Source: Desulfobacteraceae bacterium (GTDB lineage: Bacteria > Desulfobacterota > Desulfobacteria > Desulfobacterales > SURF-7). Taken from it: a stretch of 64,000 nt of DNA. This document shows positions 1 to 64,000 of the stretch, in pieces. Under the pieces are notes generated by a model, which had not been told where the DNA came from, made no database searches, and saw only the letters and a list, made by a program, of their open reading frames with translations. The stretch spans positions 62,001 through 126,000 of the forward strand of contig QZKS01000020.1 of NCBI GenBank assembly GCA_003599865.1. The letters run 5' to 3'. Positions within the stretch are counted from its first letter, which is position 1. The number at the start of each line of letters is the position of its first letter. The position numbers were made by a program, and so were the translations under genes.

Positions 1-129
1 GCCGCCGATAAAGTTTTGATAGATGGATATATCCGGTTTCTCGACTTCCCAGGTTTGAGAGGTGAGATCAATTCTTGCTATCTTCCCGCACCATCCATAC
101 ATCAACCGTATCCTTTTTCGACTTGTTCC

Positions 130-1722
130 CTACTCCCCGACAGCCGTCAGATGAATACCCTGGTGGTAAACCGGCTTGCTGATGCCCAGCCGTTTCATTC
201 TGGAAGCAAAGGTAGAGCGGTTCACCCCGGCATCCCGGGCTGCCCAGGTTACATTCCAGTGATGCTTCTGAAGAAGGTACATGGCATAACTGTGCTCGAC
301 CTCATCCCAGGTGACATCACCAAAATTCATCCCCTCCTTTATACACGATGTTGAGTTTGAATGGAAAGAATCATTTTCACGGACAGGGAACAATTCTTTT
401 ACCGCCCGGGAACGATCCCGGCTGGTGAACTGTATGGGAAGGTCCTGGGGCAGGATATAATTCTTTTCCGTTGCCACCAGCAGGTATCGAACCAGATTTT
501 CCAGCTCCCGGATATTGCCCGGCCATGAATAGGACATGAGATATCGCATGGTTTCCGTGGTCCTTGTCTTGACCGGGATATTGGTTTTGATCGATTCCCG
601 GTTCATGAAATGATTCATCAGCAGCGGGATGTCCTCACGCCTCTCCCGCAAGGGAGGGAGATTCAGGGGCAGTACGGAAAGACGATAAAACAGATCTTCC
701 CGGAACTCCCCTGTTTCAACCATTTTTTCAATGCGTTTATTGGTTGCCGAGATAATCCGGATATCAATCTTTTTCACATGGGTTTCACCAAGGGGCTTGA
801 TTTCGGAATTCTGAATCACCCGGAGGATACGCGCCTGAAGATTCAGGGGCATATCACCGATCTCATCCAGAAAAACCGTTCCGCCTTCCGCTGCCTCAAA
901 CAGTCCGATCTTGTCTTTCACCGCCCCGGAAAAGGCTCCTTTTTTATATCCAAACAGTTCGCTTTCCAATAAATTTTCCGGGATTGCGCTGCAGTTCTGT
1001 ACCAGAAACGGTTTGTCACTGCGATTCCCGAGGCGATGAATTTCACGAGAAACCAGTTCTTTTCCGGTTCCGCTTTCACCGGTGATCAAAACCGGATAGT
1101 CGGTTCGTGCATAACTGCGAATCATTTCCATACAACCCTGAAAAGGAGGACTGTGTCCTACCAGAGCTTCATTTCCCCGGAGTTCCTCCAGCGTGTCTTT
1201 CAGGGCCTTTGTTTCTTCCATCTGCTTGCTGAACAGAATGGCGTTGCTTAGTGCCAGTGATCCGATATTGACAAGATTCTGGATGTGGCCAAGGTAGGTT
1301 GACTCCAGATTGATCCTATCCTGCTCCGGACTCGTATCGATCAGTTGGACCGCTCCGTATACGGTATTGTTACGCAAAAAGAGCGGGAAACAGAGAATCA
1401 GGCGGCTCTTTTCCGACAGGTGTTCCTCAAACTCCCGATAATGACGAGGATCCTTATTGGGGTTGGATATGGTCATTTTTCCGTTCTCGATAACCCATCC
1501 TACAACGCTTTGCTGATCTTCATCAATTCCAGCACCCAGTATATTTTCACATTGGCGGCCGGCCGCCTCAATGCATAAGTACTTCTTCCCCTTCTTAATC
1601 CAGATGGAGCCCCGCTCAACATTCTGGAGTCTCAAAAGGGCAAACAGAAATTTCCGCTGCAGTTCTCCGGGATCCAGTTCCTCGGAAAAAGACTTGAACA
1701 ACGCAAAGGATTCATTATCCAT
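130..1722 (-). CDS. Sigma-54-dependent activator with GAF sensor domain
   Basis: An enhancer-binding protein that would use ATP to open sigma-54 promoters. The 530-residue protein has a GAF-like domain (about 10-165), an AAA+ domain (about 185-410) with Walker A GESGTGKE near 215 and Walker B VFLDEIG near 283, and a Fis-type helix-turn-helix at the C-terminus. The sigma-54 contact loop reads GAFSGA (about 262-267), a variant of the usual GAFTGA. I start at the ATG at 1722 because GAGG lies 8 bases before it; an in-frame ATG at 1755 lacks such a site. The signal sensed by the GAF domain is not evident. The neighbouring divergent gene at 2207 is a possible target. Confidence 0.9.
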   Translation of the reverse strand: MDNESFALFKSFSEELDPGELQRKFLFALLRLQNVERGSIWIKKGKKYLCIEAAGRQCENILGAGIDEDQQSVVGWVIENGKMTISNPNKDPRHYREFEEHLSEKSRLILCFPLFLRNNTVYGAVQLIDTSPEQDRINLESTYLGHIQNLVNIGSLALSNAILFSKQMEETKALKDTLEELRGNEALVGHSPPFQGCMEMIRSYARTDYPVLITGESGTGKELVSREIHRLGNRSDKPFLVQNCSAIPENLLESELFGYKKGAFSGAVKDKIGLFEAAEGGTVFLDEIGDMPLNLQARILRVIQNSEIKPLGETHVKKIDIRIISATNKRIEKMVETGEFREDLFYRLSVLPLNLPPLRERREDIPLLMNHFMNRESIKTNIPVKTRTTETMRYLMSYSWPGNIRELENLVRYLLVATEKNYILPQDLPIQFTSRDRSRAVKELFPVRENDSFHSNSTSCIKEGMNFGDVTWDEVEHSYAMYLLQKHHWNVTWAARDAGVNRSTFASRMKRLGISKPVYHQGIHLTAVGE

Positions 1723-2206
1723 GTTGACAACCTCATGTGTTCCGCTGATATGCATTATCGTGCTGTTGCCTGAACTTCTTCCATTACTTTTTCCCGAATG
1801 ATTTGCAAGATAGATACCATGATTTTATTTCCGGAAGGCCGGCCTGTCCGGATATGGATGGAATGCACCTTTATGAGTATCGAAATATCAATAACAAACC
1901 GGACCACAGGCAAAAATCGCCAATGTGCCTGTCGATATGGTACCGATCTGATCAAATATCATCAATCATGATGAGATATAACAGGCTGTTTCCCGTCCCT
2001 TCCCGTGAACCTGCCATCCGGAATTAAGTTTATAACCATAATATCGGATAATTAGCTCATTGTGCCCGCGTGTGGCATACATCATGAAATATAATTACCT
2101 GTAATTCGCAATGTTACCAAAAACATACACAACCGTCTGTCAAAGTGTATGGCGGCCGGGATCAAATGGTAAAAAATTTGTATCTTACCTGTAAAAGGAG
2201 ACAAAC
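1723..2206. other. Divergent intergenic region, no gene supported
   Basis: These 484 bases separate the sigma-54 activator from the rightward gene at 2207. Short open frames here (for example 1755-1955 on the minus strand) have no recognisable protein character or ribosome-binding site. The region holds a 6-bp inverted repeat, TCATCA at 1959-1964 and TGATGA at 1969-1974, and a sigma-54-like element at 2073-2088, listed separately. The last bases contain AAAAGGAG, the ribosome-binding site of the 2207 gene. Confidence 0.6.
2073..2088 (+). promoter_or_regulatory. Possible sigma-54 promoter for the 2207 gene
   Basis: TGGCATA at 2073-2079 matches the -24 consensus TGGCAYR exactly. After four bases comes ATGAA, where the -12 element would be TTGCW, so the -12 half is weak and has GA instead of GC. 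It lies about 120 bases before the 2207 start and next to a sigma-54 activator gene. The position is suggestive; the weak -12 half keeps confidence low. Confidence 0.3.
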
Positions 2207-2722
2207 ATGAAAGACATCAACCTGGAAGAATCCAAAATACAAATCGGTGAGCGCTGGTTTTCCGCTGAAGAAATTGCCGGAGAGATCCAGAAAAAAATAC
2301 AGGCCGGCGACATGAAAATCGCAGCCTATGCATCGGCATTGGAACGGCTGACCATTGCGATGGAAACATCACATGTCATTGACGTAAAGTTTGTGATCAC
2401 AAAAGATGAGTATCAACTGCTGAAAAAAACCGGAAAAGGGGATGATGCGGAATGTATCCGGAAAGCCATCCATTCCTTTATCAGCCGAAAAAAACAGACG
2501 GAAAAGCCGGGTCTGGAGGAAAAATACAGGACAGGATCCAGTCCGGCTTCCCCAAAAAACGAGCCGGACAAGATCATCGGCAAATGCATCACATGCAACA
2601 CTTCCATGCAGATCCCGGTCGGCACCCATCCGGAAAATGTACAGTGCCCGGAATGTATGACCGCTGAAAAGGATGAACTGAGTGACGGCCAGGTGAAATT
2701 CAAGGATCATTTTCTGGGCTGA
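2207..2722 (+). CDS. Zinc-ribbon protein of unknown function
   Basis: I do not recognise the family. The 171-residue soluble protein has no signal peptide. A helical N-terminal half ends in a lysine/arginine-rich stretch (about 105-120), followed by a low-complexity linker and a C-terminal zinc ribbon with CITC near 128 and CPEC near 147. The start has a strong ribosome-binding site, AAAAGGAG, 7 bases upstream. A possible sigma-54 promoter precedes it. The pairing of a basic helical part with a zinc ribbon would suit nucleic-acid or protein binding, which is inference only. Confidence 0.7.
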   Translation: MKDINLEESKIQIGERWFSAEEIAGEIQKKIQAGDMKIAAYASALERLTIAMETSHVIDVKFVITKDEYQLLKKTGKGDDAECIRKAIHSFISRKKQTEKPGLEEKYRTGSSPASPKNEPDKIIGKCITCNTSMQIPVGTHPENVQCPECMTAEKDELSDGQVKFKDHFLG

Positions 2723-2782
2723 TGGCAATGGATCGCGTTCATGATTTTGAAAACAAACGGTTTTCAGCGTATGGATTTCGTT

Positions 2783-2798
2783 TCCGGAAGCTTCCGGA
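2783..2798. repeat. 16-bp perfect palindrome at a convergent gene end
   Basis: TCCGGAAG followed by CTTCCGGA is a perfect 16-bp palindrome. It lies in the 76-base gap between the end of the 2207 gene and the stop codon of the leftward NUDIX gene. There is no loop or T-run, so it is not a convincing terminator. A weaker 7-bp repeat, TGAAAAC/GTTTTCA, lies just before it at about 2746-2764. Confidence 0.4.
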
Positions 2799-3197
2799 TT
2801 ACCGATAGGGGGCTTTTGTAAAAAAGGAGCGGAGGATCTCGTTAAAGCCAAGGGCCAGCTCGGTTTTCTCAATCTCATTTTGATCGAACCACTTCAGACA
2901 CTGCCCTTCGTGAAGCGTAATGCGTTCAATATCCAGATTGCTGTTTTTCCAGAATGTGTATTCGATCCGGTCCGGAAATTCCATGATGGAAAACAGCGAA
3001 AACTCCTTCAGTTCCAGCTCCATCTCTTCTTTCATTTCTCGAATGATACAATCCTCCGGCGTTTCACCGGGCTCCACATGCCCTCCCGGAACATCCCACA
3101 TGTTCGGGTACGGAATCGAAGGGATATCATCTCTCAGAAATAACAATACCTGTCGATGGTCGTTGATAAAAATAATACTGCATCCTTTTCGTTTCAT
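2799..3197 (-). CDS. NUDIX hydrolase
   Basis: Hydrolyses a nucleoside diphosphate linked to another moiety; the substrate cannot be read from the sequence. The 132-residue protein carries a NUDIX box from about residue 38: GHVEPGE, seven residues, then REMKEEMEL. The usual Gly near the end of the box is Glu here. I start at the ATG at 3197, which gives a family-typical N-terminus and follows AAGGAGG, although the spacing of two bases is short. The longer open frame to 3317 would run into the kinase gene upstream and is unlikely. It sits downstream of the hybrid kinase on the same strand. Confidence 0.85.
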   Translation of the reverse strand: MKRKGCSIIFINDHRQVLLFLRDDIPSIPYPNMWDVPGGHVEPGETPEDCIIREMKEEMELELKEFSLFSIMEFPDRIEYTFWKNSNLDIERITLHEGQCLKWFDQNEIEKTELALGFNEILRSFFTKAPYR

Positions 3198-3267
3198 AGC
3201 CTCCTTATCGGGGAAAATGCATGTTCCTGCCATCCAAAGGAATGGGCCATCAGGGAAGAGTGGTTCA

Positions 3268-5742
3268 TCATGACCGGTTCTTGTCCAGAACCTTGCGGAT
3301 GGCTTCGGCAATCTCATCCCGCGAAAAAGGTTTCATGACAAACTCCTGGATTCCGATAGCATTTGATTTTTCGGGTGTGATCAGCTGACTGTACCCGGTA
3401 CACAGAATAATGGGAATGTCCGGCCGGATACGGATCAATTCCCTTGCCAGTTCGGCACCGGTCATGCTGGGCATGGTCATATCCGTGATCACCAGATCAA
3501 ATTTTTGCGGATTTTTTTTAAACGTGGAAAGCGCCTTTTTGCTGTTGGTGGAAACCGTCACATTATAACCAAGCCGCTGAAGGGTCCGCCTGTTTGCATC
3601 CGCAACAACCTCTTCATCATCCACAAACAGGATGTTTTCATTTCCCGTCGGCGGTTGAACCGCGGCGCTGGGTATCCGGTTCGATGATTTGTCATCCGGA
3701 ATGATCGGCAGATAGATATCAAATGTGGAACCTTTCCCTTCCTCGCTTTCAACGGTGATCATTCCATCATGATGAATCACGATTCCATGTACAACCGACA
3801 AACCGAGACCAGTGCCTTCCCCCGGTCTTTTGGTGGTAAAAAACGGATCAAAAATACGGTCTTTTACTTCAGGCTTCATCCCGCATCCCATGTCACTGAC
3901 GGACAACCGCACGTATTCCCCCGGAAGCATGTCCGTACCGGCCGGCGGCTCATCCAGGAAAACATTTTCCAGCTCCACCTTGAGCTTTCCTCCTTCCGCG
4001 ATCATGGCATGTGCGGCATTGTTGCACAGATTTAAAACAAGCTGCTGGATCTGGGTTGCATCCGCCAGAATCACCCCCACATCTTCATCAATATCCTGCT
4101 GAATGATGATGGTTGCCGGAATCATGGCACGCAGCATGCGAAGGGTCTCCTTCACGATGGAATGAATCCGGATCGGCTTTCGTTCGATCTCCGACTCCCT
4201 GCTGAAGGTCAGGATCTGCTCGACAAGATCTTTGGCACGGTGGCTTCCCTTCAAAACCTGTTTCAGCGAATACAATGCCCTGCTGTCATCAGCCAGATCA
4301 TCAACAGCCAGCTCCGTATTCAGCAGGATGGAACCCAGAATATTGTTAAAATCATGCGCAATTCCGCCGGCCAGGGTGCCGATGGCTTCCATTTTCTGGA
4401 CATGATGCAGTTTTTTCTCCAGCCGGATTTGATCCTCCTCTGCCCGAAGGCGGTTGGTAATATCCGTAATAATGGAAATAAATCCGATCAAATTCCCTTT
4501 TTTGTCTTTCTTGTAGTTCCAGTCGGACTGAATGTCGATGATCCGTCCGTCTTTGGTCAGGCATTTGTTGAGAAACGGAATGCGGGTCGGTTGTTCCCGG
4601 ACAAGGGTTGCCAGAAAATCTTTCATTTCCTGCTTTTCCTTTTCCGATACCAGGAGGTCGAACAGAGGCTTCCCGATCAACTCCCCGCTTTCATACCCGA
4701 AAATATGATATAAAGCCGAATTGGCAAACGTAATGATGCCTCTGCTGCTGATTTCCTGAATGCCATGGGGTATGGTTTCCACAAGTGTCCGGTATCGTTT
4801 TTCACTTTCGCGCAACGCCTCTTCCACGCGTTTTCGATACGTGATGTCAATGGAAGTGATAATCGCTCCCCCGGGAAAAGGAGAGATGCGGATATGAAGA
4901 ACCCGTCCAAAATACGCCTGATCGGTGAACTCTTTCGGCATGCCGGATTTAATGCACTCTTTCAGTTCATGAAGCATGTCAATCTGATGCTTTCCGGCAT
5001 AATCCTTATACATGATATCACCGATATTCGGCAGCCGGCTGCCGGATTGGCCTTTTGCCAGATTGTAACCGGTGATCCGCAAATCCTTGTCTACAATAAC
5101 CGTTTCAATGGGGTTGTTCTCAAACAAAGCCCGATATCGTTCTTCACTTTCCCGCAGGGCTTTTTCAACCCGGTTTCGATCCTCGATCTCTTTTTTCAGC
5201 TGCTCATTTGCCTGAAGCAGCTCAATGGTTCTTTCATGGACATGCTGTTCCAGCCTTGCATGGGCCTTGCGAAGATTTTCTTCGGCCTTTTTCCGGTCCG
5301 TCAAATCCCTGGCAAAACTGTTGATGCCTGTGAGCTGACGGTTTTTATCGTATCGGAAATTGATGGCCCACAGCATATGATGGATTGAATTGGTACTGAA
5401 ATTGATCTGCCGGATTTCATAATTCACATTCCGCACCTGATTGCGTATCCAGCCCTGGAAATCGTTTACGGCAGTATCCCGGTCCTCGGTATGAACAAAT
5501 TCAAACATGGATCTGCCGATACACTGCTCCATTCCCACACCGAAAATTTTTTCCGCCACATGGTTCACATAGGTAAAATTGCCTGACCCGTCCAATTTTG
5601 CAATCAGGACATCGGTTTCTTCCACCAGCTCCCGGAAACGGGCTTCGCTTTCCTGCAATGCGCTTTCGGCCTTTTTCCTCCTTTGTATTTCATTCTGTAA
5701 GGTGGAATGGGCATCCAATTGATGTACAACCGTTTTTTCCAT
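3268..5742 (-). CDS. PAS-domain hybrid sensor histidine kinase
   Basis: A cytoplasmic sensor kinase of 824 residues with no membrane segment. Three PAS domains (about 30-150, 200-305, 315-435) are joined by coiled-coil linkers. They are followed by a HisKA domain with phospho-acceptor His463 in AHDFNN, an HATPase domain (about 565-680, GTGLGLS near 643), and a receiver domain from about 702 with phospho-acceptor Asp754. The HDFNN-type H-box suits the histidine kinases common in Desulfobacterota. No separate output gene is adjacent, so phosphotransfer to a distant regulator is likely. The PAS ligands cannot be inferred. Confidence 0.92.
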
Positions 5743-5985
5743 GACCAGGACCTGTTATCTGAAATTGATGGGAAGCCTCGGAAAGTTTTTGGAGAACATA
5801 TCATACCCCCCCTGCAATATCAATATTGAGAAAAGGTTGGACCGGCAGGACGGCTTCCTGTTTTTTTCCCAAAAAATACCGGATGCCGCTTGCAAAATCG
5901 ATGGAATCTGAATATCTAAGCAGAGATGTTCGGATCCATAAAATCTTTCTCAGGCCGTGGACGCCGGGAAACAATACAGGTGCGT

Positions 5986-6198
5986 ATGCTTCTTACAACA
6001 ACTTTATATTATTTAAAATTTATAACGGTTCTGGTTGCAGGTGTGTTACTGGGAAGATGGTATGATCAGGAACGAAAAAAACTGAAGGCCAAAGGTGAGC
6101 CATGGCAAAAATCATGGGCAACCACTCCCGGTATTCTGATTATCATCATTATCTGCATACTGATTGTCTTTCGCATGGTTATTCGTTTTTCTTCCTGA
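5986..6198 (+). CDS. Small membrane protein, two predicted helices
   Basis: A 70-residue protein with a hydrophobic segment at about 8-23, a basic loop (YDQERKKLKAKGE) and a second very hydrophobic segment rich in Ile (about 47-66). The longer frame from 5926 adds a polar leader that looks non-coding, so I start at the ATG at 5986, preceded only by a weak AGG. I do not recognise the family. It overlaps the 5' open frame of the EamA transporter but not its likely start. It is possibly a membrane accessory protein. Confidence 0.5.
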   Translation: MLLTTTLYYLKFITVLVAGVLLGRWYDQERKKLKAKGEPWQKSWATTPGILIIIIICILIVFRMVIRFSS

Positions 6199-6272
6199 AA
6201 AAGCGGACAGATGTCATAACCCTGCTCCAACAAACCGATCGGCCTGATGGCGCATTCATTACAGAATTCTTT

Positions 6273-7202
6273 ATGGAAGAAATACAACAAGAATCCGGAA
6301 ACCAGGAACCATCCTTCCTTGCTTCCCTGGCCATCATCGGGATCTGCACCAGCTTTGGGGCAAATACCGTGTTCGTCAAAATCGGCCTTTCCGGACTGGG
6401 CGTTTTTACCAATGCCGGATTGCGATTTCTCATCGCTTCCCTGACAATATCCTTATGGGCTTACCTGACCAACCGGTCGATTGTCATTAAAAAAACACAA
6501 CTCCGGGAGCTGTTGATCCTGTCTGCGATTTTTATTTGCCAGCTCGGCCTGTTTAATCTCGGACTGAGTCTGACCTATGCATCCCGGGGAGCCCTGATTA
6601 TCAATCTGCAGCCGTTTTTTGTTCTGATCCTCGCCCATTTTTTTATCCCTGGAGATCCGTTCACATGCAAAAAACTGATAGGCATCCTGCTGGGGTTTGC
6701 AGGTGTCACCATCATGTTTCTGGAAAAAAATAATGTCTCATCCGATTTGCGGTCCGGTGACTTCCTGATGCTCGCATCGGTGTTCCTATGGGCAGTCAAC
6801 GCCATCTATACCAAAAAAATCATATCCGGATTTGTACCGTTTCAACTGGTTCTGTATCCGGGCATCATATCCGTTCCTGTTTTTTTTCTGGCCGGATTTT
6901 TATGGGATCGGCAGATGATCGGGACAGTAGACATGACAATTGTCGGAGCGCTTTTATACCAATCCCTGATCACTGCTTCTTTTGGTTTTGTCGCATGGAT
7001 CCACATGTTACGGAAATACGGGGCGGTCACCCTTCATTCCTACATTTTTATCCTGCCGGTTTCGGGCGTGCTGCTGGGAGGGCTGATATTGGATGAGCCG
7101 GTGGGTACGGCCAACATCATCCTTGCATTGGTATTGATCGTAACCGGAATTATCGTCGTTCATTCGGACTTTTCTTTTGTCCGCAGAAGACTGGGGTGGT
7201 AA
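6273..7202 (+). CDS. EamA/DMT-family transporter
   Basis: An inner-membrane permease of the drug/metabolite transporter superfamily, likely an exporter of small metabolites or amino acids; the substrate is unknown. The 309-residue protein has about ten hydrophobic segments arranged as two EamA repeats (about 15-145 and 160-295). Characteristic features are an early Gly-rich FGANTVFVK-type segment and LDEPVG near the end of the second repeat. The open frame reaches back to 6102, but the region before the ATG at 6273 has no membrane or domain character. The gene ends two bases before the phoR stop codon, tail to tail. Confidence 0.88.
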   Translation: MEEIQQESGNQEPSFLASLAIIGICTSFGANTVFVKIGLSGLGVFTNAGLRFLIASLTISLWAYLTNRSIVIKKTQLRELLILSAIFICQLGLFNLGLSLTYASRGALIINLQPFFVLILAHFFIPGDPFTCKKLIGILLGFAGVTIMFLEKNNVSSDLRSGDFLMLASVFLWAVNAIYTKKIISGFVPFQLVLYPGIISVPVFFLAGFLWDRQMIGTVDMTIVGALLYQSLITASFGFVAWIHMLRKYGAVTLHSYIFILPVSGVLLGGLILDEPVGTANIILALVLIVTGIIVVHSDFSFVRRRLGW

Positions 7203-7203
7203 G

Positions 7204-8985
7204 TCACCCCTCTGCGGGAATACTGATGGTAAAGCGGCTTCCCTGACCGGGTTTGCTTTGAACCGAAACATCACCGCCATGCGCTATTGCAATATGCTTG
7301 ACGATGGCAAGGCCAAGACCGGTGCCGCCCAGTTTTCGGCTTCTTGCCTTGTCCGCGCGGTAAAAACGCTCAAACAGCCGCGCATGATGCTTTTCTTCAA
7401 TCCCGATCCCATGATCCTGAAAATGGATATGGACCCGGTCACCTTTCCGTTCTGCACGGATGGTCACGGCGCTGTTCTCTTCGCTATACTTGATCGCATT
7501 GTCCAGGATATTGACGGCGGCCTGTTCCATCAGCGTACGGTCGAAAGGTGCCGCCAGATCCGGATCGCATGTATAATGAACGGCAATCTTCCTTTCCCGG
7601 GCCATACTGCTGCAATGCTGAATGGATGACTGAATCAGGTCTTCCACCGGATGAACCTTTCGGTCGATCTGTTGGATTTCATCCTTCCGCTCGATCCGGG
7701 AAAGCTGCATCAGATCATCAATAATCGCCGTCAGACGATCGACATGCTTATCAATGATGGTCAGGAACCGGTCCAGATCTTCGGGATTGTCCGCGCCACC
7801 GAACCGAAGGGTTTCCACAAATCCCTTGATTGCCGTGAGCGGGGTTTTAATCTCATGGGAAACATTGGCGGCAAAATCCCGGCGCATGTTTTCCAGGCGC
7901 CGCAATTGGGTGACATCGTTCAGAACGATCAGCACACCGATGTTCTTTTCCACGGCATTTTTCAGCGCCGTGCATTTGACGTTCAGAATTTTTTCATCCC
8001 CGTTTTGAAAAAAAGAAACATCCTCCTGCCGGTGTTCGCCGCTTTGAATGGTATCTTCCAGGAGTTTGTTAAGGCTTGCATTCCGGGACACCTCATGGAT
8101 ACTCCTTTTCACGGCCATTTCCGGATCAGCGTCAAGCATTGCCAGTGCCGTTCGGTTCATGGTGATAATCTTCTGGTCCCGGTCAACGCCCACCACGCCT
8201 TCCGTCATGCTGGCCAAAACCGCCTCAAATTCATTTTTCTGGTTTTTGACCGTGGTGATCCGGTCCTCCAGTTGAAATGCCGTCTGGTTCATGACGGCTG
8301 CCAGTTCGGCCAATTCGGATATGAACGGTTCGTGAAGCCGATGATCAAGCTCACCTTTTGCAAATTTTTCCGCCCCCTTTTTCATCTCCTCGATGGGACG
8401 GCTGATCCGACGGGACATGAACAGACTGACAACGGAAGCCAGGATGGCAATAAACAAGCCCATAAGCATGACACGGGATTGTACAAGCCCGATTGTATTG
8501 TTTATAGATGTCAGCGGGATGGATACCCGCAAAACAGACACAAGACGGTCATCTGCAAAAAGCGGCAAGGCAACATACATCATTTTGATCCGCAGGGTTT
8601 CACTTTCCCGAATGGAAAAGCCGACCTTTCCATCCAGTGACGTCAGTATTTCAGGACGGTTTTTATGGTTATTCATTTTTGCAGGGTGTTCTTCGGAGTC
8701 ACCGATAACCATTCCGTCCGGTAAAATGACGGTCGCCCGGATTTCAGTAGACGCCGCTATGTTCTTGCAGAACCGATCGATACGATCCTTGTCCGGAGGA
8801 GACAGGTACTGCATAATCTGATGCTTGATCAGATGCCCCTTGGTCAGAAGATCCTTTTCCGTGTTGTGGATAAAAAATTGCTCAATGTAGCCGGATATAT
8901 AAAAAGACACGATCAGAAGCGAAACAAAAATGATGACCAGATAGGAAGGATACAGCTGCCAGATCAATCGTATGTTCTTTTTCAT
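7204..8985 (-). CDS. phoR: Phosphate-regulon sensor histidine kinase PhoR
   Basis: Membrane sensor kinase for phosphate limitation, partner of PhoB. In 593 residues: TM1 (about 12-32), a periplasmic sensor of about 140 residues, TM2 (about 172-190), a HAMP linker, a PAS domain (about 250-360), HisKA with His377 in NVSHEIKTPL, and an HATPase domain ending GTGLGLAIVKH. The periplasmic domain makes it longer than the E. coli protein and like PhoR of many other bacteria. Its ATG overlaps the phoB stop by four bases (ATGA), so the two are translationally coupled. It is the last gene of the pst-pho operon. Confidence 0.95.
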   Translation of the reverse strand: MKKNIRLIWQLYPSYLVIIFVSLLIVSFYISGYIEQFFIHNTEKDLLTKGHLIKHQIMQYLSPPDKDRIDRFCKNIAASTEIRATVILPDGMVIGDSEEHPAKMNNHKNRPEILTSLDGKVGFSIRESETLRIKMMYVALPLFADDRLVSVLRVSIPLTSINNTIGLVQSRVMLMGLFIAILASVVSLFMSRRISRPIEEMKKGAEKFAKGELDHRLHEPFISELAELAAVMNQTAFQLEDRITTVKNQKNEFEAVLASMTEGVVGVDRDQKIITMNRTALAMLDADPEMAVKRSIHEVSRNASLNKLLEDTIQSGEHRQEDVSFFQNGDEKILNVKCTALKNAVEKNIGVLIVLNDVTQLRRLENMRRDFAANVSHEIKTPLTAIKGFVETLRFGGADNPEDLDRFLTIIDKHVDRLTAIIDDLMQLSRIERKDEIQQIDRKVHPVEDLIQSSIQHCSSMARERKIAVHYTCDPDLAAPFDRTLMEQAAVNILDNAIKYSEENSAVTIRAERKGDRVHIHFQDHGIGIEEKHHARLFERFYRADKARSRKLGGTGLGLAIVKHIAIAHGGDVSVQSKPGQGSRFTISIPAEG

Positions 8986-9677
8986 TTTTTCTTCTTTTCC
9001 GAAAACCGGTAACCAACCCCTCTCACGGTTTCAATATATTTTCCGTAAGGACCCAATTTTTTCCGAAGACCGACAATCTGCACATCCACGCTCCGGTCCG
9101 TAACCGCATATCCTTCTCCCCGGACGGCATCCACAATCTGATTCCGGGTAAAAACCCAACCCGGATAACCGGCCAGAAAATGCAGCACCTGAAATTCCGT
9201 ATAGGTCAGCATAAACCGTTCTCCGTCAGCAGACACCTCCCGCTTTCCGGAATCAATCACCAGCTCATGGGCACGAAGCACATATTCATTTTCTTCCGGC
9301 TGCTTATCCTTTCTTCGCAGGACTGCTTTCACCCTGGCAGCCAGAACCCTGGGAGAAAACGGTTTGGTGATATAGTCATCCGCCCCCAGTTCCAGCCCGG
9401 TAACCACATCCGCCTCCTCCCCCTTGGCCGTAATCATGATGATCGGAACATTCTGGGTTTTCGGGTCTTTCTTCAACCGCTTGGCAACCTCAAGGCCGTC
9501 CATTCCCGGAAGCATCAGATCCAGCAGGATGAGTTGAAAGTCCATTTGTCCGGCCCTGGCAAGGGCATCTTCCCCGGAATCCGAGCAGACCACCTGATAT
9601 CCTTCCCGACGCAGGTTGTAGTTCACCAGTTCCAGGATGTCCTCTTCATCATCTACTGCCAATATTGTTTTCGACAT
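8982..9677 (-). CDS. phoB: Phosphate-regulon response regulator PhoB
   Basis: OmpR/PhoB-type transcription factor. In 231 residues: a receiver domain with acidic pocket DDEED near 9-13 and phospho-acceptor Asp53 in LLDLMLPG, Thr near 83 in MITAKGE and Lys near 105 in ITKPFSPR, then a C-terminal winged helix (about 130-228) with the family-typical RTVRGVGYRF-like ending. It would bind the 11-bp-phased boxes found before pstS and pstC in this window. It lies 32 bases downstream of phoU and overlaps phoR. Confidence 0.95.
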   Translation of the reverse strand: MSKTILAVDDEEDILELVNYNLRREGYQVVCSDSGEDALARAGQMDFQLILLDLMLPGMDGLEVAKRLKKDPKTQNVPIIMITAKGEEADVVTGLELGADDYITKPFSPRVLAARVKAVLRRKDKQPEENEYVLRAHELVIDSGKREVSADGERFMLTYTEFQVLHFLAGYPGWVFTRNQIVDAVRGEGYAVTDRSVDVQIVGLRKKLGPYGKYIETVRGVGYRFSEKKKK

Positions 9678-9709
9678 TTTTCCTGCTCATATTTCATTAT
9701 GAAGTTGAC

Positions 9710-10369
9710 CTATATTCCCGAATGGCGGACGATCTCTCCTTCAATCAGATAGATCACTTCTTCGGCGACATTGGTCGCATGATCCGCCAGCCGCTCCAGA
9801 TGCCTTGAAACCAGCAGAAGATTGATCAGATAACCATGGCTGTCCGATGTACCGCTCGCCATGGCCGCCTTGATTTCATCATATGCCTGTTTCTGAATCC
9901 GGTCCACGTCATCATCCATGACCAGAACGCGGAAGGCCAGATCCAGATCCAGATTCACCAGTGCATCCAGACTTTTTTTCAGCATCTCCTGGGCTTTTTT
10001 GGCCATATCCGAGTAGTCAAACACAAAGCTGTACTTCTTCTGTTTTGCGATGATGGCCACCCGCTGGGCAATATTCACGGCCTGATCACCGATACTTTCC
10101 AGCTCACTGTTGATTTTGATCACGGCGATCAGGAATCGCAGATCCACCGCAACCGGCTGATACAGTGCCAGAATCTTCAGACATTCCTCTTCAATGTCGA
10201 CTTCCATCTGGTCTACTTCATGATCCAGATCAACTACTGTTTTTGCCAGTTCCGCATCCCTTGTCTTGACGGCTTCGACAGCCAGACGCACACGGTCTTC
10301 CACCATCGCCCCCAGGGTTAAAATGGATTTTTTAATTTTTAAAAGCTCTTTCTGAAAATGTATTGCCAT
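9710..10369 (-). CDS. phoU: Phosphate transport regulator PhoU
   Basis: All-helical negative regulator that links the Pst transporter to PhoR. The 219-residue protein consists of two PhoU repeats; each carries the metal-cluster type motif, for example ESIGDQAVNIAQR near 95 and ERLADHATNVAEE near 196. I start at the ATG at 10369, preceded by AAGGAA six bases upstream. The open frame begins at a TTG at 10393 inside the end of pstB, which is less likely. It is encoded between pstB and phoB in the operon. Confidence 0.94.
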   Translation of the reverse strand: MAIHFQKELLKIKKSILTLGAMVEDRVRLAVEAVKTRDAELAKTVVDLDHEVDQMEVDIEEECLKILALYQPVAVDLRFLIAVIKINSELESIGDQAVNIAQRVAIIAKQKKYSFVFDYSDMAKKAQEMLKKSLDALVNLDLDLAFRVLVMDDDVDRIQKQAYDEIKAAMASGTSDSHGYLINLLLVSRHLERLADHATNVAEEVIYLIEGEIVRHSGI

Positions 10370-10385
10370 ATTTTTTTCCTTATGG

Positions 10386-11147
10386 TCATCCAAAACGGCC
10401 GGTTATATAATCTTCCGTGGTCTTCAGCCGGGGTCTGGTAAAAATGGTGTCGGTTTCTCCGACCTCGATCAGCTTCCCCATGTAAAAAAAGGCGGTCACA
10501 TCCGATACCCGGGCAGCCTGCTGCATATTGTGGGTAACGATAATAATCGTATACTTGTCTTTTAATTCGTGAATCAGTTCTTCGATCTTCTGCGTGGCGA
10601 TCGGGTCCAGGGCCGAACAGGGTTCGTCCATGAGAAGAACCTCCGGTTCGACCGCCAGGGCACGGGCAATGCACAGCCGCTGCTGCTGGCCGCCGGACAG
10701 TCCCAGCGCGGAATCATGAAGCCGGTCCTTGACCTCATCCCAGAGTGCCCCTGATCTTAGACTCTTTTCAACCCGCTGGGCAATCAGATTCTTGTCTTTC
10801 ACTCCATTTACTTTCAGGCCGTAGGCAACGTTTTCAAATATGGTTTTGGGAAAGGGATTGGGTTTTTGAAACACCATCCCGATCCGGCTCCTGAGGTTCA
10901 CGACATCCACAGACGGCGCATAGATGTCATCTCCATCGATACAGACTTCGCCATCCACACGGATACCGGGAATCAGATCATTCATCCGGTTCAGGCAGCG
11001 AAGAAATGTACTCTTCCCGCATCCGGACGGGCCGATCAGAGCGGTTGCCTGGTTGCGCCTGAAATCGAGAGAGATCTCCTGCAGGGCTTTGAAACTGCCA
11101 TAATAAAAATCCAGCTTTTTGGACGTAATTTTGTACTCTTGTTCCAT
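10386..11147 (-). CDS. pstB: Phosphate ABC transporter ATP-binding protein PstB
   Basis: Cytoplasmic ATPase of the high-affinity phosphate importer. The 253 residues show Walker A GPSGCGKS near 39, the Q-loop at [11 protein letters not shown] near 92, the PstB-typical signature LSGGQQQR near 150, Walker B VLLMDEP near 170, and the switch His in VTHNM near 203. It lies downstream of pstA with a 30-base gap. The pairing with PstC and PstA encoded directly upstream leaves little doubt about substrate. Confidence 0.96.
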
Positions 11148-11177
11148 TTCATTTCCGGTTCATCAATTTTGCTATCG

Positions 11178-12056
11178 TTATATCTGCCGCATTTTTTTCC
11201 GAAGCCTTGCGCGAAGAATGATTGCAGTCAGATTCATGCCAAGCACCAGTGCAATCAATACAAGGGATGTCCCGTACTGAAGCGGCCTGGTGGTTTCAAT
11301 TTCCGTTCCGGCTGTCGCCAGAACATATATATGGTAGGGAAGCGCCATGATCTCATCAAAAATGGATTGCGGCAGTTTGGGTGAAAAAAATACCGCAGCC
11401 GTAAACATGATGGGTGCGGTTTCCCCGGCTGCCCGGCTGATCCCCAGGATGCCGCCGGTCAGTATCCCCGGCATGGCCGTGGGTACGACAACCCTGAAAA
11501 TCGTTTGCAGTTTCGTAGCGCCCAATGCCAGCGATGCCTCCCGGTATGTATCCGGTACGGATTTCAGCGCCTCCTCTGTTGAACCGATGATGACCGGCAG
11601 AGACATTGCACCCAGGGTAAGGGCTCCGGCCAGAATGGAGACCCCCATTTCCAGATAGGTGACAAAAAAAGCCAGACCGAACAATCCGAAAACAACAGAA
11701 GGAACACCGGCCAGATTGCTGATCCCGAGACGGATAATCCGGAGAAGTTTGCCGGGCCTTGCATATTCATTGATATAGATTCCGGAAAAGACGCCAATTG
11801 GAAAGGCAAAGGCCATGGCCCCGATACACAGGCACAATGTGCCGATGATGCAGGGAAGGATTCCGCCCCTGGTCATGGAATCCAGCGGAGGCTGGGTCAG
11901 GAATGTCCAGGTGATGGCCTTCCATCCGTTAATAACCATAAAGTATATAATGACTGCCAGGGCCAGGCCGTTAATGGCGGCTGCCATACGAAACAGGAAA
12001 AAACAAAAAGACTGAATCCGCTTTTTCCGAATTCCCGTGATCGTTGAAATCTTCAC
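11178..12056 (-). CDS. pstA: Phosphate ABC transporter permease PstA
   Basis: Inner-membrane permease subunit of the phosphate importer. The 292-residue protein has about six membrane helices and the EAA-type coupling segment EASLALGATKLQTIFRVVVP (about 173-192), followed by GILTGGILGISRAAGETAP, the PstA-typical region. Its ATG overlaps the end of pstC by four bases. The second permease subunit is PstC, and together they would contact PstB. Confidence 0.95.
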   Translation of the reverse strand: MKISTITGIRKKRIQSFCFFLFRMAAAINGLALAVIIYFMVINGWKAITWTFLTQPPLDSMTRGGILPCIIGTLCLCIGAMAFAFPIGVFSGIYINEYARPGKLLRIIRLGISNLAGVPSVVFGLFGLAFFVTYLEMGVSILAGALTLGAMSLPVIIGSTEEALKSVPDTYREASLALGATKLQTIFRVVVPTAMPGILTGGILGISRAAGETAPIMFTAAVFFSPKLPQSIFDEIMALPYHIYVLATAGTEIETTRPLQYGTSLVLIALVLGMNLTAIILRARLRKKMRQI

Positions 12057-12946
12057 AGCGTTGCCTCTCCCACCTGCCGGTATCGGTTTGAAACATAATC
12101 CGCTACAATATTAAACATAAAGGTAAAGGCAAACAGCACGATGCCGATGGCAAAAAGAGCGTAATAATGATCCCCGCGGTAAGGCGCTTCCGCCATTTCA
12201 GCGGCAATGCTTGCCGGAAGCGGCCGGACCGGATCAAAGATGGAGCCGGGCATCATGGCGGCTCCGCCAGCCACCATCAGAACCACCATGGTTTCACCAA
12301 TGGCCCGGGACATGCCGAGAATCACCGCCGTGCTGATACCGGAAATGGAGGCCGGAATGGTCACACGAACGATGGTATCCAGCGAAGTGGCGCCCAGTGC
12401 CAGAGATGCTTCTTTCAGACTTACCGGAACACTGTAGATGGCATCCTCGGATATGCTGCAAATGGTCGGAACCGACATAAAGGCCAGCATCAGGGCGGCA
12501 TTGAAAAGATTCAATCCGGTTGCAACGTCAAAGACCTCCTGTAAAAACGGTGCCACAATCACCATGCCGAAAAACCCGATGACCACCGAAGGCAGGGAGG
12601 CAAGAAGTTCCACAACCGGTTTTACGATTTCCCGAAATTGATAGCTCGCGATCTCCGCCAGATAAATCGCCGTCAGTACACCCAGCGGAATGGAAATCAT
12701 TGCGGATAGAAAGGTCACGGCAAGGGAACCTGCGATCAGCGGAAAAATGCCGAAATCCGGCGGTTCCGCGGTCGGATACCAGTATTCTCCGAACAGAAAA
12801 TCCATTACACTGAGCTTCTGGAATATCGGAATCCCTTCCATAAACAAAAACAATGTAATCATGACAAGGATCGAAACGGAAGCCGTCGCAACCGTCAAAA
12901 AGAAATACTTCATCCATCGGTCTTTATATTTTTGACTGAAAATCAT
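12053..12946 (-). CDS. pstC: Phosphate ABC transporter permease PstC
   Basis: The first permease gene of the phosphate importer. The 297 residues carry six or so membrane helices and the coupling segment EASLALGATSLDTIVRVTIP (about 179-198), then GMSRAIGETMVVLMVAGG, typical of PstC. The start follows GGGAG two bases upstream. It is separated from pstS by about 220 bases that hold a terminator and a second Pho-type promoter, so pstC-A-B-phoU-B-R can be expressed independently of pstS. Confidence 0.95.
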   Translation of the reverse strand: MIFSQKYKDRWMKYFFLTVATASVSILVMITLFLFMEGIPIFQKLSVMDFLFGEYWYPTAEPPDFGIFPLIAGSLAVTFLSAMISIPLGVLTAIYLAEIASYQFREIVKPVVELLASLPSVVIGFFGMVIVAPFLQEVFDVATGLNLFNAALMLAFMSVPTICSISEDAIYSVPVSLKEASLALGATSLDTIVRVTIPASISGISTAVILGMSRAIGETMVVLMVAGGAAMMPGSIFDPVRPLPASIAAEMAEAPYRGDHYYALFAIGIVLFAFTFMFNIVADYVSNRYRQVGEATL

Positions 12947-13023
12947 GTCTCCCGCCTGCCGGTCATTTCTGCAGTCTTTTGTTATGATGACCTTTGTTTC
13001 ATCAGACCATCTTCCGGGGATGA

Positions 13024-13066
13024 ATCATATTATGTTTCTGTTAGGAAATTGTTAGGAAACCGTAAG
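13024..13066 (-). promoter_or_regulatory. Second PhoB-type promoter, before pstC
   Basis: On the plus strand, three 7-mers recur at exactly 11-bp intervals: CTGTTAG at 13038, TTGTTAG at 13049 and CCGTAAG at 13060, the first two followed by GAAA. Read in the direction of pstC, eight bases after the last box comes TATGAT (plus 13024-13029), a 5/6 match to the -10 consensus. The 7+4 phasing and boxes replacing a -35 element match known PhoB promoters; the box sequence itself differs from the E. coli CTGTCAT. The same layout occurs before pstS. Confidence 0.7.
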
Positions 13067-13111
13067 TTTTTTATGAAGCCCTGCCGGATCATCATCCATA
13101 CATCCACCCGA

Positions 13112-13149
13112 TGAAAAAGAGCCCGGAAAACCATTTTCTCCAGGCTCTT
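13112..13149 (-). terminator. Terminator/attenuator after pstS
   Basis: In the leftward direction, AAGAGCCTGGA (plus 13139-13149) pairs with TCCGGGCTCTT (plus 13117-13127) over 11 bp with one G-U pair and an 11-base loop, followed by TTT. It lies 19 bases after the pstS stop codon. A short T-run suggests partial readthrough, which would keep pstS messages more abundant than those of the permease genes. Confidence 0.7.
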
Positions 13150-13167
13150 GCCAGGACGGATTCCGTA

Positions 13168-13989
13168 TTAGTACAGTGGTACGAAACCGGCGTCTTTCAC
13201 CAGTTTCTGGCCCTTTTCCGGATGCATGACATAATTGATGAACTTGGCGATATCACCTGTCGGCCAATTATTGGTAAACATGAAAAGCGGCCGGCTGATG
13301 GGGAATGTCCCGTTCAGTGTGGTTTCCGAAGAACCGACAACCCCGCCGACCGATACCGGTTTAACATCATCATTCATATATCCGATTCCGATATAACCGA
13401 CGGCATTCTTGTTTTTGGCTACTGCCTGGGCTACCGCGCCATTGGAAGCCTGAAGAAGGGCTCCTGGATATACTCTCTCGTTTTTCATTACCTTTTCTTC
13501 CCACACTTCATAGGTTCCCGAAGATGTATCCCTGGAAATCACGACGATCGGCCGATCCGGTCCGCCCACCTGATTCCAGTTCTTGATTTCGCCCTTGTAG
13601 ATCGCCTTGAGCTGGTCCATGGTCAGATCCGTGATGGTGTTTGAGGGGTGAACGACCGGAACAATGCAGTCATAGGCCACGGCAAACGGAACCGGATATT
13701 GACCCTTGGTGGTGGCAAGCTGAACTTCCTTGTCCTTGATAAAACGGGAACTGTCGGCGATATCCGTTGTTCCGTCAATGATGGCCTTGATTCCGTTCCC
13801 GGACCCGCCGCCGGAAATGGAAATGCTGATATCCGGATTTTCCTTCATGTATGCCTCGGCCGTCTTCTGCGCGATCGGCAGAACCGTGGTCGATCCCTTG
13901 ATGACGATATTGCCGGCCCATGCCGTGCCGAACCCTGCACAGAAAATCAACACTGCTGCCAGTATTAATGGTTTGCTCATTTTTTTCAT
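13168..13989 (-). CDS. pstS: Phosphate-binding periplasmic protein PstS
   Basis: Periplasmic receptor that delivers phosphate to PstCAB. The 273-residue protein starts with a signal peptide ending near AWAGN (about residue 26), then KGSTTVLPIAQ, the SGGGSGNG phosphate-binding loop near 61, and RDTSSGTYEVW near 152, all typical of PstS. The start follows GGGAGG. Its promoter region carries the four-box Pho array, and a hairpin terminator follows the stop codon. Confidence 0.95.
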   Translation of the reverse strand: MKKMSKPLILAAVLIFCAGFGTAWAGNIVIKGSTTVLPIAQKTAEAYMKENPDISISISGGGSGNGIKAIIDGTTDIADSSRFIKDKEVQLATTKGQYPVPFAVAYDCIVPVVHPSNTITDLTMDQLKAIYKGEIKNWNQVGGPDRPIVVISRDTSSGTYEVWEEKVMKNERVYPGALLQASNGAVAQAVAKNKNAVGYIGIGYMNDDVKPVSVGGVVGSSETTLNGTFPISRPLFMFTNNWPTGDIAKFINYVMHPEKGQKLVKDAGFVPLY

Positions 13990-14046
13990 TTTTTCCTCCC
14001 GAAAATTGGTTATGTTTCAAATCTTCATTGCCCGAAAGCTGAAGAT

Positions 14047-14100
14047 AAAATACAACCCTTGTATTAGCTTTGTGTTAGGAAAAAATTATTTTTGTGTTAA
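14047..14100 (-). promoter_or_regulatory. PhoB-type promoter array before pstS
   Basis: On the plus strand GTATTAG (14061), GTGTTAG (14072) and GTGTTAA (14094) lie at offsets of 11 and 22 bases, leaving room for a degenerate box at 14083. In the pstS direction they read CTAATAC, CTAACAC and TTAACAC. Eight bases beyond the promoter-proximal box is TATTTT (plus 14047-14052), a likely -10, the same spacing as at pstC. The boxes would bind PhoB dimers in tandem. The start codon of pstS lies about 55 bases further on. Confidence 0.7.
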
Positions 14101-14213
14101 CAAACGATTGGGAACGGAAGGCGATCATCCTTACAGGATCGTTAACATGCCGTATCGGCAACAAATTATCCATATATTCGGAATTTGTTAACCATCCTGT
14201 TGCACTGTAAAAT

Positions 14214-15458
14214 TTATACTACCGCTTTCCGGGATAAGTAGTCTTTGATATCATCCGGCAATTTTCCGGTCACATCCTCAAACTCAAGACTGGGAAATCC
14301 GCCCCACAGGTCAGCAGCCCGGCAGATCACCGGATCGGTCATGACAGAGGTTATGGTCACCGGATCATAGGATTCCGAGTTGTACCAATGCCGGATCCCC
14401 CAGATATACCCCACAAAACCCCGGTTCAGGGTGGAAGGAATCCCGGTGTAGGGATCACCTGACCAGGAAAATTCACCTTCCGGTGTTGCAAATTCACGAT
14501 TCCACATCAGCCATCCCAGAGCGGCCATATCGTGTGCCAGCAGGGATTCGGACGCGAACACCAGACCGTTCTCCGGTTCAGCCACATATCCCTCATCCGG
14601 CCCTTTGGTGGACAGCACCTTGGTTGCCACGGAAAGGGTCAGTCTCAGCTTCTGCCGCAAAACGACGGTATCGTTGATTTCAGCGATCTTTTCAAAAAAA
14701 CTGCCCGCATCCCGGTGCATTTCCAGACGGCTGTCATCCCGCAGCCAGCCTACAGCCGCCTTCAGGCCCAGAGTGGTTCCGGCCAGCATATGCCGGCTGA
14801 CCCGGGGAAGCAGCACCACATGATCCACGTCGTTCAGGATATTGGGAAGAATCAGCTCCCCTTTCCAGTGGCTCTTGCTGACGGTCGAAAAACCGGAATA
14901 CGCATCATACCCTTCTTCCTCAAAATAATGAACCGAGGCTCCGGAGTCGACAGCCGCAGCATGATGCCCGACGGTTGTCATGACTTCCCGGGTCGAGCCG
15001 TCCTGATCGTCCTTTTCATGGTAAACCGTCATCACGCCCGACTTGTCGCCCACCAGGACCTTTCCGGCGCCTTTTTCCAGCAGAAGCAAGGTCATTCCGC
15101 GAATGGCAAGGGGGGATGTGGTTGCCGGATACGGATTGGGCGAGTTTGCCACGGTTTTGATAAACACCGTATCCCCTTTGGACAGCCACGAAAAATCAGT
15201 CGACGCCTCGGCAACGCGCCTGACCGCTTCCAGGATCTCCAGATCCCCTGCGCCTCGGGGCAATGCCTGTATGGAGATGCGCTCTATTTTTCCGGAATGC
15301 ACCGGAACGGCTATCATCGTCGCCTGAACTTTTTTACCGGAACATCCCGGTATGCCCATACCCACCAAGCCTGCGCCCGCAATCCCGGCGGTTTTCAAAA
15401 AACGCCGTCTTCCCGGACAAAAATGTCTGTTCCCGTCAAAACCGTTCATCGATTTCAT
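14214..15458 (-). CDS. Tat-exported DUF362-family protein
   Basis: The 414-residue protein begins with a twin-arginine signal, RRRFLK at 17-22, and a Gly/Ala-rich hydrophobic stretch ending in GIPGC at 35-39, which could also be a lipobox. Export across the inner membrane in folded form is therefore likely, possibly with lipid anchoring. The body resembles DUF362 proteins, often found with iron-sulfur chemistry, but no cysteine cluster is visible here. I start at the ATG at 15458, preceded by AGGAGG at 6 bases; the open frame to 15536 lacks this. The function is unknown. Confidence 0.8.
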   Translation of the reverse strand: MKSMNGFDGNRHFCPGRRRFLKTAGIAGAGLVGMGIPGCSGKKVQATMIAVPVHSGKIERISIQALPRGAGDLEILEAVRRVAEASTDFSWLSKGDTVFIKTVANSPNPYPATTSPLAIRGMTLLLLEKGAGKVLVGDKSGVMTVYHEKDDQDGSTREVMTTVGHHAAAVDSGASVHYFEEEGYDAYSGFSTVSKSHWKGELILPNILNDVDHVVLLPRVSRHMLAGTTLGLKAAVGWLRDDSRLEMHRDAGSFFEKIAEINDTVVLRQKLRLTLSVATKVLSTKGPDEGYVAEPENGLVFASESLLAHDMAALGWLMWNREFATPEGEFSWSGDPYTGIPSTLNRGFVGYIWGIRHWYNSESYDPVTITSVMTDPVICRAADLWGGFPSLEFEDVTGKLPDDIKDYLSRKAVV

Positions 15459-15578
15459 GACATGCCTCCTGGTATGAATCTTCGCAAATACGAAAGAATG
15501 ACCCCGCAGATATCCCGATTGGCTATCTGTATACAATTTTTCCTAAGATCACAAGTGGTTTTATGCCGTGAAGGCCGC

Positions 15579-15836
15579 CTATTGTTTTCCGTTTAAAATA
15601 ACCTTGCGCAAAAACAGCGCGATCGATTTTGCCGGATAAGCGGTAATGGCCCATCCGATTCCGGCAAGCATGATATACAGCATGATTTCCCCGGAACCGG
15701 TCATCGGATTTGTTTTTAAAAGCTGAGGGGTAAGCAGGATGCTGATCAGGATACCCAGCAAAATCCGCCAGGTATCCACGGAAAACAACAGGTAAAAAAA
15801 GATATAGCCGATTGTAATGTTTCGTTTATTTGTCAT
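15579..15836 (-). CDS. Small hypothetical membrane protein
   Basis: An 85-residue protein with about three hydrophobic segments (about 8-24, 25-40 and 53-68) and a basic C-terminus. I do not recognise the family. The ATG at 15836 is chosen over a GTG at 15845; neither has a strong ribosome-binding site. It lies 120 bases upstream of the DUF362 gene on the same strand and could be its membrane partner, but only position supports that. Confidence 0.5.
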   Translation of the reverse strand: MTNKRNITIGYIFFYLLFSVDTWRILLGILISILLTPQLLKTNPMTGSGEIMLYIMLAGIGWAITAYPAKSIALFLRKVILNGKQ

Positions 15837-16080
15837 ATCCGTCACTGAAGTTCATGCTCCTTTGTGTTCAATTGCAGCCGGGCGTCAACCTGTGTCTTTC
15901 ATACACCACATTCATGCCGGAATCAATAAGGCGGACATGGAGGCCTTGAACCACTTTTTTTGGATCGCAAAAGATGGTTTCACGCTCAAAATATGGCTTC
16001 TTTTTATATCTTTCTATCTTTAATTCAATTAATCAGCTTGTTCCAACCCAGCGCGCGGACCCTTATGGTATAAATGGTTG

Positions 16081-16290
16081 CCGCTCCATGAATAATTTTA
16101 AGACTACGTCGTTCAAACTCATGAATAAGGGCTCGTAAGCAAAAAACAGGTGGGTAAAATGAAAAAACCGCCCTCAGATCACCGACGATATCGGAATCAA
16201 ACAGCAGCCGGGAAATAAAGCTGTTTTTTGCCAACGATCCCTAATTCATTCAGACAGTGAACGACTTCGCTATAAAATCATTCATTCCGC
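16081..16290. repeat. Fold-back (MITE-like) repeat, copy 1
   Basis: The ends form imperfect inverted repeats: the left end (16088-16120, CATGAATAATTTTAAGAC and on) matches the reverse complement of the right end (16250-16285). Both ends recur in inverse orientation at 17250-17357. Copy 1 is longer because its centre holds about 130 extra bases, bounded by GCAAAAAACAG (from about 16139) and CTGTTTTTTGC. No transposase is present, so it would be a non-autonomous element or a degraded remnant. Confidence 0.65.
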
Positions 16291-16438
16291 TAAAGCCGGG
16301 GAATATCCCCATTCAGAATCTTTCGTTGTTGAAACCGATGGCAAGGTAATCACTGGCATTGTGTTGCCAAAATACCTCATTGATTTACAGTTAGATATTT
16401 TGTATTCATTCGATAAGTTAAATGTTATAAATTTTTGA
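16289..16438 (+). pseudogene. 5'-truncated coding remnant next to the repeat
   Basis: An open frame of about 49 codons runs out of the repeat and ends at TGA 16436-16438. It reads like real protein (for example FVVETDGKVITGIVLPKYL) and then LDILYSFDKLNVINF. Its 5' part is replaced by the fold-back repeat, and no credible start lies within the repeat. The next gene starts 13 bases later, so the remnant looks like the tail of a gene once co-transcribed with it. The family is not recognised. Confidence 0.4.
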
Positions 16439-16450
16439 AAGGATCCTAAT

Positions 16451-16780
16451 ATGTGTGAAAACCAAGAAAGAAAGATGCCAAAGGATAATTGGGAAAAATT
16501 TGCAATTATTACAAAATCAATATCTTTATTGCTAATCCCCTTAGTGATAGCTTTTTGGGGGAAAGCCATCGATACCACATTAAAAAAACAAGAAATAGCG
16601 TATAAGTATATTGAAATAGCTATATCTGTAATGAAAGAAAAGCCAGCAGAAAATAATAGCAAAATAAAAAATTGGGCAGTGGAGGTTTTACGTACATATT
16701 CCCCAATTCCGATTGATAGCCAGGAACTCCAAGAACTCCAAATATCCCAAATGAAAAATGTTCTTGGAGAATGGAAATGA
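16451..16780 (+). CDS. Single-pass membrane protein, AT-rich, unknown function
   Basis: A 109-residue protein with a short charged N-terminus, one membrane helix (about 17-37) and a soluble C-terminal part with WAVEVLRTYSPIPI near 75-88. The start follows AAAGGA at 7 bases. Codon and base use are clearly more AT-rich than the surrounding genes (many ATA, AAA, AAT), which points to horizontal acquisition. Single-helix proteins of this shape occur in accessory regions, but I cannot name a family or function. The gene lies between inverted repeats. Confidence 0.65.
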   Translation: MCENQERKMPKDNWEKFAIITKSISLLLIPLVIAFWGKAIDTTLKKQEIAYKYIEIAISVMKEKPAENNSKIKNWAVEVLRTYSPIPIDSQELQELQISQMKNVLGEWK

Positions 16781-16952
16781 TGAACTTGTTTTATCATTAT
16801 CGTTAACAAAACTCTAATTATCCTACTGCATCTTTGCTGACGTATCGGTATCATGTGTTGCAAGGCTTATATTTTGAGCGCCGGAAAGCACCGAGTGGGT
16901 TGACTGTTTTGCGCGTAATCACCACGATTACAAACCTATTTTTTGTCAGCCA

Positions 16953-16979
16953 GGTAGGATGTGCTTTTAAGCGCATCTT
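16953..16979 (+). repeat. REP-like palindrome, copy A
   Basis: GGTAGGATGTGCTTTTAAGC followed by GCATCTT. The core GATGYGCTTNNAAGCGCATC is an imperfect palindrome. The reverse complement of copy B at 17166-17191 matches it at all but a few bases, so the two form an inverted pair about 185 bases apart. Confidence 0.6.
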
Positions 16980-17165
16980 CCAATGCATCTATCCGAAACC
17001 GATATTTCTCCTGCGGCTGTCAAATTGGCCTGACGAAGAAAAGTTCGGCTTTCCGGAAACGTAAGTATCTTTCTCCGGCGGTAAGTTACCACAGTGAAAA
17101 AAATGTTCCGCCCGGGTGGTGTGCGCTGCGATAATCAGTCATTAAATAAGCATCATATTTCAAGA

Positions 17166-17191
17166 AAGATGCGCTTGAAGCGCATCCTACC
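17166..17191 (-). repeat. REP-like palindrome, copy B
   Basis: Reads AAGATGCGCTTGAAGCGCAT then CCTACC on the plus strand; its reverse complement matches copy A. GATGCGCTT/AAGCGCATC is a near-perfect 9-bp hairpin. Palindromes with this look are often dispersed in many copies in bacterial genomes. Confidence 0.6.
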
Positions 17192-17249
17192 AGGTTGATT
17201 GATTGTACGTTCCATTTACCCTGAACAGATCGGGTAATAAGGCAGGAGC

Positions 17250-17357
17250 GCAATGAATGATTTTATAGCGAAGTCGCTCACTGTCTGAGCGGATCAGGGG
17301 GCTGTTTCCCTGATCCGCGAGTTTGAGCGACGCAGTCTTAAAATTATTCATGGAGCG
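17250..17357. repeat. Fold-back (MITE-like) repeat, copy 2
   Basis: A 108-bp copy in inverse orientation to copy 1. The outer parts (ATGAATGATTTTATAGCGAA near 17252 and TCTTAAAATTATTCATGG near 17335) match copy 1. The centre is a perfect 11-bp hairpin, GCGGATCAGGG at 17289-17299 with CCCTGATCCGC at 17308-17318. The two copies bracket the AT-rich segment holding the 16451 gene. Confidence 0.65.
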
Positions 17358-17517
17358 GCGTCTGGAATGGCACCCGGAGAGACTCCCGGAAAGCCTGTTG
17401 ACACAAAAACGACTTTCACATATGTTCATTGTCAAAAAAAGCAGGATCTTATCCCATGAAATACCAGGCCCTGCAACGGGGCTGATGAACATGATTCCAT
17501 TCATAAGGAGACCGGCC

Positions 17518-18525
17518 ATGATGCAAAGAACCACCCGATGGAGAATACTTTTTGTTTTGTCGGCAATCGCCTGGATTTCGATGATCAGCGGATGCGGCGG
17601 CGCAAAGCAGTCCCTGATCAGTGACGGATCATTGACCGCGATCCGGCTGCCGCCGCCCCGGACCCAGGGCGGCATGCCTTTGATGGAGGCGTTGAAAGAG
17701 CGCAAATCCGAACGCGATTTCAGTCCGACACCCTTGCCGGATCAGGTTCTTTCCAATCTGCTGTGGGCAGGCTTCGGCATCAACCGGCCGGAATCCGGAC
17801 GACGGACAGCCCCGTCTGCCATGAACTGGCAGGAAACGGACATCTATGTCTTTACCGAAAAAGGGGCTTATCTGTATGATGCCAAAGAGAACGTCCTGCT
17901 CCCGGTTGCCGCCGGTGATCATCGGGCGGAGACCGGCTCCATGATTCAGCCTTTTGTCAAAAAGGCTCCGGTCAACCTGGTATATGTGGTCGATGCCGCC
18001 AAGACCGGCATGATGGGTAAAATCGCATTAAGCACGGCCGACCGGGATATGTTTTCCGACACAGCGGTCGGATTCATCAGCCAGAATGTATACCTGTATT
18101 GCACTTCGGAAGGACTGTCCACAGTTGTACGCGGAATGGTGGACCGGGAAGCGGTCAGAAGCCGGTTGCAGCTCCGGCCGGAGCAGCGCGTTATTCTGGC
18201 ACAATCTGTCGGATATCCGGCAGATCAGGAAGCAAAACCGGCCCCGGAACTGAAGCAGCTTTCGGACGGCAAGTATCCGGGAGAGGCCCAATATGAAGAT
18301 CTGGTATACCGCGTCAGCGTGGAAATCAAAAATCATCGTATTGATCAAGTGGAAATCGTGGATATCGGATCCGACGAATACCGTGACGAAGCGGCCGCGA
18401 TTGCCCGGAGCGTCGTGTCCCGTCAGCAGATGGACGTTGATGCCGTGTCCGGAGCAACACCCGCAAGCCGGGCGGTTCTGAAAGCTGTGGAGGATGCGCT
18501 GGCAAAGGCCGCCAAAAGCAGATAG
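17518..18525 (+). CDS. Lipoprotein with nitroreductase-like and FMN-binding domains
   Basis: A 335-residue exported flavoprotein. The signal peptide ends in a lipobox ISGC with Cys26, so it would be lipid-anchored outside the cytoplasm. A nitroreductase-family domain (about 50-235) includes RKSERDF and RRTAPSAMNW. A C-terminal FMN-binding domain (about 250-335) ends in DAVSGATPAS, matching the SGATxxS site where ApbE attaches FMN to Thr in RnfG/NqrC-type proteins. The start at 17518 follows AAGGAG at 7 bases. A redox role in the periplasm or at the membrane surface is inferred. Confidence 0.85.
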   Translation: MMQRTTRWRILFVLSAIAWISMISGCGGAKQSLISDGSLTAIRLPPPRTQGGMPLMEALKERKSERDFSPTPLPDQVLSNLLWAGFGINRPESGRRTAPSAMNWQETDIYVFTEKGAYLYDAKENVLLPVAAGDHRAETGSMIQPFVKKAPVNLVYVVDAAKTGMMGKIALSTADRDMFSDTAVGFISQNVYLYCTSEGLSTVVRGMVDREAVRSRLQLRPEQRVILAQSVGYPADQEAKPAPELKQLSDGKYPGEAQYEDLVYRVSVEIKNHRIDQVEIVDIGSDEYRDEAAAIARSVVSRQQMDVDAVSGATPASRAVLKAVEDALAKAAKSR

Positions 18526-18567
18526 ACGGAAATGCCGGCTGGATTATATACGGTTCAACATATTGTA

Positions 18568-18609
18568 TTGACATCCTTATTGACAATATTACGATCCTTC
18601 ACATATAGT
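18568..18609 (+). promoter_or_regulatory. Sigma-70-type promoter for the barrel protein gene
   Basis: Two TTGACA boxes lie 12 bases apart (18568-18573 and 18580-18585). The second is followed, after 18 bases, by TATAGT at 18604-18609 (5/6 match to -10). This would start transcription about 130 bases before the gene at 18749. Confidence 0.55.
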
Positions 18610-18748
18610 CTTTGTCTGACAAAAAGGATCGTGCCGCTTTTCCATCAGCTTTGCCGCATCCGGATTTTTGATCTTACTGAAATGCTGATACGCAGCGCAA
18701 GACCGTATTTTCGGATGAAAGATTATCACTATCACAAGGAGCATGTTC

Positions 18749-19720
18749 ATGAAAAAATCTCGTATTGTTTTGGTATGGATATTATTGGCCTTCACCAGTT
18801 CCCTTACCCTCTTTCCGGCTGCAGACGCCCCTGCCTATGACCTTCCGTCCGTCAATCTGGGGTTTACCAGTTTTCTGGATGGCGGCCCTCCTGCCGGACC
18901 GGGAGTCTACTTTTCACAATACCTTCAGTACTGGACGGCAGACAAGCTGACGAATGCCAATGGGGATGCTTTGCTGCCTCCTGTTGCAGATGAAGACCTT
19001 GAGGCCTGGATCAGCCTGACACAACTGCTATACCAGTCGGACAAGGCGATCCTGGCCGGGGGGAAATGGGGTGTGAATGTCATGCTTCCGATTGTTGCCC
19101 TGGATATGAGTTATGGGACCGACCTGGGATTTCCCCAGGATAACGGCACCGGTGTCGGCGACCTGCTGATCGGCCCGTTCCTCCAATGGGACCCGGTCAT
19201 GGGAAGCAATGGCCCCATATTCATGCATCGGGTGGAATTCCAGATGATTTTTCCCACGGGAAAATATGATGAAAATAAGGAACTGAACCAGGGAAGCAAC
19301 TTTTTTTCATTCAATCCCTACTGGGCGGGAACCCTGTTCATCACTCCGCAACTGACCGCATCCACGAGAATTCACTACCTGTGGAATGCCAAAAACGATG
19401 ACCCGAATAGACAGTTTGCAGGAGCCGACGACACCCAGGCAGGCCAGGCCATGCATGCCAATTTTGCCATGGCCTATGAAGTACTGGCCAAAAGACTGCG
19501 GATCGGTATCAACGGATACTACCTGAAACAGATTACCGATATGCAGGTGGATGGAAACGATGTTGGCGACACCAAAGAGCAGGTCCTTGGCATCGGCCCC
19601 GGCCTGGTCTATCATGTTTCCCAGGACAGTCATGTGTTCTTCAACACCTACTTTGAAACCATGGCGGAAAACCGACCGGAAGGGAAACGTTGCAACCTTC
19701 GTTGGGTGTATCATTTCTAG
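18749..19720 (+). CDS. Outer-membrane barrel protein, phenol-degradation MetA-like
   Basis: The 323-residue protein has a signal peptide (cleavage near PAYDL, about residue 31) and a body of alternating strands with aromatic girdles, ending in the aromatic WVYHF typical of outer-membrane barrels. The pattern resembles the phenol MetA degradation/transporter family. A passive transport role for hydrophobic or aromatic compounds is possible by family analogy; the substrate is unknown. The start at 18749 has AAGGAG at 7 bases, better than the ATG at 18743. A strong terminator follows. Confidence 0.75.
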
Positions 19721-19753
19721 TCCAAAGGAATGGTCAATACAATCCGTTTTTTT

Positions 19754-19786
19754 CCGGGCGGGACAAAAATCCCGCCCGGTTTTTTT
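19754..19786 (+). terminator. Rho-independent terminator
   Basis: CCGGGCGGGA (19754-19763) pairs perfectly with TCCCGCCCGG (19770-19779) around a six-base loop, followed by seven T. It ends the barrel-protein transcript and overlaps the 3' end of the leftward gene at 19785. Confidence 0.9.
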
Positions 19787-20216
19787 ATCGGTTCACGATT
19801 TTCGCTTCAATGACAATATTGCCCCATCCGCCGCATTCAATCCCCACATCATCACAATGTGCTTTGTAAAAATAGGGCCGGGGATCAAGGCCTTCATAAA
19901 TACGCTCCTGAATGACCCACATCAGCCTGGCCATGGCCGGCATGATATACGGACAGACCTTCTTCGGCCCCTTGTGGGCAAGCATATAGCCTTCTGCGCT
20001 GAAAAAGAACTGCTCGCCCACATGATGCTCGATATTGCAGCCGCGGGATTCCACCACTTCAAAGATGACGGTCTTGCCGACCAGATCCCCGGCTTTGCCG
20101 ATCAGCCTGTGGTTTCTTGGGTTGTTTCTGAACGTCAATAATTCCTGATCCGTGTATCCCAGCCGCTTCTGCATAAAACCCCATACTGCCTCATCCCTGA
20201 TCTCCTGATCCGTCAT
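19785..20216 (-). CDS. TIGR04076-like conserved protein
   Basis: A 143-residue soluble protein of unknown function. It resembles the TIGR04076 group: a conserved first part (KTVIFEVVESRGCNIEHHVG, about 48-67) followed by VCPYIMPAM near 87 and a cysteine-containing HCDDVGIECGG segment near 119. The start at 20216 follows AAAGGAGG at 5 bases; the open frame to 20267 is less likely. It lies 58 bases downstream of the ECF sigma factor gene and is probably co-transcribed with it. Confidence 0.7.
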   Translation of the reverse strand: MTDQEIRDEAVWGFMQKRLGYTDQELLTFRNNPRNHRLIGKAGDLVGKTVIFEVVESRGCNIEHHVGEQFFFSAEGYMLAHKGPKKVCPYIMPAMARLMWVIQERIYEGLDPRPYFYKAHCDDVGIECGGWGNIVIEAKIVNR

Positions 20217-20274
20217 CCTGTCCTCCTTTTGAAATAAGGTTATCGAATCTGTTTTATAAAACCGCATTCAACCG

Positions 20275-21156
20275 CTACTGAAATTCCTTATGAATGATAT
20301 CCCGGAAGGAATCATCGGCAATGACATGGTTCAGCCATACTTTGAAATCAGGTGCTTCATAAAAAGGGTGCCCCCGGAACAGAATGGAGATTCCGGAAAA
20401 CCATTCATTGCCGGGAGCACTGCCGTCCGTCTCGACAACATCGATAATCTGCTTTGCTTTGGCCCTGTAGAAGGAAATCCGATCCGGATGCACAAAGCCG
20501 CGACTGATATATCCGTTTAATTTGCGGGCACAGTTGCAGGGATTGGCTTCATCGATAAGGCCGCAGTTATGGGTCATGAAATTGGATATTTTTTTGCGGG
20601 CGCGGGAAAGCCTCTTCCGGTAATTCACCCGGGTCATGTCCAGAATCTCCGCTCCCATTTTATCTTTCACATCAAAAATCTCTCCCAGGATAAAAACCAG
20701 ACGGTGCTTCCGATCCAGACAGAGAAGAATGGCGGTCAGGCATTTTATCTTCAATTCCTCAAGCAGCAGCTTGTTTTCCGGAGAAGCGCCGATGGTCTGA
20801 TCCGGTGTTTGTTTAATCGCCTCAATGTGATCATCCATGGAGCTGAAAATCCGTTCATATTTTCTTGTTTTCATGGTCAGAACATGATTGGCGACAATCC
20901 GGTAGAGCCATGTCCGGAAGGCTCCTTTTTGCGGATCATAGGTCGCGAGCTTGGTAATCAGCTTAATCAGGATTTCCTGTGTGACATCCTCGGCATCCGC
21001 CGGGTCCAGCACCATTTTCAGGGCGATATTGTAAATCCAGGCCTGATGGCGAAAGACCAGCTTTTCCAGATCCTCCCGGCTTCCTTCCAGAACGAGCCGA
21101 ATAATCCGGATGTCATCCTCATGCCCGGCTTTTTTTTCCACAAACGGATTGTACAT
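20275..21156 (-). CDS. ECF-type RNA polymerase sigma factor with C-terminal extension
   Basis: Region 2 (about 25-95; core DAEDVTQEILIKL and TWLYRIVANHV) and region 4 (about 135-190) fit an extracytoplasmic-function sigma-70 factor. The 293 residues are about 100 longer than usual: a tail begins with a cysteine cluster (NCGLIDEANPCNCARK) and continues to the end. Such tails can regulate sigma activity; here that is inference. I use the ATG at 21156 because AAAGGAAAG lies just before it. No anti-sigma gene is evident next to it. Confidence 0.85.
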   Translation of the reverse strand: MYNPFVEKKAGHEDDIRIIRLVLEGSREDLEKLVFRHQAWIYNIALKMVLDPADAEDVTQEILIKLITKLATYDPQKGAFRTWLYRIVANHVLTMKTRKYERIFSSMDDHIEAIKQTPDQTIGASPENKLLLEELKIKCLTAILLCLDRKHRLVFILGEIFDVKDKMGAEILDMTRVNYRKRLSRARKKISNFMTHNCGLIDEANPCNCARKLNGYISRGFVHPDRISFYRAKAKQIIDVVETDGSAPGNEWFSGISILFRGHPFYEAPDFKVWLNHVIADDSFRDIIHKEFQ

Positions 21157-21230
21157 AATCTTTCCTTTCATGATGAACCGTATCTATTTCAGATACCATT
21201 TTCATCTGCCGGTTGTGACACCTGATCCTG

Positions 21231-21258
21231 AAAAAAAACTAAACCCATCCATGATGGG
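21231..21258 (-). terminator. Rho-independent terminator after the polyferredoxin gene
   Basis: Leftward: CCCATC (plus 21253-21258) pairs with GATGGG (plus 21244-21249) around a short loop, followed by a T-rich tail, TTTAGTTTTTTTT. It lies about 80 bases after the stop of the gene at 21340 and before the ECF sigma gene, separating the two transcripts. Confidence 0.65.
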
Positions 21259-21339
21259 ATATTTCAGGTTATCAAGGGTGACCATAAGCATGTGTCCATG
21301 GAATATCCGTATATTGAACTTGAATGAATAACCAAAAAA

Positions 21340-22239
21340 TTATCGCAGGGGATTTCCGGCAGCGATTTTGAGACACCCGTTTGGGCATGCGTCCACACAT
21401 CGTTCACAAAGGATGCATTGCCGGTTTTGAATCCGGTGCCGGTTCCGGACCGCTTCCATGACATTCACCATCATGGGGCAGGATAAATTGCACAAGGAAC
21501 ACGCATTACACGCATCGGGATTCACCGGCGTGATCTTGAAAATGGAAAACCGCGAGACCAGCCCCGAAAGGGTCAAAAACGGGCACAGCAGGCGGCAATA
21601 GGCCCGGCGCCCCAGCAAATTCGTCATCCCGAGGCCAAAGACAACGATCCACAGGTTTTCCCCGATCAGCCAGTAACGACGGGCCATATCATCATACACC
21701 GGGTTATGCCACTGGGAAACGATGACGGCCAGCACAATCAGTGCGGCCAGATAACCCCATGCCAGAAATTCGGAACGTTTTTTCCCGGACCGGTCTTGCC
21801 CCCGTTTCCGGCCTTGATCCGCCAATTCGAAAATCACCGCATCCCAGCATGCCCGGGAGCAGAATCCGTTCCCAAAGATAAACGGCACAACCGCCCGGGC
21901 AATCAGAAACTGAACCAATGCGCCGCTTACGATTCCGGCGGCGCTATCAAAAATGATTTGCGGAAACTGAAAATTGACGTTCAACCGCAGCGACAGACCG
22001 GCAAAAAGAAAAATACCCAGGGCCGACAGCTGCACCAGACGGATCGTCTGGCTCAGCCGGGGATATCGATCGGTCACCATCACCGAGGTCATGCAGATGC
22101 CTCCGATCATTGCGAACATCAGGAAATACCAGTTGTTCTCCCGGAAAACAGCGACTATCGCACCAATGGCAATGAATATGAAAAGCACGTAAAACGGTAA
22201 TCTATTTTTTCTCATGCGGTGTCGGCTTGCCTTGATCAT
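21340..22239 (-). CDS. NapH/NosR-like membrane polyferredoxin
   Basis: Membrane iron-sulfur protein of 299 residues with about six hydrophobic segments. It has cysteine pairs typical of the NapH/NosR/CcoG-related group (CSRACWD near 127 and CRLLCP near 215), then a two-cluster 4Fe-4S domain with CNACSLCNLSCP near 243 and CILCERCVDACP near 275. It would move electrons between membrane carriers and a periplasmic or cytoplasmic partner. No nitrate or nitrous-oxide reductase gene is adjacent, so the pathway is open. Confidence 0.82.
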   Translation of the reverse strand: MIKASRHRMRKNRLPFYVLFIFIAIGAIVAVFRENNWYFLMFAMIGGICMTSVMVTDRYPRLSQTIRLVQLSALGIFLFAGLSLRLNVNFQFPQIIFDSAAGIVSGALVQFLIARAVVPFIFGNGFCSRACWDAVIFELADQGRKRGQDRSGKKRSEFLAWGYLAALIVLAVIVSQWHNPVYDDMARRYWLIGENLWIVVFGLGMTNLLGRRAYCRLLCPFLTLSGLVSRFSIFKITPVNPDACNACSLCNLSCPMMVNVMEAVRNRHRIQNRQCILCERCVDACPNGCLKIAAGNPLR

Positions 22240-22396
22240 CGTCTCTGGAAAAACTTCTTTCTCATCCGGACATTAGATGAGGGCGCCAGGCGTGTCAAGG
22301 AGGAATAACCAACCCGGAAAAAGAGAGAAATCCATACCTTGCCTTTAGAATGCATCTATGCTACTAAAACCCAATCAATATCCAACATACAAGACG

Positions 22397-22414
22397 ATGC
22401 AAACCGTTTTGCAT
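22397..22414 (+). promoter_or_regulatory. Inverted repeat before the FKBP gene
   Basis: ATGCAAA (22397-22403) and TTTGCAT (22408-22414) form a perfect 7-bp inverted repeat with a four-base spacer, about 50 bases before the start codon at 22463. It could be an operator; no regulator is assigned. Confidence 0.35.
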
Positions 22415-22462
22415 GCTTAACAAAACATATTTATCAACCCCATCTTCATGAGAGGAGCCCCT

Positions 22463-23167
22463 GTGAAAAAATCCGCCGTTATTGCAATCGCTGTTTCATT
22501 CCTGTTTATCTGGGTATGTGCATCGGAAACCTTTGCTGAAAAGAAAACCTATGATTCAAAGAAGGAAAAAATCAGTTATATTATCGGAACCAACATGGCC
22601 AAATCCCTGCTTCAGATCAAGGATGAAATTGACATCAAGGCGCTGGTAGCCGGCATGGAGACCCAGTTTGCCGAAAAGCCTCTGGCGATTTCCGAAGAAG
22701 AGGCCACAGAGGTCATGCGGGAGTTTTCAGCCAGAATGACCGAAATGCAGAAAGAAAAGAAAAAGGAATTATCTGAAAAGGCCATCACCGAGGGAAAACA
22801 ATTTCTGGAAAAAAACAAACAGAAAAAAGATGTGGTCACGACCAAGAGCGGTCTTCAGTATACGGTCCTGAAAAAAGGTGACGGTGCCGTACCCGCAAGC
22901 ACCGACAAGGTAAAGGTTCACTATATAGGAACCACCATCGACGGAACCGAATTCGACAGCTCTTTTAAAAGAGGCATGCCGGCTGTTTTCCCGGTTACCG
23001 GGGTCATCAAGGGATGGACAGAGGCCCTTCAATTGATGCCTGTCGGCAGCAAATACAAACTCTTTATTCCGTCGGACCTGGCCTACGGAGATCGGGGCGC
23101 CGGTCCCACAATCGGCCCCAATCAGGTGTTGATTTTTGACGTGGAACTGATCAGTATCGAAAAATAA
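22463..23167 (+). CDS. FKBP-type peptidyl-prolyl isomerase, FkpA/Mip-like
   Basis: A periplasmic or outer-membrane folding catalyst that isomerises proline peptide bonds. The 234-residue protein has a signal peptide (about 1-23), a helical dimerisation domain (KEKISYIIGTNMAKSL near 33, then a long charged helix) and a C-terminal FKBP domain (about 135-233) with VHYIGTTIDGTEFDSSF and AYGDRGAGPTIGPNQVL. The start is taken as GTG at 22463, preceded by AGAGGAG; an ATG lies five codons upstream. A hairpin terminator follows. Confidence 0.9.
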   Translation: MKKSAVIAIAVSFLFIWVCASETFAEKKTYDSKKEKISYIIGTNMAKSLLQIKDEIDIKALVAGMETQFAEKPLAISEEEATEVMREFSARMTEMQKEKKKELSEKAITEGKQFLEKNKQKKDVVTTKSGLQYTVLKKGDGAVPASTDKVKVHYIGTTIDGTEFDSSFKRGMPAVFPVTGVIKGWTEALQLMPVGSKYKLFIPSDLAYGDRGAGPTIGPNQVLIFDVELISIEK

Positions 23168-23183
23168 AACCATATTCTTTCCG

Positions 23184-23228
23184 CCGGCAGCCATCCGGAA
23201 CCCTTGTTTTGGATGGCTGCCGTTATAT
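23184..23228 (+). terminator. Hairpin terminator after the FKBP gene
   Basis: CGGCAGCCATCC (23184-23195) pairs perfectly with GGATGGCTGCCG (23210-23221) around a 14-base loop. The tail TTATATT is only moderately T-rich. Confidence 0.65.
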
Positions 23229-23333
23229 TCTGTTTTCAAACTCATTTCCCCGTCTTGCCCGCAATGAAAAAATGATTACCATAGGATATCGCTTTCCGAT
23301 CCCTATGTCATCCCTGCAACAGGATGGTGAAAC

Positions 23334-24791
23334 ATGAAAATATCCGGTCCTGGGAAAACAATCATGAGCAGGCTGGGCGCTGCCCTGATCCTGTATGCAG
23401 CCATGCTTCCGGTCCGTGCCGCAGCCGGACCGGCACCGGAAGAGCTGATTGTCTTTACGCAGAACAACAACACGCCGGTGAGCCGGGCTTTTGAGCAGAC
23501 CATCCTTCCGGAGATCCGGAAACTGGCGCTGGACTTAGCGGTTCCCGTGAAGGTCATCCCGGTCACACCGGAAGGCGCTCCCGCAGAGATTAAAATAACC
23601 CCTTTGATTGTTTACAAAAATCATCTTGGACACGCCATCTATCAGGGCCGGACAACCACCTTGAATCGTATCCGGAGCTTTATCCGCACCTCCCGATACA
23701 TCTCCCAGGGAAAAGAACCCCTGATCCGGGAACAGATCCCGGTCCGGGAAATGGGAAGATCCCGTGTATGGGCACCGATCAAAATATCTTCGGTTACCGG
23801 AACCATCCCCCCCGGATATCAGGACACGGACTTCAAAAAGGAAGCCCTGGAAAATATCCAAAAGGGATTTCAACACTTTCGATTCATGGATTCCATTTCA
23901 CTGGATCGCGCGGATCGCGGTTTTTACATGGATTTTTATCCCTGGGTATCGCCGGATCAGACCCTGTATCTTTCCTTTGCCGTCTTTTCCCAGTTCCACT
24001 GCAAGGAGCCGGTCTTTCACTCCCGGGACAATCCCCTGGTCGGTCCCTGGAAAAACCGGGGAGATCTGTTTCAGAAAGCGGCACGATCCATGGAAAATAT
24101 CGTAGCGGAGAAAATCAGGGATGATCAGGCCGGAGACGGATTTGATCCGGTGGAAAACAGGATACCGGTGATCCGCTGGGAGGAAATGGGTCTTTCCCTT
24201 CCTCCTGCACCGGAAAAAACAGCCCCCAAAGCAGTCCACGCAAAAGCGCCGTTATCCTGGGTTCTGCCGATGCAGCAGGCTGATCAGCCACCCATGGTTC
24301 TTTTCCGCTTTCCATCACCCCTGGATCAATACGCAGGAGAAGCCGGCCGCGGAACAGGCAGATTTCAGATTCCGGAAAGCCGCAACCCGGCTGATGCGAC
24401 CGGTTATGTGGAGATTGATCCCCGATCCGTCACCATGGGCCAGGCGGATCTGGACAAGGTAATTCAGAGCAGTATCATGCTGAATACAAAGCAATATCCA
24501 ACTTCCCGGTTCACGATTACGTCCGGCGAAGGCGAGCCGCGGGAAATTGCCTACGGCGATCTTTTTCCGGTTCTTTTTCATGGAAATCTGGAAATCAAAG
24601 GAAAAACCATTCCTTTGAATGTACTCATGGAAATCGAACCGGTCCTGAATGAAAACGGTGAACCAATGCTGGTTCTGAAAAGCAGTTTTAAAATTGATCT
24701 GAACGATTTTCAGATTCCGGGGCCGGATGGTCCGGAAGAATCCAATCATGTATTGCTGTTTGATGTGAATTTCCGGTTGATGCCCGAATAA
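23334..24791 (+). CDS. Exported protein with C-terminal YceI-like domain
   Basis: A 485-residue protein with a signal peptide (about 1-31). The N-terminal part (about 35-120, ELIVFTQNNNTPVSR and onward) resembles a thioredoxin-type fold without a CxxC pair; the middle is unrecognised. The C-terminal part (about 340-480) resembles YceI, with the lipocalin-like order SVTMGQADLDKVIQS, FHGNLEIKGKTIPLNV and a late FKIDLNDFQI. YceI domains bind isoprenoid-type lipids. A single-domain YceI gene follows 95 bases later, so the pair may act together. Confidence 0.7.
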   Translation: MKISGPGKTIMSRLGAALILYAAMLPVRAAAGPAPEELIVFTQNNNTPVSRAFEQTILPEIRKLALDLAVPVKVIPVTPEGAPAEIKITPLIVYKNHLGHAIYQGRTTTLNRIRSFIRTSRYISQGKEPLIREQIPVREMGRSRVWAPIKISSVTGTIPPGYQDTDFKKEALENIQKGFQHFRFMDSISLDRADRGFYMDFYPWVSPDQTLYLSFAVFSQFHCKEPVFHSRDNPLVGPWKNRGDLFQKAARSMENIVAEKIRDDQAGDGFDPVENRIPVIRWEEMGLSLPPAPEKTAPKAVHAKAPLSWVLPMQQADQPPMVLFRFPSPLDQYAGEAGRGTGRFQIPESRNPADATGYVEIDPRSVTMGQADLDKVIQSSIMLNTKQYPTSRFTITSGEGEPREIAYGDLFPVLFHGNLEIKGKTIPLNVLMEIEPVLNENGEPMLVLKSSFKIDLNDFQIPGPDGPEESNHVLLFDVNFRLMPE

Positions 24792-24886
24792 CATTTTCGT
24801 CCGTCCGGATCCTGCGGACTTCCGGCCGGTCATGATCATAAGGGGAAAATCCACTATAAACCAAACCTGAAAAAAGGGGGGAAACG

Positions 24887-25468
24887 ATGAAAACACAACG
24901 ATTCAACACAATATCGGTTCTGGTGACATTGCTGTTCCTTACGGCTGCTCCGGTGATGGCGGAAAACCGGTATGAAATCGACCCGGCACACTCTTCCATC
25001 GTATTTTCCATCAAGCATTTCGGAGTCGGAAATGTTTATGGCCGTTTTAACAACCCGGTCGGCAAACTGGTGTTTGACGAAGAAAAACCGGAAAACAGTT
25101 CCCTGGTCATGGAGGTCAACGCCGTTGATGTGGATACGGCCAATCAAAAACGGGATACGCATTTGAGAAGCGCTGATTTTTTCAACATTGAAAAATTTCC
25201 GGTTATTTCCTTTAAAAGCACCGGTGTTACAAAGCTGAATCCCCTGGAATATGAGATCAAGGGTGATCTCACCCTGCTGGGCAAAACAAAGGCCGCCACC
25301 GTAAAGGCGCAGCATATCGGTTCCGGCAAAGACCCATTGGGTGGATATCGAACCGGTTTTGAAGCCAAATTTACCATCAAACGAAGCGATTTTGGGATGG
25401 ATTTCATGCAGGGAGCCCTGGGTGATGAGGTTCAGATCATTACCAGTATTGAAGCCCTAAAACAATAG
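24887..25468 (+). CDS. YceI-family periplasmic protein
   Basis: A lipocalin-like protein thought to bind polyisoprenoid lipids in the periplasm. The 193 residues include a signal peptide (about 1-25, cleavage after VMA), the family start YEIDPAHSSIVFSIKHFGVG, the helix segment KRDTHLRSADFFNIEKFPVI near 88, and the conserved end KRSDFGM near 165. The start follows GGGGGGAAACG. The gene is convergent with ctaB, which ends 15 bases away. Confidence 0.92.
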   Translation: MKTQRFNTISVLVTLLFLTAAPVMAENRYEIDPAHSSIVFSIKHFGVGNVYGRFNNPVGKLVFDEEKPENSSLVMEVNAVDVDTANQKRDTHLRSADFFNIEKFPVISFKSTGVTKLNPLEYEIKGDLTLLGKTKAATVKAQHIGSGKDPLGGYRTGFEAKFTIKRSDFGMDFMQGALGDEVQIITSIEALKQ

Positions 25469-25483
25469 GGTGCGTCCTGCCTG

Positions 25484-26353
25484 TCAAAAGGAAAGGATGG
25501 TCAGCCGATCCACAAAAATCAAGGTGAGAATGAAACCCATGGTATAGTTCAAGCCGATGAACAGATGGGAATATTTTTTTAGATCGTCTTTTAATAACAA
25601 AAAATAGGTGAAGGCGGCTGCCATGGAAAATAGACCGGCCGCCAGAAACCAATGCGCCCACGGGTGGATCAGAACGTGGACCACAGGCAGCAGAAATGCC
25701 AGGCAGGCAAAACCGAAGATCCAGACCAGGAGTATCCTTTTTAATTGTGAACCGCTCAGCTGATGCAACATGTTTGGAACATCGGATTCCCGATATTCCT
25801 TTTGATTGTTTAAAATAAGCAGCCAGAAATGCGGCAGTTGCCAGAGTCCCCATATGCCCATGAGAACAATGATCTGCGGGGAGGCGATAGGGCCGCCGGC
25901 GGCAACCCAGCCGATGAGAGGAGGGATCATTCCGCAGAACATGCCGGGAATCATTGCCAGATTGGTTCTCTTTTTCAGCGGTGTATACAGCCCGTTATAA
26001 CAAAGCACCGCTATCATACCCGTGAACCAGGCCCAATGCGAGGACCGGCTGAGGTAGATGACGGCAAGGCCGAGAAACATCAGACAAGCGGAAAAAAAAA
26101 GGACCCGGGGTGGTGAAATCAGATTTCTGGGCAGGGGCCTGTTGCTTGTTCGGGAGAAATGACGGTCTACAAACCGGTCCTGATAATGGTTCATGGCCCC
26201 GGCACCGCAAGCCAGGAAAAAAACACCAAAGCTTAATTCCATGGCATTGATATCCAGTGTATTGGAGTAGATCATATACCCGATAAGCGATGAAACAGCG
26301 GCCGACAGGCTGATCCGAATTTTCACCAGTTGAAGCCACCGGAATCCCTTCAT
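25484..26353 (-). CDS. ctaB: Heme O synthase (protoheme IX farnesyltransferase)
   Basis: A membrane prenyltransferase that adds a farnesyl group to heme b to give heme O. In 289 residues with about nine hydrophobic segments, the UbiA-type motif NHYQDRFVDRHF (about 61-72) carries the two Asp groups that bind Mg-diphosphate, followed by TSNRPLP. A second acidic motif lies later. The start at 26353 has AGGAGG close upstream and overlaps the end of the subunit II gene. No heme A synthase (ctaA) gene is visible in the window. Confidence 0.92.
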   Translation of the reverse strand: MKGFRWLQLVKIRISLSAAVSSLIGYMIYSNTLDINAMELSFGVFFLACGAGAMNHYQDRFVDRHFSRTSNRPLPRNLISPPRVLFFSACLMFLGLAVIYLSRSSHWAWFTGMIAVLCYNGLYTPLKKRTNLAMIPGMFCGMIPPLIGWVAAGGPIASPQIIVLMGIWGLWQLPHFWLLILNNQKEYRESDVPNMLHQLSGSQLKRILLVWIFGFACLAFLLPVVHVLIHPWAHWFLAAGLFSMAAAFTYFLLLKDDLKKYSHLFIGLNYTMGFILTLIFVDRLTILSF

Positions 26354-26375
26354 ACTCCTCCTGAGCCGTATCCCG

Positions 26376-26984
26376 CTACTCCTCTTCGATTTCCAGCCAC
26401 TCCTCATATTCCGGCTCCGGAACCACTCGCAGGGTGGCAGTCATATCCGCATGGCCGACTCCGCAGAATTCGGCGCATTGCATGTAATATGATCCCGGTT
26501 TATCCGGCAGAAACCAGGCATAGGTTTTCATGCCGGGAACGGCATCAACTTTGATGCGATAGGCAGGGATGAACAAACTGTGCAGTACATCGGAAGATGT
26601 AATATTGAGTTTTACCGGTTTGCCCAAAGGCACGACCAGTTCGTTTTCCGTCTCTTTGTCATTGGGATACAGGAAGATCCAGGAGTACATCTGCCCGGTC
26701 ACTTCTATCTCAAGAGCCCCGGCAGGAACGTTTCTCAGGCCGGTGTAGGATGACCAGCCATAATAAAACATGGACAAGGCAATAATCGATGGGATAACGG
26801 TCCACAGAACCTCAAGCTTCCAGTTGTCCCGGATGTCGGAAGGCAAAGGGTTTCTGCTGCGGCTGTATTTGAACACAAAGACGATCATGACAATGGTAAT
26901 GCCCAGCAGCAGTACCACTGAAAATCCTAAAATGTATAAGAAAGCCTGATCAACTCCGGGCACTGGATTGATGACTGCATTCAT
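26376..26984 (-). CDS. ctaC: Heme-copper oxidase subunit II with CuA site
   Basis: Accepts electrons from cytochrome c and passes them to subunit I. The 202 residues have two membrane helices (about 15-38 and 58-77) and a periplasmic cupredoxin domain. The CuA ligands are all visible: His135, then Cys170, Glu172, Cys174, His178 and Met181 in CAEFCGVGHADM. There is no signal peptide with lipobox and no C-terminal cytochrome c domain, so this is not a caa3-type fusion. It follows subunit IV in the operon. Confidence 0.93.
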   Translation of the reverse strand: MNAVINPVPGVDQAFLYILGFSVVLLLGITIVMIVFVFKYSRSRNPLPSDIRDNWKLEVLWTVIPSIIALSMFYYGWSSYTGLRNVPAGALEIEVTGQMYSWIFLYPNDKETENELVVPLGKPVKLNITSSDVLHSLFIPAYRIKVDAVPGMKTYAWFLPDKPGSYYMQCAEFCGVGHADMTATLRVVPEPEYEEWLEIEEE

Positions 26985-26991
26985 ATTTTCC

Positions 26992-27279
26992 TCACCGGAA
27001 AGAGATGTCCCAGAATATAAAACCGATTAAGATCGCCAGACTACCAATCGTTACGACAAATGTGATTTGCAGCAACCTGGTTTCATAACGAAGGTGCATG
27101 AAAAAAAGCAGTACAAAACCCGCCTTGCAGGCGGCAATCAGTATGGCAGCCCAGATGTTCAAAACCCCGAGATCGATTCGCGATACGCCGATCGTAATTG
27201 CGGTAAGCGCTAACAGGATGCACAACACGCCGAATAGTGTTGTGTAGCTCAGTATATGTTCCTGGTTGGGCGATTCCAT
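26992..27279 (-). CDS. ctaF: Heme-copper oxidase subunit IV
   Basis: A small subunit of 95 residues with three membrane helices and the family-typical FVLLFFMHLRYE segment near 54-65. It stabilises the catalytic core of the oxidase. It is encoded between subunits III and II. The start has TCAGGAGT-type spacing upstream. Confidence 0.88.
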   Translation of the reverse strand: MESPNQEHILSYTTLFGVLCILLALTAITIGVSRIDLGVLNIWAAILIAACKAGFVLLFFMHLRYETRLLQITFVVTIGSLAILIGFIFWDISFR

Positions 27280-27314
27280 ACTTTACTCCTGACAGAAATG
27301 TTCATTCATCCGCA

Positions 27315-27914
27315 TCACAGGATCAGATAAAACAAAGGAAAAATGAAGATCCAGATCAGATCCACCAGATGCCAATACAGTCCGGAATTTTCGAGTACAA
27401 CAAATTGGGTTTCATGAATCCGCTTTGTCGTGATGAAATACAGACTGATCGATAACAGTATTAAACCGATAATAATGTGTATGCCGTGAAGCCCTGTGAT
27501 CAGATAGTACAAGCCGAAAAAAAGACTCTTTCCCGCCTCTGCATCCGACAAGTCCGGTGACCCGGGATAGATACCGGCCTCAAATTTATGCCCCCACTCA
27601 AAATATTTATTCACCAGAAACAGGACACCGAAAACCATCGAAACCCCGACCAGTGCGGCTGCCGACCGGCGAGCCTTTTTTTGAATGGCCGTAATGGCTG
27701 ATGCAACCGTAAAACTGCTCACCAGCAGAATCATGGTATTCAGGGCACCGATCGTAATATCCAGTGATTTGCCGGCTTCGATAAACACACTGGTATATTT
27801 GCTGTAATAAGCGGCATACAGGACAAACAGGCCGCCGAACAACATGATTTCCGTATACAGGAACAACCACATGCCCAGCTTAACGCCTGCTTTGTCCGGA
27901 GTGCTGCTATTCAT
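27315..27914 (-). CDS. ctaE: Heme-copper oxidase subunit III
   Basis: A 199-residue membrane protein with five helices, the short bacterial form. Recognisable segments are KLGMWLFLYTEIMLFGGLF (about 12-30) and LHGIHIIIGL near 146, with the conserved lipid-contacting residues and a terminal WHLVDLIWIFIFPLFYL. It supports sustained turnover of subunit I. It starts 7 bases after the end of the subunit I gene. Confidence 0.93.
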   Translation of the reverse strand: MNSSTPDKAGVKLGMWLFLYTEIMLFGGLFVLYAAYYSKYTSVFIEAGKSLDITIGALNTMILLVSSFTVASAITAIQKKARRSAAALVGVSMVFGVLFLVNKYFEWGHKFEAGIYPGSPDLSDAEAGKSLFFGLYYLITGLHGIHIIIGLILLSISLYFITTKRIHETQFVVLENSGLYWHLVDLIWIFIFPLFYLIL

Positions 27915-27921
27915 TGGATGG

Positions 27922-29553
27922 TCAAACCTTTTTTGAACCTGCCTGCTGTTTCATAATATCGGTAAAATCGTATGGGTATGATTTCACACGGGGTGTATCC
28001 AAAAAATTATGCAGGGGAGGAGGAGACGGAACACTCCACTCCAGCGTGGTTCCACCCCAGGGATCGCCGACTGCCGGTTCTCCTTTTCGCAAACCCTGCA
28101 CCAGATTAACCAGCATCAACATGATCCCGGCGACCATGATGAAACCTCCGATTCCGGCAAAAAAATTACCGGCTTCAAACTGAGGAAGATAGTTATAATA
28201 ACGCCGGGGCATGCCCTGCAATCCGAGGATCAGCATGGGCATATAATGAACAATAAAACCAATGGTGATTAAAATTGCCGCTCGATATGCTTTTCGAAAA
28301 TTATACATCCGACCGAATATTTTCGGCCACCAGAAATGAAGGGCGGCGAAAAAGGCAAACCCGGCGCCTCCGAACATCACAAAATGAAAATGCCCGACCA
28401 CAAAATGGGTGTCATGCACATGGATATTGGTACCGGCAGCGCCAAGCACCAGCCCGGTCAAGCCGCCCACGGAAAACAGATAGATAAAGCACAAGGCGTA
28501 AAACAGCGGCGGGGTCATGAGGACCGAACCCTTGTACATGGTTGACACCCAGCTGAACACCTTGACTGCGCTGGGAATTGCCACTACAAATGTCAGCAGT
28601 GAAAACACAAAAACAGCGGTATCACTCATGCCGCTGGTAAACATATGATGAGCCCACACCAGGGAACCTGCAATGGCGATGGCCAGGGTGGAATAGACAA
28701 TCGCCTTATAACCGAAAATGGCTTTCCGGGAAAAAACCGGCATGATTTCGGAGATCACTCCCATGGCCGGCAGAACCATGATATATACGGCCGGATGAGA
28801 ATACATCCAGAAAAGATGCTGATAGAGTATGGGATCACCGCCCCGGCCCGGATCAAACAGCCCGATTCCGAATATCCGTTCCGCCACGATAATCAGGAGG
28901 GTGATCGCCAGGATCGGAGTTGCCAGCAGCTGCACCCATGCGGTTGCGTACAAGGACCATGTAAACAGCGGCATCTGCATCCAGCCCATGGTTTTCATCC
29001 GAAGCCGATGGATGGTTGTAATAAAATTGATGCCCGTGAGCATGGAAGACATGCCCAGAATAAACGCGGCAAGCACCGTGAATGTCACACCGCTTTCCGT
29101 CTGGACGCTGAACGGCACATAAAATGTCCAGCCCGTGTCCGGCGGACCGCCGGAAAATAAGGAAACAACCGCCAGGATACCGCCGAATATATACAGATAC
29201 CAGGAAAGCAGGTTTAATCTGGGAAAAAATACATCATCCGAACCAATTTGTATCGGCAGTAAAAAATTGCCGAATATCGCCGGTATGCCCGGAATGATGA
29301 ACAAAAAAATCATGATCACCCCATGCAGGGTAAACACGGCATTATAGGTTTGCGAACCCATCAGCGTCTCACCCTCGGCCATCAGTTCCGTTCGAATCAC
29401 CAGCCCCAGGGTAACGGCAATACAGAACCAGAAAAGAATCGAAATCATATACAGGACACCGATCCGTTTATGATCCGTCGTCAGAAGCCAGACCCATATC
29501 CCCTTCAGGTTGGGAGAAGATGGTGTTTTCAGATAGGATGGAACATCCGTCAT
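27922..29553 (-). CDS. ctaD: Heme-copper oxidase subunit I, A2-type
   Basis: The catalytic subunit that reduces oxygen and pumps protons. In 543 residues with twelve or more helices: His77 and His390 for the low-spin heme; His253, His302 and His303 for CuB; the cross-link Tyr257; and His388 for the high-spin heme (HDTHFVVGHFHFVMFGG). The motif reads YSHPAVY (251-257), lacking the Glu of GHPEVY. That YS signature marks A2-type oxygen reductases. The start codon overlaps the end of the SCO gene by four bases. Confidence 0.95.
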   Translation of the reverse strand: MTDVPSYLKTPSSPNLKGIWVWLLTTDHKRIGVLYMISILFWFCIAVTLGLVIRTELMAEGETLMGSQTYNAVFTLHGVIMIFLFIIPGIPAIFGNFLLPIQIGSDDVFFPRLNLLSWYLYIFGGILAVVSLFSGGPPDTGWTFYVPFSVQTESGVTFTVLAAFILGMSSMLTGINFITTIHRLRMKTMGWMQMPLFTWSLYATAWVQLLATPILAITLLIIVAERIFGIGLFDPGRGGDPILYQHLFWMYSHPAVYIMVLPAMGVISEIMPVFSRKAIFGYKAIVYSTLAIAIAGSLVWAHHMFTSGMSDTAVFVFSLLTFVVAIPSAVKVFSWVSTMYKGSVLMTPPLFYALCFIYLFSVGGLTGLVLGAAGTNIHVHDTHFVVGHFHFVMFGGAGFAFFAALHFWWPKIFGRMYNFRKAYRAAILITIGFIVHYMPMLILGLQGMPRRYYNYLPQFEAGNFFAGIGGFIMVAGIMLMLVNLVQGLRKGEPAVGDPWGGTTLEWSVPSPPPLHNFLDTPRVKSYPYDFTDIMKQQAGSKKV

Positions 29554-30461
29554 GGGTGATTCCCTTTTTTCACTTCTTCACTGTGCGTTTTTGACCGGTT
29601 GCCTTTCCGGAGAAGAAAAAACAGAAAGATGCCTGACAGCAGAAGAATCGAAATCGCAGCAACCCGGAAAGATTTAAACACATAGGATTTGCTTTCCGCA
29701 TCATAATCAAAGCAGTAACTCAGGATTCTTCGGACCGACATATGAGGCGTTCCGGCCGCTGCCTCGGTCAGCGCCATTCCCAGATCAAAAGGCAGGAACC
29801 GCAGACCGTAGAGATACCGGATGATCCGGCCGTCCGGTGATACTGCCAGAAGGACGTTGGGATGAATGAACATACCGGGTCCGGTTTTTTGCAGCCGGTA
29901 CCCCATCGACGCCAGCAACGCATCGATCTCCTTTTGACCTCCGGTCAGGAACCGCCAGTTCTCTTGCGGGAAATCCCTGGTAATCAGCTTGAAGTAGTTT
30001 GCTTTTGCTTCCCGTGCCTTTTCCGGCGTATCTTCGGCATCAAAACTGACGGCCAGTACCTGATAATCCCGACCCGGCTCAAGCGGGACATCATTAACGG
30101 CCTGGGCCAGACTTGCCAGCATCATGTTGCATGCCTGAGGACAGGAAAAGTATACCGGCAGAATCAGACTCGGTTTGGATATTGCCTCCTGCAAGCTGAC
30201 CGATTGCCCATTTTCATCCATAAAACGGATGTCCTGCCGGATCCGTTCCCCGAGCCGCTCCTCGACTCCGATTTTCGGTGGCAAACCAGAGGCCTCTTGT
30301 CCGGATGGATGTTGATGCTGATTTTCGGATTCATGGGAAAAGTGAAGGTCACCTCCCATTGGATGATCGGAATGGGAACCATCTTCCGCCGCAACCGCAA
30401 CACCGAATGAAATAAGCAATACGAGACCGGCGAAAAGACAGCAGGCTGCTTCTTTTTTCAT
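29550..30461 (-). CDS. SCO1/SenC-family copper chaperone
   Basis: A membrane-anchored thioredoxin-fold protein that delivers copper to the CuA site of oxidases. In 303 residues: a signal sequence or anchor (about 5-26), a His-rich segment (about 30-60, with HSDHPMGGDLHFSH), the copper-binding CPQAC near 115 and His in FIHPN near 200, and an extra C-terminal membrane helix (about 265-285). The start at 30461 follows GGAG at 9 bases; an alternative ATG at 30488 overlaps the upstream stop. It directly precedes subunit I. Confidence 0.9.
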   Translation of the reverse strand: MKKEAACCLFAGLVLLISFGVAVAAEDGSHSDHPMGGDLHFSHESENQHQHPSGQEASGLPPKIGVEERLGERIRQDIRFMDENGQSVSLQEAISKPSLILPVYFSCPQACNMMLASLAQAVNDVPLEPGRDYQVLAVSFDAEDTPEKAREAKANYFKLITRDFPQENWRFLTGGQKEIDALLASMGYRLQKTGPGMFIHPNVLLAVSPDGRIIRYLYGLRFLPFDLGMALTEAAAGTPHMSVRRILSYCFDYDAESKSYVFKSFRVAAISILLLSGIFLFFLLRKGNRSKTHSEEVKKGNHP

Positions 30462-30487
30462 GTTCCGAAACTCCGATTTCCGTTGCA

Positions 30488-31036
30488 TTACTTGATCTTT
30501 GTGAATTTGCCGGTTTTCAGAAAAACCTTTAATACGGTCTTGAACTCATGTTTGGTTCGAAAACTGTCCCGGCCGGGACCATAGGCAAGCAATACGGTGG
30601 TTTCCGCATCCGGATCAATTACCTGATCTTTGGTATCGCCTGAATTCAATGGGATGGTAAAAGCAATCTCCGTAACCTCTTTTTGCTCACTGCCCGTGAC
30701 ATCGGTGGCATTGTCGTTGCCGCCTGCTTTTTCATCCGCATCGTGCTGACGATTGCTGATGCCGACATGATCCGTTACCTTGGCCTTCCCGTTTTTGACA
30801 TAACCGATGATAAAATTCGCATCTTTCATTTCCTTGCTGGGATTAAAACCAACTCCCACCCACCCCGTGGTCCCGGCAGTCAGTCTGATATTCATCACTT
30901 TATCATCGAGCTTCCATTCAAAGGACATCTTGTCAACTTCAATTTTATGGTCATAATTCGCAGGACCTCCGATACATACACCGGTATTCAGAAATATCGT
31001 GAAAACAAGCGCCATATATACCAATATCTTGTTCAT
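30488..31036 (-). CDS. DOMON-domain exported protein
   Basis: The 182-residue protein has a signal peptide (about 1-23) and a DOMON-type beta domain with TTGWVGVGFNPSKEMKDAN (about 57-75) and a YVKNGKAKVTDH strand. DOMON domains bind heme or sugars and often pass electrons. It is the first gene before SCO and the oxidase subunits, so a redox or heme role linked to the oxidase is plausible. The next gene's frame touches its stop. Confidence 0.8.
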   Translation of the reverse strand: MNKILVYMALVFTIFLNTGVCIGGPANYDHKIEVDKMSFEWKLDDKVMNIRLTAGTTGWVGVGFNPSKEMKDANFIIGYVKNGKAKVTDHVGISNRQHDADEKAGGNDNATDVTGSEQKEVTEIAFTIPLNSGDTKDQVIDPDAETTVLLAYGPGRDSFRTKHEFKTVLKVFLKTGKFTKIK

Positions 31037-31141
31037 GCATCGTTCTCCCCTGAAGGTTAAGCCTGAAGGTTAAAGTTAAAATGGATCTGTAGAAAAAAGG
31101 ATACCCTTTGTATATTAGAATTATACTAATTAATCAACATA

Positions 31142-31567
31142 TTATCCGTACTGGATTTCTCCGCCCAAAAAGCCAAGGCCGGTTGCGGCTGCCAGACAAA
31201 TGCCATATAAAATCAATTTCTTTTGAATCGGCACGCCATCGTTTTTCCCCACAAAAAATGCTCCGCAAAGCAATCCGCTGAAAACAAATGCCAATACAAT
31301 TTTTGCCAAAATCAGATTGCTCCACTCAGCATCAAACTTGTACTGCCAGTCCATATACCCCAGCAGCATGGTTGGGAGAACAAAGATGAGCGCGAGGGTG
31401 TAACAATAGTGGGCTGTTTTTGCCAGCTCGTCTTTTTTCAAGACAAAAGACGCGAGGGCAAACAAAAATCCGCCCATCACCATACCCATTGGGATATGGG
31501 TAATCGCAGGATGCAGCGGATGACGGAAGCCGAACTGGGCCAATGTTTGATAAATGAATTCGATCAT
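31142..31567 (-). CDS. DUF2231-type membrane protein
   Basis: A 141-residue protein with four membrane helices and an N-terminal HPLHPAITHIPMG motif (about 16-28), matching DUF2231 proteins in which the paired His residues may bind heme or metal. The start at 31567 follows a run of G (AAAGGGGGG). It lies 105 bases upstream of the DOMON gene on the same strand and may belong to the oxidase transcript. Confidence 0.75.
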   Translation of the reverse strand: MIEFIYQTLAQFGFRHPLHPAITHIPMGMVMGGFLFALASFVLKKDELAKTAHYCYTLALIFVLPTMLLGYMDWQYKFDAEWSNLILAKIVLAFVFSGLLCGAFFVGKNDGVPIQKKLILYGICLAAATGLGFLGGEIQYG

Positions 31568-31714
31568 AATGCCCCCCTTTCGCAATCATCGTAAAAGAAT
31601 CTCGCCCATAAAAGAACAATCAAATGGTTTCAGGCACAACCTACTCAAAAACAATTCATCAAAAAAGAGATATGCAGGATACTGTTTGAAAACGACCTTC
31701 TCACTTTATTATTA

Positions 31715-31745
31715 ATGAGACAGCAGCTCCATGCTGCTGTCTCAT
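31715..31745 (-). terminator. Perfect 12-bp hairpin after the small heat-shock gene
   Basis: ATGAGACAGCAG (31715-31726) and CTGCTGTCTCAT (31734-31745) pair perfectly around a 7-base loop. In the leftward direction the tail is TAATAATAAAG, A/T-rich but without a T-run. Terminator or mRNA stabiliser. Confidence 0.5.
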
Positions 31746-31795
31746 GTAATGATTTTCTGCTTCTGTTCCGCTCTAATCGATCTTATCTGTCTGAT

Positions 31796-32098
31796 TCAGT
31801 GAATCGGAACCTCGAAAGCCCCATCCATCGGGTCTTTGAAAGGAATGGTGACCCGGAGAAGTCCATTCTCAAAGTTGGCCACCGCATCATTGGCCTTGAC
31901 AGGGCAACAAAAGCTCCCCGTGGATACATAGTCAAAACTTTCTCTTGGCGCAACCAGATTAAAATTATCATCCTGCAGCCTGAGCTTGATTTTTTCTTTT
32001 GTGACCCCGGGGACATTGATTTCAAGATTCAACTTGCCATTATCTTCATCAACATATGAACAGATATCTGCAGCTATTTTTTTTCTTTCGATTTCCAT
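31796..32098 (-). CDS. Small heat-shock protein (Hsp20-like), core only
   Basis: A 100-residue protein that consists almost only of an alpha-crystallin domain: beta strands KLNLEINVPGVTKEKIKLRL and the conserved NFENGLLRVTIPF near 76-88. It lacks the long N-terminal arm and the C-terminal IxI motif that drive large oligomers, so it may form dimers. The start follows AAAGGAGG at 6 bases. It is likely a monocistronic stress gene. Confidence 0.75.
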   Translation of the reverse strand: MEIERKKIAADICSYVDEDNGKLNLEINVPGVTKEKIKLRLQDDNFNLVAPRESFDYVSTGSFCCPVKANDAVANFENGLLRVTIPFKDPMDGAFEVPIH

Positions 32099-32290
32099 AG
32101 CGTGCCTCCTTTGGTTTTTCCATGACTGTCAATGTGGTTATCCGGATAGGCCGACCCCTGAGAGCTATCTTCGGGAGGTATAAGGTCATGGTCCATCCTG
32201 GCCTAAGATAATGTTGAAAAATAAAAAAGCAAGTCTATGGAAATCGCTGTGTTTGGGATACACGCAACGGAAAAAATGACGAAAAATGGA

Positions 32291-32749
32291 TCATTCCTTT
32301 GAAATGGCTTCCGAGATCTCCCCGATTCTTTTGGAGATGTCCCGGACATTCATATTCCGATGGTCGATCCACCACTTGGCTTCCGTCTGTGCCTGCCACT
32401 CGGACAGAAACATTTCAAAGGCGCGTTCGGACTTTTCTTTGGCCTCATGGCTGTCAAAGGTCAGGCTCTCCTGCAGATACCTGACCTTGTTCAGCATGTC
32501 GGCACGAATTTTCACTGCCCAGGAAACCATTTTCTGTGTTCCTGTAATTTCTTGAAATCCGACGTTTTTATGTTCATTCGTCAATTGCGCTGTCCGCTTG
32601 TCAAAATATTCTTTTTTGCACTTTTCACAGAACCAGGTCTTTTTATCCACCAGAAACAGATTCTTTTCATGGGTGTCAAACAGCTGTACTTCAAATTTAC
32701 AGCGGCAGGTTCGGCATCTTACCGTATAATTAAAGATTTCTTCCGTCAT
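32291..32749 (-). CDS. Zinc-ribbon hypothetical protein
   Basis: Unrecognised family, 152 residues. The N-terminal third has two cysteine pairs, CRTCRC near 11 and CEKCKK near 41, typical of a zinc ribbon. The rest is helical and charged with many Lys/Glu/Trp. No membrane segment or signal peptide. The start follows GAAAGAG. It precedes the small heat-shock gene by about 190 bases on the same strand. Confidence 0.65.
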   Translation of the reverse strand: MTEEIFNYTVRCRTCRCKFEVQLFDTHEKNLFLVDKKTWFCEKCKKEYFDKRTAQLTNEHKNVGFQEITGTQKMVSWAVKIRADMLNKVRYLQESLTFDSHEAKEKSERAFEMFLSEWQAQTEAKWWIDHRNMNVRDISKRIGEISEAISKE

Positions 32750-32906
32750 TTTTCTCTTTCCAGCCGGATAACGGCCTTCTTCGTTTCATTCTGTGATATG
32801 AAAAAAACAATCCTGAAAATCGGTTGCAGCAAATGTCCCCTTTTCATATCATGCAGCATATCAGAAGCATTGCCTTGAATCAATTACCAATGTTCCGCCC
32901 GAGTCA

Positions 32907-33215
32907 TCATGGCATCCAGAGAAACCGGGACAGGTCAATGGTATGATCTTTTTCGAAAACAATCCCCTCCATTTGCAGAAGCGCTTGCTGGATCTCATAA
33001 CCCCGGCATGGCGACAAGGATATCCGGCCCTGCCGGTTCACCACCCGATGCCAGGGAAGATTGTCTTTTCGGGAACAGGAATGCAGGATTCTGGCAACCT
33101 GCCTGGCAGCCCTTGGATTGCCGGCATGAGCGGCTATCCGGCCATAGGTTGCCACCTTGCCGGCAGGAATCTGCATAATGCATTTTTTGACAGTATCGGT
33201 AAATGAATTCGGCAT
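32907..33215 (-). CDS. Alkyltransferase-like DNA repair protein (ATL)
   Basis: Related to O6-methylguanine methyltransferase, but the active-site PCHRV is PWHRV, with Trp55 replacing the Cys. Such ATL proteins bind O6-alkylguanine without removing it and hand the lesion to nucleotide excision repair. The 102 residues include IPAGKVATYG, the Arg-finger helix GNPRAARQVA, the Trp site, and an ending LSRFLW like that of E. coli YbaZ. The ATG at 33215 gives the normal family length; the frame extends to 33272. Confidence 0.88.
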   Translation of the reverse strand: MPNSFTDTVKKCIMQIPAGKVATYGRIAAHAGNPRAARQVARILHSCSRKDNLPWHRVVNRQGRISLSPCRGYEIQQALLQMEGIVFEKDHTIDLSRFLWMP

Positions 33216-33342
33216 CATGGGCTCTGCATCGGATAAATGATAAAGGATAACCCTTTTTAAAAAAAATCTCATCCATTGTCAAAAAGATAAACGGCCGGGT
33301 ATTCCAGGATCACCGGAAACAAAAAGAAACCATGGCGGGAGG

Positions 33343-33990
33343 TCACGGATCGAGTCGGGAAAATGCATATGCAACAAATCTTCCATCATGGCTGAGACTG
33401 ATGCTGATCATGCTTTTTTCTCCCTTGATATAGACTTCCGGCGGTCCGGGTTGATTCCGGATGGGTTCCCGCCTGATTTGAACTTCGGAAACCGGAACAT
33501 TGGCATGGGCTGCAATTCGTTTGCCGGCCAGTTCTCTGACCAGAAAGGATTCCTGTTCCGGCAGGATACAATCGATTTCATGATCAGCGCCGATCTGGTA
33601 AATGCCGGTTTCAATGTCATAAAAATCTTGCGTCAATCCGGTAATCCCCAGGCCGTGTACAAAATCTTTTTCGATGACGACCTGTACTTGTACGGGTTTT
33701 TCAGGAGTTGTCACCCGTCCTTGAACAACGGAAGGAAATTCAATGACGCCAAAGGATGCCTCATATTTTCTTGGGGAAGAGGAAACTTCGGGAAAGCTTT
33801 TGGATATTGCCTTGTAGGCACTTTCCTTGGCGGCCCAGAATATCCAGAGGCAGATATCGGGAAAGGCGGAAGAGCGAACTTGTTCCTGTTCGGCCGGAGT
33901 GAATACACGATCTGCAAATCGGATGTCATCCCATCTGGCTATCGCATCCGGATGACAGAGATCAACAATGTCGTTTCCGATATTCCGCAA
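33343..33990 (-). CDS. 4'-phosphopantetheinyl transferase
   Basis: Would attach the phosphopantetheine arm from CoA to the Ser of an acyl carrier protein. The 215 residues have the superfamily motifs NDIVDL (5-10) with a metal-binding Asp and WAAKESAYKAISK (about 51-63). It is longer than AcpS and resembles Sfp-type or fungal-like enzymes in having two lobes. It overlaps the acyltransferase gene by 29 bases and is the last gene of the fatty-acid operon, so the ACP at 34724 is its probable substrate. Confidence 0.88.
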   Translation of the reverse strand: MRNIGNDIVDLCHPDAIARWDDIRFADRVFTPAEQEQVRSSAFPDICLWIFWAAKESAYKAISKSFPEVSSSPRKYEASFGVIEFPSVVQGRVTTPEKPVQVQVVIEKDFVHGLGITGLTQDFYDIETGIYQIGADHEIDCILPEQESFLVRELAGKRIAAHANVPVSEVQIRREPIRNQPGPPEVYIKGEKSMISISLSHDGRFVAYAFSRLDP

Positions 33991-34711
33991 AATACGCTTT
34001 TTCCATTCCGGAAAGTTGACGAATAATCTGCCCGGCCATATCCCGCTGGGCCTTCAGGCCTTTCAGGTTTGTGACCGGATGCAGTATTCCGGTTCTTATG
34101 GTAAACACTTCCCTGTATCCCGGTATGAAACCGTATGACTTCTGATGATCCCCCCGGGCATACATACAAAGCACGTTGCATTCGGGGACGGAAGCCATCA
34201 GCCGTCCGACTCCGTAGGGAAAATCCCGGGTACAGATCCGGCCGGACCGGGATCGGGTCCCTTCCGGAAAAATCATCAGGCTCTGTTTTTTCTCCAATAC
34301 GGTAATGCATTTTTTCAAGGTGGCGCTGACACCCTCCCGTTGCCCGCCGCGGTTGACGGGAATGCATTTCAACGCATAGCAAATCAGGCGGCCTGCCGCA
34401 TTGCGATGGAAATTATCTTTTTCCGGTACATTCCATGGTATACGGTCAAACCGGAAAACCGCCTGATACAGGGGCATCATGGCATATGCCAGAATCAGGG
34501 AGTCTATCATCGTCAGGTGATTTGCACAGATCAGCCAGGGGCCCCTGTGTTGCTTGAAATATTTTCTACACGTCTTTCGGGTCTTCTCCAGATCCCGGAT
34601 ACGGTATCCGGCAATTTTGATAAAACAGAATGCCATGGGGGCGAGAATGAATATCAGAACCCGCCCGACCATGGTCTGAATCACCAGTTTCCGGTCATCG
34701 GAAATCTGCAT
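33962..34711 (-). CDS. PlsC-like lysophospholipid acyltransferase
   Basis: Membrane-associated acyltransferase of 249 residues. The catalytic NHLTMID (about 63-69) follows a hydrophobic N-terminal segment, and the substrate motif FPEGTRSRSG lies near 150. It would move an acyl chain, plausibly from the operon's ACP, to a lysophospholipid or other acceptor. It starts 12 bases after the ACP gene and overlaps the phosphopantetheinyl transferase gene. Confidence 0.88.
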   Translation of the reverse strand: MQISDDRKLVIQTMVGRVLIFILAPMAFCFIKIAGYRIRDLEKTRKTCRKYFKQHRGPWLICANHLTMIDSLILAYAMMPLYQAVFRFDRIPWNVPEKDNFHRNAAGRLICYALKCIPVNRGGQREGVSATLKKCITVLEKKQSLMIFPEGTRSRSGRICTRDFPYGVGRLMASVPECNVLCMYARGDHQKSYGFIPGYREVFTIRTGILHPVTNLKGLKAQRDMAGQIIRQLSGMEKAYFAEYRKRHC

Positions 34712-34723
34712 ACCAAACCTTTT

Positions 34724-34978
34724 TTATGCGGCTCTTTTCAGACTCAGAACCACATCGACCGCATCCCCCAGCGTCTTGATCCGGTCTGCATCATCATCAT
34801 TGATCTCGATATGGAACACATCTTCCGACTTGATGATAATATCCACCAGCCTTGCCGAATTCACGCGAAGGTCATTGATGATATTCGTATGATTCGTAAC
34901 ATGCTTCAACAGTTCCGGGTCCCTTACATACTCTTTGATGATGGCAACCATTTCATGGAATACTTCTTCTCTGTTCAT
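34724..34978 (-). CDS. Acyl carrier protein with variant Ser motif
   Basis: An acidic four-helix carrier of 84 residues. The canonical DSL around the phosphopantetheine Ser reads NSA here (DLRVNSARLVDI, about 35-46). The following helix (DVFHIEINDDDADRI) matches ACPs. The Ser is kept, so loading is still possible, but the substitutions on both sides should alter which enzymes dock. It lies between the ketosynthase and acyltransferase genes. Confidence 0.85.
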   Translation of the reverse strand: MNREEVFHEMVAIIKEYVRDPELLKHVTNHTNIINDLRVNSARLVDIIIKSEDVFHIEINDDDADRIKTLGDAVDVVLSLKRAA

Positions 34979-34999
34979 TTTTTCTCTCCTATGTTTTTT

Positions 35000-36277
35000 T
35001 TATTGGGTGTCCCACTTTCTCAGAATCAGACAACTGTTCACATCGCCAAATCCGAAACTGGCCTTGGCCATGGTTTTCAGTTCCGGATAGCTCATACCGA
35101 CCTGCACGACATGATCGGAAAAGGCTTCAATCTCCGGATGCAAATCCTCACAATTCAGGGAAGGATGTAAAAACCCCCTGGATAATTGAATCAGGGCGGC
35201 AATGGTTTCAATGGCTCCGGCAGCCCCAAGACAGTGCCCGATCATGGACTTTGTGGAATTGATATAGGGAAAACAGCCGGGACCTCTTCCCAGGGCCTTT
35301 GACCAGTTTTGAATTTCGTGGGGATCGGCATATGTCGCTGTCAGATGCCCATTAATGGCATCAATTTCATCCGGAGATAGATCTGCATCGGCAATCGTAT
35401 CGGCAATACAGCGCCGAACGCCTTCCGGATTGGGTGCGGTCATGGATCCGCCTCCTCTTTGCCCCCCGCAGTTCACCCGTCCCCCGATAATCTCCGCATA
35501 AATTCCTGCCTTCCTGTTGAGCGCCGTCTCCAGTTCTTCCAGCACAAGCACGCCCGCTCCGGCTCCGGGGACAAATCCGGCCGCTGACGCGCTCATGGGC
35601 CTGGAACCCTTTTGCGGCCGGTCGTTGAACTTTCGGGATAGAACACGCATGGCGTCAAAACCGGCCCACGTATAGGGGGACGCGCCTTCCGCACCGCCGG
35701 CAATCATTCGTTTGGCCAGTCCGGAACGAATTCTCCAGAACGCCTCCACAATCGCCTCAGTTCCGGTGCTGCATGCGGAAGAGTTGGAGGTTACCTGATT
35801 GCCCAGGCCAAGAAGACCGGCAATCCGGGCACTCATGCCGCTTCCCATCACCTGCTCGACAATTCGGGAGCCAAGCTTTCGAACCTTGCCGCTGTTGACT
35901 ACCGGGACGATGGTTGTCGCAATCAGTTCCATATCCCCGATTCCGCATCCGACAATGGCCCCGGTTTCCCAGTCGGCAGAAGATTCATCGGAAGGCAAAT
36001 GCAAGCCCGCATCCTTCCAGGCATCCAGTGCTGCAACAGAAGCATATCCGATCGCACCATTCATCCGGGATATCTGGTTTTCCGGAAAATACCGGCGGCC
36101 GATTTCCTCAAAATCTTTTGGGACTCCAGCGATGCAGCATGCAAAGTTCAGTTCCTGAAGCGCCGGGATCAAGCGGATTCCGGATTGGCCATGCTTGAGC
36201 GCCTGATGAAAGGATTCAATTCCATGAGCATTCGGGCTGACGACGCCCATGCCTGTCACCACAACTCTAGTTTCCAT
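35000..36277 (-). CDS. Beta-ketoacyl-ACP synthase, FabF-like
   Basis: Condenses acyl groups with malonyl-ACP to extend the chain. The 425 residues carry the Cys-His-His triad: Cys169 in SSACSTG, His311 in NGHLTAT (canonical NAHGTST) and His348 in STKSMIGHCLGAAG. The altered first His motif sets it apart from housekeeping FabF. Its start overlaps the FabZ-like gene by 11 bases. Confidence 0.9.
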   Translation of the reverse strand: METRVVVTGMGVVSPNAHGIESFHQALKHGQSGIRLIPALQELNFACCIAGVPKDFEEIGRRYFPENQISRMNGAIGYASVAALDAWKDAGLHLPSDESSADWETGAIVGCGIGDMELIATTIVPVVNSGKVRKLGSRIVEQVMGSGMSARIAGLLGLGNQVTSNSSACSTGTEAIVEAFWRIRSGLAKRMIAGGAEGASPYTWAGFDAMRVLSRKFNDRPQKGSRPMSASAAGFVPGAGAGVLVLEELETALNRKAGIYAEIIGGRVNCGGQRGGGSMTAPNPEGVRRCIADTIADADLSPDEIDAINGHLTATYADPHEIQNWSKALGRGPGCFPYINSTKSMIGHCLGAAGAIETIAALIQLSRGFLHPSLNCEDLHPEIEAFSDHVVQVGMSYPELKTMAKASFGFGDVNSCLILRKWDTQ

Positions 36278-36755
36278 TGATATTTACTCCTGCACCGGAC
36301 AAGATGGCTGTACAAACATCCCGGCCATTTTCACGTTTCATGACTACTCTTGTCTTCAGATTTTTTCTGCGAAAATATACCATCTCCCCCTGGATATGAA
36401 CCGTCTCTCCCGGGAACACCATTCCACTGAACTCCACATTCTCGGCGAACGTAAACAGTGTTGTCATATTTTGAATTTCCTCCGGAGATCTGCCCTGAAA
36501 AAGAAGGCGGGAAATTCCCAGGCCGACCACACCGGTTTGCGCCATTGCTTCGATGAGAATCACGCCCGGTGTTATCGGCTTTTCCGGGAAATGGCCGGAA
36601 TAGAAAAATTCATTCTCCCGAAACCGATAAACGCCTGTAATGGACTGATGATCGGCATCCAGAACGGCATCGATAAACCGAAAAGGAGGCCTGTGGGGTA
36701 TCAGCGACAGTATCTGCCGATTCAGGTTTTGATCAGCCACAATACATGCCTCCAT
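36267..36755 (-). CDS. 3-hydroxyacyl-ACP dehydratase, FabZ-like
   Basis: Hot-dog fold dehydratase of 162 residues. LIPHRPPFRFID (about 18-29) and the active-site GHFPEKPITPGVILIEAMAQ (about 54-73), with catalytic His and Glu, match FabZ. It removes water from 3-hydroxyacyl-ACP. It overlaps the ketoreductase gene upstream by 23 bases and the ketosynthase gene downstream. Confidence 0.9.
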   Translation of the reverse strand: MEACIVADQNLNRQILSLIPHRPPFRFIDAVLDADHQSITGVYRFRENEFFYSGHFPEKPITPGVILIEAMAQTGVVGLGISRLLFQGRSPEEIQNMTTLFTFAENVEFSGMVFPGETVHIQGEMVYFRRKNLKTRVVMKRENGRDVCTAILSGAGVNINGN

Positions 36756-37500
36756 TCACGTGAATCACGCTTCCCGTGATATACGTACCGCTCCCGGCAA
36801 GAAAGGAAACCACATCTGCCACTTCTTCCGGTTTCCCCATCCGGCCCAACGGCACCTGCCGGACGATCTGCTGCCGGATCTCTTCGGAAAGATCTTTGGT
36901 CATATCGGTTTCAATAAAACCGGGAGACACCGAATTCACCAGGATGTTTCGTCCCCAAAGTTCCTTGGACAGGGATCGGGTCATCGCGTCCATCCCCGCC
37001 TTTTCCATGGTATAGGGAATCTGGCCTGCATTGCCGGTATGCCCGACCACGCTTGAGATATTGATGATCCTGCCCGATGACGTTTTGATCATAAAAACAC
37101 GGAGCACTCTTTTGGTAAGATACCATACCCCGCGAAGAACCGACCGCTGTGAATCAAAGGAATCCATTTTCATCCGGACCATGGGCTCGTTGATGCACAT
37201 CCCGGCATTGTTCACCAGCACATCCACACGGCCCGCCTTCTCCTGAATTACACCGACCATTCTTTCCACCTGGTCGATATCGTTCATATCCGCCTGCAAT
37301 AAACATCCGTTTCCATGGATTTCGGAAAGAACCTGATGAGCGGATTCCCGGCTGTTCCGGAAATGAATCCCGACATAAAAACCGTTTTGGGACAAGGCGC
37401 GGCTGCATGCCGCACCAATGCCGGTCCCGCCTCCGGTTATGATCGCAACCGGCCTGTCCTGACTATTCAAATGTTTTCTGTTTCCGTTGCTGCTGATCAT
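36733..37500 (-). CDS. 3-oxoacyl-ACP reductase, FabG-like
   Basis: Short-chain dehydrogenase of 255 residues that would reduce the 3-keto group. The nucleotide motif GGGTGIGAA lies near 22-30, NNAG near 97, catalytic Ser in NISSVVG near 147 and the YxxxK pair in YTMEKAG near 162. The ending GSVIHVNGGMYCG is typical of FabG. Its ATG overlaps the stop of the FabA-like gene (ATGA). Confidence 0.9.
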   Translation of the reverse strand: MISSNGNRKHLNSQDRPVAIITGGGTGIGAACSRALSQNGFYVGIHFRNSRESAHQVLSEIHGNGCLLQADMNDIDQVERMVGVIQEKAGRVDVLVNNAGMCINEPMVRMKMDSFDSQRSVLRGVWYLTKRVLRVFMIKTSSGRIINISSVVGHTGNAGQIPYTMEKAGMDAMTRSLSKELWGRNILVNSVSPGFIETDMTKDLSEEIRQQIVRQVPLGRMGKPEEVADVVSFLAGSGTYITGSVIHVNGGMYCG

Positions 37501-38099
37501 ACGACCTTCTTTTCCCTATTCATTCCTCCCGTCGAGTGGGGTGACGGCTCCGGATAATCCGGATAGGTGATCTCCTGAAAAACCCCTACACGGGCGCTGC
37601 GGACATCCGCAATCGGTTCATCATCCACAAAGACTTTTCCATCTGCGACGGCAAGGCTTGTCCCGGTTTTTTTCAATTCCTGAAATCGGGTGACCATCAA
37701 CTCGAATCGGACAACCTTGTTGTATGGACGAATCTGACCCTGAAACCGAATCTCATTGCTTCCCAAGGCCCTTCCGGCGCCGGTTGCCCCCCGCCATACA
37801 CAATAGAAACCCAGCAGCTGCCAGATGGCATCCACACAAAGGCAGCCGGGCTGAACCGGATCTCCGGGAAAATGACACTGGAAATACCAGGCATCCAGCC
37901 GGATGTCCTGCTCGGCGGCAATCCATCCCCGGCTGCCATCCCTGGTAATGGAAAGGATGCGGTCCAGCATTAAAAAAGGCGGTGCCGGCAGACGCGCCTC
38001 AAAATGCAGGGGCGGATCTTCCACCAGACGTCCATAGGCAAACGCAATTAAATGATGCAGATCAAACCGGTTCCGATTTTTAAAACAATCATATTTCAT
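37497..38099 (-). CDS. FabA-like 3-hydroxyacyl-ACP dehydratase
   Basis: A 200-residue hot-dog enzyme. The motif CHFPGDPVQPGCLCVDAIWQ (about 78-97) closely follows FabA, including catalytic His and Asp, and is preceded by PAPPFLMLDRI. FabA-type enzymes dehydrate and can also isomerise the double bond to cis-3, a route to unsaturated chains. I start at the ATG at 38099, overlapping the upstream stop by four bases with GGAGGAGA before it. The operon therefore encodes two dehydratases. Confidence 0.87.
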   Translation of the reverse strand: MKYDCFKNRNRFDLHHLIAFAYGRLVEDPPLHFEARLPAPPFLMLDRILSITRDGSRGWIAAEQDIRLDAWYFQCHFPGDPVQPGCLCVDAIWQLLGFYCVWRGATGAGRALGSNEIRFQGQIRPYNKVVRFELMVTRFQELKKTGTSLAVADGKVFVDDEPIADVRSARVGVFQEITYPDYPEPSPHSTGGMNREKKVV

Positions 38100-38911
38100 C
38101 CGATACTCTCTCCTCCGTCCACACATATCAGCGAACCGTTCACCCACGAGGCTTCATCCAGGCATAACAGAAAAATAACATCCGCCACATCTTCCGGCAC
38201 GGTCAGCCGGCGGAAAGGGTTTCGTTCCATTGCATGACTTCTGATTTTCTGATTTCCGGGTATGACCTGCAAGGCCGGTGTATCGCAGACTCCTGCCTGA
38301 ATCACGTTGGACCGGATTCCATAGGGCGAAAACTCCACGGCAATGGCGCGGGATACGGACTCCAGAACCGCCTTTGCAGCAGAAACCGCGGCATATCCCT
38401 TCCAGGCAATCTTGTTTCCTTCGCTTGTCAGACTGAGAACGCGGGCATCATGCGCAAATAAGCCAAGCCGATGGATATCCTGGACCCATTCGACAATATT
38501 GGATCCCATGGCCTGAATCGTTCTGGAAAAATCCTCCTTATCCAGGAAGTGCTGATTGTTGTAAGTTCCCTCTGAATCGTCGAACGGTGCGAGAAGTTTT
38601 AAATTTCCGAACGCCACGGAATGCAGCATCATCCTGATTTTTCCATCGGTCCCCAATCTCTCCTTCATCACATCCAGAACGCTTTTGCGTCCTTCTGTGG
38701 AAAGTGCATCCGTGTTCATGGCAACCAGCTGGACGCCTGCCGAACGAATCCTCTCAAACAACGGCTCAATTCTCTGCATGGCACCTCTTCGATCCCGATG
38801 GACAATACAGATATTCATGCCGTGACGGGCCAGCTTCCGTGCCGTCGCCAAACCGAATCCGCTTGAACCGCCGATGATCAGTGCCCAGTAGTTTGTGTCA
38901 AATCGTATCAT
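38096..38911 (-). CDS. Enoyl-ACP reductase-like short-chain dehydrogenase
   Basis: Would reduce the enoyl-ACP to finish each cycle. The 271-residue protein has GGSSGFGLATA near 14-24, the segment HSVAFGN near 105 and the spacing Y-x6-K (GYAAVSAAK, near 173), which is typical of enoyl-ACP reductases (FabI/FabL) rather than the YxxxK of FabG. The ATG at 38911 overlaps the fabD end by 14 bases. The longer frame to 39067 lies inside fabD and is rejected. Confidence 0.82.
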   Translation of the reverse strand: MIRFDTNYWALIIGGSSGFGLATARKLARHGMNICIVHRDRRGAMQRIEPLFERIRSAGVQLVAMNTDALSTEGRKSVLDVMKERLGTDGKIRMMLHSVAFGNLKLLAPFDDSEGTYNNQHFLDKEDFSRTIQAMGSNIVEWVQDIHRLGLFAHDARVLSLTSEGNKIAWKGYAAVSAAKAVLESVSRAIAVEFSPYGIRSNVIQAGVCDTPALQVIPGNQKIRSHAMERNPFRRLTVPEDVADVIFLLCLDEASWVNGSLICVDGGESIG

Positions 38912-39860
38912 CTGATTTCCTGTTCTGAAATTCCCGCATCGCGCCGGAAAAGGTAGTGATCGAAGAACACGTTGCGCCAATGCTTTGAAAAAAATTCCGG
39001 AGAGGGCGGCCGGGTCCGATCTCATAAATGCAGGAGGCCTTTTGGGAGAGCAGACGCATATTTTCATTCCATTTTACGGTATTGCTGAGCTGTTCCAACA
39101 GGTTGTTCAGGATATCGCGGCAGCTTCCGTCATGAAAGGAACCGGTAAAATTGGATGCCACCCTTACGGCTCTTTCCGGAGAAATTGTATCCGCTACCCG
39201 ATTCAAGACTTCCTCAAACAGCATCGTGATTCCGCGCATGAAACGGCTGTGAAAGGGTGCACTGACCTGTAACGGAACGAACCGTATGGCATCCGGGGAA
39301 GACACCGATTCTCTGATTCTTCTGACGGCCGTATCCATACTGCCTGCACGGCCGCTGATGACAATCTGCTGTAAAGAATTGAGATTCGCGATATCAATCG
39401 GCAGATCATCCAGCGCCTTACGGACAGAATGGATTGGTATGTTCTCCCCGATGACGGCGGTCATGCTTCCGGATCCCAGGGGAGATGCTTTCTGCATCAG
39501 CTTTCCTCTTTCCTGAACGACCTGTAAAGCATCCCGGTATGACAGGGCGCCGGCCGCCGTCAGAGCAGTATATTCGCCCAGGCTGTGCCCTCCGTAAAAT
39601 GACGGTTCCATCTGAAATTCCTGTTGAATTGTTCGATACATGGCGATTTCGGTTGCCAGGATGCAGGGCTGTGCGTATTCCGTTAAATGTAATTTTTCAT
39701 TTTTCATAAAGCACATGGCCGGCACATCCCATCCCAGAACATCGGATGCTTCTTCATAGGTACTTCGGGCGATCGGGGAACCATCATGGAAATCTTTTCC
39801 CATTCCTGCACGCTGCGAACCCTGGCCCGGAAATACGACTGCAATTTTTTCTCCACTCAT
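38898..39860 (-). CDS. fabD: Malonyl-CoA:ACP transacylase
   Basis: Loads malonyl units on the acyl carrier protein. The 320 residues have VVFPGQGSQRAGMG at 8-21, the catalytic Ser93 in GHSLGEYTAL, and the His near 199 in SAPFHSRFM. It is the first gene of the nine-gene operon. The start at 39860 is chosen because the reading frame then begins directly at the family N-terminus; GAGGAGAAGAACAGGAT precedes it. The possible sigma-54 promoter lies about 130 bases upstream. Confidence 0.92.
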   Translation of the reverse strand: MSGEKIAVVFPGQGSQRAGMGKDFHDGSPIARSTYEEASDVLGWDVPAMCFMKNEKLHLTEYAQPCILATEIAMYRTIQQEFQMEPSFYGGHSLGEYTALTAAGALSYRDALQVVQERGKLMQKASPLGSGSMTAVIGENIPIHSVRKALDDLPIDIANLNSLQQIVISGRAGSMDTAVRRIRESVSSPDAIRFVPLQVSAPFHSRFMRGITMLFEEVLNRVADTISPERAVRVASNFTGSFHDGSCRDILNNLLEQLSNTVKWNENMRLLSQKASCIYEIGPGRPLRNFFQSIGATCSSITTFSGAMREFQNRKSDDTI

Positions 39861-39988
39861 ATCCTGTTCTTCTCCTCTGTTAAGAGACGTCTTTTCACCT
39901 GACTTATTTCCAAACCTACTTGACGAATTCAAATACTTCCTTATTGTTTTATCGTAATGTAATCGGCGAATGACATCTCGGAAGGACT

Positions 39989-40004
39989 ATCAAGATACAT
40001 GCCG
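39989..40004 (-). promoter_or_regulatory. Candidate sigma-54 promoter of the fatty-acid operon
   Basis: Leftward it reads CGGCATG-TATC-TTGAT. The -24 part agrees with GGCAYR; the -12 part has TTG but GA instead of GC. It lies about 130 bases before the fabD start and about 118 bases from the centre of the palindrome at 40110-40132, the usual distance between a sigma-54 promoter and its activator site. Confidence 0.45.
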
Positions 40005-40109
40005 GCAGACAGAAGATATTTTTAACCGGTTGAACTGAAATACAAAATTTTATTTTTACTTTTACTGTCTGCCTGTGTTATTTTATCCTGCCGACATCGC
40101 CTGAACAGA

Positions 40110-40132
40110 GAATGTACATGAAATGTACATTC
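40110..40132. promoter_or_regulatory. Perfect 10-bp palindrome, likely activator binding site
   Basis: GAATGTACAT and ATGTACATTC flank a GAA spacer. The repeat lies about 31 bases before the start of the divergent sigma-54 activator gene and upstream of the fabD promoter, so one site could serve both activation of the operon and autoregulation. Confidence 0.6.
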
Positions 40133-40162
40133 CGAAAGAACCGACAGAACAAAGAGAAAAAA

Positions 40163-41671
40163 ATGCCTGAACAGAAAAGACTCAACAGTGAAGACCGCGA
40201 ATTTTTCATCACCGTCAAAACAGCATCCCTCAGCAATCCTTTCAGTGAAAAACGGATCGTGCTGGATCAGACCATTTCCGGAACCGGCTCCCATCAGATC
40301 GATGAAACCGTGAATGCCGTAGAGCAGCGAATCGAAATACTGGAAAAAAATCAACAGATAGACCTGAAATCCCTTTCTGATCCGGATCAGAATCTGATCG
40401 AAGCCGCCCACCTTTTTATCTTCTTTTACCGGTTTCGAAAAAAATTCGACCGGTTTATCGAAGAACAACTGACAGCAGAAGACAAGACCTTTCTGGCTCC
40501 CTTTACAGGAGACGGGGTTTCCGTCCCCTTTGCCGGAGAAGGAATCTCGTTTCTTCAAAAAAGAGGATTCAAAACAGAAAGCATCCAGAAGGCCTTTGAG
40601 GAAAGCTACCAGCTGCGGCGGGCCTTTTTCTTCATCGACCGGAACCTGATCGGCAGAAGTCCTGCCATGAAAAAACTCCGGTATGATTTATGGAACAATA
40701 TCTTCACCCACGATATCGATCTGTATCGCCGGTATTTATGGAACAAGATGGAAGACTTCTCCACACTCATTCTCGGGAAAACCGGAACCGGAAAAGGGGC
40801 AGCCGCAGCAGCCATCGGCCGATCCGGATTCATTCCTTTTGACATGAAAAAGCAGCGATTTGTTCATAATTTTACCAAGTCTTTTATCTCCATCAATCTT
40901 TCCCAGTTTCCGGAAACCCTGATTGAATCGGAACTCTTCGGCCATAAAAAGGGCTCATTTACCGGTGCCACGGAAAATCACAAGGGTGTATTTGAAAGAT
41001 GCAGTCCGCTCGGGTCCATCCTGCTGGATGAGATCGGAGAGGTCTCCCTTCCGATCCAGATCAAACTGCTTCAGGTTCTCCAGGAAAGGATTTTCTACCC
41101 GGTAGGAAGCCATAAGGCGGAAAAATTCAACGGCAGGGTGATTGCCGCAACCAACCGGTCCGTTGCGGAGCTGAGAAAAAACAAAACTTTCCGGGATGAC
41201 TTTTATTACCGGCTCTGCTCGGACATTATCATGATTCCTTCCTTGCAGCAGAGAATTCAGGAAGATCCCAAAGAGCTTGACGATCTTCTGGATCTGATCA
41301 TTGAGCGCACTGTCGGAGAACAATCAAAGGAACTGGCCGGCATGGTCCGGTCCGTCATCGATAAACGGCTGGGTATGGATTACCCCTGGCCGGGAAATGT
41401 CCGGGAGCTGGAACAGTGTGTCAGGAGGGTTCTCTTAAAAAAAGAATATTGCGGTGACCATCTGCCCGATTCACCGGATTTGAATAGTCGTCTGATCCAG
41501 GGGATTGAACAGGGAGATATCTCGGCCCAGAACCTTCTCTCCGGATATTGCAAGATTCTGTATAACCGCTACGGCACCTTTGAGGAGGTTTCCAGAAGAA
41601 CAAGGCTGGACCGGAGAACGGTCAATAAATATATCCGGGAATGGAGTGAAGACACGCAGGAAGACGATTAG
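40163..41671 (+). CDS. Sigma-54 activator with unusual N-terminal domain
   Basis: An AAA+ enhancer-binding protein of 502 residues. The N-terminal 180 residues are helical and not a recognised receiver, GAF or PAS domain. The AAA+ core has Walker A GKTGTGKG (205-212; its last residue is Gly), the sigma-54 loop GSFTGA (264-269), Walker B SILLDEIGE (about 286) and a sensor region. The C-terminal helix-turn-helix is TFEEVSRRTRLDRRTVNKYI. It diverges from the fatty-acid operon and probably controls it. The ATG at 40163 is preferred; the frame opens at 40112 inside the palindrome. Confidence 0.87.
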   Translation: MPEQKRLNSEDREFFITVKTASLSNPFSEKRIVLDQTISGTGSHQIDETVNAVEQRIEILEKNQQIDLKSLSDPDQNLIEAAHLFIFFYRFRKKFDRFIEEQLTAEDKTFLAPFTGDGVSVPFAGEGISFLQKRGFKTESIQKAFEESYQLRRAFFFIDRNLIGRSPAMKKLRYDLWNNIFTHDIDLYRRYLWNKMEDFSTLILGKTGTGKGAAAAAIGRSGFIPFDMKKQRFVHNFTKSFISINLSQFPETLIESELFGHKKGSFTGATENHKGVFERCSPLGSILLDEIGEVSLPIQIKLLQVLQERIFYPVGSHKAEKFNGRVIAATNRSVAELRKNKTFRDDFYYRLCSDIIMIPSLQQRIQEDPKELDDLLDLIIERTVGEQSKELAGMVRSVIDKRLGMDYPWPGNVRELEQCVRRVLLKKEYCGDHLPDSPDLNSRLIQGIEQGDISAQNLLSGYCKILYNRYGTFEEVSRRTRLDRRTVNKYIREWSEDTQEDD

Positions 41672-42675
41672 GATCTGATCCGCTCCCGGATCTCACGGAT
41701 CAGGGCGGAGCAAACCTGATTGGCATCCGCCACAATCGCGACATCGGCCATTTTCATCATCGGCGCCTCCGGATTTTTATTGACGGCGATAATGAATTTT
41801 GCATCGGACAATGCGGCAGTATGCTGAATCGCACCGCTGATGCCGAATGACAGCAGCAGAAGCGGCTTGATCTGCCTTCCGGCCTGACCGATCAATGAAT
41901 CATCGTCCGCCCAGCCCGAATACACCACCGGCCGCGTGGCGCCGACCTCTCCTCCGAGAAGTTCCGCCAGCGCAAACAGTTTTTTGAACTTTTGCTTGCT
42001 TCCCATGCCCCTGCCGCCGCAAACAACGATTTTTGCATCTTCAATTCTGTTGGTACGCGGAGGTTCATGTTTTGAACGGATCAACCGAACCCGGTTTTCC
42101 GGTAATCGTTTGGGAACCGGGATAGGAATCACTTTACCGCTTGCATGGTAATCATGTGGCAGTTCCTTGAAAACTCCCGCCCGGACCGTTGCCATCTGCG
42201 GCCTGTGATGGGGTGTAATAATCTTTGCCAGAAGATTTCCCCCAAAAGCCGGGGCTGTCTGCACAAGCAGACCATCACCATTGATTTCAAGATCCACACA
42301 GTCGGCCGTCAATCCGGTATGGACCCGCTTTGCCACACGCGGAGCAAATTCTCTTCCAAAACAGGTCGCCCCTACCAGCAACATCTCCGGCTGATATTTC
42401 CTGACGATCATCTCCATTAAAACGACATATGTTTCCACATGATATTCATGGAGGGAATCGTGATCAATGACATACACTTTTTCCGCGCCATGAGCGATAT
42501 ATTCATTGACATACTCCTGAACGCCGTTGCCGAAAATCACCGCACATACCTGACTTCCGGTTTTTTTCGCCAGTTCAACCGACTTTGCCAGAAGCTGAAG
42601 CGTCACCCGATTCCGGAAATAATTTCGATAATCACCAAAAACCCAGATCTCTTTTGCCGTTTTTTTCATATTCAA
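41668..42675 (-). CDS. etfA: Electron transfer flavoprotein alpha subunit
   Basis: Takes electrons from acyl-CoA dehydrogenase and passes them on. The 335 residues have the FAD-binding C-terminal domain: GGRGMGS near 220, YSGWADDDSLIGQAGRQIKP near 249, and SFGISGAIQH near 275. It overlaps etfB by four bases and ends tail to tail with the sigma-54 activator gene (four-base overlap). No N-terminal ferredoxin domain is present. Confidence 0.93.
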   Translation of the reverse strand: MNMKKTAKEIWVFGDYRNYFRNRVTLQLLAKSVELAKKTGSQVCAVIFGNGVQEYVNEYIAHGAEKVYVIDHDSLHEYHVETYVVLMEMIVRKYQPEMLLVGATCFGREFAPRVAKRVHTGLTADCVDLEINGDGLLVQTAPAFGGNLLAKIITPHHRPQMATVRAGVFKELPHDYHASGKVIPIPVPKRLPENRVRLIRSKHEPPRTNRIEDAKIVVCGGRGMGSKQKFKKLFALAELLGGEVGATRPVVYSGWADDDSLIGQAGRQIKPLLLLSFGISGAIQHTAALSDAKFIIAVNKNPEAPMMKMADVAIVADANQVCSALIREIRERIRS

Positions 42676-43502
42676 TCACTGTGCTCGTGTGTTTTCAGAT
42701 CTTTTTCCATGGCGCTGCCGATCTTATCTCCGAATTTTTCAAAAACCTCTTCCAAAATCTTTTTTACGGCGCCTGTCATGACATGATTCTTTTTCTCCGC
42801 CGTGGATGAAAACACGTCCAGTATCCTTGTCGGCGAGGCTTTCATGCCGATCTGTTCCGGAGAAAGCCCCAGATCGGCTGCATTCAGTGTCGTAATGCCG
42901 GAAAATTGAAACGCCTCCTCCAATCCGGACAGGGTTGCGTATCGCGGACGGAATTGTCTGGTCGTGATGGTCACCAGCCCCGGGAGATCCATTTCCAGGG
43001 TTTCCAGAAAATCATCGGAAAGCCGCGTCATTCTGAGACATTTGTCCTTGCATTCCAGGCTTTCAATATAGGCGGCACAGGGAATATTCAATTCCTCGGC
43101 AAGCTGGGGACCCACCTGGGCTGTTTCACTGTCGGCTGTCTGGCTTCCGCAGATCACCAGGTCAAACTCCGGGCATTCCTTTTCAATGGCCCGCGCAATG
43201 GTGAACGAGGTGATCATGGTATCCGCACCGGCCATTTGTTTGTCGGTCAGCAGCACCCCCCGGTCCGCCCCCAGGGTCAAGGCCTCATACAAGACCTCCG
43301 CAGCCATGGGCGGCCCCATGGTCATCGCCGTGATATGCCCCCCGTATTCACGCTTGATCCGGAGAGCGGCCTCAAGGGCATGCTTGCAGGCGGGATTCAT
43401 CATGCCTTCCGCCATTTCCCGCTTCAGGGTTCCGGTACGGGAGTCCCAGGGAAGCTCGGAAACCATGGGAACCTGTTTGATACAGACAATCAATTTCAGC
43501 AT
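42672..43502 (-). CDS. etfB: Electron transfer flavoprotein beta subunit
   Basis: Partner of EtfA. The 276 residues begin LKLIVCIKQVP, contain the nucleotide-binding segment DSETAQVGPQLAEEL (near 118) and TTRQFRPRY near 176. Whether this ETF bifurcates electrons cannot be decided from the sequence alone. The ATG at 43502 gives the family N-terminus; the frame to 43550 adds residues with no match. It lies 58 bases downstream of the acyl-CoA dehydrogenase gene. Confidence 0.93.
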   Translation of the reverse strand: MLKLIVCIKQVPMVSELPWDSRTGTLKREMAEGMMNPACKHALEAALRIKREYGGHITAMTMGPPMAAEVLYEALTLGADRGVLLTDKQMAGADTMITSFTIARAIEKECPEFDLVICGSQTADSETAQVGPQLAEELNIPCAAYIESLECKDKCLRMTRLSDDFLETLEMDLPGLVTITTRQFRPRYATLSGLEEAFQFSGITTLNAADLGLSPEQIGMKASPTRILDVFSSTAEKKNHVMTGAVKKILEEVFEKFGDKIGSAMEKDLKTHEHSD

Positions 43503-43560
43503 GGTGATACAATGTCCTTGTCGGCAGATTCGGTTCTTTTTCCGGTCCAATATTTCACGT

Positions 43561-44712
43561 TCATGTCGGTGTCGTCAGCAGGTGACGTGCAATCACCATC
43601 CGCTGAACCTCGCTGGTGCCTTCATAGATCTCCGTAACCTTGGCATCACGGAAATACCGTTCCACATCATATTCCTTGCTGTACCCGTACCCGCCGTGAA
43701 TCCGGACGGCAAGGCCCGTTATTTTGGAAGCCATGGTACTGCAGAATAGTTTTGCCTTGGCTGCCTCCGGTCCGAATTTCTTTCCGGCATCCTTGTATGC
43801 ACAGGCCTTATATAAAAGAAGGCGGGCCGCATCAATTTCCGTCGACATCTCTGCAAGATAATTCTGAATCGTCTGGAAAGAAGCAATGGGACGCCGGAAC
43901 TGCTGTCTTTCCTTGGCGTACTTTAACGATGCTTCAAATGCCGCCTGTGCAATCCCTAAAGCCTGGGCTGCAATCCCGATCCTCCCGGTATCCAGAGCGG
44001 CAAGACCCACTTTCAGGCCATCCCCCCTTCGCCCCAGGAGATTGTTTTCCGAAACCCTGCAATCCTCAAAAAAAAGGGATGAAACCTGGTTTGCCCGCAT
44101 ACCGCACAAGTCTTCTATTTCTCCTACGGAAAACCCGGGCGTCTTTTTTTCAACGATAAAAACGCTCGCCGCCTTCTTGGGATTCTGGGGGTCTGTAACG
44201 GCAAAGATAAGGGCACAGCCGCATACGCCGCCATTGGTCACAAATATTTTGGTTCCGTTGATGACATACTCCCGGCCATCCTGTATGGCATTGGTCTCGA
44301 CCCCGCCGGCATCGGAACCGGCATTGGCCTCGGTCAGACAAAAGGCGCCGATCTGTTCACCACCGGCAAGAGACGGCAGAAACTGCTTTTTCTGTTCCTC
44401 GGTCCCGAACAGGACAATGGGATAGGCTCCCACACTGTTATGAACGGTTATGCAGAGCCCCATTGCTGCGCTGACACGGGATATTTCTTCGATAATGATC
44501 GCATAACTGATGCTGTCCAGACCGGCACCTCCGTATTCCCGGGGGATCTGAAGCCCGAAATAATTCAGAGACCTCATTTTTTCCACAACCTCCCACGGAA
44601 ATCGGGCATCCTGATCAATCTCGTGCGCAATGGGACCAAGCTCCGTTTCCACAAACTCGCGGACGGTCTTCCGAACCAGCTTATGTTTCATGCATGGGTT
44701 AAAATCCAACAC
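43561..44712 (-). CDS. Acyl-CoA dehydrogenase
   Basis: FAD enzyme that introduces an alpha,beta double bond into an acyl-CoA. The 383 residues have the family motifs AFCLTEANAGSDAGG near 127, FVTNGG near 160, and the C-terminal IHGGYGYSKEYDVERYFRDA followed by EIYEGTSEVQR, which includes the catalytic Glu. Chain-length preference cannot be judged. It heads the operon with etfB and etfA; a paralogue lies at 45644. Confidence 0.92.
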   Translation of the reverse strand: MLDFNPCMKHKLVRKTVREFVETELGPIAHEIDQDARFPWEVVEKMRSLNYFGLQIPREYGGAGLDSISYAIIIEEISRVSAAMGLCITVHNSVGAYPIVLFGTEEQKKQFLPSLAGGEQIGAFCLTEANAGSDAGGVETNAIQDGREYVINGTKIFVTNGGVCGCALIFAVTDPQNPKKAASVFIVEKKTPGFSVGEIEDLCGMRANQVSSLFFEDCRVSENNLLGRRGDGLKVGLAALDTGRIGIAAQALGIAQAAFEASLKYAKERQQFRRPIASFQTIQNYLAEMSTEIDAARLLLYKACAYKDAGKKFGPEAAKAKLFCSTMASKITGLAVRIHGGYGYSKEYDVERYFRDAKVTEIYEGTSEVQRMVIARHLLTTPT

Positions 44713-45043
44713 ACCGCTCCCGTTATGTTCTGTTTTTCGTATTATCCGTGATGATTGCTGCCGTCACGGGCAATAAGCTGATTTTAATTACAAGGGGCCA
44801 TCATTCCTGTCAAGGAGAAGATACGGTTTTTTACCGATATTATTTGACCAATCATAACGGATGGTTTTCACCATTTCCGGTGATCACATTTTTATTGAAC
44901 ATTATGATCCGATCATGTATCAATCGAACAGACGTGACCATTCGACAATGTAACCGATTGTTTTCATCTGAAAACAGTTGTTCTTCAACGGTTTCAAATC
45001 CGATCACCTTAAATCCCGGCCGTATCCGGGGCTTGGAGATGGT
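44713..45043. other. Divergent control region between acyl-CoA dehydrogenase and XRE-cupin genes
   Basis: No gene is supported in these 331 bases. It must carry promoters for both directions. A near-palindrome at 44960-44975 is listed separately. GGAG at about 45035 is the ribosome-binding site of the regulator gene. Confidence 0.55.
44960..44975. promoter_or_regulatory. Candidate operator of the XRE-cupin regulator
   Basis: GTTTTCA and TGAAAAC form a perfect 7-bp inverted repeat with a two-base spacer, 68 bases before the regulator start. XRE-family proteins often bind such short compact palindromes, frequently upstream of their own gene. Confidence 0.45.
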
Positions 45044-45595
45044 ATGGCAAGCCAGAAAGCAAACATCATGATTTCCACAGGAAAAAAAATCAAGACCGTC
45101 CGGACCCAAAAAAAAATTACCCTCGATCAGGTGGCAAACGATACCGGCTATAAAAAAGACTACCTCAAAAAAATTGAGGCCGGAACCGTTATACCGCCCG
45201 TTGGAGCGATTTTACAGATCTCAAGAGCGCTACAGATTGATTCCGGCCTTTTGTTGAAAGACCAGGAAGAAAAAGTGGAAAAACGGGCAAAGGCCTATGT
45301 CAAACGAACCGATAATTATGCCTATACGACGCTGACGCCGGGTGCGGAAAACAAACACTTAAAAGCCTTCCGTGTCAATATTCAGGCGATGAAGGAACAC
45401 AAAAAAGTAGCCTATCAGCACGAAGGCGAAGAGTTTGTGTATGTACTTTCCGGCAGGATTGAAATTGAGATCGGTGAAAATCTCAACACCCTGAAAAAAG
45501 GAGAGTCCCTTCATTTTAACTCGGCAATCAAACACAAACTGCGGAATATCGGTAAAACAGATGCCGAACTGCTGGTCGTGATTTACAGTCCGTGA
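45044..45595 (+). CDS. XRE-family regulator with cupin domain
   Basis: A 183-residue transcription factor: an N-terminal helix-turn-helix (about 11-66, with ITLDQVANDTGYKKDYLKKI) and a C-terminal cupin (about 105-183) with HEGEEFVYVLSGRIEI and KGESLHFNS. Cupin-XRE regulators usually sense a small metabolite and control nearby catabolic genes. The start follows GGAG at about 5 bases. It lies 48 bases before the second acyl-CoA dehydrogenase gene. Confidence 0.9.
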   Translation: MASQKANIMISTGKKIKTVRTQKKITLDQVANDTGYKKDYLKKIEAGTVIPPVGAILQISRALQIDSGLLLKDQEEKVEKRAKAYVKRTDNYAYTTLTPGAENKHLKAFRVNIQAMKEHKKVAYQHEGEEFVYVLSGRIEIEIGENLNTLKKGESLHFNSAIKHKLRNIGKTDAELLVVIYSP

Positions 45596-45643
45596 GGAAA
45601 AAAATTTGATGACCCGTTTCATGAAAGACCGGAAAGGAGAGGA

Positions 45644-46801
45644 ATGCTACATAAACTGACAAACGAACAGCTCATGATTCAATCCATGGTCAAAGAGTTT
45701 TCCAAAAAGGTTGTGGCCGCAACAGCCGCAGAGCGTGACCGGACAAAGGAATTTCCGTGGGATAACCTTACAAAAATGGGGGAACTGGGATTGATGGGCA
45801 TGATGATACCGCCGGAATTCGGCGGCCAGGGCTCCGATACCGTAAGCTACGTCCTTGCCCTTTCCGAGATTGCCTATTCTTGCGCTTCCACGGCGGTCGT
45901 CATGTCTGTCCAGAACTCTATTGTCTGCAACAGCATTTATTCATTCGGTACCGCGTCCCAGCGGGAAAAATTCCTGATACCGCTTGCCTCCGGAAAAGTC
46001 ATCGGTGCCTTTGCGTTAACCGAACCGGAAGCCGGATCCGATCCGGTCCGGCAATCCGCAACCGCGGTCAGGGATGGAAACGCTTACATCATCAACGGAA
46101 ACAAACGGTTCATAACCTCCGGCAAGAATGCCCAAACCGTCATTGTAACGGCCAAAACCGACGAATCCAAACTGCATAAAGGCATCAGCGCCTTTATCGT
46201 GCAGAAAGGAACCCCGGGTTTCAGTGTGGGAAATATGGAAGACAAAATGGGTCTGCGGGCCTCGGATACCACTGACCTGATTTTTGAGAACTGCCGGGTC
46301 CCCAGGGAAAACCTTTTAGGGAAAGAGGGGGATGGATTTAAAATCGCCATGACCGGTCTGGACAGCGGGCGAATCGGGATCGCCGCCCAGTCCATCGGGG
46401 TTGCGCAGGCCGCTTTGGATGCGGCTGTGAAATACGCCAAAAAAAGAAAACAGTTTGGTCAGTCCATCTCCAAATTTCAGGGGCTTCGCTGGATGATTGC
46501 CGATATGGCCACAGAACTGGAAGCAGCCAGGCAATTGATGTTTCTGGCCGCTTCCATGAAAGACAGGGGTGAGAAATATACGACCCAGGCATCCATGGCA
46601 AAACTGTTTGCTTCGGAAATGGTCAACCGGCTGACCGCAACGGCGCTTCAAATTCATGGAGGATACGGGTTTACCAAAGATTATCCGGTGGAACGTTATT
46701 ACCGGGATGCACGGGTGTTCACCATTTACGAAGGGACTTCGGAAATTCAACGAATTGTCATCTCCAACAACATTCTGAAAGACAATCGTTCACCCAAATA
46801 G
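45644..46801 (+). CDS. Acyl-CoA dehydrogenase (second copy)
   Basis: A 385-residue paralogue of the enzyme at 43561. Motifs: AFALTEPEAGSDPVRQ near 124, FITSGK near 157, IHGGYGFTKDYPVERYYRDA near 342 and TIYEGTSEIQR with the catalytic Glu. AGGAGAGGA precedes the start. The two paralogues differ at many positions, so they likely serve different acyl-CoAs. A hairpin-forming sequence, CAACCCGGATGC with GCATCCGGTTG, lies at 46831-46860 after the gene. Confidence 0.92.
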   Translation: MLHKLTNEQLMIQSMVKEFSKKVVAATAAERDRTKEFPWDNLTKMGELGLMGMMIPPEFGGQGSDTVSYVLALSEIAYSCASTAVVMSVQNSIVCNSIYSFGTASQREKFLIPLASGKVIGAFALTEPEAGSDPVRQSATAVRDGNAYIINGNKRFITSGKNAQTVIVTAKTDESKLHKGISAFIVQKGTPGFSVGNMEDKMGLRASDTTDLIFENCRVPRENLLGKEGDGFKIAMTGLDSGRIGIAAQSIGVAQAALDAAVKYAKKRKQFGQSISKFQGLRWMIADMATELEAARQLMFLAASMKDRGEKYTTQASMAKLFASEMVNRLTATALQIHGGYGFTKDYPVERYYRDARVFTIYEGTSEIQRIVISNNILKDNRSPK

Positions 46802-46900
46802 TCACGGGCAACCATATCCGATACGGAAAACAACCCGGATGCGATTCCGGCATCCGGTTGCAATACCGTTCCGCATGATCTTCATTTTCTTTATTAAATA

Positions 46901-46933
46901 TTGACCGGCAACATTTCCGTATGCTAATGTTGC
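46901..46933 (+). promoter_or_regulatory. Inverted repeat and weak promoter before the oxidoreductase operon
   Basis: GCAACATT (46908-46915) and AATGTTGC (46926-46933) form a perfect 8-bp inverted repeat with a 10-base spacer. TTGACC at 46901 could be a -35 element with CTAATG as a poor -10. The repeat lies over the spacer and -10 region, as expected for a repressor site. Confidence 0.4.
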
Positions 46934-47014
46934 TGTCTTGTTTTTAATTGGCTGTATCAATGTATTTACAAGCAATTCTCAATCATTTTTTACGAGGCAA
47001 AGAGAGGCTATCGA

Positions 47015-47599
47015 ATGCCCGGTAACAGAAAAAAAACAGATTATCAAATCACATTTTTCAGCAGAGGCGGTCAGGGAGGGATAACCTCTTGCCAGCTTCT
47101 GGCGCAAATGGCCTTTGTGGAGGGATTCAAGGATGTCATGTCCATTCCTCAGATTGGCGCGGAAAGAAGAGGCGCCGCCATCCGGGCTTTTCTGATCATA
47201 TCCAATCAGGAAATCCGAAGGGTCAGCGCCGTTACCCATCCCGACATTGTCATGGTTTTTGATGAATCATTGTTGCACCTTCCGCCGATTATCAATGCCA
47301 TCCCCAAAAAAAACTGCAAGGTTCTTGTAAATGCAGAGCACCTGAACAACGAGAACGGTCTCTCCAAAGACATTGAGCTGTATACCTTTCCGGGAACCTC
47401 CATCGCCCTTGGACTGGACCTGATGCTGGAAGGATCTCCCCTGGTGAATATACCCATCCTTGGCGCATTTTCCCGGGTTTCCGGCCTGGTCTCCATGAAA
47501 TCAATCCAATCGGTCCTGAAGGAAAAATGGGGCGGCAAGGCAGACAACAACATCCGGGCGGTTGAGTTGTCCTATGACCGGACAAAACGAATTTACTGA
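47015..47599 (+). CDS. 2-oxoacid:ferredoxin oxidoreductase gamma subunit
   Basis: The gamma (PorG-type) domain, 194 residues: FFSRGGQGGITSCQLLAQMA near 14-33, PQIGAERRGAAIRAF near 45, and a later LGAFSRVSG. Part of the enzyme that converts a 2-oxoacid and CoA to acyl-CoA, CO2 and reduced ferredoxin. It is the first gene in the order gamma-delta-alpha-beta, typical of pyruvate- and branched-chain 2-oxoacid oxidoreductases. Confidence 0.92.
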   Translation: MPGNRKKTDYQITFFSRGGQGGITSCQLLAQMAFVEGFKDVMSIPQIGAERRGAAIRAFLIISNQEIRRVSAVTHPDIVMVFDESLLHLPPIINAIPKKNCKVLVNAEHLNNENGLSKDIELYTFPGTSIALGLDLMLEGSPLVNIPILGAFSRVSGLVSMKSIQSVLKEKWGGKADNNIRAVELSYDRTKRIY

Positions 47600-47661
47600 T
47601 TGTAACCGGCCGACAACATAAATTTTTTCGGTTAATCCGATATACAAGGGAACAGATAGAA

Positions 47662-47979
47662 ATGAAAAAGGATGATCCTAAATCCACGGAAACAAAATGC
47701 CCCGTTTACAAATCATGGCGGGAACTGCCCCACGTCCCGATCTCCCGAGGCATGAAAGGCAGTATTGGTGAAACAGGTGACTGGCGTACTTATCGACCGG
47801 AGATTGACGCAAAGCAGTGCAGCAAATGCGGCATCTGTTATGTGTACTGCCCGGACGGCGTCATTCTTTTTCAGGAAGGCAGTGTCCCCAGTATTGACTA
47901 TACCTACTGCAAGGGCTGTGGAATCTGCAAGGTAAAATGCCCGAAAAATGCAATCGAAATGATACGGGAACGAGAATAG
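47662..47979 (+). CDS. 2-oxoacid:ferredoxin oxidoreductase delta (ferredoxin) subunit
   Basis: A 105-residue subunit with two 4Fe-4S motifs, CSKCGICYVYCP near 53 and CKGCGICKVKCP near 83. It carries electrons from the catalytic dimer to external ferredoxin. The start follows GGGAACAGATAGAA. Confidence 0.92.
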   Translation: MKKDDPKSTETKCPVYKSWRELPHVPISRGMKGSIGETGDWRTYRPEIDAKQCSKCGICYVYCPDGVILFQEGSVPSIDYTYCKGCGICKVKCPKNAIEMIRERE

Positions 47980-48004
47980 ATCACTTTTTATCAAGACAGG
48001 GTTA

Positions 48005-49264
48005 ATGATGAGCAAAATAAAAAAAACAGAAATGGATAAAGAGCAGACAATCATCATGTCCGGCAATTACGCTTCCGCCTGGGGAGCAAAATGCTCCCGC
48101 GTGAAGGTTGTCAGTGCATACCCGATTACACCCCAGACGACCGTAGTCGAAAAGCTGGCGGACTTTGTTGAGGGCGGGGAGCTGGATGCCCGATACATCA
48201 AGGTCGAATCGGAACACTCGGTCATGGCATCCCTGGTAGGAAGTTCCATGACCGGCGCGCGATCTTTTACGGCCACCTCCGGGCAGGGACTTTTGTATAT
48301 GACGGAGATGCTTCACTGGGTCTCCTCATCACGCCTGCCCATTGTCACGACCATTGCCAGCCGGGGTATTGCCCCGCCCTGGAACATATGGGCGGAATAT
48401 ACGGATATCCTGTCCGTCCGGGATTGCGGCTGGATCATCCAGTTTGCATCCACCCATCAGGAAATTTTCGATTCCATTCTGATGGGCTATAAGATTGCTG
48501 AAAATGAAGGCGTGATGCTGCCCTATTTCATTGTTTACGGGGGATTTACCCAAAGCCACACCAGCAAGCCCGTGCGCATTCCCCCCCAGAAGGATATCGA
48601 CAGCTTTCTGCCGTCCCCTCCGGAAAAGGGATGGAGCCATCTGAACCTTGATCCGGAAAACCCGATCACCCACGGTAACCTGTTGATGCCGCAGCAGGAG
48701 TACCTTGACTTCCGCTTTCTCATCCATGACGCCATGATGAAATCCAAAAAGGTCATCCAAAAAACCATCACGGAATTCAAAAAATCCTTTAAACGGAATT
48801 ACAGCGGTCTTACGGAAAATTACAAATGCAAAGATGCGGATGTTGTTCTGATTTCCTACGGAGCACTGGCGGAACAAAGCAAGATTGCGGTGGATGAGCT
48901 GCGCAAACAAGGCAAAAAAGTCGGCCTGTTCAAGCTCCGGTATATCCGCCCGTTTCCCAACGAGGAATTGGAAGAACTGTTCAACTCCGGTGTCAAAGCC
49001 ATTGGAATTGCAGACCAGGGTACGGCTTTCGGAAATCCGACCGGCGGTCCGATTTCCACGGAAGTGATGTCCCTTTTGCGGCTTTCCGGAAAGAAGATCA
49101 AGGTTCTTCCCTATGTCTGGGGACTGGGGGGACGGGATGTAACCGTGGATGAGCAGATTCATGTCTTTAACCAGCTCATCACCCTGAAAAATAAAAATCA
49201 ATATCCCACAGACGATACCTTTCAGCATGGTACGGTATGGATGGGATTAAAGACAGGAGTATAA
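48005..49264 (+). CDS. 2-oxoacid:ferredoxin oxidoreductase alpha subunit
   Basis: Catalytic alpha subunit, 419 residues, with AYPITPQTTVVE (about 35-46), the ESEHSVMASLVGSSMTGAR segment near 64, and domain II near 280-345. It forms the substrate-binding face with the beta subunit. An ATG one codon later (48008) is equally possible. The beta gene follows after three bases. Confidence 0.92.
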   Translation: MMSKIKKTEMDKEQTIIMSGNYASAWGAKCSRVKVVSAYPITPQTTVVEKLADFVEGGELDARYIKVESEHSVMASLVGSSMTGARSFTATSGQGLLYMTEMLHWVSSSRLPIVTTIASRGIAPPWNIWAEYTDILSVRDCGWIIQFASTHQEIFDSILMGYKIAENEGVMLPYFIVYGGFTQSHTSKPVRIPPQKDIDSFLPSPPEKGWSHLNLDPENPITHGNLLMPQQEYLDFRFLIHDAMMKSKKVIQKTITEFKKSFKRNYSGLTENYKCKDADVVLISYGALAEQSKIAVDELRKQGKKVGLFKLRYIRPFPNEELEELFNSGVKAIGIADQGTAFGNPTGGPISTEVMSLLRLSGKKIKVLPYVWGLGGRDVTVDEQIHVFNQLITLKNKNQYPTDDTFQHGTVWMGLKTGV

Positions 49265-49267
49265 AGA

Positions 49268-50170
49268 ATGGTTACCGTCAAAGAGCTGATTCAAATCGAA
49301 AGCAATAAACCGGAACTCTTTCAATGCGGAAGCTCCGCATGTGCCGGATGTGCCTCCGTCCTGGCATTGCGATGGGCCCTCAAAGCCCTTGGCCCGAAAA
49401 CCGTTGTTGTTGCGCCGGCCTCATGCGCGAATGTCTATATCGGTATCTGGCCGAAAGCCTCATCCGCCGTTCCCTATGTCAATATGGCATTTGCAGCAGG
49501 CGCCTCTGCCGCCTCGGGCGTTGTGGCCGGTTATGAAGCTCTGGGCAAAAAAGACATCAATGTCCTGACCTGGGCCGGAGACGGTGGAACCGTGGATATC
49601 GGCATCCAGGCCCTCAGCGGCGCCATTGAACGAAGCACCAACTTCATCTACGCCTGTTATGATAATGAAGGCTACATGAATACCGGAACGCAGAGGAGTT
49701 CATCAACCATGAAACATACCAAAACAACGACAACACCCACGGGAAAAGGGATGCACAAGAAGGATATCGCCCAGATTGTTGCCGCACATGACATACCCTA
49801 TGTCGCGACCTGTGTGGCAACCGATCCGCAGGAAGTGTATACTGTTTTTTCCGAAGCAAAAGAGATCCAGGGAGCCAAATTTATCCACATCCTGTCGCCC
49901 TGTGCACCGGGCTGGCGTTTTGCCGCTTCCCGAACAACGGAGATGGGTGATCTTGCCGTTAAAACCGGCATTTTCCTGTTATGGAAACAGGTGGACGGAG
50001 AACTGACCGTAAACAAACGAACCCTGAAATATCTGGATAAAAGCAAAAGGCTGCCGGTTGAGGCATATCTGAATGAACAGGGCCGGTTCGGCAGCCTGCG
50101 CAAGGATCAAATCCAGGATCTGCAGGACTGGGTAGATCGCCGATGTGACAAACTGGCCCGGCGGGTATGA
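49268..50170 (+). CDS. 2-oxoacid:ferredoxin oxidoreductase beta subunit
   Basis: Thiamine diphosphate-binding subunit, 300 residues. CAGCA near 22 supplies cluster ligands with other Cys residues; the TPP motif GDGGTVDIG (about 104) continues to NEGYMNTGTQRS near 137. The operon's neighbours (acyl-CoA dehydrogenases and ETF) suggest a 2-oxoacid whose product is an oxidisable acyl-CoA, such as a branched-chain 2-oxoacid, but pyruvate is not excluded. Confidence 0.92.
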   Translation: MVTVKELIQIESNKPELFQCGSSACAGCASVLALRWALKALGPKTVVVAPASCANVYIGIWPKASSAVPYVNMAFAAGASAASGVVAGYEALGKKDINVLTWAGDGGTVDIGIQALSGAIERSTNFIYACYDNEGYMNTGTQRSSSTMKHTKTTTTPTGKGMHKKDIAQIVAAHDIPYVATCVATDPQEVYTVFSEAKEIQGAKFIHILSPCAPGWRFAASRTTEMGDLAVKTGIFLLWKQVDGELTVNKRTLKYLDKSKRLPVEAYLNEQGRFGSLRKDQIQDLQDWVDRRCDKLARRV

Positions 50171-50190
50171 TTGTCAGCGATTCATTACCG

Positions 50191-50229
50191 GAGACACCGG
50201 AACGATTTGTCAGGATGTCTCATCCTTTT
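50191..50229 (+). terminator. Possible terminator of the oxidoreductase operon
   Basis: GAGACACC (50191-50198) pairs with GG-A-TGTCTC (to 50221) as a stem with one bulged A and a 14-base loop, followed by ATCC and eight T. It overlaps the stop codon of the M23 peptidase gene, which ends here from the other direction. Confidence 0.45.
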
Positions 50230-51200
50230 TTTTGAGATTCCTTTACAAAGGCTTCATGAATATAGGAGGGCGTGAACAGGATATATTTTTGGGGGTTTAC
50301 CGGGATGCCATGCAGCCGCACTTCGTAATGAAGATGGGGGCCGATGCATTTCCCGCTGTCTCCGACATGGGCAATTGTCTCCCCTCTCTTTACTTGAGCG
50401 CCCTCCGGTTTGATGATTCCGGACAAATGAGAATACCGGGTTACCAGACCATGCCCATGTTCCACGATCAGCGTAATCCCCCAAACACCTTTGGATCCGG
50501 CATAGGTTATCGTCCCATTGGCCGGGGCAACCACCGGTGTCCCGATAGCCGCAGAAATATCCAGACCTTTATGAAATTCCCGATTTCCGGTAAGCGGCGA
50601 CCGGTGATAGCCGAATCCGGAGGTTTCCCATCCGATAGAAGGATAGATAATCGGTGTTGAGGCCAACAGACTCGGCCTCTGCCCCATTTTTATTTCCAGA
50701 GACGCGGCATGAGCAGACTTCACACCATGCTTTTCCTCATCGTCCACATCTTCCGGAAACAGCTTTCCTCTGTTTCCCGGATAAAAATCTTCCGCTCCAA
50801 GGATACTTTCCGAATCTCCTCCGATGCTTCCCCCGATCCCGAAAATACTGTTTTCATGATCCACCTCGCCGATATTGGCAATCAATCGAACGTGGTTTTC
50901 GAACTTTTTGATTCCTGTCAGCGCTGTTTTCAATTTACTCATTTCAGACGCAAAATGTTTGAGCTGAATCTCCTGCTGTTGAATCTCTTTTTTTTGAGAC
51001 TGTGAGATTTTCTCCAGATCAGCGGGATGAAATTGCCGATTCTCTTTCAACTCTTGATAGCTGGACAGTAAAAAAGGGATTGCCGTCATCCCCAACACCA
51101 ATACACCGCAAGCCATCCATAACATCCACCTGGAAAAACTGATCTGTCTGATTTCCCTGCCGGCTTCCCCCAGGTATGAAAGGATATAATATCGTCGCAT
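50220..51200 (-). CDS. M23-family peptidoglycan peptidase, membrane-anchored
   Basis: A cell-wall endopeptidase of 326 residues. One N-terminal membrane helix (about 27-46) is followed by a coiled coil (about 50-95) and a C-terminal LytM domain (about 205-310). The zinc ligands are visible in HKGLD near 213 and HLHYEV near 292, with a further His in YSHLSG near 258. The metal site is complete, so it is probably active rather than only an activator. Confidence 0.9.
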   Translation of the reverse strand: MRRYYILSYLGEAGREIRQISFSRWMLWMACGVLVLGMTAIPFLLSSYQELKENRQFHPADLEKISQSQKKEIQQQEIQLKHFASEMSKLKTALTGIKKFENHVRLIANIGEVDHENSIFGIGGSIGGDSESILGAEDFYPGNRGKLFPEDVDDEEKHGVKSAHAASLEIKMGQRPSLLASTPIIYPSIGWETSGFGYHRSPLTGNREFHKGLDISAAIGTPVVAPANGTITYAGSKGVWGITLIVEHGHGLVTRYSHLSGIIKPEGAQVKRGETIAHVGDSGKCIGPHLHYEVRLHGIPVNPQKYILFTPSYIHEAFVKESQKKG

Positions 51201-51616
51201 ATGAAACTCTTCTCCAAAATACGGATTTCAGCAGAGCATTTCCAGCCTCATGCCGATGGGAAAGGGAAAATCCGCCTCCCCCTCTTTTGCCTTTTGATCG
51301 ATTTTCAATGAATAAAAACGTTCCGAACTCGCGCGGTCAATGCAGATGATGTCATTTCAGTATCATGAGAACTTACGAAAATATTATGCAAATGTTGTGC
51401 AAACTTTTTTAAATATTATGCCTCGTATTTTCAGCAAATTATGGAATCCGCCGGTCGTATCCACCGGATAACCCGGCAATATTTGCTGTAAATACAAGTG
51501 TATTTTTAAAAAACGAGCTGGATCTAACTCTTTTTTTATGATACTTTTCGAGCTATCATTCTCATGGCAAAACAAAATATTATCCATTTCTAAAGTATGA
51601 AAATTCATGTCAAATT
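51201..51616. other. Intergenic region with 11-bp-phased direct repeats
   Basis: No gene is supported in these 416 bases between two divergent genes. AAATATTATGC occurs at 51379-51389 and 51411-51421, with the related AAATGTTGTGC at 51390-51400. The first spacing is exactly 11 bp, fitting a response-regulator site, but no cognate regulator is nearby. The rest is AT-rich with no other clear motif. Confidence 0.4.
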
Positions 51617-52474
51617 ATGCAGATGATATATCAAAATTTGACGGCTGCGCAGATCAACCAGTTCGGGCTGATTCTCACCTCACAGGGAATTTCCTTTCAT
51701 GCCCAGAAAGCAGGGCGCTCCTGGAACATCCTTGTGGATCGGGCCAACACAGAAAAAGCCGTTAAAATCATTGAAGAATATTTTTATGAGCGCCCGGCGG
51801 CACACCATGCCGGAGAGGATCGGCATGATCCGCTTGCCTATACTGGATTATGGATTTCCGCTGTTATGATTTCCGTCCATATCGCCATTATTTTGTCAAA
51901 TGAAGGCCGCGTTTTCAGGGATGCGTTTCAAATGTCGGCTGCCCAAATCATGGCCGGTGAATATTACCGAACCATAACCGCTTTGTTTCTCCATTCGGAT
52001 ACCAGGCATCTGGCCGGGAATGTAATCGGCATTTCCATATTCGGAACGGTTCTTTGCCGAATGACCGGATCGGGTCCGGGCATGCTCATGATCCTCCTTT
52101 CCGGCGGTATGGGGAATCTGATAAACGCATTCCTGTTCAGCAGCAATCATGTCTCCATCGGATCTTCCACCGCTGTTTTCGGCACCATCGGAATGCTTTC
52201 CGGAAAAATGTTTGTGGAAAAATTCAGGCAGACCGGTATCAGACAAGCATCCTGGCTGCCGATCGGCGGCGGGATAGCCCTTCTTTCATTCCTCGGCTCC
52301 GGGGAACACACAGACGTTACGGCTCACCTTTTCGGCATGATCGTGGGTATCTTTCTGGGCATGATGGTTTCACACTGGAAAAAATATGTGCAACGGCCCG
52401 ATTGTCAGCTGCTTTCCATGATCCTGACTGCCGGCATTGTTGCCGGTTCATTCTTTCAAGGATTTTGGAAATAA
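51617..52474 (+). CDS. Rhomboid-family intramembrane protease
   Basis: A serine protease that cuts within membranes, 285 residues. A soluble N-terminal domain (about 1-70) precedes six to seven membrane helices. The catalytic dyad is Ser184 in IGSSTAVFG (usual GASGAIFG) and His237 in TAHLFG, with His131/Asn135 in HLAGN. The Ser loop has Thr where a Gly is more usual. No ribosome-binding site is obvious; the ATG at 51623 is an alternative. Substrates cannot be predicted. Confidence 0.85.
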   Translation: MQMIYQNLTAAQINQFGLILTSQGISFHAQKAGRSWNILVDRANTEKAVKIIEEYFYERPAAHHAGEDRHDPLAYTGLWISAVMISVHIAIILSNEGRVFRDAFQMSAAQIMAGEYYRTITALFLHSDTRHLAGNVIGISIFGTVLCRMTGSGPGMLMILLSGGMGNLINAFLFSSNHVSIGSSTAVFGTIGMLSGKMFVEKFRQTGIRQASWLPIGGGIALLSFLGSGEHTDVTAHLFGMIVGIFLGMMVSHWKKYVQRPDCQLLSMILTAGIVAGSFFQGFWK

Positions 52475-52573
52475 AAACCAAACAGGATATTCAATTCCGG
52501 TAACGCTGATGGGTATAGTCCTGTTTTACAGGACAGGATACCGCTCCCGCATGAAACCATAAAATCAGATGGG

Positions 52574-54496
52574 TCAGACCGTCTTCATTTGATGAAAAAC
52601 AGTGGTAAACATACATTCCAGAAGCCGGTACACGGTTGTGTTCCCCTCGGTCCTGACCAGAAATCGCATCATTTCATCCAGTGCTTCCAGCTCAATCTTG
52701 CCCGCTTCCAATTTTTTAAGACATGCCATTGGGGAATCCTGATCGGTATTGTCCGAATAGTCCATCTTTTTGCGCAGCCCGAGAATCTGTTTTGCCGAGG
52801 CCTTGAAAAGCTGCTCCCGGCTGTTCCCGGATTCAAAAATCGTCCGGTCATCGATACACCCCTTAATGGTTTCCAGAAGCAACAGTCTTCTTTCACGAAA
52901 ATTCTGAAGAAACATGTTTTTGGCCGTGTCCGGCATCAGAACCTGTATGGTGTTCAAAAGTTTCTCTTTTGTTTTCATTTTCTCCTGAAACTCTGAAGAA
53001 GCGCTTTGCCAGAAAACCGAATTTGTCCTTTTGAACACATCGGTCATGTTGCTTTTTTCCTGCCGCGCCTTCTCGATTACCTTGATGATGGCCGGCAGTT
53101 TTACTGCCGTTTTTTCAAACAGCCTCCCGCCGGTGACAACATAATAAACCATCGCAATCGTGGCATACCAGTCCTGCAAATAAAAAACAGCCGCCGGATC
53201 CTGATAGACTTCCTGAAGGATTGTATTGGAAAACAACTGCGAAGGGTTTGCAAAAAAAGGAGTCCCTCCCAGTTGCGGCTGTTCCATTTTTCCATTGTCA
53301 TGGGTTTTGCAGATTACCGCCGTTTCAACATCGATCAGTCCCAGCTGATACTGATCCGGCATGGACAGAAAGTTGGGATTTTTTTCCGGATCACCCGTGA
53401 CCAGGATATTGTCCGGTTTAAAATCCCTCATCGCAACGCCCTTTTCATAAAGCCAGGCCAGAAGATCCAGTATATTGGTGATGATTCCTTCCATCCGGGA
53501 TTTGCTCTTGTTGAAATATTTCCGATGCAGGAATTCCCGAACGGTTGCATGGTATGCATCAATCAGCTTCCTGTTTTCACAGGCCATTGCCTCAAAAATA
53601 CCGTTGATCTCTTCCATCAGCTCAAGAGAAACTTTTTTTTCATCAGTGTCGGCTTTTTTTCCGGAAAGATTCCGGAGAAACCAGTCTTCGATTTTATATT
53701 GAAGTGTCGAGGGTGGTATTTTATGGCGGCTGAGTGCATCCTGAACACTCGTCTCGAAGGCGGCAAACAGCTTGTTCAGATCATAACCCAGACCGGCTTT
53801 TGACAAACCATACCTTCCCTCAAAAGCATGATAGGTGGGAATAACGCCCCTGTTTTCCGTAATCTCTTCCAAAAAGCGGCCCTCAATATCCGAATGCAGC
53901 TGATGCAGGACATCTCCCAGAATGCCGAATCTGGAAAGGTCCATGAAAAAGACAAAGGAATCGTCCATCTTCAGATATTCCTGGTATGCTGCATTTTTTT
54001 TCAGCCAGCTGATATATTTCCCTTCCATTTTTTCCGGGTTGACAGGATCATCGGAAAAGGAATGGATTCGTTTTAAAATAACGGATACACTCGGGACAAC
54101 GCATTCCCTTGGTTCCAGTCGAAAAACAATCCGCTGGTCCGCATAAATGCTGTCCAGATATCGGTTTACGTCCGTTATGGGGATTGGCGGAATCTTCACC
54201 ACCAGATGGTCATCATAGATTACGTAAAAACATATGCTTTTGCTGCCGCTTTCCTCACCCAGAGGTGCAATGGTCATCCGCCTGGACATCCATTCCTTGC
54301 CGTGCTCGATTCTCAATTCAAAGGTCGAAAACTTCTTGCCCAGGGCAGAGGCGGAAAGATGCTTAACCTCAAAAGGGGCCTTGGGCGGAGCATTCAACTG
54401 GCGCCGGAACAGATTGATGAAAAACCGCAGCACCATCGCTCTTTTCTTGGAATAATCTTTTACACCGGCAGTGGAAGATTCTTTTTTCTCGTTCAT
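52574..54496 (-). CDS. Divergent protein kinase-like protein
   Basis: A soluble protein of 640 residues with a protein kinase fold. Lys101 in VVKI is the likely ATP-anchoring Lys. The catalytic loop is MRDFKPDN (356-363) with Asp358 and Asn363, replacing HRD; the metal-binding Asp389 is in DVE instead of DFG. A large insertion separates the N-lobe from the catalytic loop, and an all-helical tail of about 200 residues follows. The key residues are kept, so it may be active. It lies 99 bases downstream of the glucosyl-phosphoglycerate synthase gene. Confidence 0.75.
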   Translation of the reverse strand: MNEKKESSTAGVKDYSKKRAMVLRFFINLFRRQLNAPPKAPFEVKHLSASALGKKFSTFELRIEHGKEWMSRRMTIAPLGEESGSKSICFYVIYDDHLVVKIPPIPITDVNRYLDSIYADQRIVFRLEPRECVVPSVSVILKRIHSFSDDPVNPEKMEGKYISWLKKNAAYQEYLKMDDSFVFFMDLSRFGILGDVLHQLHSDIEGRFLEEITENRGVIPTYHAFEGRYGLSKAGLGYDLNKLFAAFETSVQDALSRHKIPPSTLQYKIEDWFLRNLSGKKADTDEKKVSLELMEEINGIFEAMACENRKLIDAYHATVREFLHRKYFNKSKSRMEGIITNILDLLAWLYEKGVAMRDFKPDNILVTGDPEKNPNFLSMPDQYQLGLIDVETAVICKTHDNGKMEQPQLGGTPFFANPSQLFSNTILQEVYQDPAAVFYLQDWYATIAMVYYVVTGGRLFEKTAVKLPAIIKVIEKARQEKSNMTDVFKRTNSVFWQSASSEFQEKMKTKEKLLNTIQVLMPDTAKNMFLQNFRERRLLLLETIKGCIDDRTIFESGNSREQLFKASAKQILGLRKKMDYSDNTDQDSPMACLKKLEAGKIELEALDEMMRFLVRTEGNTTVYRLLECMFTTVFHQMKTV

Positions 54497-54595
54497 GATT
54501 CCGGATCCATGAAGATGTTTCCATTCAACGGGAGTTTTTGTCTTTATGGGAATATTCTGTCTATTTATTCAATAGTAAAGGCCGTTTTACAAGTG

Positions 54596-55573
54596 CTATT
54601 TTAAAGAAGCCGGGCGTTCGCCGTATCCCGGAACGCTGATCATGGGAGGCCTTTCATGATCTGCCGGCTGCCGGATATCCGGCTTGTAGGTATCGTTTTC
54701 GAGCTTATACTGAATCATCTCGTTGAACATCTCCTTTTTCTTTTCGATCAGCCCCAGCTTTTCAATCCGGTTCAGGAATGTTTTCAATATCACAAAGGCC
54801 ATTCTGCCAAGGGCCTTTGTGTCCTGATTGCGGTGAACCCTTTTTTCCAGATCCACCTGTGCCATCACATCCAGTCCCCATTTTTCATAAATATCCAGAA
54901 TCATGCTGGTTTCAATTCCATAGCCAATGGGAAACGGAATTTTTTCAAAAATATCCCGGTACCCCGCATATTCACCGGAAAGCGGCTGGAGGATCTGCGT
55001 CAGTTCCGGAAAATACAGCGAGAACAGCGGCCGGATCACCAGTTCCGTGACCCTTCCGCCGCCGGTTGCCCGCATCATATTCTTCCCGATCGCAATCGGT
55101 CTGTCGTAAAATGCTTTTGCATACCTGATTCTGTCTGAGAGGAGAAGCGGTCCGACCAGTGCATATACAAACCGGTGATGGATATTTTTAATATCGGCGT
55201 CCAGGTAAACAATAATATCCCCTTTGGTGATATACAAGGCCTTCCACAGGTTTTCCCCCTTGCCCTGAAAAACTTCCATATGGGGCAGAATATCCGATGC
55301 GCGATATACATCGGCGCCATATTCCCTGGCGATTTCCTCTGTTTTGTCGGTCGATCCGGAATCCACGACAACGATTTCATCCAGAAGGGGATATCGGGTC
55401 ATGAGTTCCGATTTCATGATGACAATTTCTTTGGCAATGGTTTTTTCCTCATTCAGGGTCGGCAGGCACAGGGATATGCGAAGATTCTTCTTTGCCTTCA
55501 CTTCCACCAGGTTACGGAGATCTTTGAAATCGGAATAATGAAAGGTGTTTCTTTCCAGCCAGTTTCTACTCAT
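54596..55573 (-). CDS. gpgS: Glucosyl-3-phosphoglycerate synthase
   Basis: GT-A glycosyltransferase (GT81-type) of 325 residues that joins glucose from a nucleotide sugar to 3-phosphoglycerate, first step to the compatible solute glucosylglycerate. LCLPTLNEEKTI near 35, GKGENLWKAL near 105, the DxD-type YLDADIKN and the characteristic GGGRVTELVIRPL near 174 fit the family. Its ATG overlaps the end of the M20-like gene, with GGAG at 6 bases. No phosphatase (GpgP) gene is in the cluster. Confidence 0.88.
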   Translation of the reverse strand: MSRNWLERNTFHYSDFKDLRNLVEVKAKKNLRISLCLPTLNEEKTIAKEIVIMKSELMTRYPLLDEIVVVDSGSTDKTEEIAREYGADVYRASDILPHMEVFQGKGENLWKALYITKGDIIVYLDADIKNIHHRFVYALVGPLLLSDRIRYAKAFYDRPIAIGKNMMRATGGGRVTELVIRPLFSLYFPELTQILQPLSGEYAGYRDIFEKIPFPIGYGIETSMILDIYEKWGLDVMAQVDLEKRVHRNQDTKALGRMAFVILKTFLNRIEKLGLIEKKKEMFNEMIQYKLENDTYKPDIRQPADHERPPMISVPGYGERPASLK

Positions 55574-56723
55574 CGCAAACTCCGCTGTCAATGGCCTTGA
55601 TGACCCCGACAATCTGAGCAATTCCCCGGTACATGGGTTCAATCTCCATCCAGGCGTTGGCGAGATGGTAATTATGCCCCCGGGAAACCCCCAATGTTAC
55701 AGCCGGAATCTGTTGCGATAGAAAAATGGAAAGTTCCGATCCGCTGGGCTCGGCGATTGGTTTCAGATCCAGCTTTTTCATGATTGCTACCGTGCTTTTC
55801 ACCAGAGGATGATTGAAATTCAAGGTGCCGGCATTGACGCTGCTGATGGTTTTCAGTTTCATATCCACCTGATATTCATGACTCAGGCCGTCTACAATAT
55901 CATTAATATCCCGGAATATGGTTTTCACCATCTGGTCTGAATCGCTCTGGATTTCAAACCCGAGCGTTCCTTCCAGGGCGATAATCCCATGCTTGAATCC
56001 ACCGGAGATCTTGCCGATGATGACACGGGCACGGGGCCGCTGGGGCAGACACAGGGTCAGGATGCGATTGATGACATCATTCAGGATCAGGATCGCATTG
56101 GGTTTAAATCGATATTCCACACCATCTTCCGCAGAAATCCGGCATTCCACCTCACATCGCCTGATTCCGTCCGAATAGTAATTCAGACGCCCCAGCTCGC
56201 CGCCCTCTACACATATGGCGCCCCGGATACGGGTTTTCCAAGCGCCCAGCAACCGGCGTATCCCCTGAAGATTGGCTTTGCCCAGGGAATGAATCAAACC
56301 GGCAATAACAATATCAGACTCAAAACGAAGTCCCAGTTTCCGGAAGATTTCCGGCAGGGAAATCAGAATGCCGATGCCCGCCGAATTATCCATGATTCCA
56401 GGGCCGTAAACAGCATCTTTGATGATCGTATAATTGTGATCCACTTCCTTATCAATGAACGTATCCAGATGGCCGACAACGAATATCGGCGGCTTTTTGT
56501 CACTGGTACCGCGAACCACGCCGATCGGATTCCGGAATTCATCCATGCTGCACTCATCCACCTGGGCATCCGCCATCCTCTCCTGAAAAATGTCTGCACG
56601 CCTGGCCTCATTAAACGTTTGGGAAGGCACCTGGCCGATCAGTACAATATTGGAAAGGATCGTTTCCTTGATGAATTTAATTTTTTCCACATAAGACGGG
56701 ATCTCCTCCAGATAACTTTCCAT
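55566..56723 (-). CDS. M20/M42-like protein lacking the catalytic Glu
   Basis: A 385-residue protein with the fold of zinc aminopeptidases. Metal ligands are recognisable: His/Asp in GHLDTF, Asp in GIMDNSAGIG, Glu in VEGGELG and His in HNYHLANAWME. But the segment that normally reads THEEVG is AGLIHSLGKANLQG, so the catalytic Glu is missing. The enzyme may be inactive as a peptidase or use another mechanism. It is coupled to gpgS. The ATG at 56723 is preferred; the frame opens at 56735. Confidence 0.75.
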   Translation of the reverse strand: MESYLEEIPSYVEKIKFIKETILSNIVLIGQVPSQTFNEARRADIFQERMADAQVDECSMDEFRNPIGVVRGTSDKKPPIFVVGHLDTFIDKEVDHNYTIIKDAVYGPGIMDNSAGIGILISLPEIFRKLGLRFESDIVIAGLIHSLGKANLQGIRRLLGAWKTRIRGAICVEGGELGRLNYYSDGIRRCEVECRISAEDGVEYRFKPNAILILNDVINRILTLCLPQRPRARVIIGKISGGFKHGIIALEGTLGFEIQSDSDQMVKTIFRDINDIVDGLSHEYQVDMKLKTISSVNAGTLNFNHPLVKSTVAIMKKLDLKPIAEPSGSELSIFLSQQIPAVTLGVSRGHNYHLANAWMEIEPMYRGIAQIVGVIKAIDSGVCDE

Positions 56724-57114
56724 GATAATCCCCACAGATTGACCAAGCGTTAAGATTGACGACCGGCTGTCGGAAATGATAATCCTGAAAAAATGAATTC
56801 ATGAAATGTCGCATATCACCATGCAACTTCCGCGAAAGGTGTCAAATGATATAACAAAATGAATATCCGCGTCAATACCTCTTTGCCCTGATACGGCAAG
56901 CGGTTGTGACCCGGGCCCAACCGGATCCTGTGCCGAAAACGGGAACCAGGAAGATGGTCTGAAAACGGTAAAATTTTATACAACCCGTTCATATCTATTT
57001 GGATACTATCTTGCGACAACAATGACCCGGAATTTGCGGTTGAATTTCCGGGAGAACTTCACTATCATGTCGCATCTTGTTCATCCGTTTAGCATCCAAT
57101 ATCGAGGGTACAGA
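56724..57114. other. Divergent intergenic region, nothing recognised
   Basis: These 391 bases lie between the M20-like gene and the small protein gene at 57115. I see no gene, strong promoter or long inverted repeat. The end of the region contains GAGGG, the ribosome-binding site of the next gene. Confidence 0.5.
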
Positions 57115-57351
57115 ATGACCGAAATCAGAATGCATGGAGAAATGCGAACGGACTATGACTGCGAAGTTACCGGCCTTCCTGCGGAACGATGGGGAGAGGC
57201 TGTTTTTAAACTGGGAGATGAGGATCTTGTAGTTGAGGTCAGTATTGAAAAAAATGTCATCGTTGCCATCATGGCCGGTGATGATGCGGTCTGGAAGGGA
57301 ACACTGGCCGGCTTGAAAGAACTGCTGAAAAGCCAAATTCAGAAAAAATAG
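57115..57351 (+). CDS. Small hypothetical protein
   Basis: A 78-residue acidic soluble protein with no recognisable family. It begins MTEIRMHGEMRTDYDC and ends in a helix KGTLAGLKELLKSQIQKK. The start at 57115 follows GAGGGTACAGA; the frame extends back to 57022 without a good site. It precedes the PilZ gene by 55 bases on the same strand and may share its transcript. Confidence 0.55.
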   Translation: MTEIRMHGEMRTDYDCEVTGLPAERWGEAVFKLGDEDLVVEVSIEKNVIVAIMAGDDAVWKGTLAGLKELLKSQIQKK

Positions 57352-57406
57352 CCTGCCGAAGGCTCTTTTAGATAACCTCATCCGGACCATGCAGAGGAAA
57401 CCACCA

Positions 57407-57931
57407 ATGAATCAAAAAATAAAGCCTGCCCATCGAAGAAAATGGAAACGGTTTACCATCCAGAGCGGTGCACTGGTTATCCTTCAGAAACCCAGGCTGA
57501 TGGGCATTCTGGGACAAGCAAAGATCAAATTCGGACCGATTGTGAACATCAGCATGGGAGGCCTGGCCGTCCAGTATATTGAGAATAAAAACCGGATGAA
57601 AAACTATACCGAATTATCCATTGCCACTCCGGCCAAAAAACAGATACTGGACCGGATTTCCTTTGAGGTTATTGCCGATTTTCCCGTTGCCGCGCTTCCG
57701 GACGGTAAAAAAATCCGGAACCGATGTGTCAAATTCCACCAGATGACTTCCTACCATACCTTTCAGCTCGATGACTTCATACGCGAATTCTCGACCAGTT
57801 ATATTATGGATCGACGCAGCGGCGAAGAACGTCGCAAGTTTGATGACCCCCGCTATCAGGATCCGGCATGGAGCAGAAAGCATGAAAAAAGGAGCGGACT
57901 GGACAGGCGCGCATATCCGGTTATCCTGTAA
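57407..57931 (+). CDS. PilZ-domain protein
   Basis: A likely cyclic di-GMP receptor of 174 residues. The motif RRKWKRF (about 10-16) and the NISMGGLAV segment (about 48-56) are the two c-di-GMP-contacting parts of PilZ domains; the Arg-rich motif is of the RxxxR type. The C-terminal RRSGEERR and KRSGLDRR repeats are common in PilZ proteins of this group. The ATG at 57407 follows GAGG; MQRKPP at 57389 is an alternative. Confidence 0.8.
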   Translation: MNQKIKPAHRRKWKRFTIQSGALVILQKPRLMGILGQAKIKFGPIVNISMGGLAVQYIENKNRMKNYTELSIATPAKKQILDRISFEVIADFPVAALPDGKKIRNRCVKFHQMTSYHTFQLDDFIREFSTSYIMDRRSGEERRKFDDPRYQDPAWSRKHEKRSGLDRRAYPVIL

Positions 57932-57962
57932 AGACGATCATCATTTCTTCCGGTTATTCTTA

Positions 57963-57991
57963 TTGACAGCCGACAACCTTTTCCTTATAGC
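57963..57991 (+). promoter_or_regulatory. Sigma-70-type promoter of the methyltransferase/GT9 operon
   Basis: TTGACA at 57963-57968, a 17-base spacer and TATAGC at 57986-57991. The transcript would start about 95 bases before the gene at 58088. Confidence 0.55.
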
Positions 57992-58087
57992 TTGTTGCAA
58001 CAGGATTTCCCGGTTACATAACTAATAATTAAGGAAATTCTGAAGGTTATCATTATATCACAGGATATCGAAAAGGAAACGCTCACC

Positions 58088-58825
58088 ATGTTCAAAAAGA
58101 AGACGGAAAAAAAAGAAATGGCCTTCGGGAAAATCCCGGCTTATTGCCGATATGAACTGTTCATGGAACGGTATAGAAGTGGTGCGGAATTTATCGAAAA
58201 ATATTCGATCCGCATCAAAGGGAAAAATCGCAAGGTGCTGGACGTAGGATGCGGTGAAGGATATATGAAGTACTTTTTTGATGAATCACCGGATTTGGAA
58301 TGGCATGGTGTCGAGCAATGGGATGAAAGAAGAGAATTATGCAAAACATTGGGATACCGGGTTTACAACCTGGACATCAATACAGAGTCTCTGCCTTTTG
58401 AAAGCGGAACCTTTGACATTGTCATCGCCAGTCATGTGATCGAGCATCTCTCCGACATGACATTCGCGCTCCGGGAAATGGACCGGATCCTGAAGCCCGG
58501 CGGGCTCATCCTGATTGCCGTACCGACCAAGCTTCCTCCGTTCCCGTTCCTGATCAACCTGTATTTCAAGTTCAAAAATTTCCGGATCGGTGAAACCCAG
58601 AATGCCTTTTCCGTATGGTCGATTCAATCCCGAATGAAGGAGATCCTGGGAGCATCAAAATATGTGACCATTGATATCCGGGGATTCCGGGTCTTTTCCG
58701 CACGGAAACGCATGAATCTGGAGAACAGCAGGCTTTTTTACAAGGTCAGTACATGGTTCGGCCGGGTCTGTCCTGCGATCACGCCGGAAATCAACCTGAT
58801 CATGCGAAAAGTCCGTGATGAGTGA
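58088..58825 (+). CDS. Class I SAM-dependent methyltransferase
   Basis: A 245-residue enzyme with the SAM-binding motif VLDVGCGEG near 48 and acidic motif; FDIVIASHVIEHL near 109 is the motif IV region of UbiE/COQ5-like enzymes. The acceptor is unknown. The gene overlaps the GT9 gene by 8 bases, so the two probably act in one envelope-glycan pathway. Confidence 0.85.
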   Translation: MFKKKTEKKEMAFGKIPAYCRYELFMERYRSGAEFIEKYSIRIKGKNRKVLDVGCGEGYMKYFFDESPDLEWHGVEQWDERRELCKTLGYRVYNLDINTESLPFESGTFDIVIASHVIEHLSDMTFALREMDRILKPGGLILIAVPTKLPPFPFLINLYFKFKNFRIGETQNAFSVWSIQSRMKEILGASKYVTIDIRGFRVFSARKRMNLENSRLFYKVSTWFGRVCPAITPEINLIMRKVRDE

Positions 58826-59822
58826 TGATCACCCTTTGGATATTCTTATCATCAAACTGGGCGCCTTGGGGGATGTCATCAACACGCTTCCCCTGGCTGT
58901 CCGGCTGAAAAGCCGGCTGCAGGCAAAAATCCACTGGCTGGTTGCCCCGCTGAGTTATCCGATCATGTCCAGACATCCTGCCGTGGACCACACCATTCTG
59001 TTTGACAAAACAAACTGGAAATCCTCCCTCCCGGATGTCAAAAGACAAATCCGGTCCCGGCGGTTTGACCTGGTTCTGGACTTGCAGCGAATCCTCAAAT
59101 CAGGTGCGTTGTGCATGTTCGCCAATGGCCGGAGACGTATCGGTTTTGATCGAAAACGATGCAAGGAAATGACATGGCTCTTTCCGTTTGAACGAATCCC
59201 CGCCGCGGACCCTTCCTCCCATATGCTGTTGCAGTATCTGGAATTTGCCGATTATCTGGGGATCCGGGAAACCCGGGTCGAATGGGGACTTTCCGGATCA
59301 TTGGTTCGCCCGGCCTTTCTCCCTGCCCCCTATGTTGTGCTGAACATCGGCGCCACAAAGCCTGCCAACAAGTGGACCATTCCCGGCTTTTCATCCCTTG
59401 CGGAGCAGATTGAAAGCCGGTTCCGGTTGTCATGTGTGATGACCGGCGGAAGGGAAGACATGGAGATGGCCCGGCAGATTGAAGACCGGTCCGCCGCCGG
59501 TCTCACCAATTTGGCCGGCCGGACAACCCTGGATGAACTCAAGGATGTCCTTCAACACGCCGAGGCTGTCATTACCTGCGATACCGGGCCGATGCATCTG
59601 GCGGTTGCGCTGGGAAAAAAGGTGGTCGCCCTGTTCGGACCGTCCGACCATCAGCGGACAGGCCCCTTTCGCGGGCACGTAATCCGGAAAGCCGTTCACT
59701 GCGCACCCTGCAACCGGAAAACATGCGAAAATCCAATCTGCATGAACCGGATCACTCCGGAGGATGTCATGAAACATCTGACCCTTGTCCTGGACCATAT
59801 TACGGTTCGGGAGGGATTGTGA
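58818..59822 (+). CDS. Glycosyltransferase family 9 (heptosyltransferase-like)
   Basis: Likely adds a heptose or similar sugar to lipopolysaccharide core. In 334 residues: [16 protein letters not shown] near 9 (typical of GT9), [19 protein letters not shown] near 175, and [20 protein letters not shown] near 253 with the donor-binding region. It overlaps the methyltransferase gene at its start and the convergent CoA-transferase gene at its end by 23 bases. Confidence 0.88.
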
Positions 59823-61824
59823 ACCGGCGGATCGCCGTGCGTGCTTCTTCTTTGCTTTCATAGATATGCGGAGAGAGGTTTCTCCGTTGCAGCGCATCTC
59901 CTATTTTCATCCGTAGAAACGCACTCGTGGTATACCGCGTGACCGCATGATAATATCGGCTCACCAGTTGTTTGACCATATCGGTGTAGTCATCCACCAG
60001 ATCCGGCAGTATGGTAAAATGATCATAATTCACAATGGTGTATACTTTTCTGCCGACAGGTGTCAGGATTTTTTCCACCGCATCCCTGATATTTTCGATA
60101 TCATCATGGGTTTTGACGGAATACCCCTCAAAGTTGACAAAAAACAGGTTTTCGCCTGGATCATACCAGAGCCGGTCTTCCAGCGATATGGACAAAAGAT
60201 CCTCCCGAAGCCCCATGATATCCTGCTGAAAAATCCGCCCGTCCATTTGACGGATGGGGTCATCCATCAGGGGTGTAAATGACAGGTGGGCCAGGACATC
60301 CTTTTCAAGATCAATTCCCGGTGCAATCTCCACCAGCTTCATTCCTTCTCCGGTCAATGAAAAAACACATCTCTCGGTGATATACAGAACCGGCTGTTTT
60401 TTTTGTATTGCATACCGGCCGCTGAAGGTGACATGCTCGACCTGATCCACAAATTTCCGGACCCGGCCTTCCTGCAGAATGCGGAGATGGCCGTCCTCCA
60501 CCTGTATTTTCAACCCGCCGGCTGTAAAGGTACCCACAAAAACCACTTTCTGGGCATTCTGGCTGATGTTGATAAAGCCGCCGGCACCGGCCAGTCTGGG
60601 TCCGAACTTGCTGACATTCAGATTGCCGTATTGATCTGCCTGGGCCAGACCCAGAAAGGCTATGTCCAGACCGCCGCCATCATAAAAATCAAACTGGGAC
60701 GGCTGGTCAATGACCGCATCGGTATTGACGGCCGCGCCAAAATTCAGACCGCCTGCCGGCAGACCGCCGATCACACCCGGCTCTGCGGTCAGCGTGATCA
60801 GTTCCAGGATCTTTTCCTCGTTGGCAATGCCGGCGATCCCCTCGGGCATGCCAATCCCCAGGTTGACGACACTGTTCGGAACCAGTTCAAAGGCCGCCCT
60901 TCTGGCGATAATTTTTCTCTCCCCCATTCCCATGACAGGAATGGACTGCATGGGAATTTTGATTTCAGCGCTGAAAGCCGGATTATACACTTCGGCAAAG
61001 GTCTGATGATGGTTTTCGGGCCGGGACACGACAACGCAGTCCACCATAATCCCCGGTATCTTCACCTGCCTTGCGTTCAGGGTTCCCCGTTCGGCAATCC
61101 GTTCCACCTGCACAATCACAAAACCATTGGAGTTTCCGGCCGCCGTCGCAATGGCAAGAGACTCCAGGGTCAGCGCCTCTTTTTCCATGGTGATATTACC
61201 GTCCGGATCCGCCGTGGTTCCCCTGAGGATGGCGACATGGATCGGAAAGGTCTTATAAGCCAGGTACTCCTTTCCGTCAAACATCATCAGCTCAACCAGA
61301 TCTTCCGTTGTCCCGGTATTGATTCTTCCGCCATCCATCCGCGGATCGACAAAAGTGCCAAGCCCGACCGTCGTGATGGTTCGCGGCCTGCCGGCGGCAA
61401 TGTCGCGGTACATATGGGAAATAACGCCCTGGGGGAAGTTGTAGGCTTCGATCCTGTTTTCCATGGCAAGCTTCTGGAGTTTGGGCACCAGCCCCCAGTG
61501 GCCGCCGATCACCCGCCGGACAAGCCCTTCATGCCCCAGATGGTTCAGGCCTCGTTCTGCACCATCTCCCTGACCCGCAGCATAGAGGAGTGTCAGGTTT
61601 TTCGGCCGGTTGTTCTGTAAAAAACCCGATTCCAGAGCCATGGCGATCTCTTCCGCAAATCCGATCCCCACAAACCCGCCGGTTGCAATGGTATCGCCAT
61701 CCCGGATGACCTGAACAGCTTCCTGCGCAGTGACGATCTTCCCTTTCCGGATTTGCGCCGGGGGGAAGTCGGAAAGCATGGGATGACCGCTGTCCTGAAA
61801 GGTCGAGACTTTTGGATTTGTCAT
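59800..61824 (-). CDS. Acyl-CoA:carboxylate CoA-transferase with C-terminal extension
   Basis: A family I CoA-transferase of 674 residues with alpha and beta halves fused, resembling propionate CoA-transferase. The catalytic Glu348 lies in [10 protein letters not shown], and [10 protein letters not shown] near 322 and [11 protein letters not shown] near 49 mark the two halves. A tail of about 140 residues (from about 530), with a run like [20 protein letters not shown], is extra compared with the core family. It begins 17 bases after the end of apt on the same strand. GGGAGATATGCG precedes the start. Confidence 0.88.
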
Positions 61825-61841
61825 CGCATATCTCCCAAACC

Positions 61842-62363
61842 CTATTCTCCTTCAAACTCGGTCAGACAAAATATTTTATGGTTTCCAATTTTCTGCCGGC
61901 CCTTCAGGTCCGGCAGTTCAATCACGAATGCCAGCTCAACGATCTCTCCGCCCAGTTTCTCAACCAGTTCGATCGCTGCAGAAATGGTGCCGCCGGTTGC
62001 GATCAGATCGTCCATGATCACGACCTTTTCACCCGGCAAAATCGCGTCTTCATGCATCTCAACCATATTCTCCCCATACTCCAGGGTATAAGCCGCCCCG
62101 ATGGTTTTATACGGGAGTTTCCCTTTTTTCCGTACCGGAACAAAACCGATTCCCATTTTATATGCAAGGACCGCCCCGAATATAAATCCCCTTGCATCGA
62201 TCCCGACGATCTTGTCAATGGGCATATCCCTGTACCGATCGTAAAAAGCATCGCATGCCTCTCTCAGTCCTTCCGGATCCATGGTCAGTGTTGTAATGTC
62301 CCGGAACATGACGCCTTCAATCGGCCAGTTGGGAACCGTTCTGATTTTTTCCTTCAGATTCAT
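61842..62363 (-). CDS. apt: Adenine phosphoribosyltransferase
   Basis: Salvages adenine to AMP using PRPP. The 173 residues start with the family signature [18 protein letters not shown] (about 7-24), and have [10 protein letters not shown] near 54 and the PRPP motif [13 protein letters not shown] near 113-125. Its ATG overlaps the mtnP stop by four bases. Since MtnP releases adenine, the pair makes a natural salvage unit. Confidence 0.95.
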
Positions 62364-63115
62364 TTTGCTTCTCCTATTTTGGGAATCACGTTGATCAGCA
62401 GATCTTTTACGCTGTCGGCATTATGGTGAAACACGGCAAGGATTTCATCCCAGGAAACAGGGGCTTCGTCCTCCTTCCAGCAATCATAATCCGTTGACAT
62501 GGCAACTGCCGCATAGGGTATGCCGGCCTCGTTTGCCAGAGCCGCCTCCGGCGCCACAGACATATTGATCACATCCGCTCCCCAGACACGGAACATTCTG
62601 GATTCCGCCCGGGTTGAAAATCGTGGCCCTTCAATGGTAATAACCGTTCCGCCATGATGGGAGTTCAGACCGATCTCTACGGCTGTTTCATGCAGAAGAT
62701 TGCGAAGGCTTTTATCAAACGGCTCTGCCATGCCCGTATGCTTTGCCCCATGCTCAAAAGAATCGAAAAAAGTGGTTTTCCGGTGTTTGGTAAAATCAAT
62801 AAACTGATCCACAATCACAAAATCTCCACGGCCGATTTCCTTTCTCAGGCTGCCGCATGCGGTTGTGGCCAGGATATGCGTTACCTTCCGATCCTTCAGG
62901 GACTGTATATTGGCCCGATAGTTCACCTGGCTAGGGCTGAGCTGATGATTTCTGCCATGCCTGGCCAGCAGGACAACCTCCACTCCGCTGATCCTGCCGA
63001 CAGTCAATGGGGAAGACGGTTTCCCGAATATCGTATCCGTTTCCATCTCCTGAGGCTGCTCCAGGATATTCGGATCATCCAGTCCTGACCCGCCGATAAT
63101 GCCTACTTTTATCAT
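62360..63115 (-). CDS. mtnP: S-methyl-5'-thioadenosine phosphorylase
   Basis: Splits methylthioadenosine with phosphate into adenine and methylthioribose-1-phosphate in methionine salvage. In 251 residues: GIIGGSGLDD at 5-14, RHGRNHQLSPSQVNYRANI near 52, and NMSVAPEAALANEAGIPYAA near 185. The start at 63115 follows AAGGAG at 6 bases. The sequence does not separate MTA from other purine substrates with certainty. Confidence 0.9.
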   Translation of the reverse strand: MIKVGIIGGSGLDDPNILEQPQEMETDTIFGKPSSPLTVGRISGVEVVLLARHGRNHQLSPSQVNYRANIQSLKDRKVTHILATTACGSLRKEIGRGDFVIVDQFIDFTKHRKTTFFDSFEHGAKHTGMAEPFDKSLRNLLHETAVEIGLNSHHGGTVITIEGPRFSTRAESRMFRVWGADVINMSVAPEAALANEAGIPYAAVAMSTDYDCWKEDEAPVSWDEILAVFHHNADSVKDLLINVIPKIGEAK

Positions 63116-63254
63116 GTATTTCTCCTTATCCATAATCTGAAGTCAGCTTTTTTTCAGACACGGTTCATTTGTTCTTCCAGACACCATATTTGCTGATTCT
63201 TGTCAAGAACCAGACAGACAATCCGGATCGGAATAAAAAACAGCATCTTTTTTC

Positions 63255-63315
63255 TTGACAAACAAAACATGATCATTCATTAAACTGGACAAGCGTCCAA
63301 ACTGGACGCTTGTCC
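63255..63315 (+). promoter_or_regulatory. Promoter and operator of the TetR gene
   Basis: TTGACA at 63255-63260 with a 17-base spacer to CATTAA at 63278-63283. GGACAAGCGTCC (63287-63298) and GGACGCTTGTCC (63304-63315) form a perfect 12-bp inverted repeat with a five-base spacer just downstream, about where transcription would start. This is a classic TetR repressor layout. Confidence 0.75.
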
Positions 63316-63334
63316 AAATATAGGGAGCATATCC

Positions 63335-63946
63335 ATGAAACCTGATTCCCATGACATTCATGATGGTAAAATGATCCAAATCCTGGAGGCCATCCGGACA
63401 GTGCTGGCCCGTAAGGGAATGATGTCCGCCACGATATCGGAAATTGCCAATGAAGCAGGCGTCAGTCGCGGACTGCTCCATTATTATTTCAAAGACAAGG
63501 ACGACATGGTTGCCCAGGCATTTCAGGTTGGAATGGAAACATATCAGGCCGATGTCCGGGAAATCTTTGAAACCGCCGAATCCGCCTCAGAGCTGGCGAA
63601 AAATCTCTGCCGTGCCTTGCGGGAAATCCTGATCCATGATCCGGACTTTTTCCGACTCCTTTTCGAACGCTGGGGCATGGCACGGCGCGGTCCCAAAATG
63701 GCCGGCGAACTGACCGAATACCACCGCATGTTCCGCGATATGATACGCGAAGGAATGGAAAAACTTATCAAACGCGGGGTGATCCAGCCCCGGACGCCGC
63801 TGGAAGGGATGGTGGTTTTATTAACCGGTATTGTTGACGGTCTGGGTATGCAGCTTGTTCTGGAGCCGGACATCGCCGACAACGCGACAATCTGGAAAAC
63901 GACGGAAACCGTTGTCCGGCAGATGCTGGAAGGCAATGCCGGATAA
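63335..63946 (+). CDS. TetR/AcrR-family regulator
   Basis: A 203-residue repressor. The N-terminal HTH (about 15-62) contains ATISEIANEAGVSRGLLHYY and FKDKDDMV, the TetR signature; the C-terminal ligand domain is helical and of unknown specificity. The start follows GGGAG at 7 bases. Upstream is a perfect 12-bp operator. It diverges from mtnP and is followed by another gene just outside the window. Confidence 0.92.
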   Translation: MKPDSHDIHDGKMIQILEAIRTVLARKGMMSATISEIANEAGVSRGLLHYYFKDKDDMVAQAFQVGMETYQADVREIFETAESASELAKNLCRALREILIHDPDFFRLLFERWGMARRGPKMAGELTEYHRMFRDMIREGMEKLIKRGVIQPRTPLEGMVVLLTGIVDGLGMQLVLEPDIADNATIWKTTETVVRQMLEGNAG

Positions 63947-63990
63947 ACCCAAGTGCCGGCATGAACAGCAAGGTAAGGCAAACATAAAAT

Positions 63991-64000
63991 ATAAGGAGAA
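63991..64000 (+). promoter_or_regulatory. Ribosome-binding site for a gene beyond the window
   Basis: The window ends in ATAAGGAGAA, a strong Shine-Dalgarno sequence. A gene on the plus strand should start within a few bases past the end, probably co-transcribed with the TetR gene. Confidence 0.6.

Follow-up and report, generated by a model that had tools for sequence, protein, structure and literature searches.

Organization of the operon

The window, which is the whole stretch of 64,000 nucleotides analysed here and comes from a bacterium of sulfate-reducer type, carries an operon of nine open reading frames (ORFs) at positions 33343-39860 of the minus strand, in the order MAT-ENR-FabA-FabG-FabZ-KAS-ACP-PlsC-PPTase. 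The genes encode malonyl loading, condensation, keto reduction, two dehydratases, enoyl reduction, a carrier protein, a phosphopantetheinyl transferase and an acyltransferase, and are listed below in the order in which they are read.

38898..39860, minus strand: malonyl-CoA:ACP transacylase (MAT, FabD); TIGR00128, 262.6 bits, cut-off 260.9
38096..38911, minus strand: SDR enoyl-ACP reductase (ENR), FabL/FabI-like; PDB match and Tyr173-X6-Lys180
37497..38099, minus strand: FabA-type dehydratase/isomerase; NF003509, 193.7 bits, cut-off 124
36733..37500, minus strand: FabG-type 3-ketoacyl-ACP reductase; TIGR01830, 249 bits, below the cut-off of 297.75; Y-X3-K
36267..36755, minus strand: FabZ-type dehydratase; PF07977; NF000582, 93 bits, below the cut-off of 113
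35000..36277, minus strand: ketoacyl-ACP synthase (KAS) of a distinct clade; NGHLTAT and SFGFGDVN motifs
34724..34978, minus strand: acyl carrier protein (ACP) with N-S-A replacing D-S-L; phosphopantetheine Ser41
33962..34711, minus strand: PlsC-like acyltransferase (HX4D, FPEGTRS); PF01553; TIGR00530 below cut-off
33343..33990, minus strand: phosphopantetheinyl transferase (PPTase) with an AcpS-like N-terminal part and an additional part; PF01648 at residues 4-68

The preliminary description had placed nine leftward genes here, and all nine ORFs were found on that strand and matched the families it had named in a search of NCBIfam and Pfam profiles. They are separate proteins of 84-425 aa and not a multidomain type I synthase. 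Most neighbours had been said to overlap by 4-29 bases, which agrees with six of the eight junctions when the FabA start is taken as ATG 38099: MAT/ENR (14 bases), ENR/FabA (4), FabA/FabG (4), FabG/FabZ (23), FabZ/KAS (11) and PlsC/PPTase (29). Gaps of 21 and 12 bases separate KAS from ACP and ACP from PlsC. The FabA ORF itself opens at GTG 38147, a start that would lengthen the ENR/FabA overlap to 52 bases; we infer the ATG as the preferred start. The identical gene order recurs in other genomes, and the operon is therefore more than a chance arrangement.

Reductases and dehydratases

Active-site residues were intact across the family rows examined, the counts being made over rows with at least 75% query coverage only. 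The best PDB match of the ENR profile was B. subtilis FabL (3oic), and Tyr173-X6-Lys180 aligned with Y156/K163 of FabI in 81/81 rows; this catalytic spacing bears out the enoyl reductase proposed earlier. An insert of about 40 residues was seen in the ENR of three relatives and is missing from the ENR of the window.

The FabA-type protein, which scored 152.7 bits against TIGR01749 (below the cut-off of 238), shares 44% identity with E. coli FabA across 146 columns, and its catalytic His/Asp pair was kept in 30/30 rows. The His/Glu pair of the FabZ type was present in 69/69. The isomerase activity of FabA (trans-2 to cis-3) is predicted and is not readable from the residues alone. The preliminary description had expected full or partial saturation of the product; FabA instead points to a cis-unsaturated chain.

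Condensing enzyme, carrier protein and terminal enzymes

Cys169, His311, Lys343 and His348 of the KAS are conserved. A tree was built from the KAS of 29 chosen operon loci and of the window, E. coli FabB and FabF, and seven KAS from the same genome. The operon KAS formed one clade (SH-aLRT 100), separate from the FabF of the genome itself; FabB was its nearest neighbour at 85%, with a long-branch warning attached. Its identity to FabB and FabF is no more than 34-35%, and it fell below both of their cut-offs (PRK07967, 250 bits against 630; TIGR03150, 305 against 494). The GFGDVN change falls within the gating loop of the KAS acyl pocket.

The residues N, S and A around the phosphopantetheine serine of the ACP were invariant in 63/63 rows, whereas the five ACP-like segments found in eight other stretches of the same genome, in a search without a motif filter, all carried D-S-[LIM]. 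The best NCBIfam match of the ACP reached 59.7 bits, below the cut-off of 70, and a Pfam search at E 0.001 returned no match for it. Both KAS and ACP are far from their housekeeping counterparts and carry family-specific motifs.

The structure model of the PPTase (pLDDT 94.7) had PPTases as its top PDB matches, with AcpS entries at a TMt of about 0.7. In PlsC, the HX4D motif was kept in 23/23 rows and [FVI][PV]EG[TS]R in 14/23.

Upstream region

Three further features lie upstream of MAT.

40163..41671, plus strand: divergent sigma54-dependent-type activator; PF00158, GSFTGA loop; start inferred from orthologues
40110..40132, no strand assigned: perfect 10-bp inverted repeat with a 3-bp spacer (TGTACA-N5-TGTACA); candidate activator site
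39989..40004, minus strand: -24/-12-like element CGGCATGTATCTTGAT; weak, with 3 mismatches and no GC at -12

The activator gene was absent from the preliminary description. Its orthologues, 61-87% identical, adjoin the operon in five loci, which is 5/15 of the loci that carry MAT and have over 2 kb of upstream sequence; the association is therefore not general. The structure model of the activator is of low confidence (mean pLDDT 62). The palindrome is a likely binding site for the activator: only two TGTACA-N5-TGTACA sites occur in the 5.0-Mb genome, that of the operon being one, and no fab gene was found in the 3 kb covered at the other, on C11. A scan of the window with the sigma54 consensus, two mismatches allowed, returned 35 matches against 32.8 expected and none upstream of MAT. 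Across six loci, four had a -24/-12-like site of at most two mismatches, which 0/2000 shuffle sets reached; the usual GC at -12 was present in 0/6 of these sites, and three of these loci are closely related to one another. The divergent activator and the palindrome suggest that expression of the operon is switched.

A fatty acid synthase family across phyla

From 124 relatives, 80 were retained for a family survey, and these loci define a distinct fatty acid synthase (FAS) family, little described and present in several bacterial phyla: Desulfobacterota, KSB1, Myxococcota, Bdellovibrionota and Bacteroidota (labels from record titles). Its hallmarks are the FabL-like ENR (Y-X6-K), the NGHLTAT/GFGDVN KAS, the N-S-A ACP and the PPTase with an AcpS-like part, and gene order is conserved over several phyla. 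Literature searches for the operon and for its Bacteroidota form found no description, which is no proof of absence.

Two architectures were distinguished. FabA and PlsC are usual in Desulfobacterota, KSB1 and others; in the Bacteroidota form, a type III polyketide synthase (PKS), a methyltransferase and a flavoprotein take their place, and this form adjoins what are predicted to be genes for phenolic lipids. Tallied by eye, 41/80 loci had the type III PKS architecture, which leaves 39 others. The PPTase travels with the whole family and PlsC with one of the two forms (22 loci, none of the type III PKS kind).

FabA was present in 30 of the 39 non-PKS loci, again by eye. Four others (L090, L092, L095, L103) held ENR and FabG only, and FabA was not seen in L059, L066, L072, L074 and L084, of which L074 and L084 run into a contig end. 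In L059, L066 and L072 the whole ENR-FabZ region was read and lacks FabA; cis-unsaturation is therefore not a constant output of the family. Among 291 genomes of the class, including that of the window, 28 FabA genes exceeded the cut-off, all within this operon type: 27 adjoin ENR and one (L153) lies with FabG, FabZ and KAS on a cut contig. ENR was likewise patchy (8/59 genomes, own included).

Fatty acid synthesis elsewhere in the genome

The search for a second, housekeeping set showed that the operon is not the sole fab set. FabF with an adjoining ACP was found on C31 (630 bits, over cut-off), FabZ on C13 and FabH on C66, both over cut-off. A FabG that exceeds an NCBIfam cut-off is also present elsewhere, as are three FabK-like proteins that stay below theirs (241-242 bits). 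The genome further holds a Pfa-type synthase (C85) and an aryl polyene/flexirubin/ladderane-type cluster (C42).

The operon MAT is the only discrete FabD of the genome, as in 4/4 genomes of the genus. Defined as a frame of 280-470 aa with at least 200 bits, read by eye and with larger frames left out, another discrete FabD occurred in 0/8 operon carriers against 37/51 non-carriers (Fisher p 1.4e-4; p 0.003 when the genus is counted a single time). Among the eight carriers, four genomes (G002, G003, G011 and, at 90%, G049) are at most 90% complete. Fused or larger FabD over cut-off were among the frames left out, in the carriers G049 (767 aa, 353 bits) and G006 (3773 aa, 293 bits) and in G017, G022 and G043 among other non-carriers. 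As the operon MAT is the only discrete FabD, the main FAS probably shares it.

The operon had been called self-contained. This holds in part only: the set is nearly complete, but no KASIII for priming is encoded in the operon, and its MAT is probably shared. Elsewhere in the family, a KASIII lies next to ENR or FabA inside the cluster in 17 other loci, and another type, K3b (NF005703, 575 bits in L058), stands just after the PPTase in seven. A model of medium-chain priming, based on a Pseudomonas homologue, was not adopted, since K3b has no counterpart among the three PF08541 matches of this genome.

Proposed role

Our preferred reading, to which we give a probability of roughly 0.55, is that the operon is a laterally shared secondary type II FAS working on its own ACP; its product would probably be a cis-unsaturated chain, attached by PlsC to a lysophospholipid. 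The cognate PPTase would activate the N-S-A carrier, which the other PPTase of the genome may handle poorly, and acyl chains would grow on this ACP. The first condensation might be borrowed from a KASIII elsewhere, with the C66 FabH as the candidate. FabA would divert a trans-2-enoyl intermediate, classically C10, to the cis-3 form for extension by KAS, and ENR would serve the saturated rounds. PlsC would then transfer the acyl group from ACP to the sn-2 position of this acceptor. Binding of the sigma54-type activator to the palindrome would turn the operon on under some condition, and the MAT would also load the housekeeping ACP. In favour of this reading stand the intact active sites, the N-S-A signature, the separate KAS clade, the conserved gene order, the restriction of FabA over cut-off to this operon type within the class, the absence of PlsC from type III PKS loci, the activator with its palindrome and -24/-12-like element, the separate housekeeping genes and the analogy with Azotobacter. 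Several observations were counted against it: the isomerase activity of FabA is not evident from residues, the KAS falls below the FabB and FabF cut-offs, three fully read loci lack FabA, the activator and the -24/-12-like element are not general or strong, the status of the MAT speaks against a fully separate pathway, and the Pfa-type synthase on C85 could supply unsaturated chains. The earlier interpretation as a whole is partly supported.

Known systems and alternative explanations

The operon resembles the anaerobic FabA/FabB pathway of E. coli in its FabA His/Asp pair and in its MAT, ketoreductase, dehydratase, enoyl reductase and ACP, but differs in the N-S-A ACP, the PPTase and PlsC of its own, and a FabL-like enzyme rather than FabI. 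It differs from housekeeping type II FAS in lacking D-S-L in its ACP and in not being the only FAS genes of its genome.

Pfa-type secondary-lipid synthases are likewise dedicated FAS systems with a FabA-type dehydratase, an enoyl reductase and a PPTase, scattered across phyla. It is conceivable, though unlikely, that the operon is their dissociated counterpart, with a polyunsaturated or very long chain as its product: its list of activities equals the Pfa set (KS, MAT, ACP, KR, FabA-type DH, ER, PPTase), and the GFGDVN change lies in the gating loop. Set against this are a single KAS without a chain-length-factor partner, a single FabA, and the Pfa-type synthase already present on C85. Pfa synthases are moreover multidomain, and membership was rejected on the nine separate type II ORFs and on an ENR that is an SDR rather than a PfaD-type enzyme (NMO fold).

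That the operon is the main membrane FAS, replacing a decaying housekeeping set, is still less probable. The distribution of discrete FabD favours it, as does the finding that the best other match of the ENR within its own genome is a FabG; the FabF with ACP, FabH, FabZ, FabG and three FabK-like proteins elsewhere speak against it, as do the patchy occurrence of ENR and FabA and a sigma54-type control that one would hardly expect of a housekeeping pathway. PlsC might instead be an OlsA-type enzyme that passes the chain to an acceptor different from lysophosphatidate, such as an amino-acid lipid, a reading that is similarly improbable: members of the PlsC family differ in acceptor and the terminal enzyme changes within the FAS family, the Bacteroidota pairing the same core with a type III PKS, but none of the operon genes could be assigned to a different head group, and the NCBIfam match, though below cut-off, is to the 1-acylglycerol-3-phosphate acyltransferase family.

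Aryl polyene, flexirubin and ladderane-type clusters also combine type II FAS-like genes with their own ACPs. Aryl polyene and flexirubin clusters typically have a paired KS/CLF and are not known to include an enoyl reductase, and membership was ruled out by the one KAS and the ENR of the operon. Clusters of these types contain KS genes in pairs or larger numbers and, depending on the type, genes for radical SAM proteins or ammonia-lyases (PMC2649909, PMC9606717); the operon has neither of the latter. Ladderane-type clusters are marked by radical SAM and phytoene-desaturase-like genes (PMC2649909), which the profile search did not find among the nine operon proteins, and ladderane membership was likewise rejected.

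Secondary-lipid synthases may feed a type III PKS, as described by Shulse and Allen (2011; PMC3098273) for Azotobacter (Type P), where a dedicated FAS supplies the chains. For the alkylresorcinol operons of Planctomycetota, PMC10896814 describes a triad of methyltransferase, flavoprotein and type III PKS (58/96 cases) as an operon of three genes; the same triad is joined to the FAS core in the Bacteroidota form and is absent from the window. We tentatively propose, at somewhat under even odds, a widespread parallel type II FAS in which the N-S-A code, with its own PPTase, KAS and ENR, would insulate the acyl pool. This module would have moved among the five phyla and been plugged into one of two terminal enzymes, either PlsC for membrane lipids, where FabA is usually present, or a type III PKS for phenolic lipids, where FabA is absent.

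How two fatty acid pathways are kept separate in one cell is under active study in the lipid and polyketide fields, and a fixed, altered carrier motif together with its own activating enzyme offers a direct test of it. The family would also give an orthogonal FAS for engineering. In the genomes sampled from the class, FabA over cut-off occurs nowhere but in this operon, which therefore bears on the unsaturated membranes of anaerobes. Named strains, e.g., of Chitinophaga filiformis and Winogradskyella, carry the Bacteroidota form, which makes the idea testable now.

Operon layout and the other fatty acid synthesis genes of the genome

The preliminary description had read nine leftward genes at 33343-39860 (minus strand), and both the ORFs and the families assigned to them were borne out by ORF calls and family matches. 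The claimed overlaps of 4-29 bases between neighbours hold at six of the eight junctions, given a FabA start at the ATG at 38099; at the remaining two, the genes are separated by 12 and 21 bases. The draft genome comprises 5.0 Mb in 100 contigs (97% complete), of which the window covers C1:62001-126000. Genes of a second FAS set, which the preliminary description had proposed to look for, are present in this genome, and the operon is therefore not its sole FAS.

Other fatty acid synthesis genes in the source genome
C31: FabF, 630 bits (cut-off 494), with an adjoining ACP
C13: FabZ, above cut-off
C66: FabH, above cut-off
C42: FabG, above one NCBIfam cut-off (NF004200)
C2, C17 and C20: three FabK-like proteins, 241-242 bits, under the cut-off of 453

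Contig C42 holds an aryl-polyene-like cluster, another secondary system of the genome, whose FabG also matches flexirubin FlxB at 308.6 bits, under the cut-off of 340. Read by eye, this cluster (5788-15069) is aryl-polyene- or ladderane-like, with a tandem KS pair, several small ACPs and two radical-SAM-like proteins (8376-9374 and 9409-10509). A Pfa-type synthase on C85 is a further secondary system. On C34, a KAS adjoins biotin-type genes, as named by eye; FabZ-, FabG-, ACP- and KAS-like genes lie there immediately 5' of BioF- and BioA-like genes (7319-14606), and perhaps represent a dedicated pimeloyl route to biotin.

The TIGR00128 search of the genome returned a single discrete FabD (defined by a frame length of 280-470 aa and a score of 200 bits or more), which is the MAT of the operon; two further matches lie within frames of 1216 and 2391 aa. 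Among the 59 genomes compared, the source genome included, a discrete FabD was found in 37 of the 51 without the operon ENR, and outside the operon in none of the eight that carry it (Fisher p 1.4e-4; 0.003 with the four members of the genus counted once), with the reservation that larger frames above cut-off occur in carriers G006 and G049 and that several of the carrier drafts are incomplete. We take this pattern to mean that the operon MAT would also supply the main FAS. MAT domains were also seen in frames of ~3,700-4,200 aa in relatives (G006:C18, G019:C122, G020:C72, G031:C3, G037:C1, G028:C48, G025:C91 and G045:C9), which are possible type I FAS/PKS; no discrete FabD was found at E 1e-30 in G019, G020, G037 or G045.

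Conserved signatures and the phosphopantetheinyl transferase

The ENR Tyr/Lys at FabI/FabL spacing (81/81 rows), the FabZ His/Glu pair (69/69) and the FabA His/Asp (30/30) were conserved throughout. The window ENR (38096-38911) aligns without a stretch of ~40 residues after LLAPF seen in three relatives; judged by length, the ENRs of L052 and the Bacteroidota loci are likewise short. The KAS motifs NGHLTAT and SFGFGDVN, equivalent to NAHGTST and SFGFGGTN of E. coli FabF, were both found by text search in 53 of 65 locus rows, and 11 of the remaining 12 have one of them or a near variant. The roles assigned to the FabA, FabI, PlsC and GxFTGA motifs and to the KAS gating loop are those usual for these families. 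The ACP has N-S-A in all 63 aligned rows, and the stricter pattern [VI]NSA in 61 of 62 locus rows; D-S occurs in all five ACP-like segments from eight other stretches of the same genome. The D-S-L motif is conserved in ACPs, according to PMC7178038.

Two PPTases were identified by the PF01648 search of the genome, that of the operon and one on C23 with an Sfp-like layout. Compared with the PDB, the predicted structure of the operon PPTase (pLDDT 94.7) matched PPTases with a best E of 2e-4; the TMt to AcpS entries was ~0.7, while Sfp agreed poorly along the full length (TM ~0.3). Some ACPs are activated poorly or not at all by AcpS and Sfp, with a D-S-T motif as one cause; N-S-A is not mentioned in the available part of that account (PMC12391972).

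Related loci and their distribution

The ENR alignment was used for a single scan of genomic contigs, from which 80 loci of 124 relatives were kept. Forty-one are of Bacteroidota type, with the order flavoprotein, methyltransferase, type III PKS, ENR, FabZ, KAS, ACP and PPTase in 35; the other six comprise four cut by contig ends, one with wider spacing (L094) and one without the core downstream of ENR (L097). The remaining 39 include the form [MAT]-ENR-[KASIII]-FabA-[FabG]-FabZ-KAS-ACP-PlsC-PPTase, four loci with ENR and FabG alone and one rearranged Chlamydiae bin (L083). The FabA/PlsC form was found in Desulfobacterota, KSB1, Myxococcota and Bdellovibrionota, labels which are record titles of bins that may be mislabelled; every Desulfobacterota-type carrier within these 80 loci is titled as a MAG. 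Pfam/NCBIfam matches in four loci, L117 of Bacteroidota and the loci L058, L067 and L079, underlie the identities given to the type III PKS, methyltransferase, flavoprotein and KASIII, and a Cys-His-Asn triad is present in all 17 in-cluster KASIII rows and all 40 type III PKS rows. A second KASIII type lies 3' of the PPTase in seven loci, including L061 (15802-16974) and L058, where it scores above the NF005703 cut-off; in L058 (stretch 8587-11039) there is, besides, another KAS of operon type with 61% identity.

FabA matched in none of the 41 type III PKS loci, and is absent from three others (L059, L066 and L072), in which the stretch was fully read. Across 291 genomes of the class, sampled evenly from a larger group, FabA scored above cut-off in 28; the next best match (113 bits) lies inside a 2536-aa frame. 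All 28 genes sit in this operon, 27 with ENR adjoining and one accompanied by FabG, FabZ and KAS on a truncated contig; FabA therefore accompanies only the operon in the sampled part of the class.

When the KAS was placed in a family tree, as had been proposed, the operon rows formed one clade (SH-aLRT 100) with the genome's own housekeeping FabF outside; E. coli FabB was nearest to this clade at 85%, a placement carrying the program's long-branch warning. Bacteroidota form a single group. The Desulfobacterota-labelled rows require at least three changes on starred branches, which suggests a possible transfer.

Control region

Upstream of the operon and divergent from it is a gene for a sigma54-type activator, whose translation start is probably 40163, because five orthologues start at codon 18 of its ORF. 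Of 15 loci that have MAT and over 2 kb of upstream sequence, five carry this activator beside the operon.

40110-40132, between operon and activator: perfect palindrome GAATGTACAT-TTC-ATGTACATTC, read on the operon strand

A similar full repeat was found in two loci (L052 and L084) and a single TGTACA in three (L059, L061 and L072). The spaced pattern has two sites in the genome, and the reversed control none. In four of six loci the region upstream of MAT contains a -24/-12-like site with two mismatches or fewer, an outcome reached by none of 2000 shuffle sets. The test demanded GG and one G only, was chosen after a stricter scan gave nothing there, and included three close relatives (the window, L052 and L084). 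The window's own site has three mismatches and the best of L084 four, against the sigma54 consensus; the usual GC at -12 occurs in none of the sites of the six loci.

Function and neighbourhood

We infer the steps from ACP to PlsC from the protein families. A dedicated FAS supplying a type III PKS in Azotobacter offers a precedent (PMC3098273), and a planctomycetal triad (PMC10896814), ladderane-type clusters (PMC2649909) and a flexirubin cluster (PMC9606717) have also been described. T3PKS clusters, which may or may not be those seen here, are given as 9% of flavobacterial clusters by antiSMASH in PMC7440613. Elsewhere in the window, a heme-copper oxidase cluster (25484-31036, minus strand; COX I, II, III-like, SCO1-like and UbiA-like genes, named by eye) lies in a genome that otherwise resembles anaerobic Desulfobacterota.
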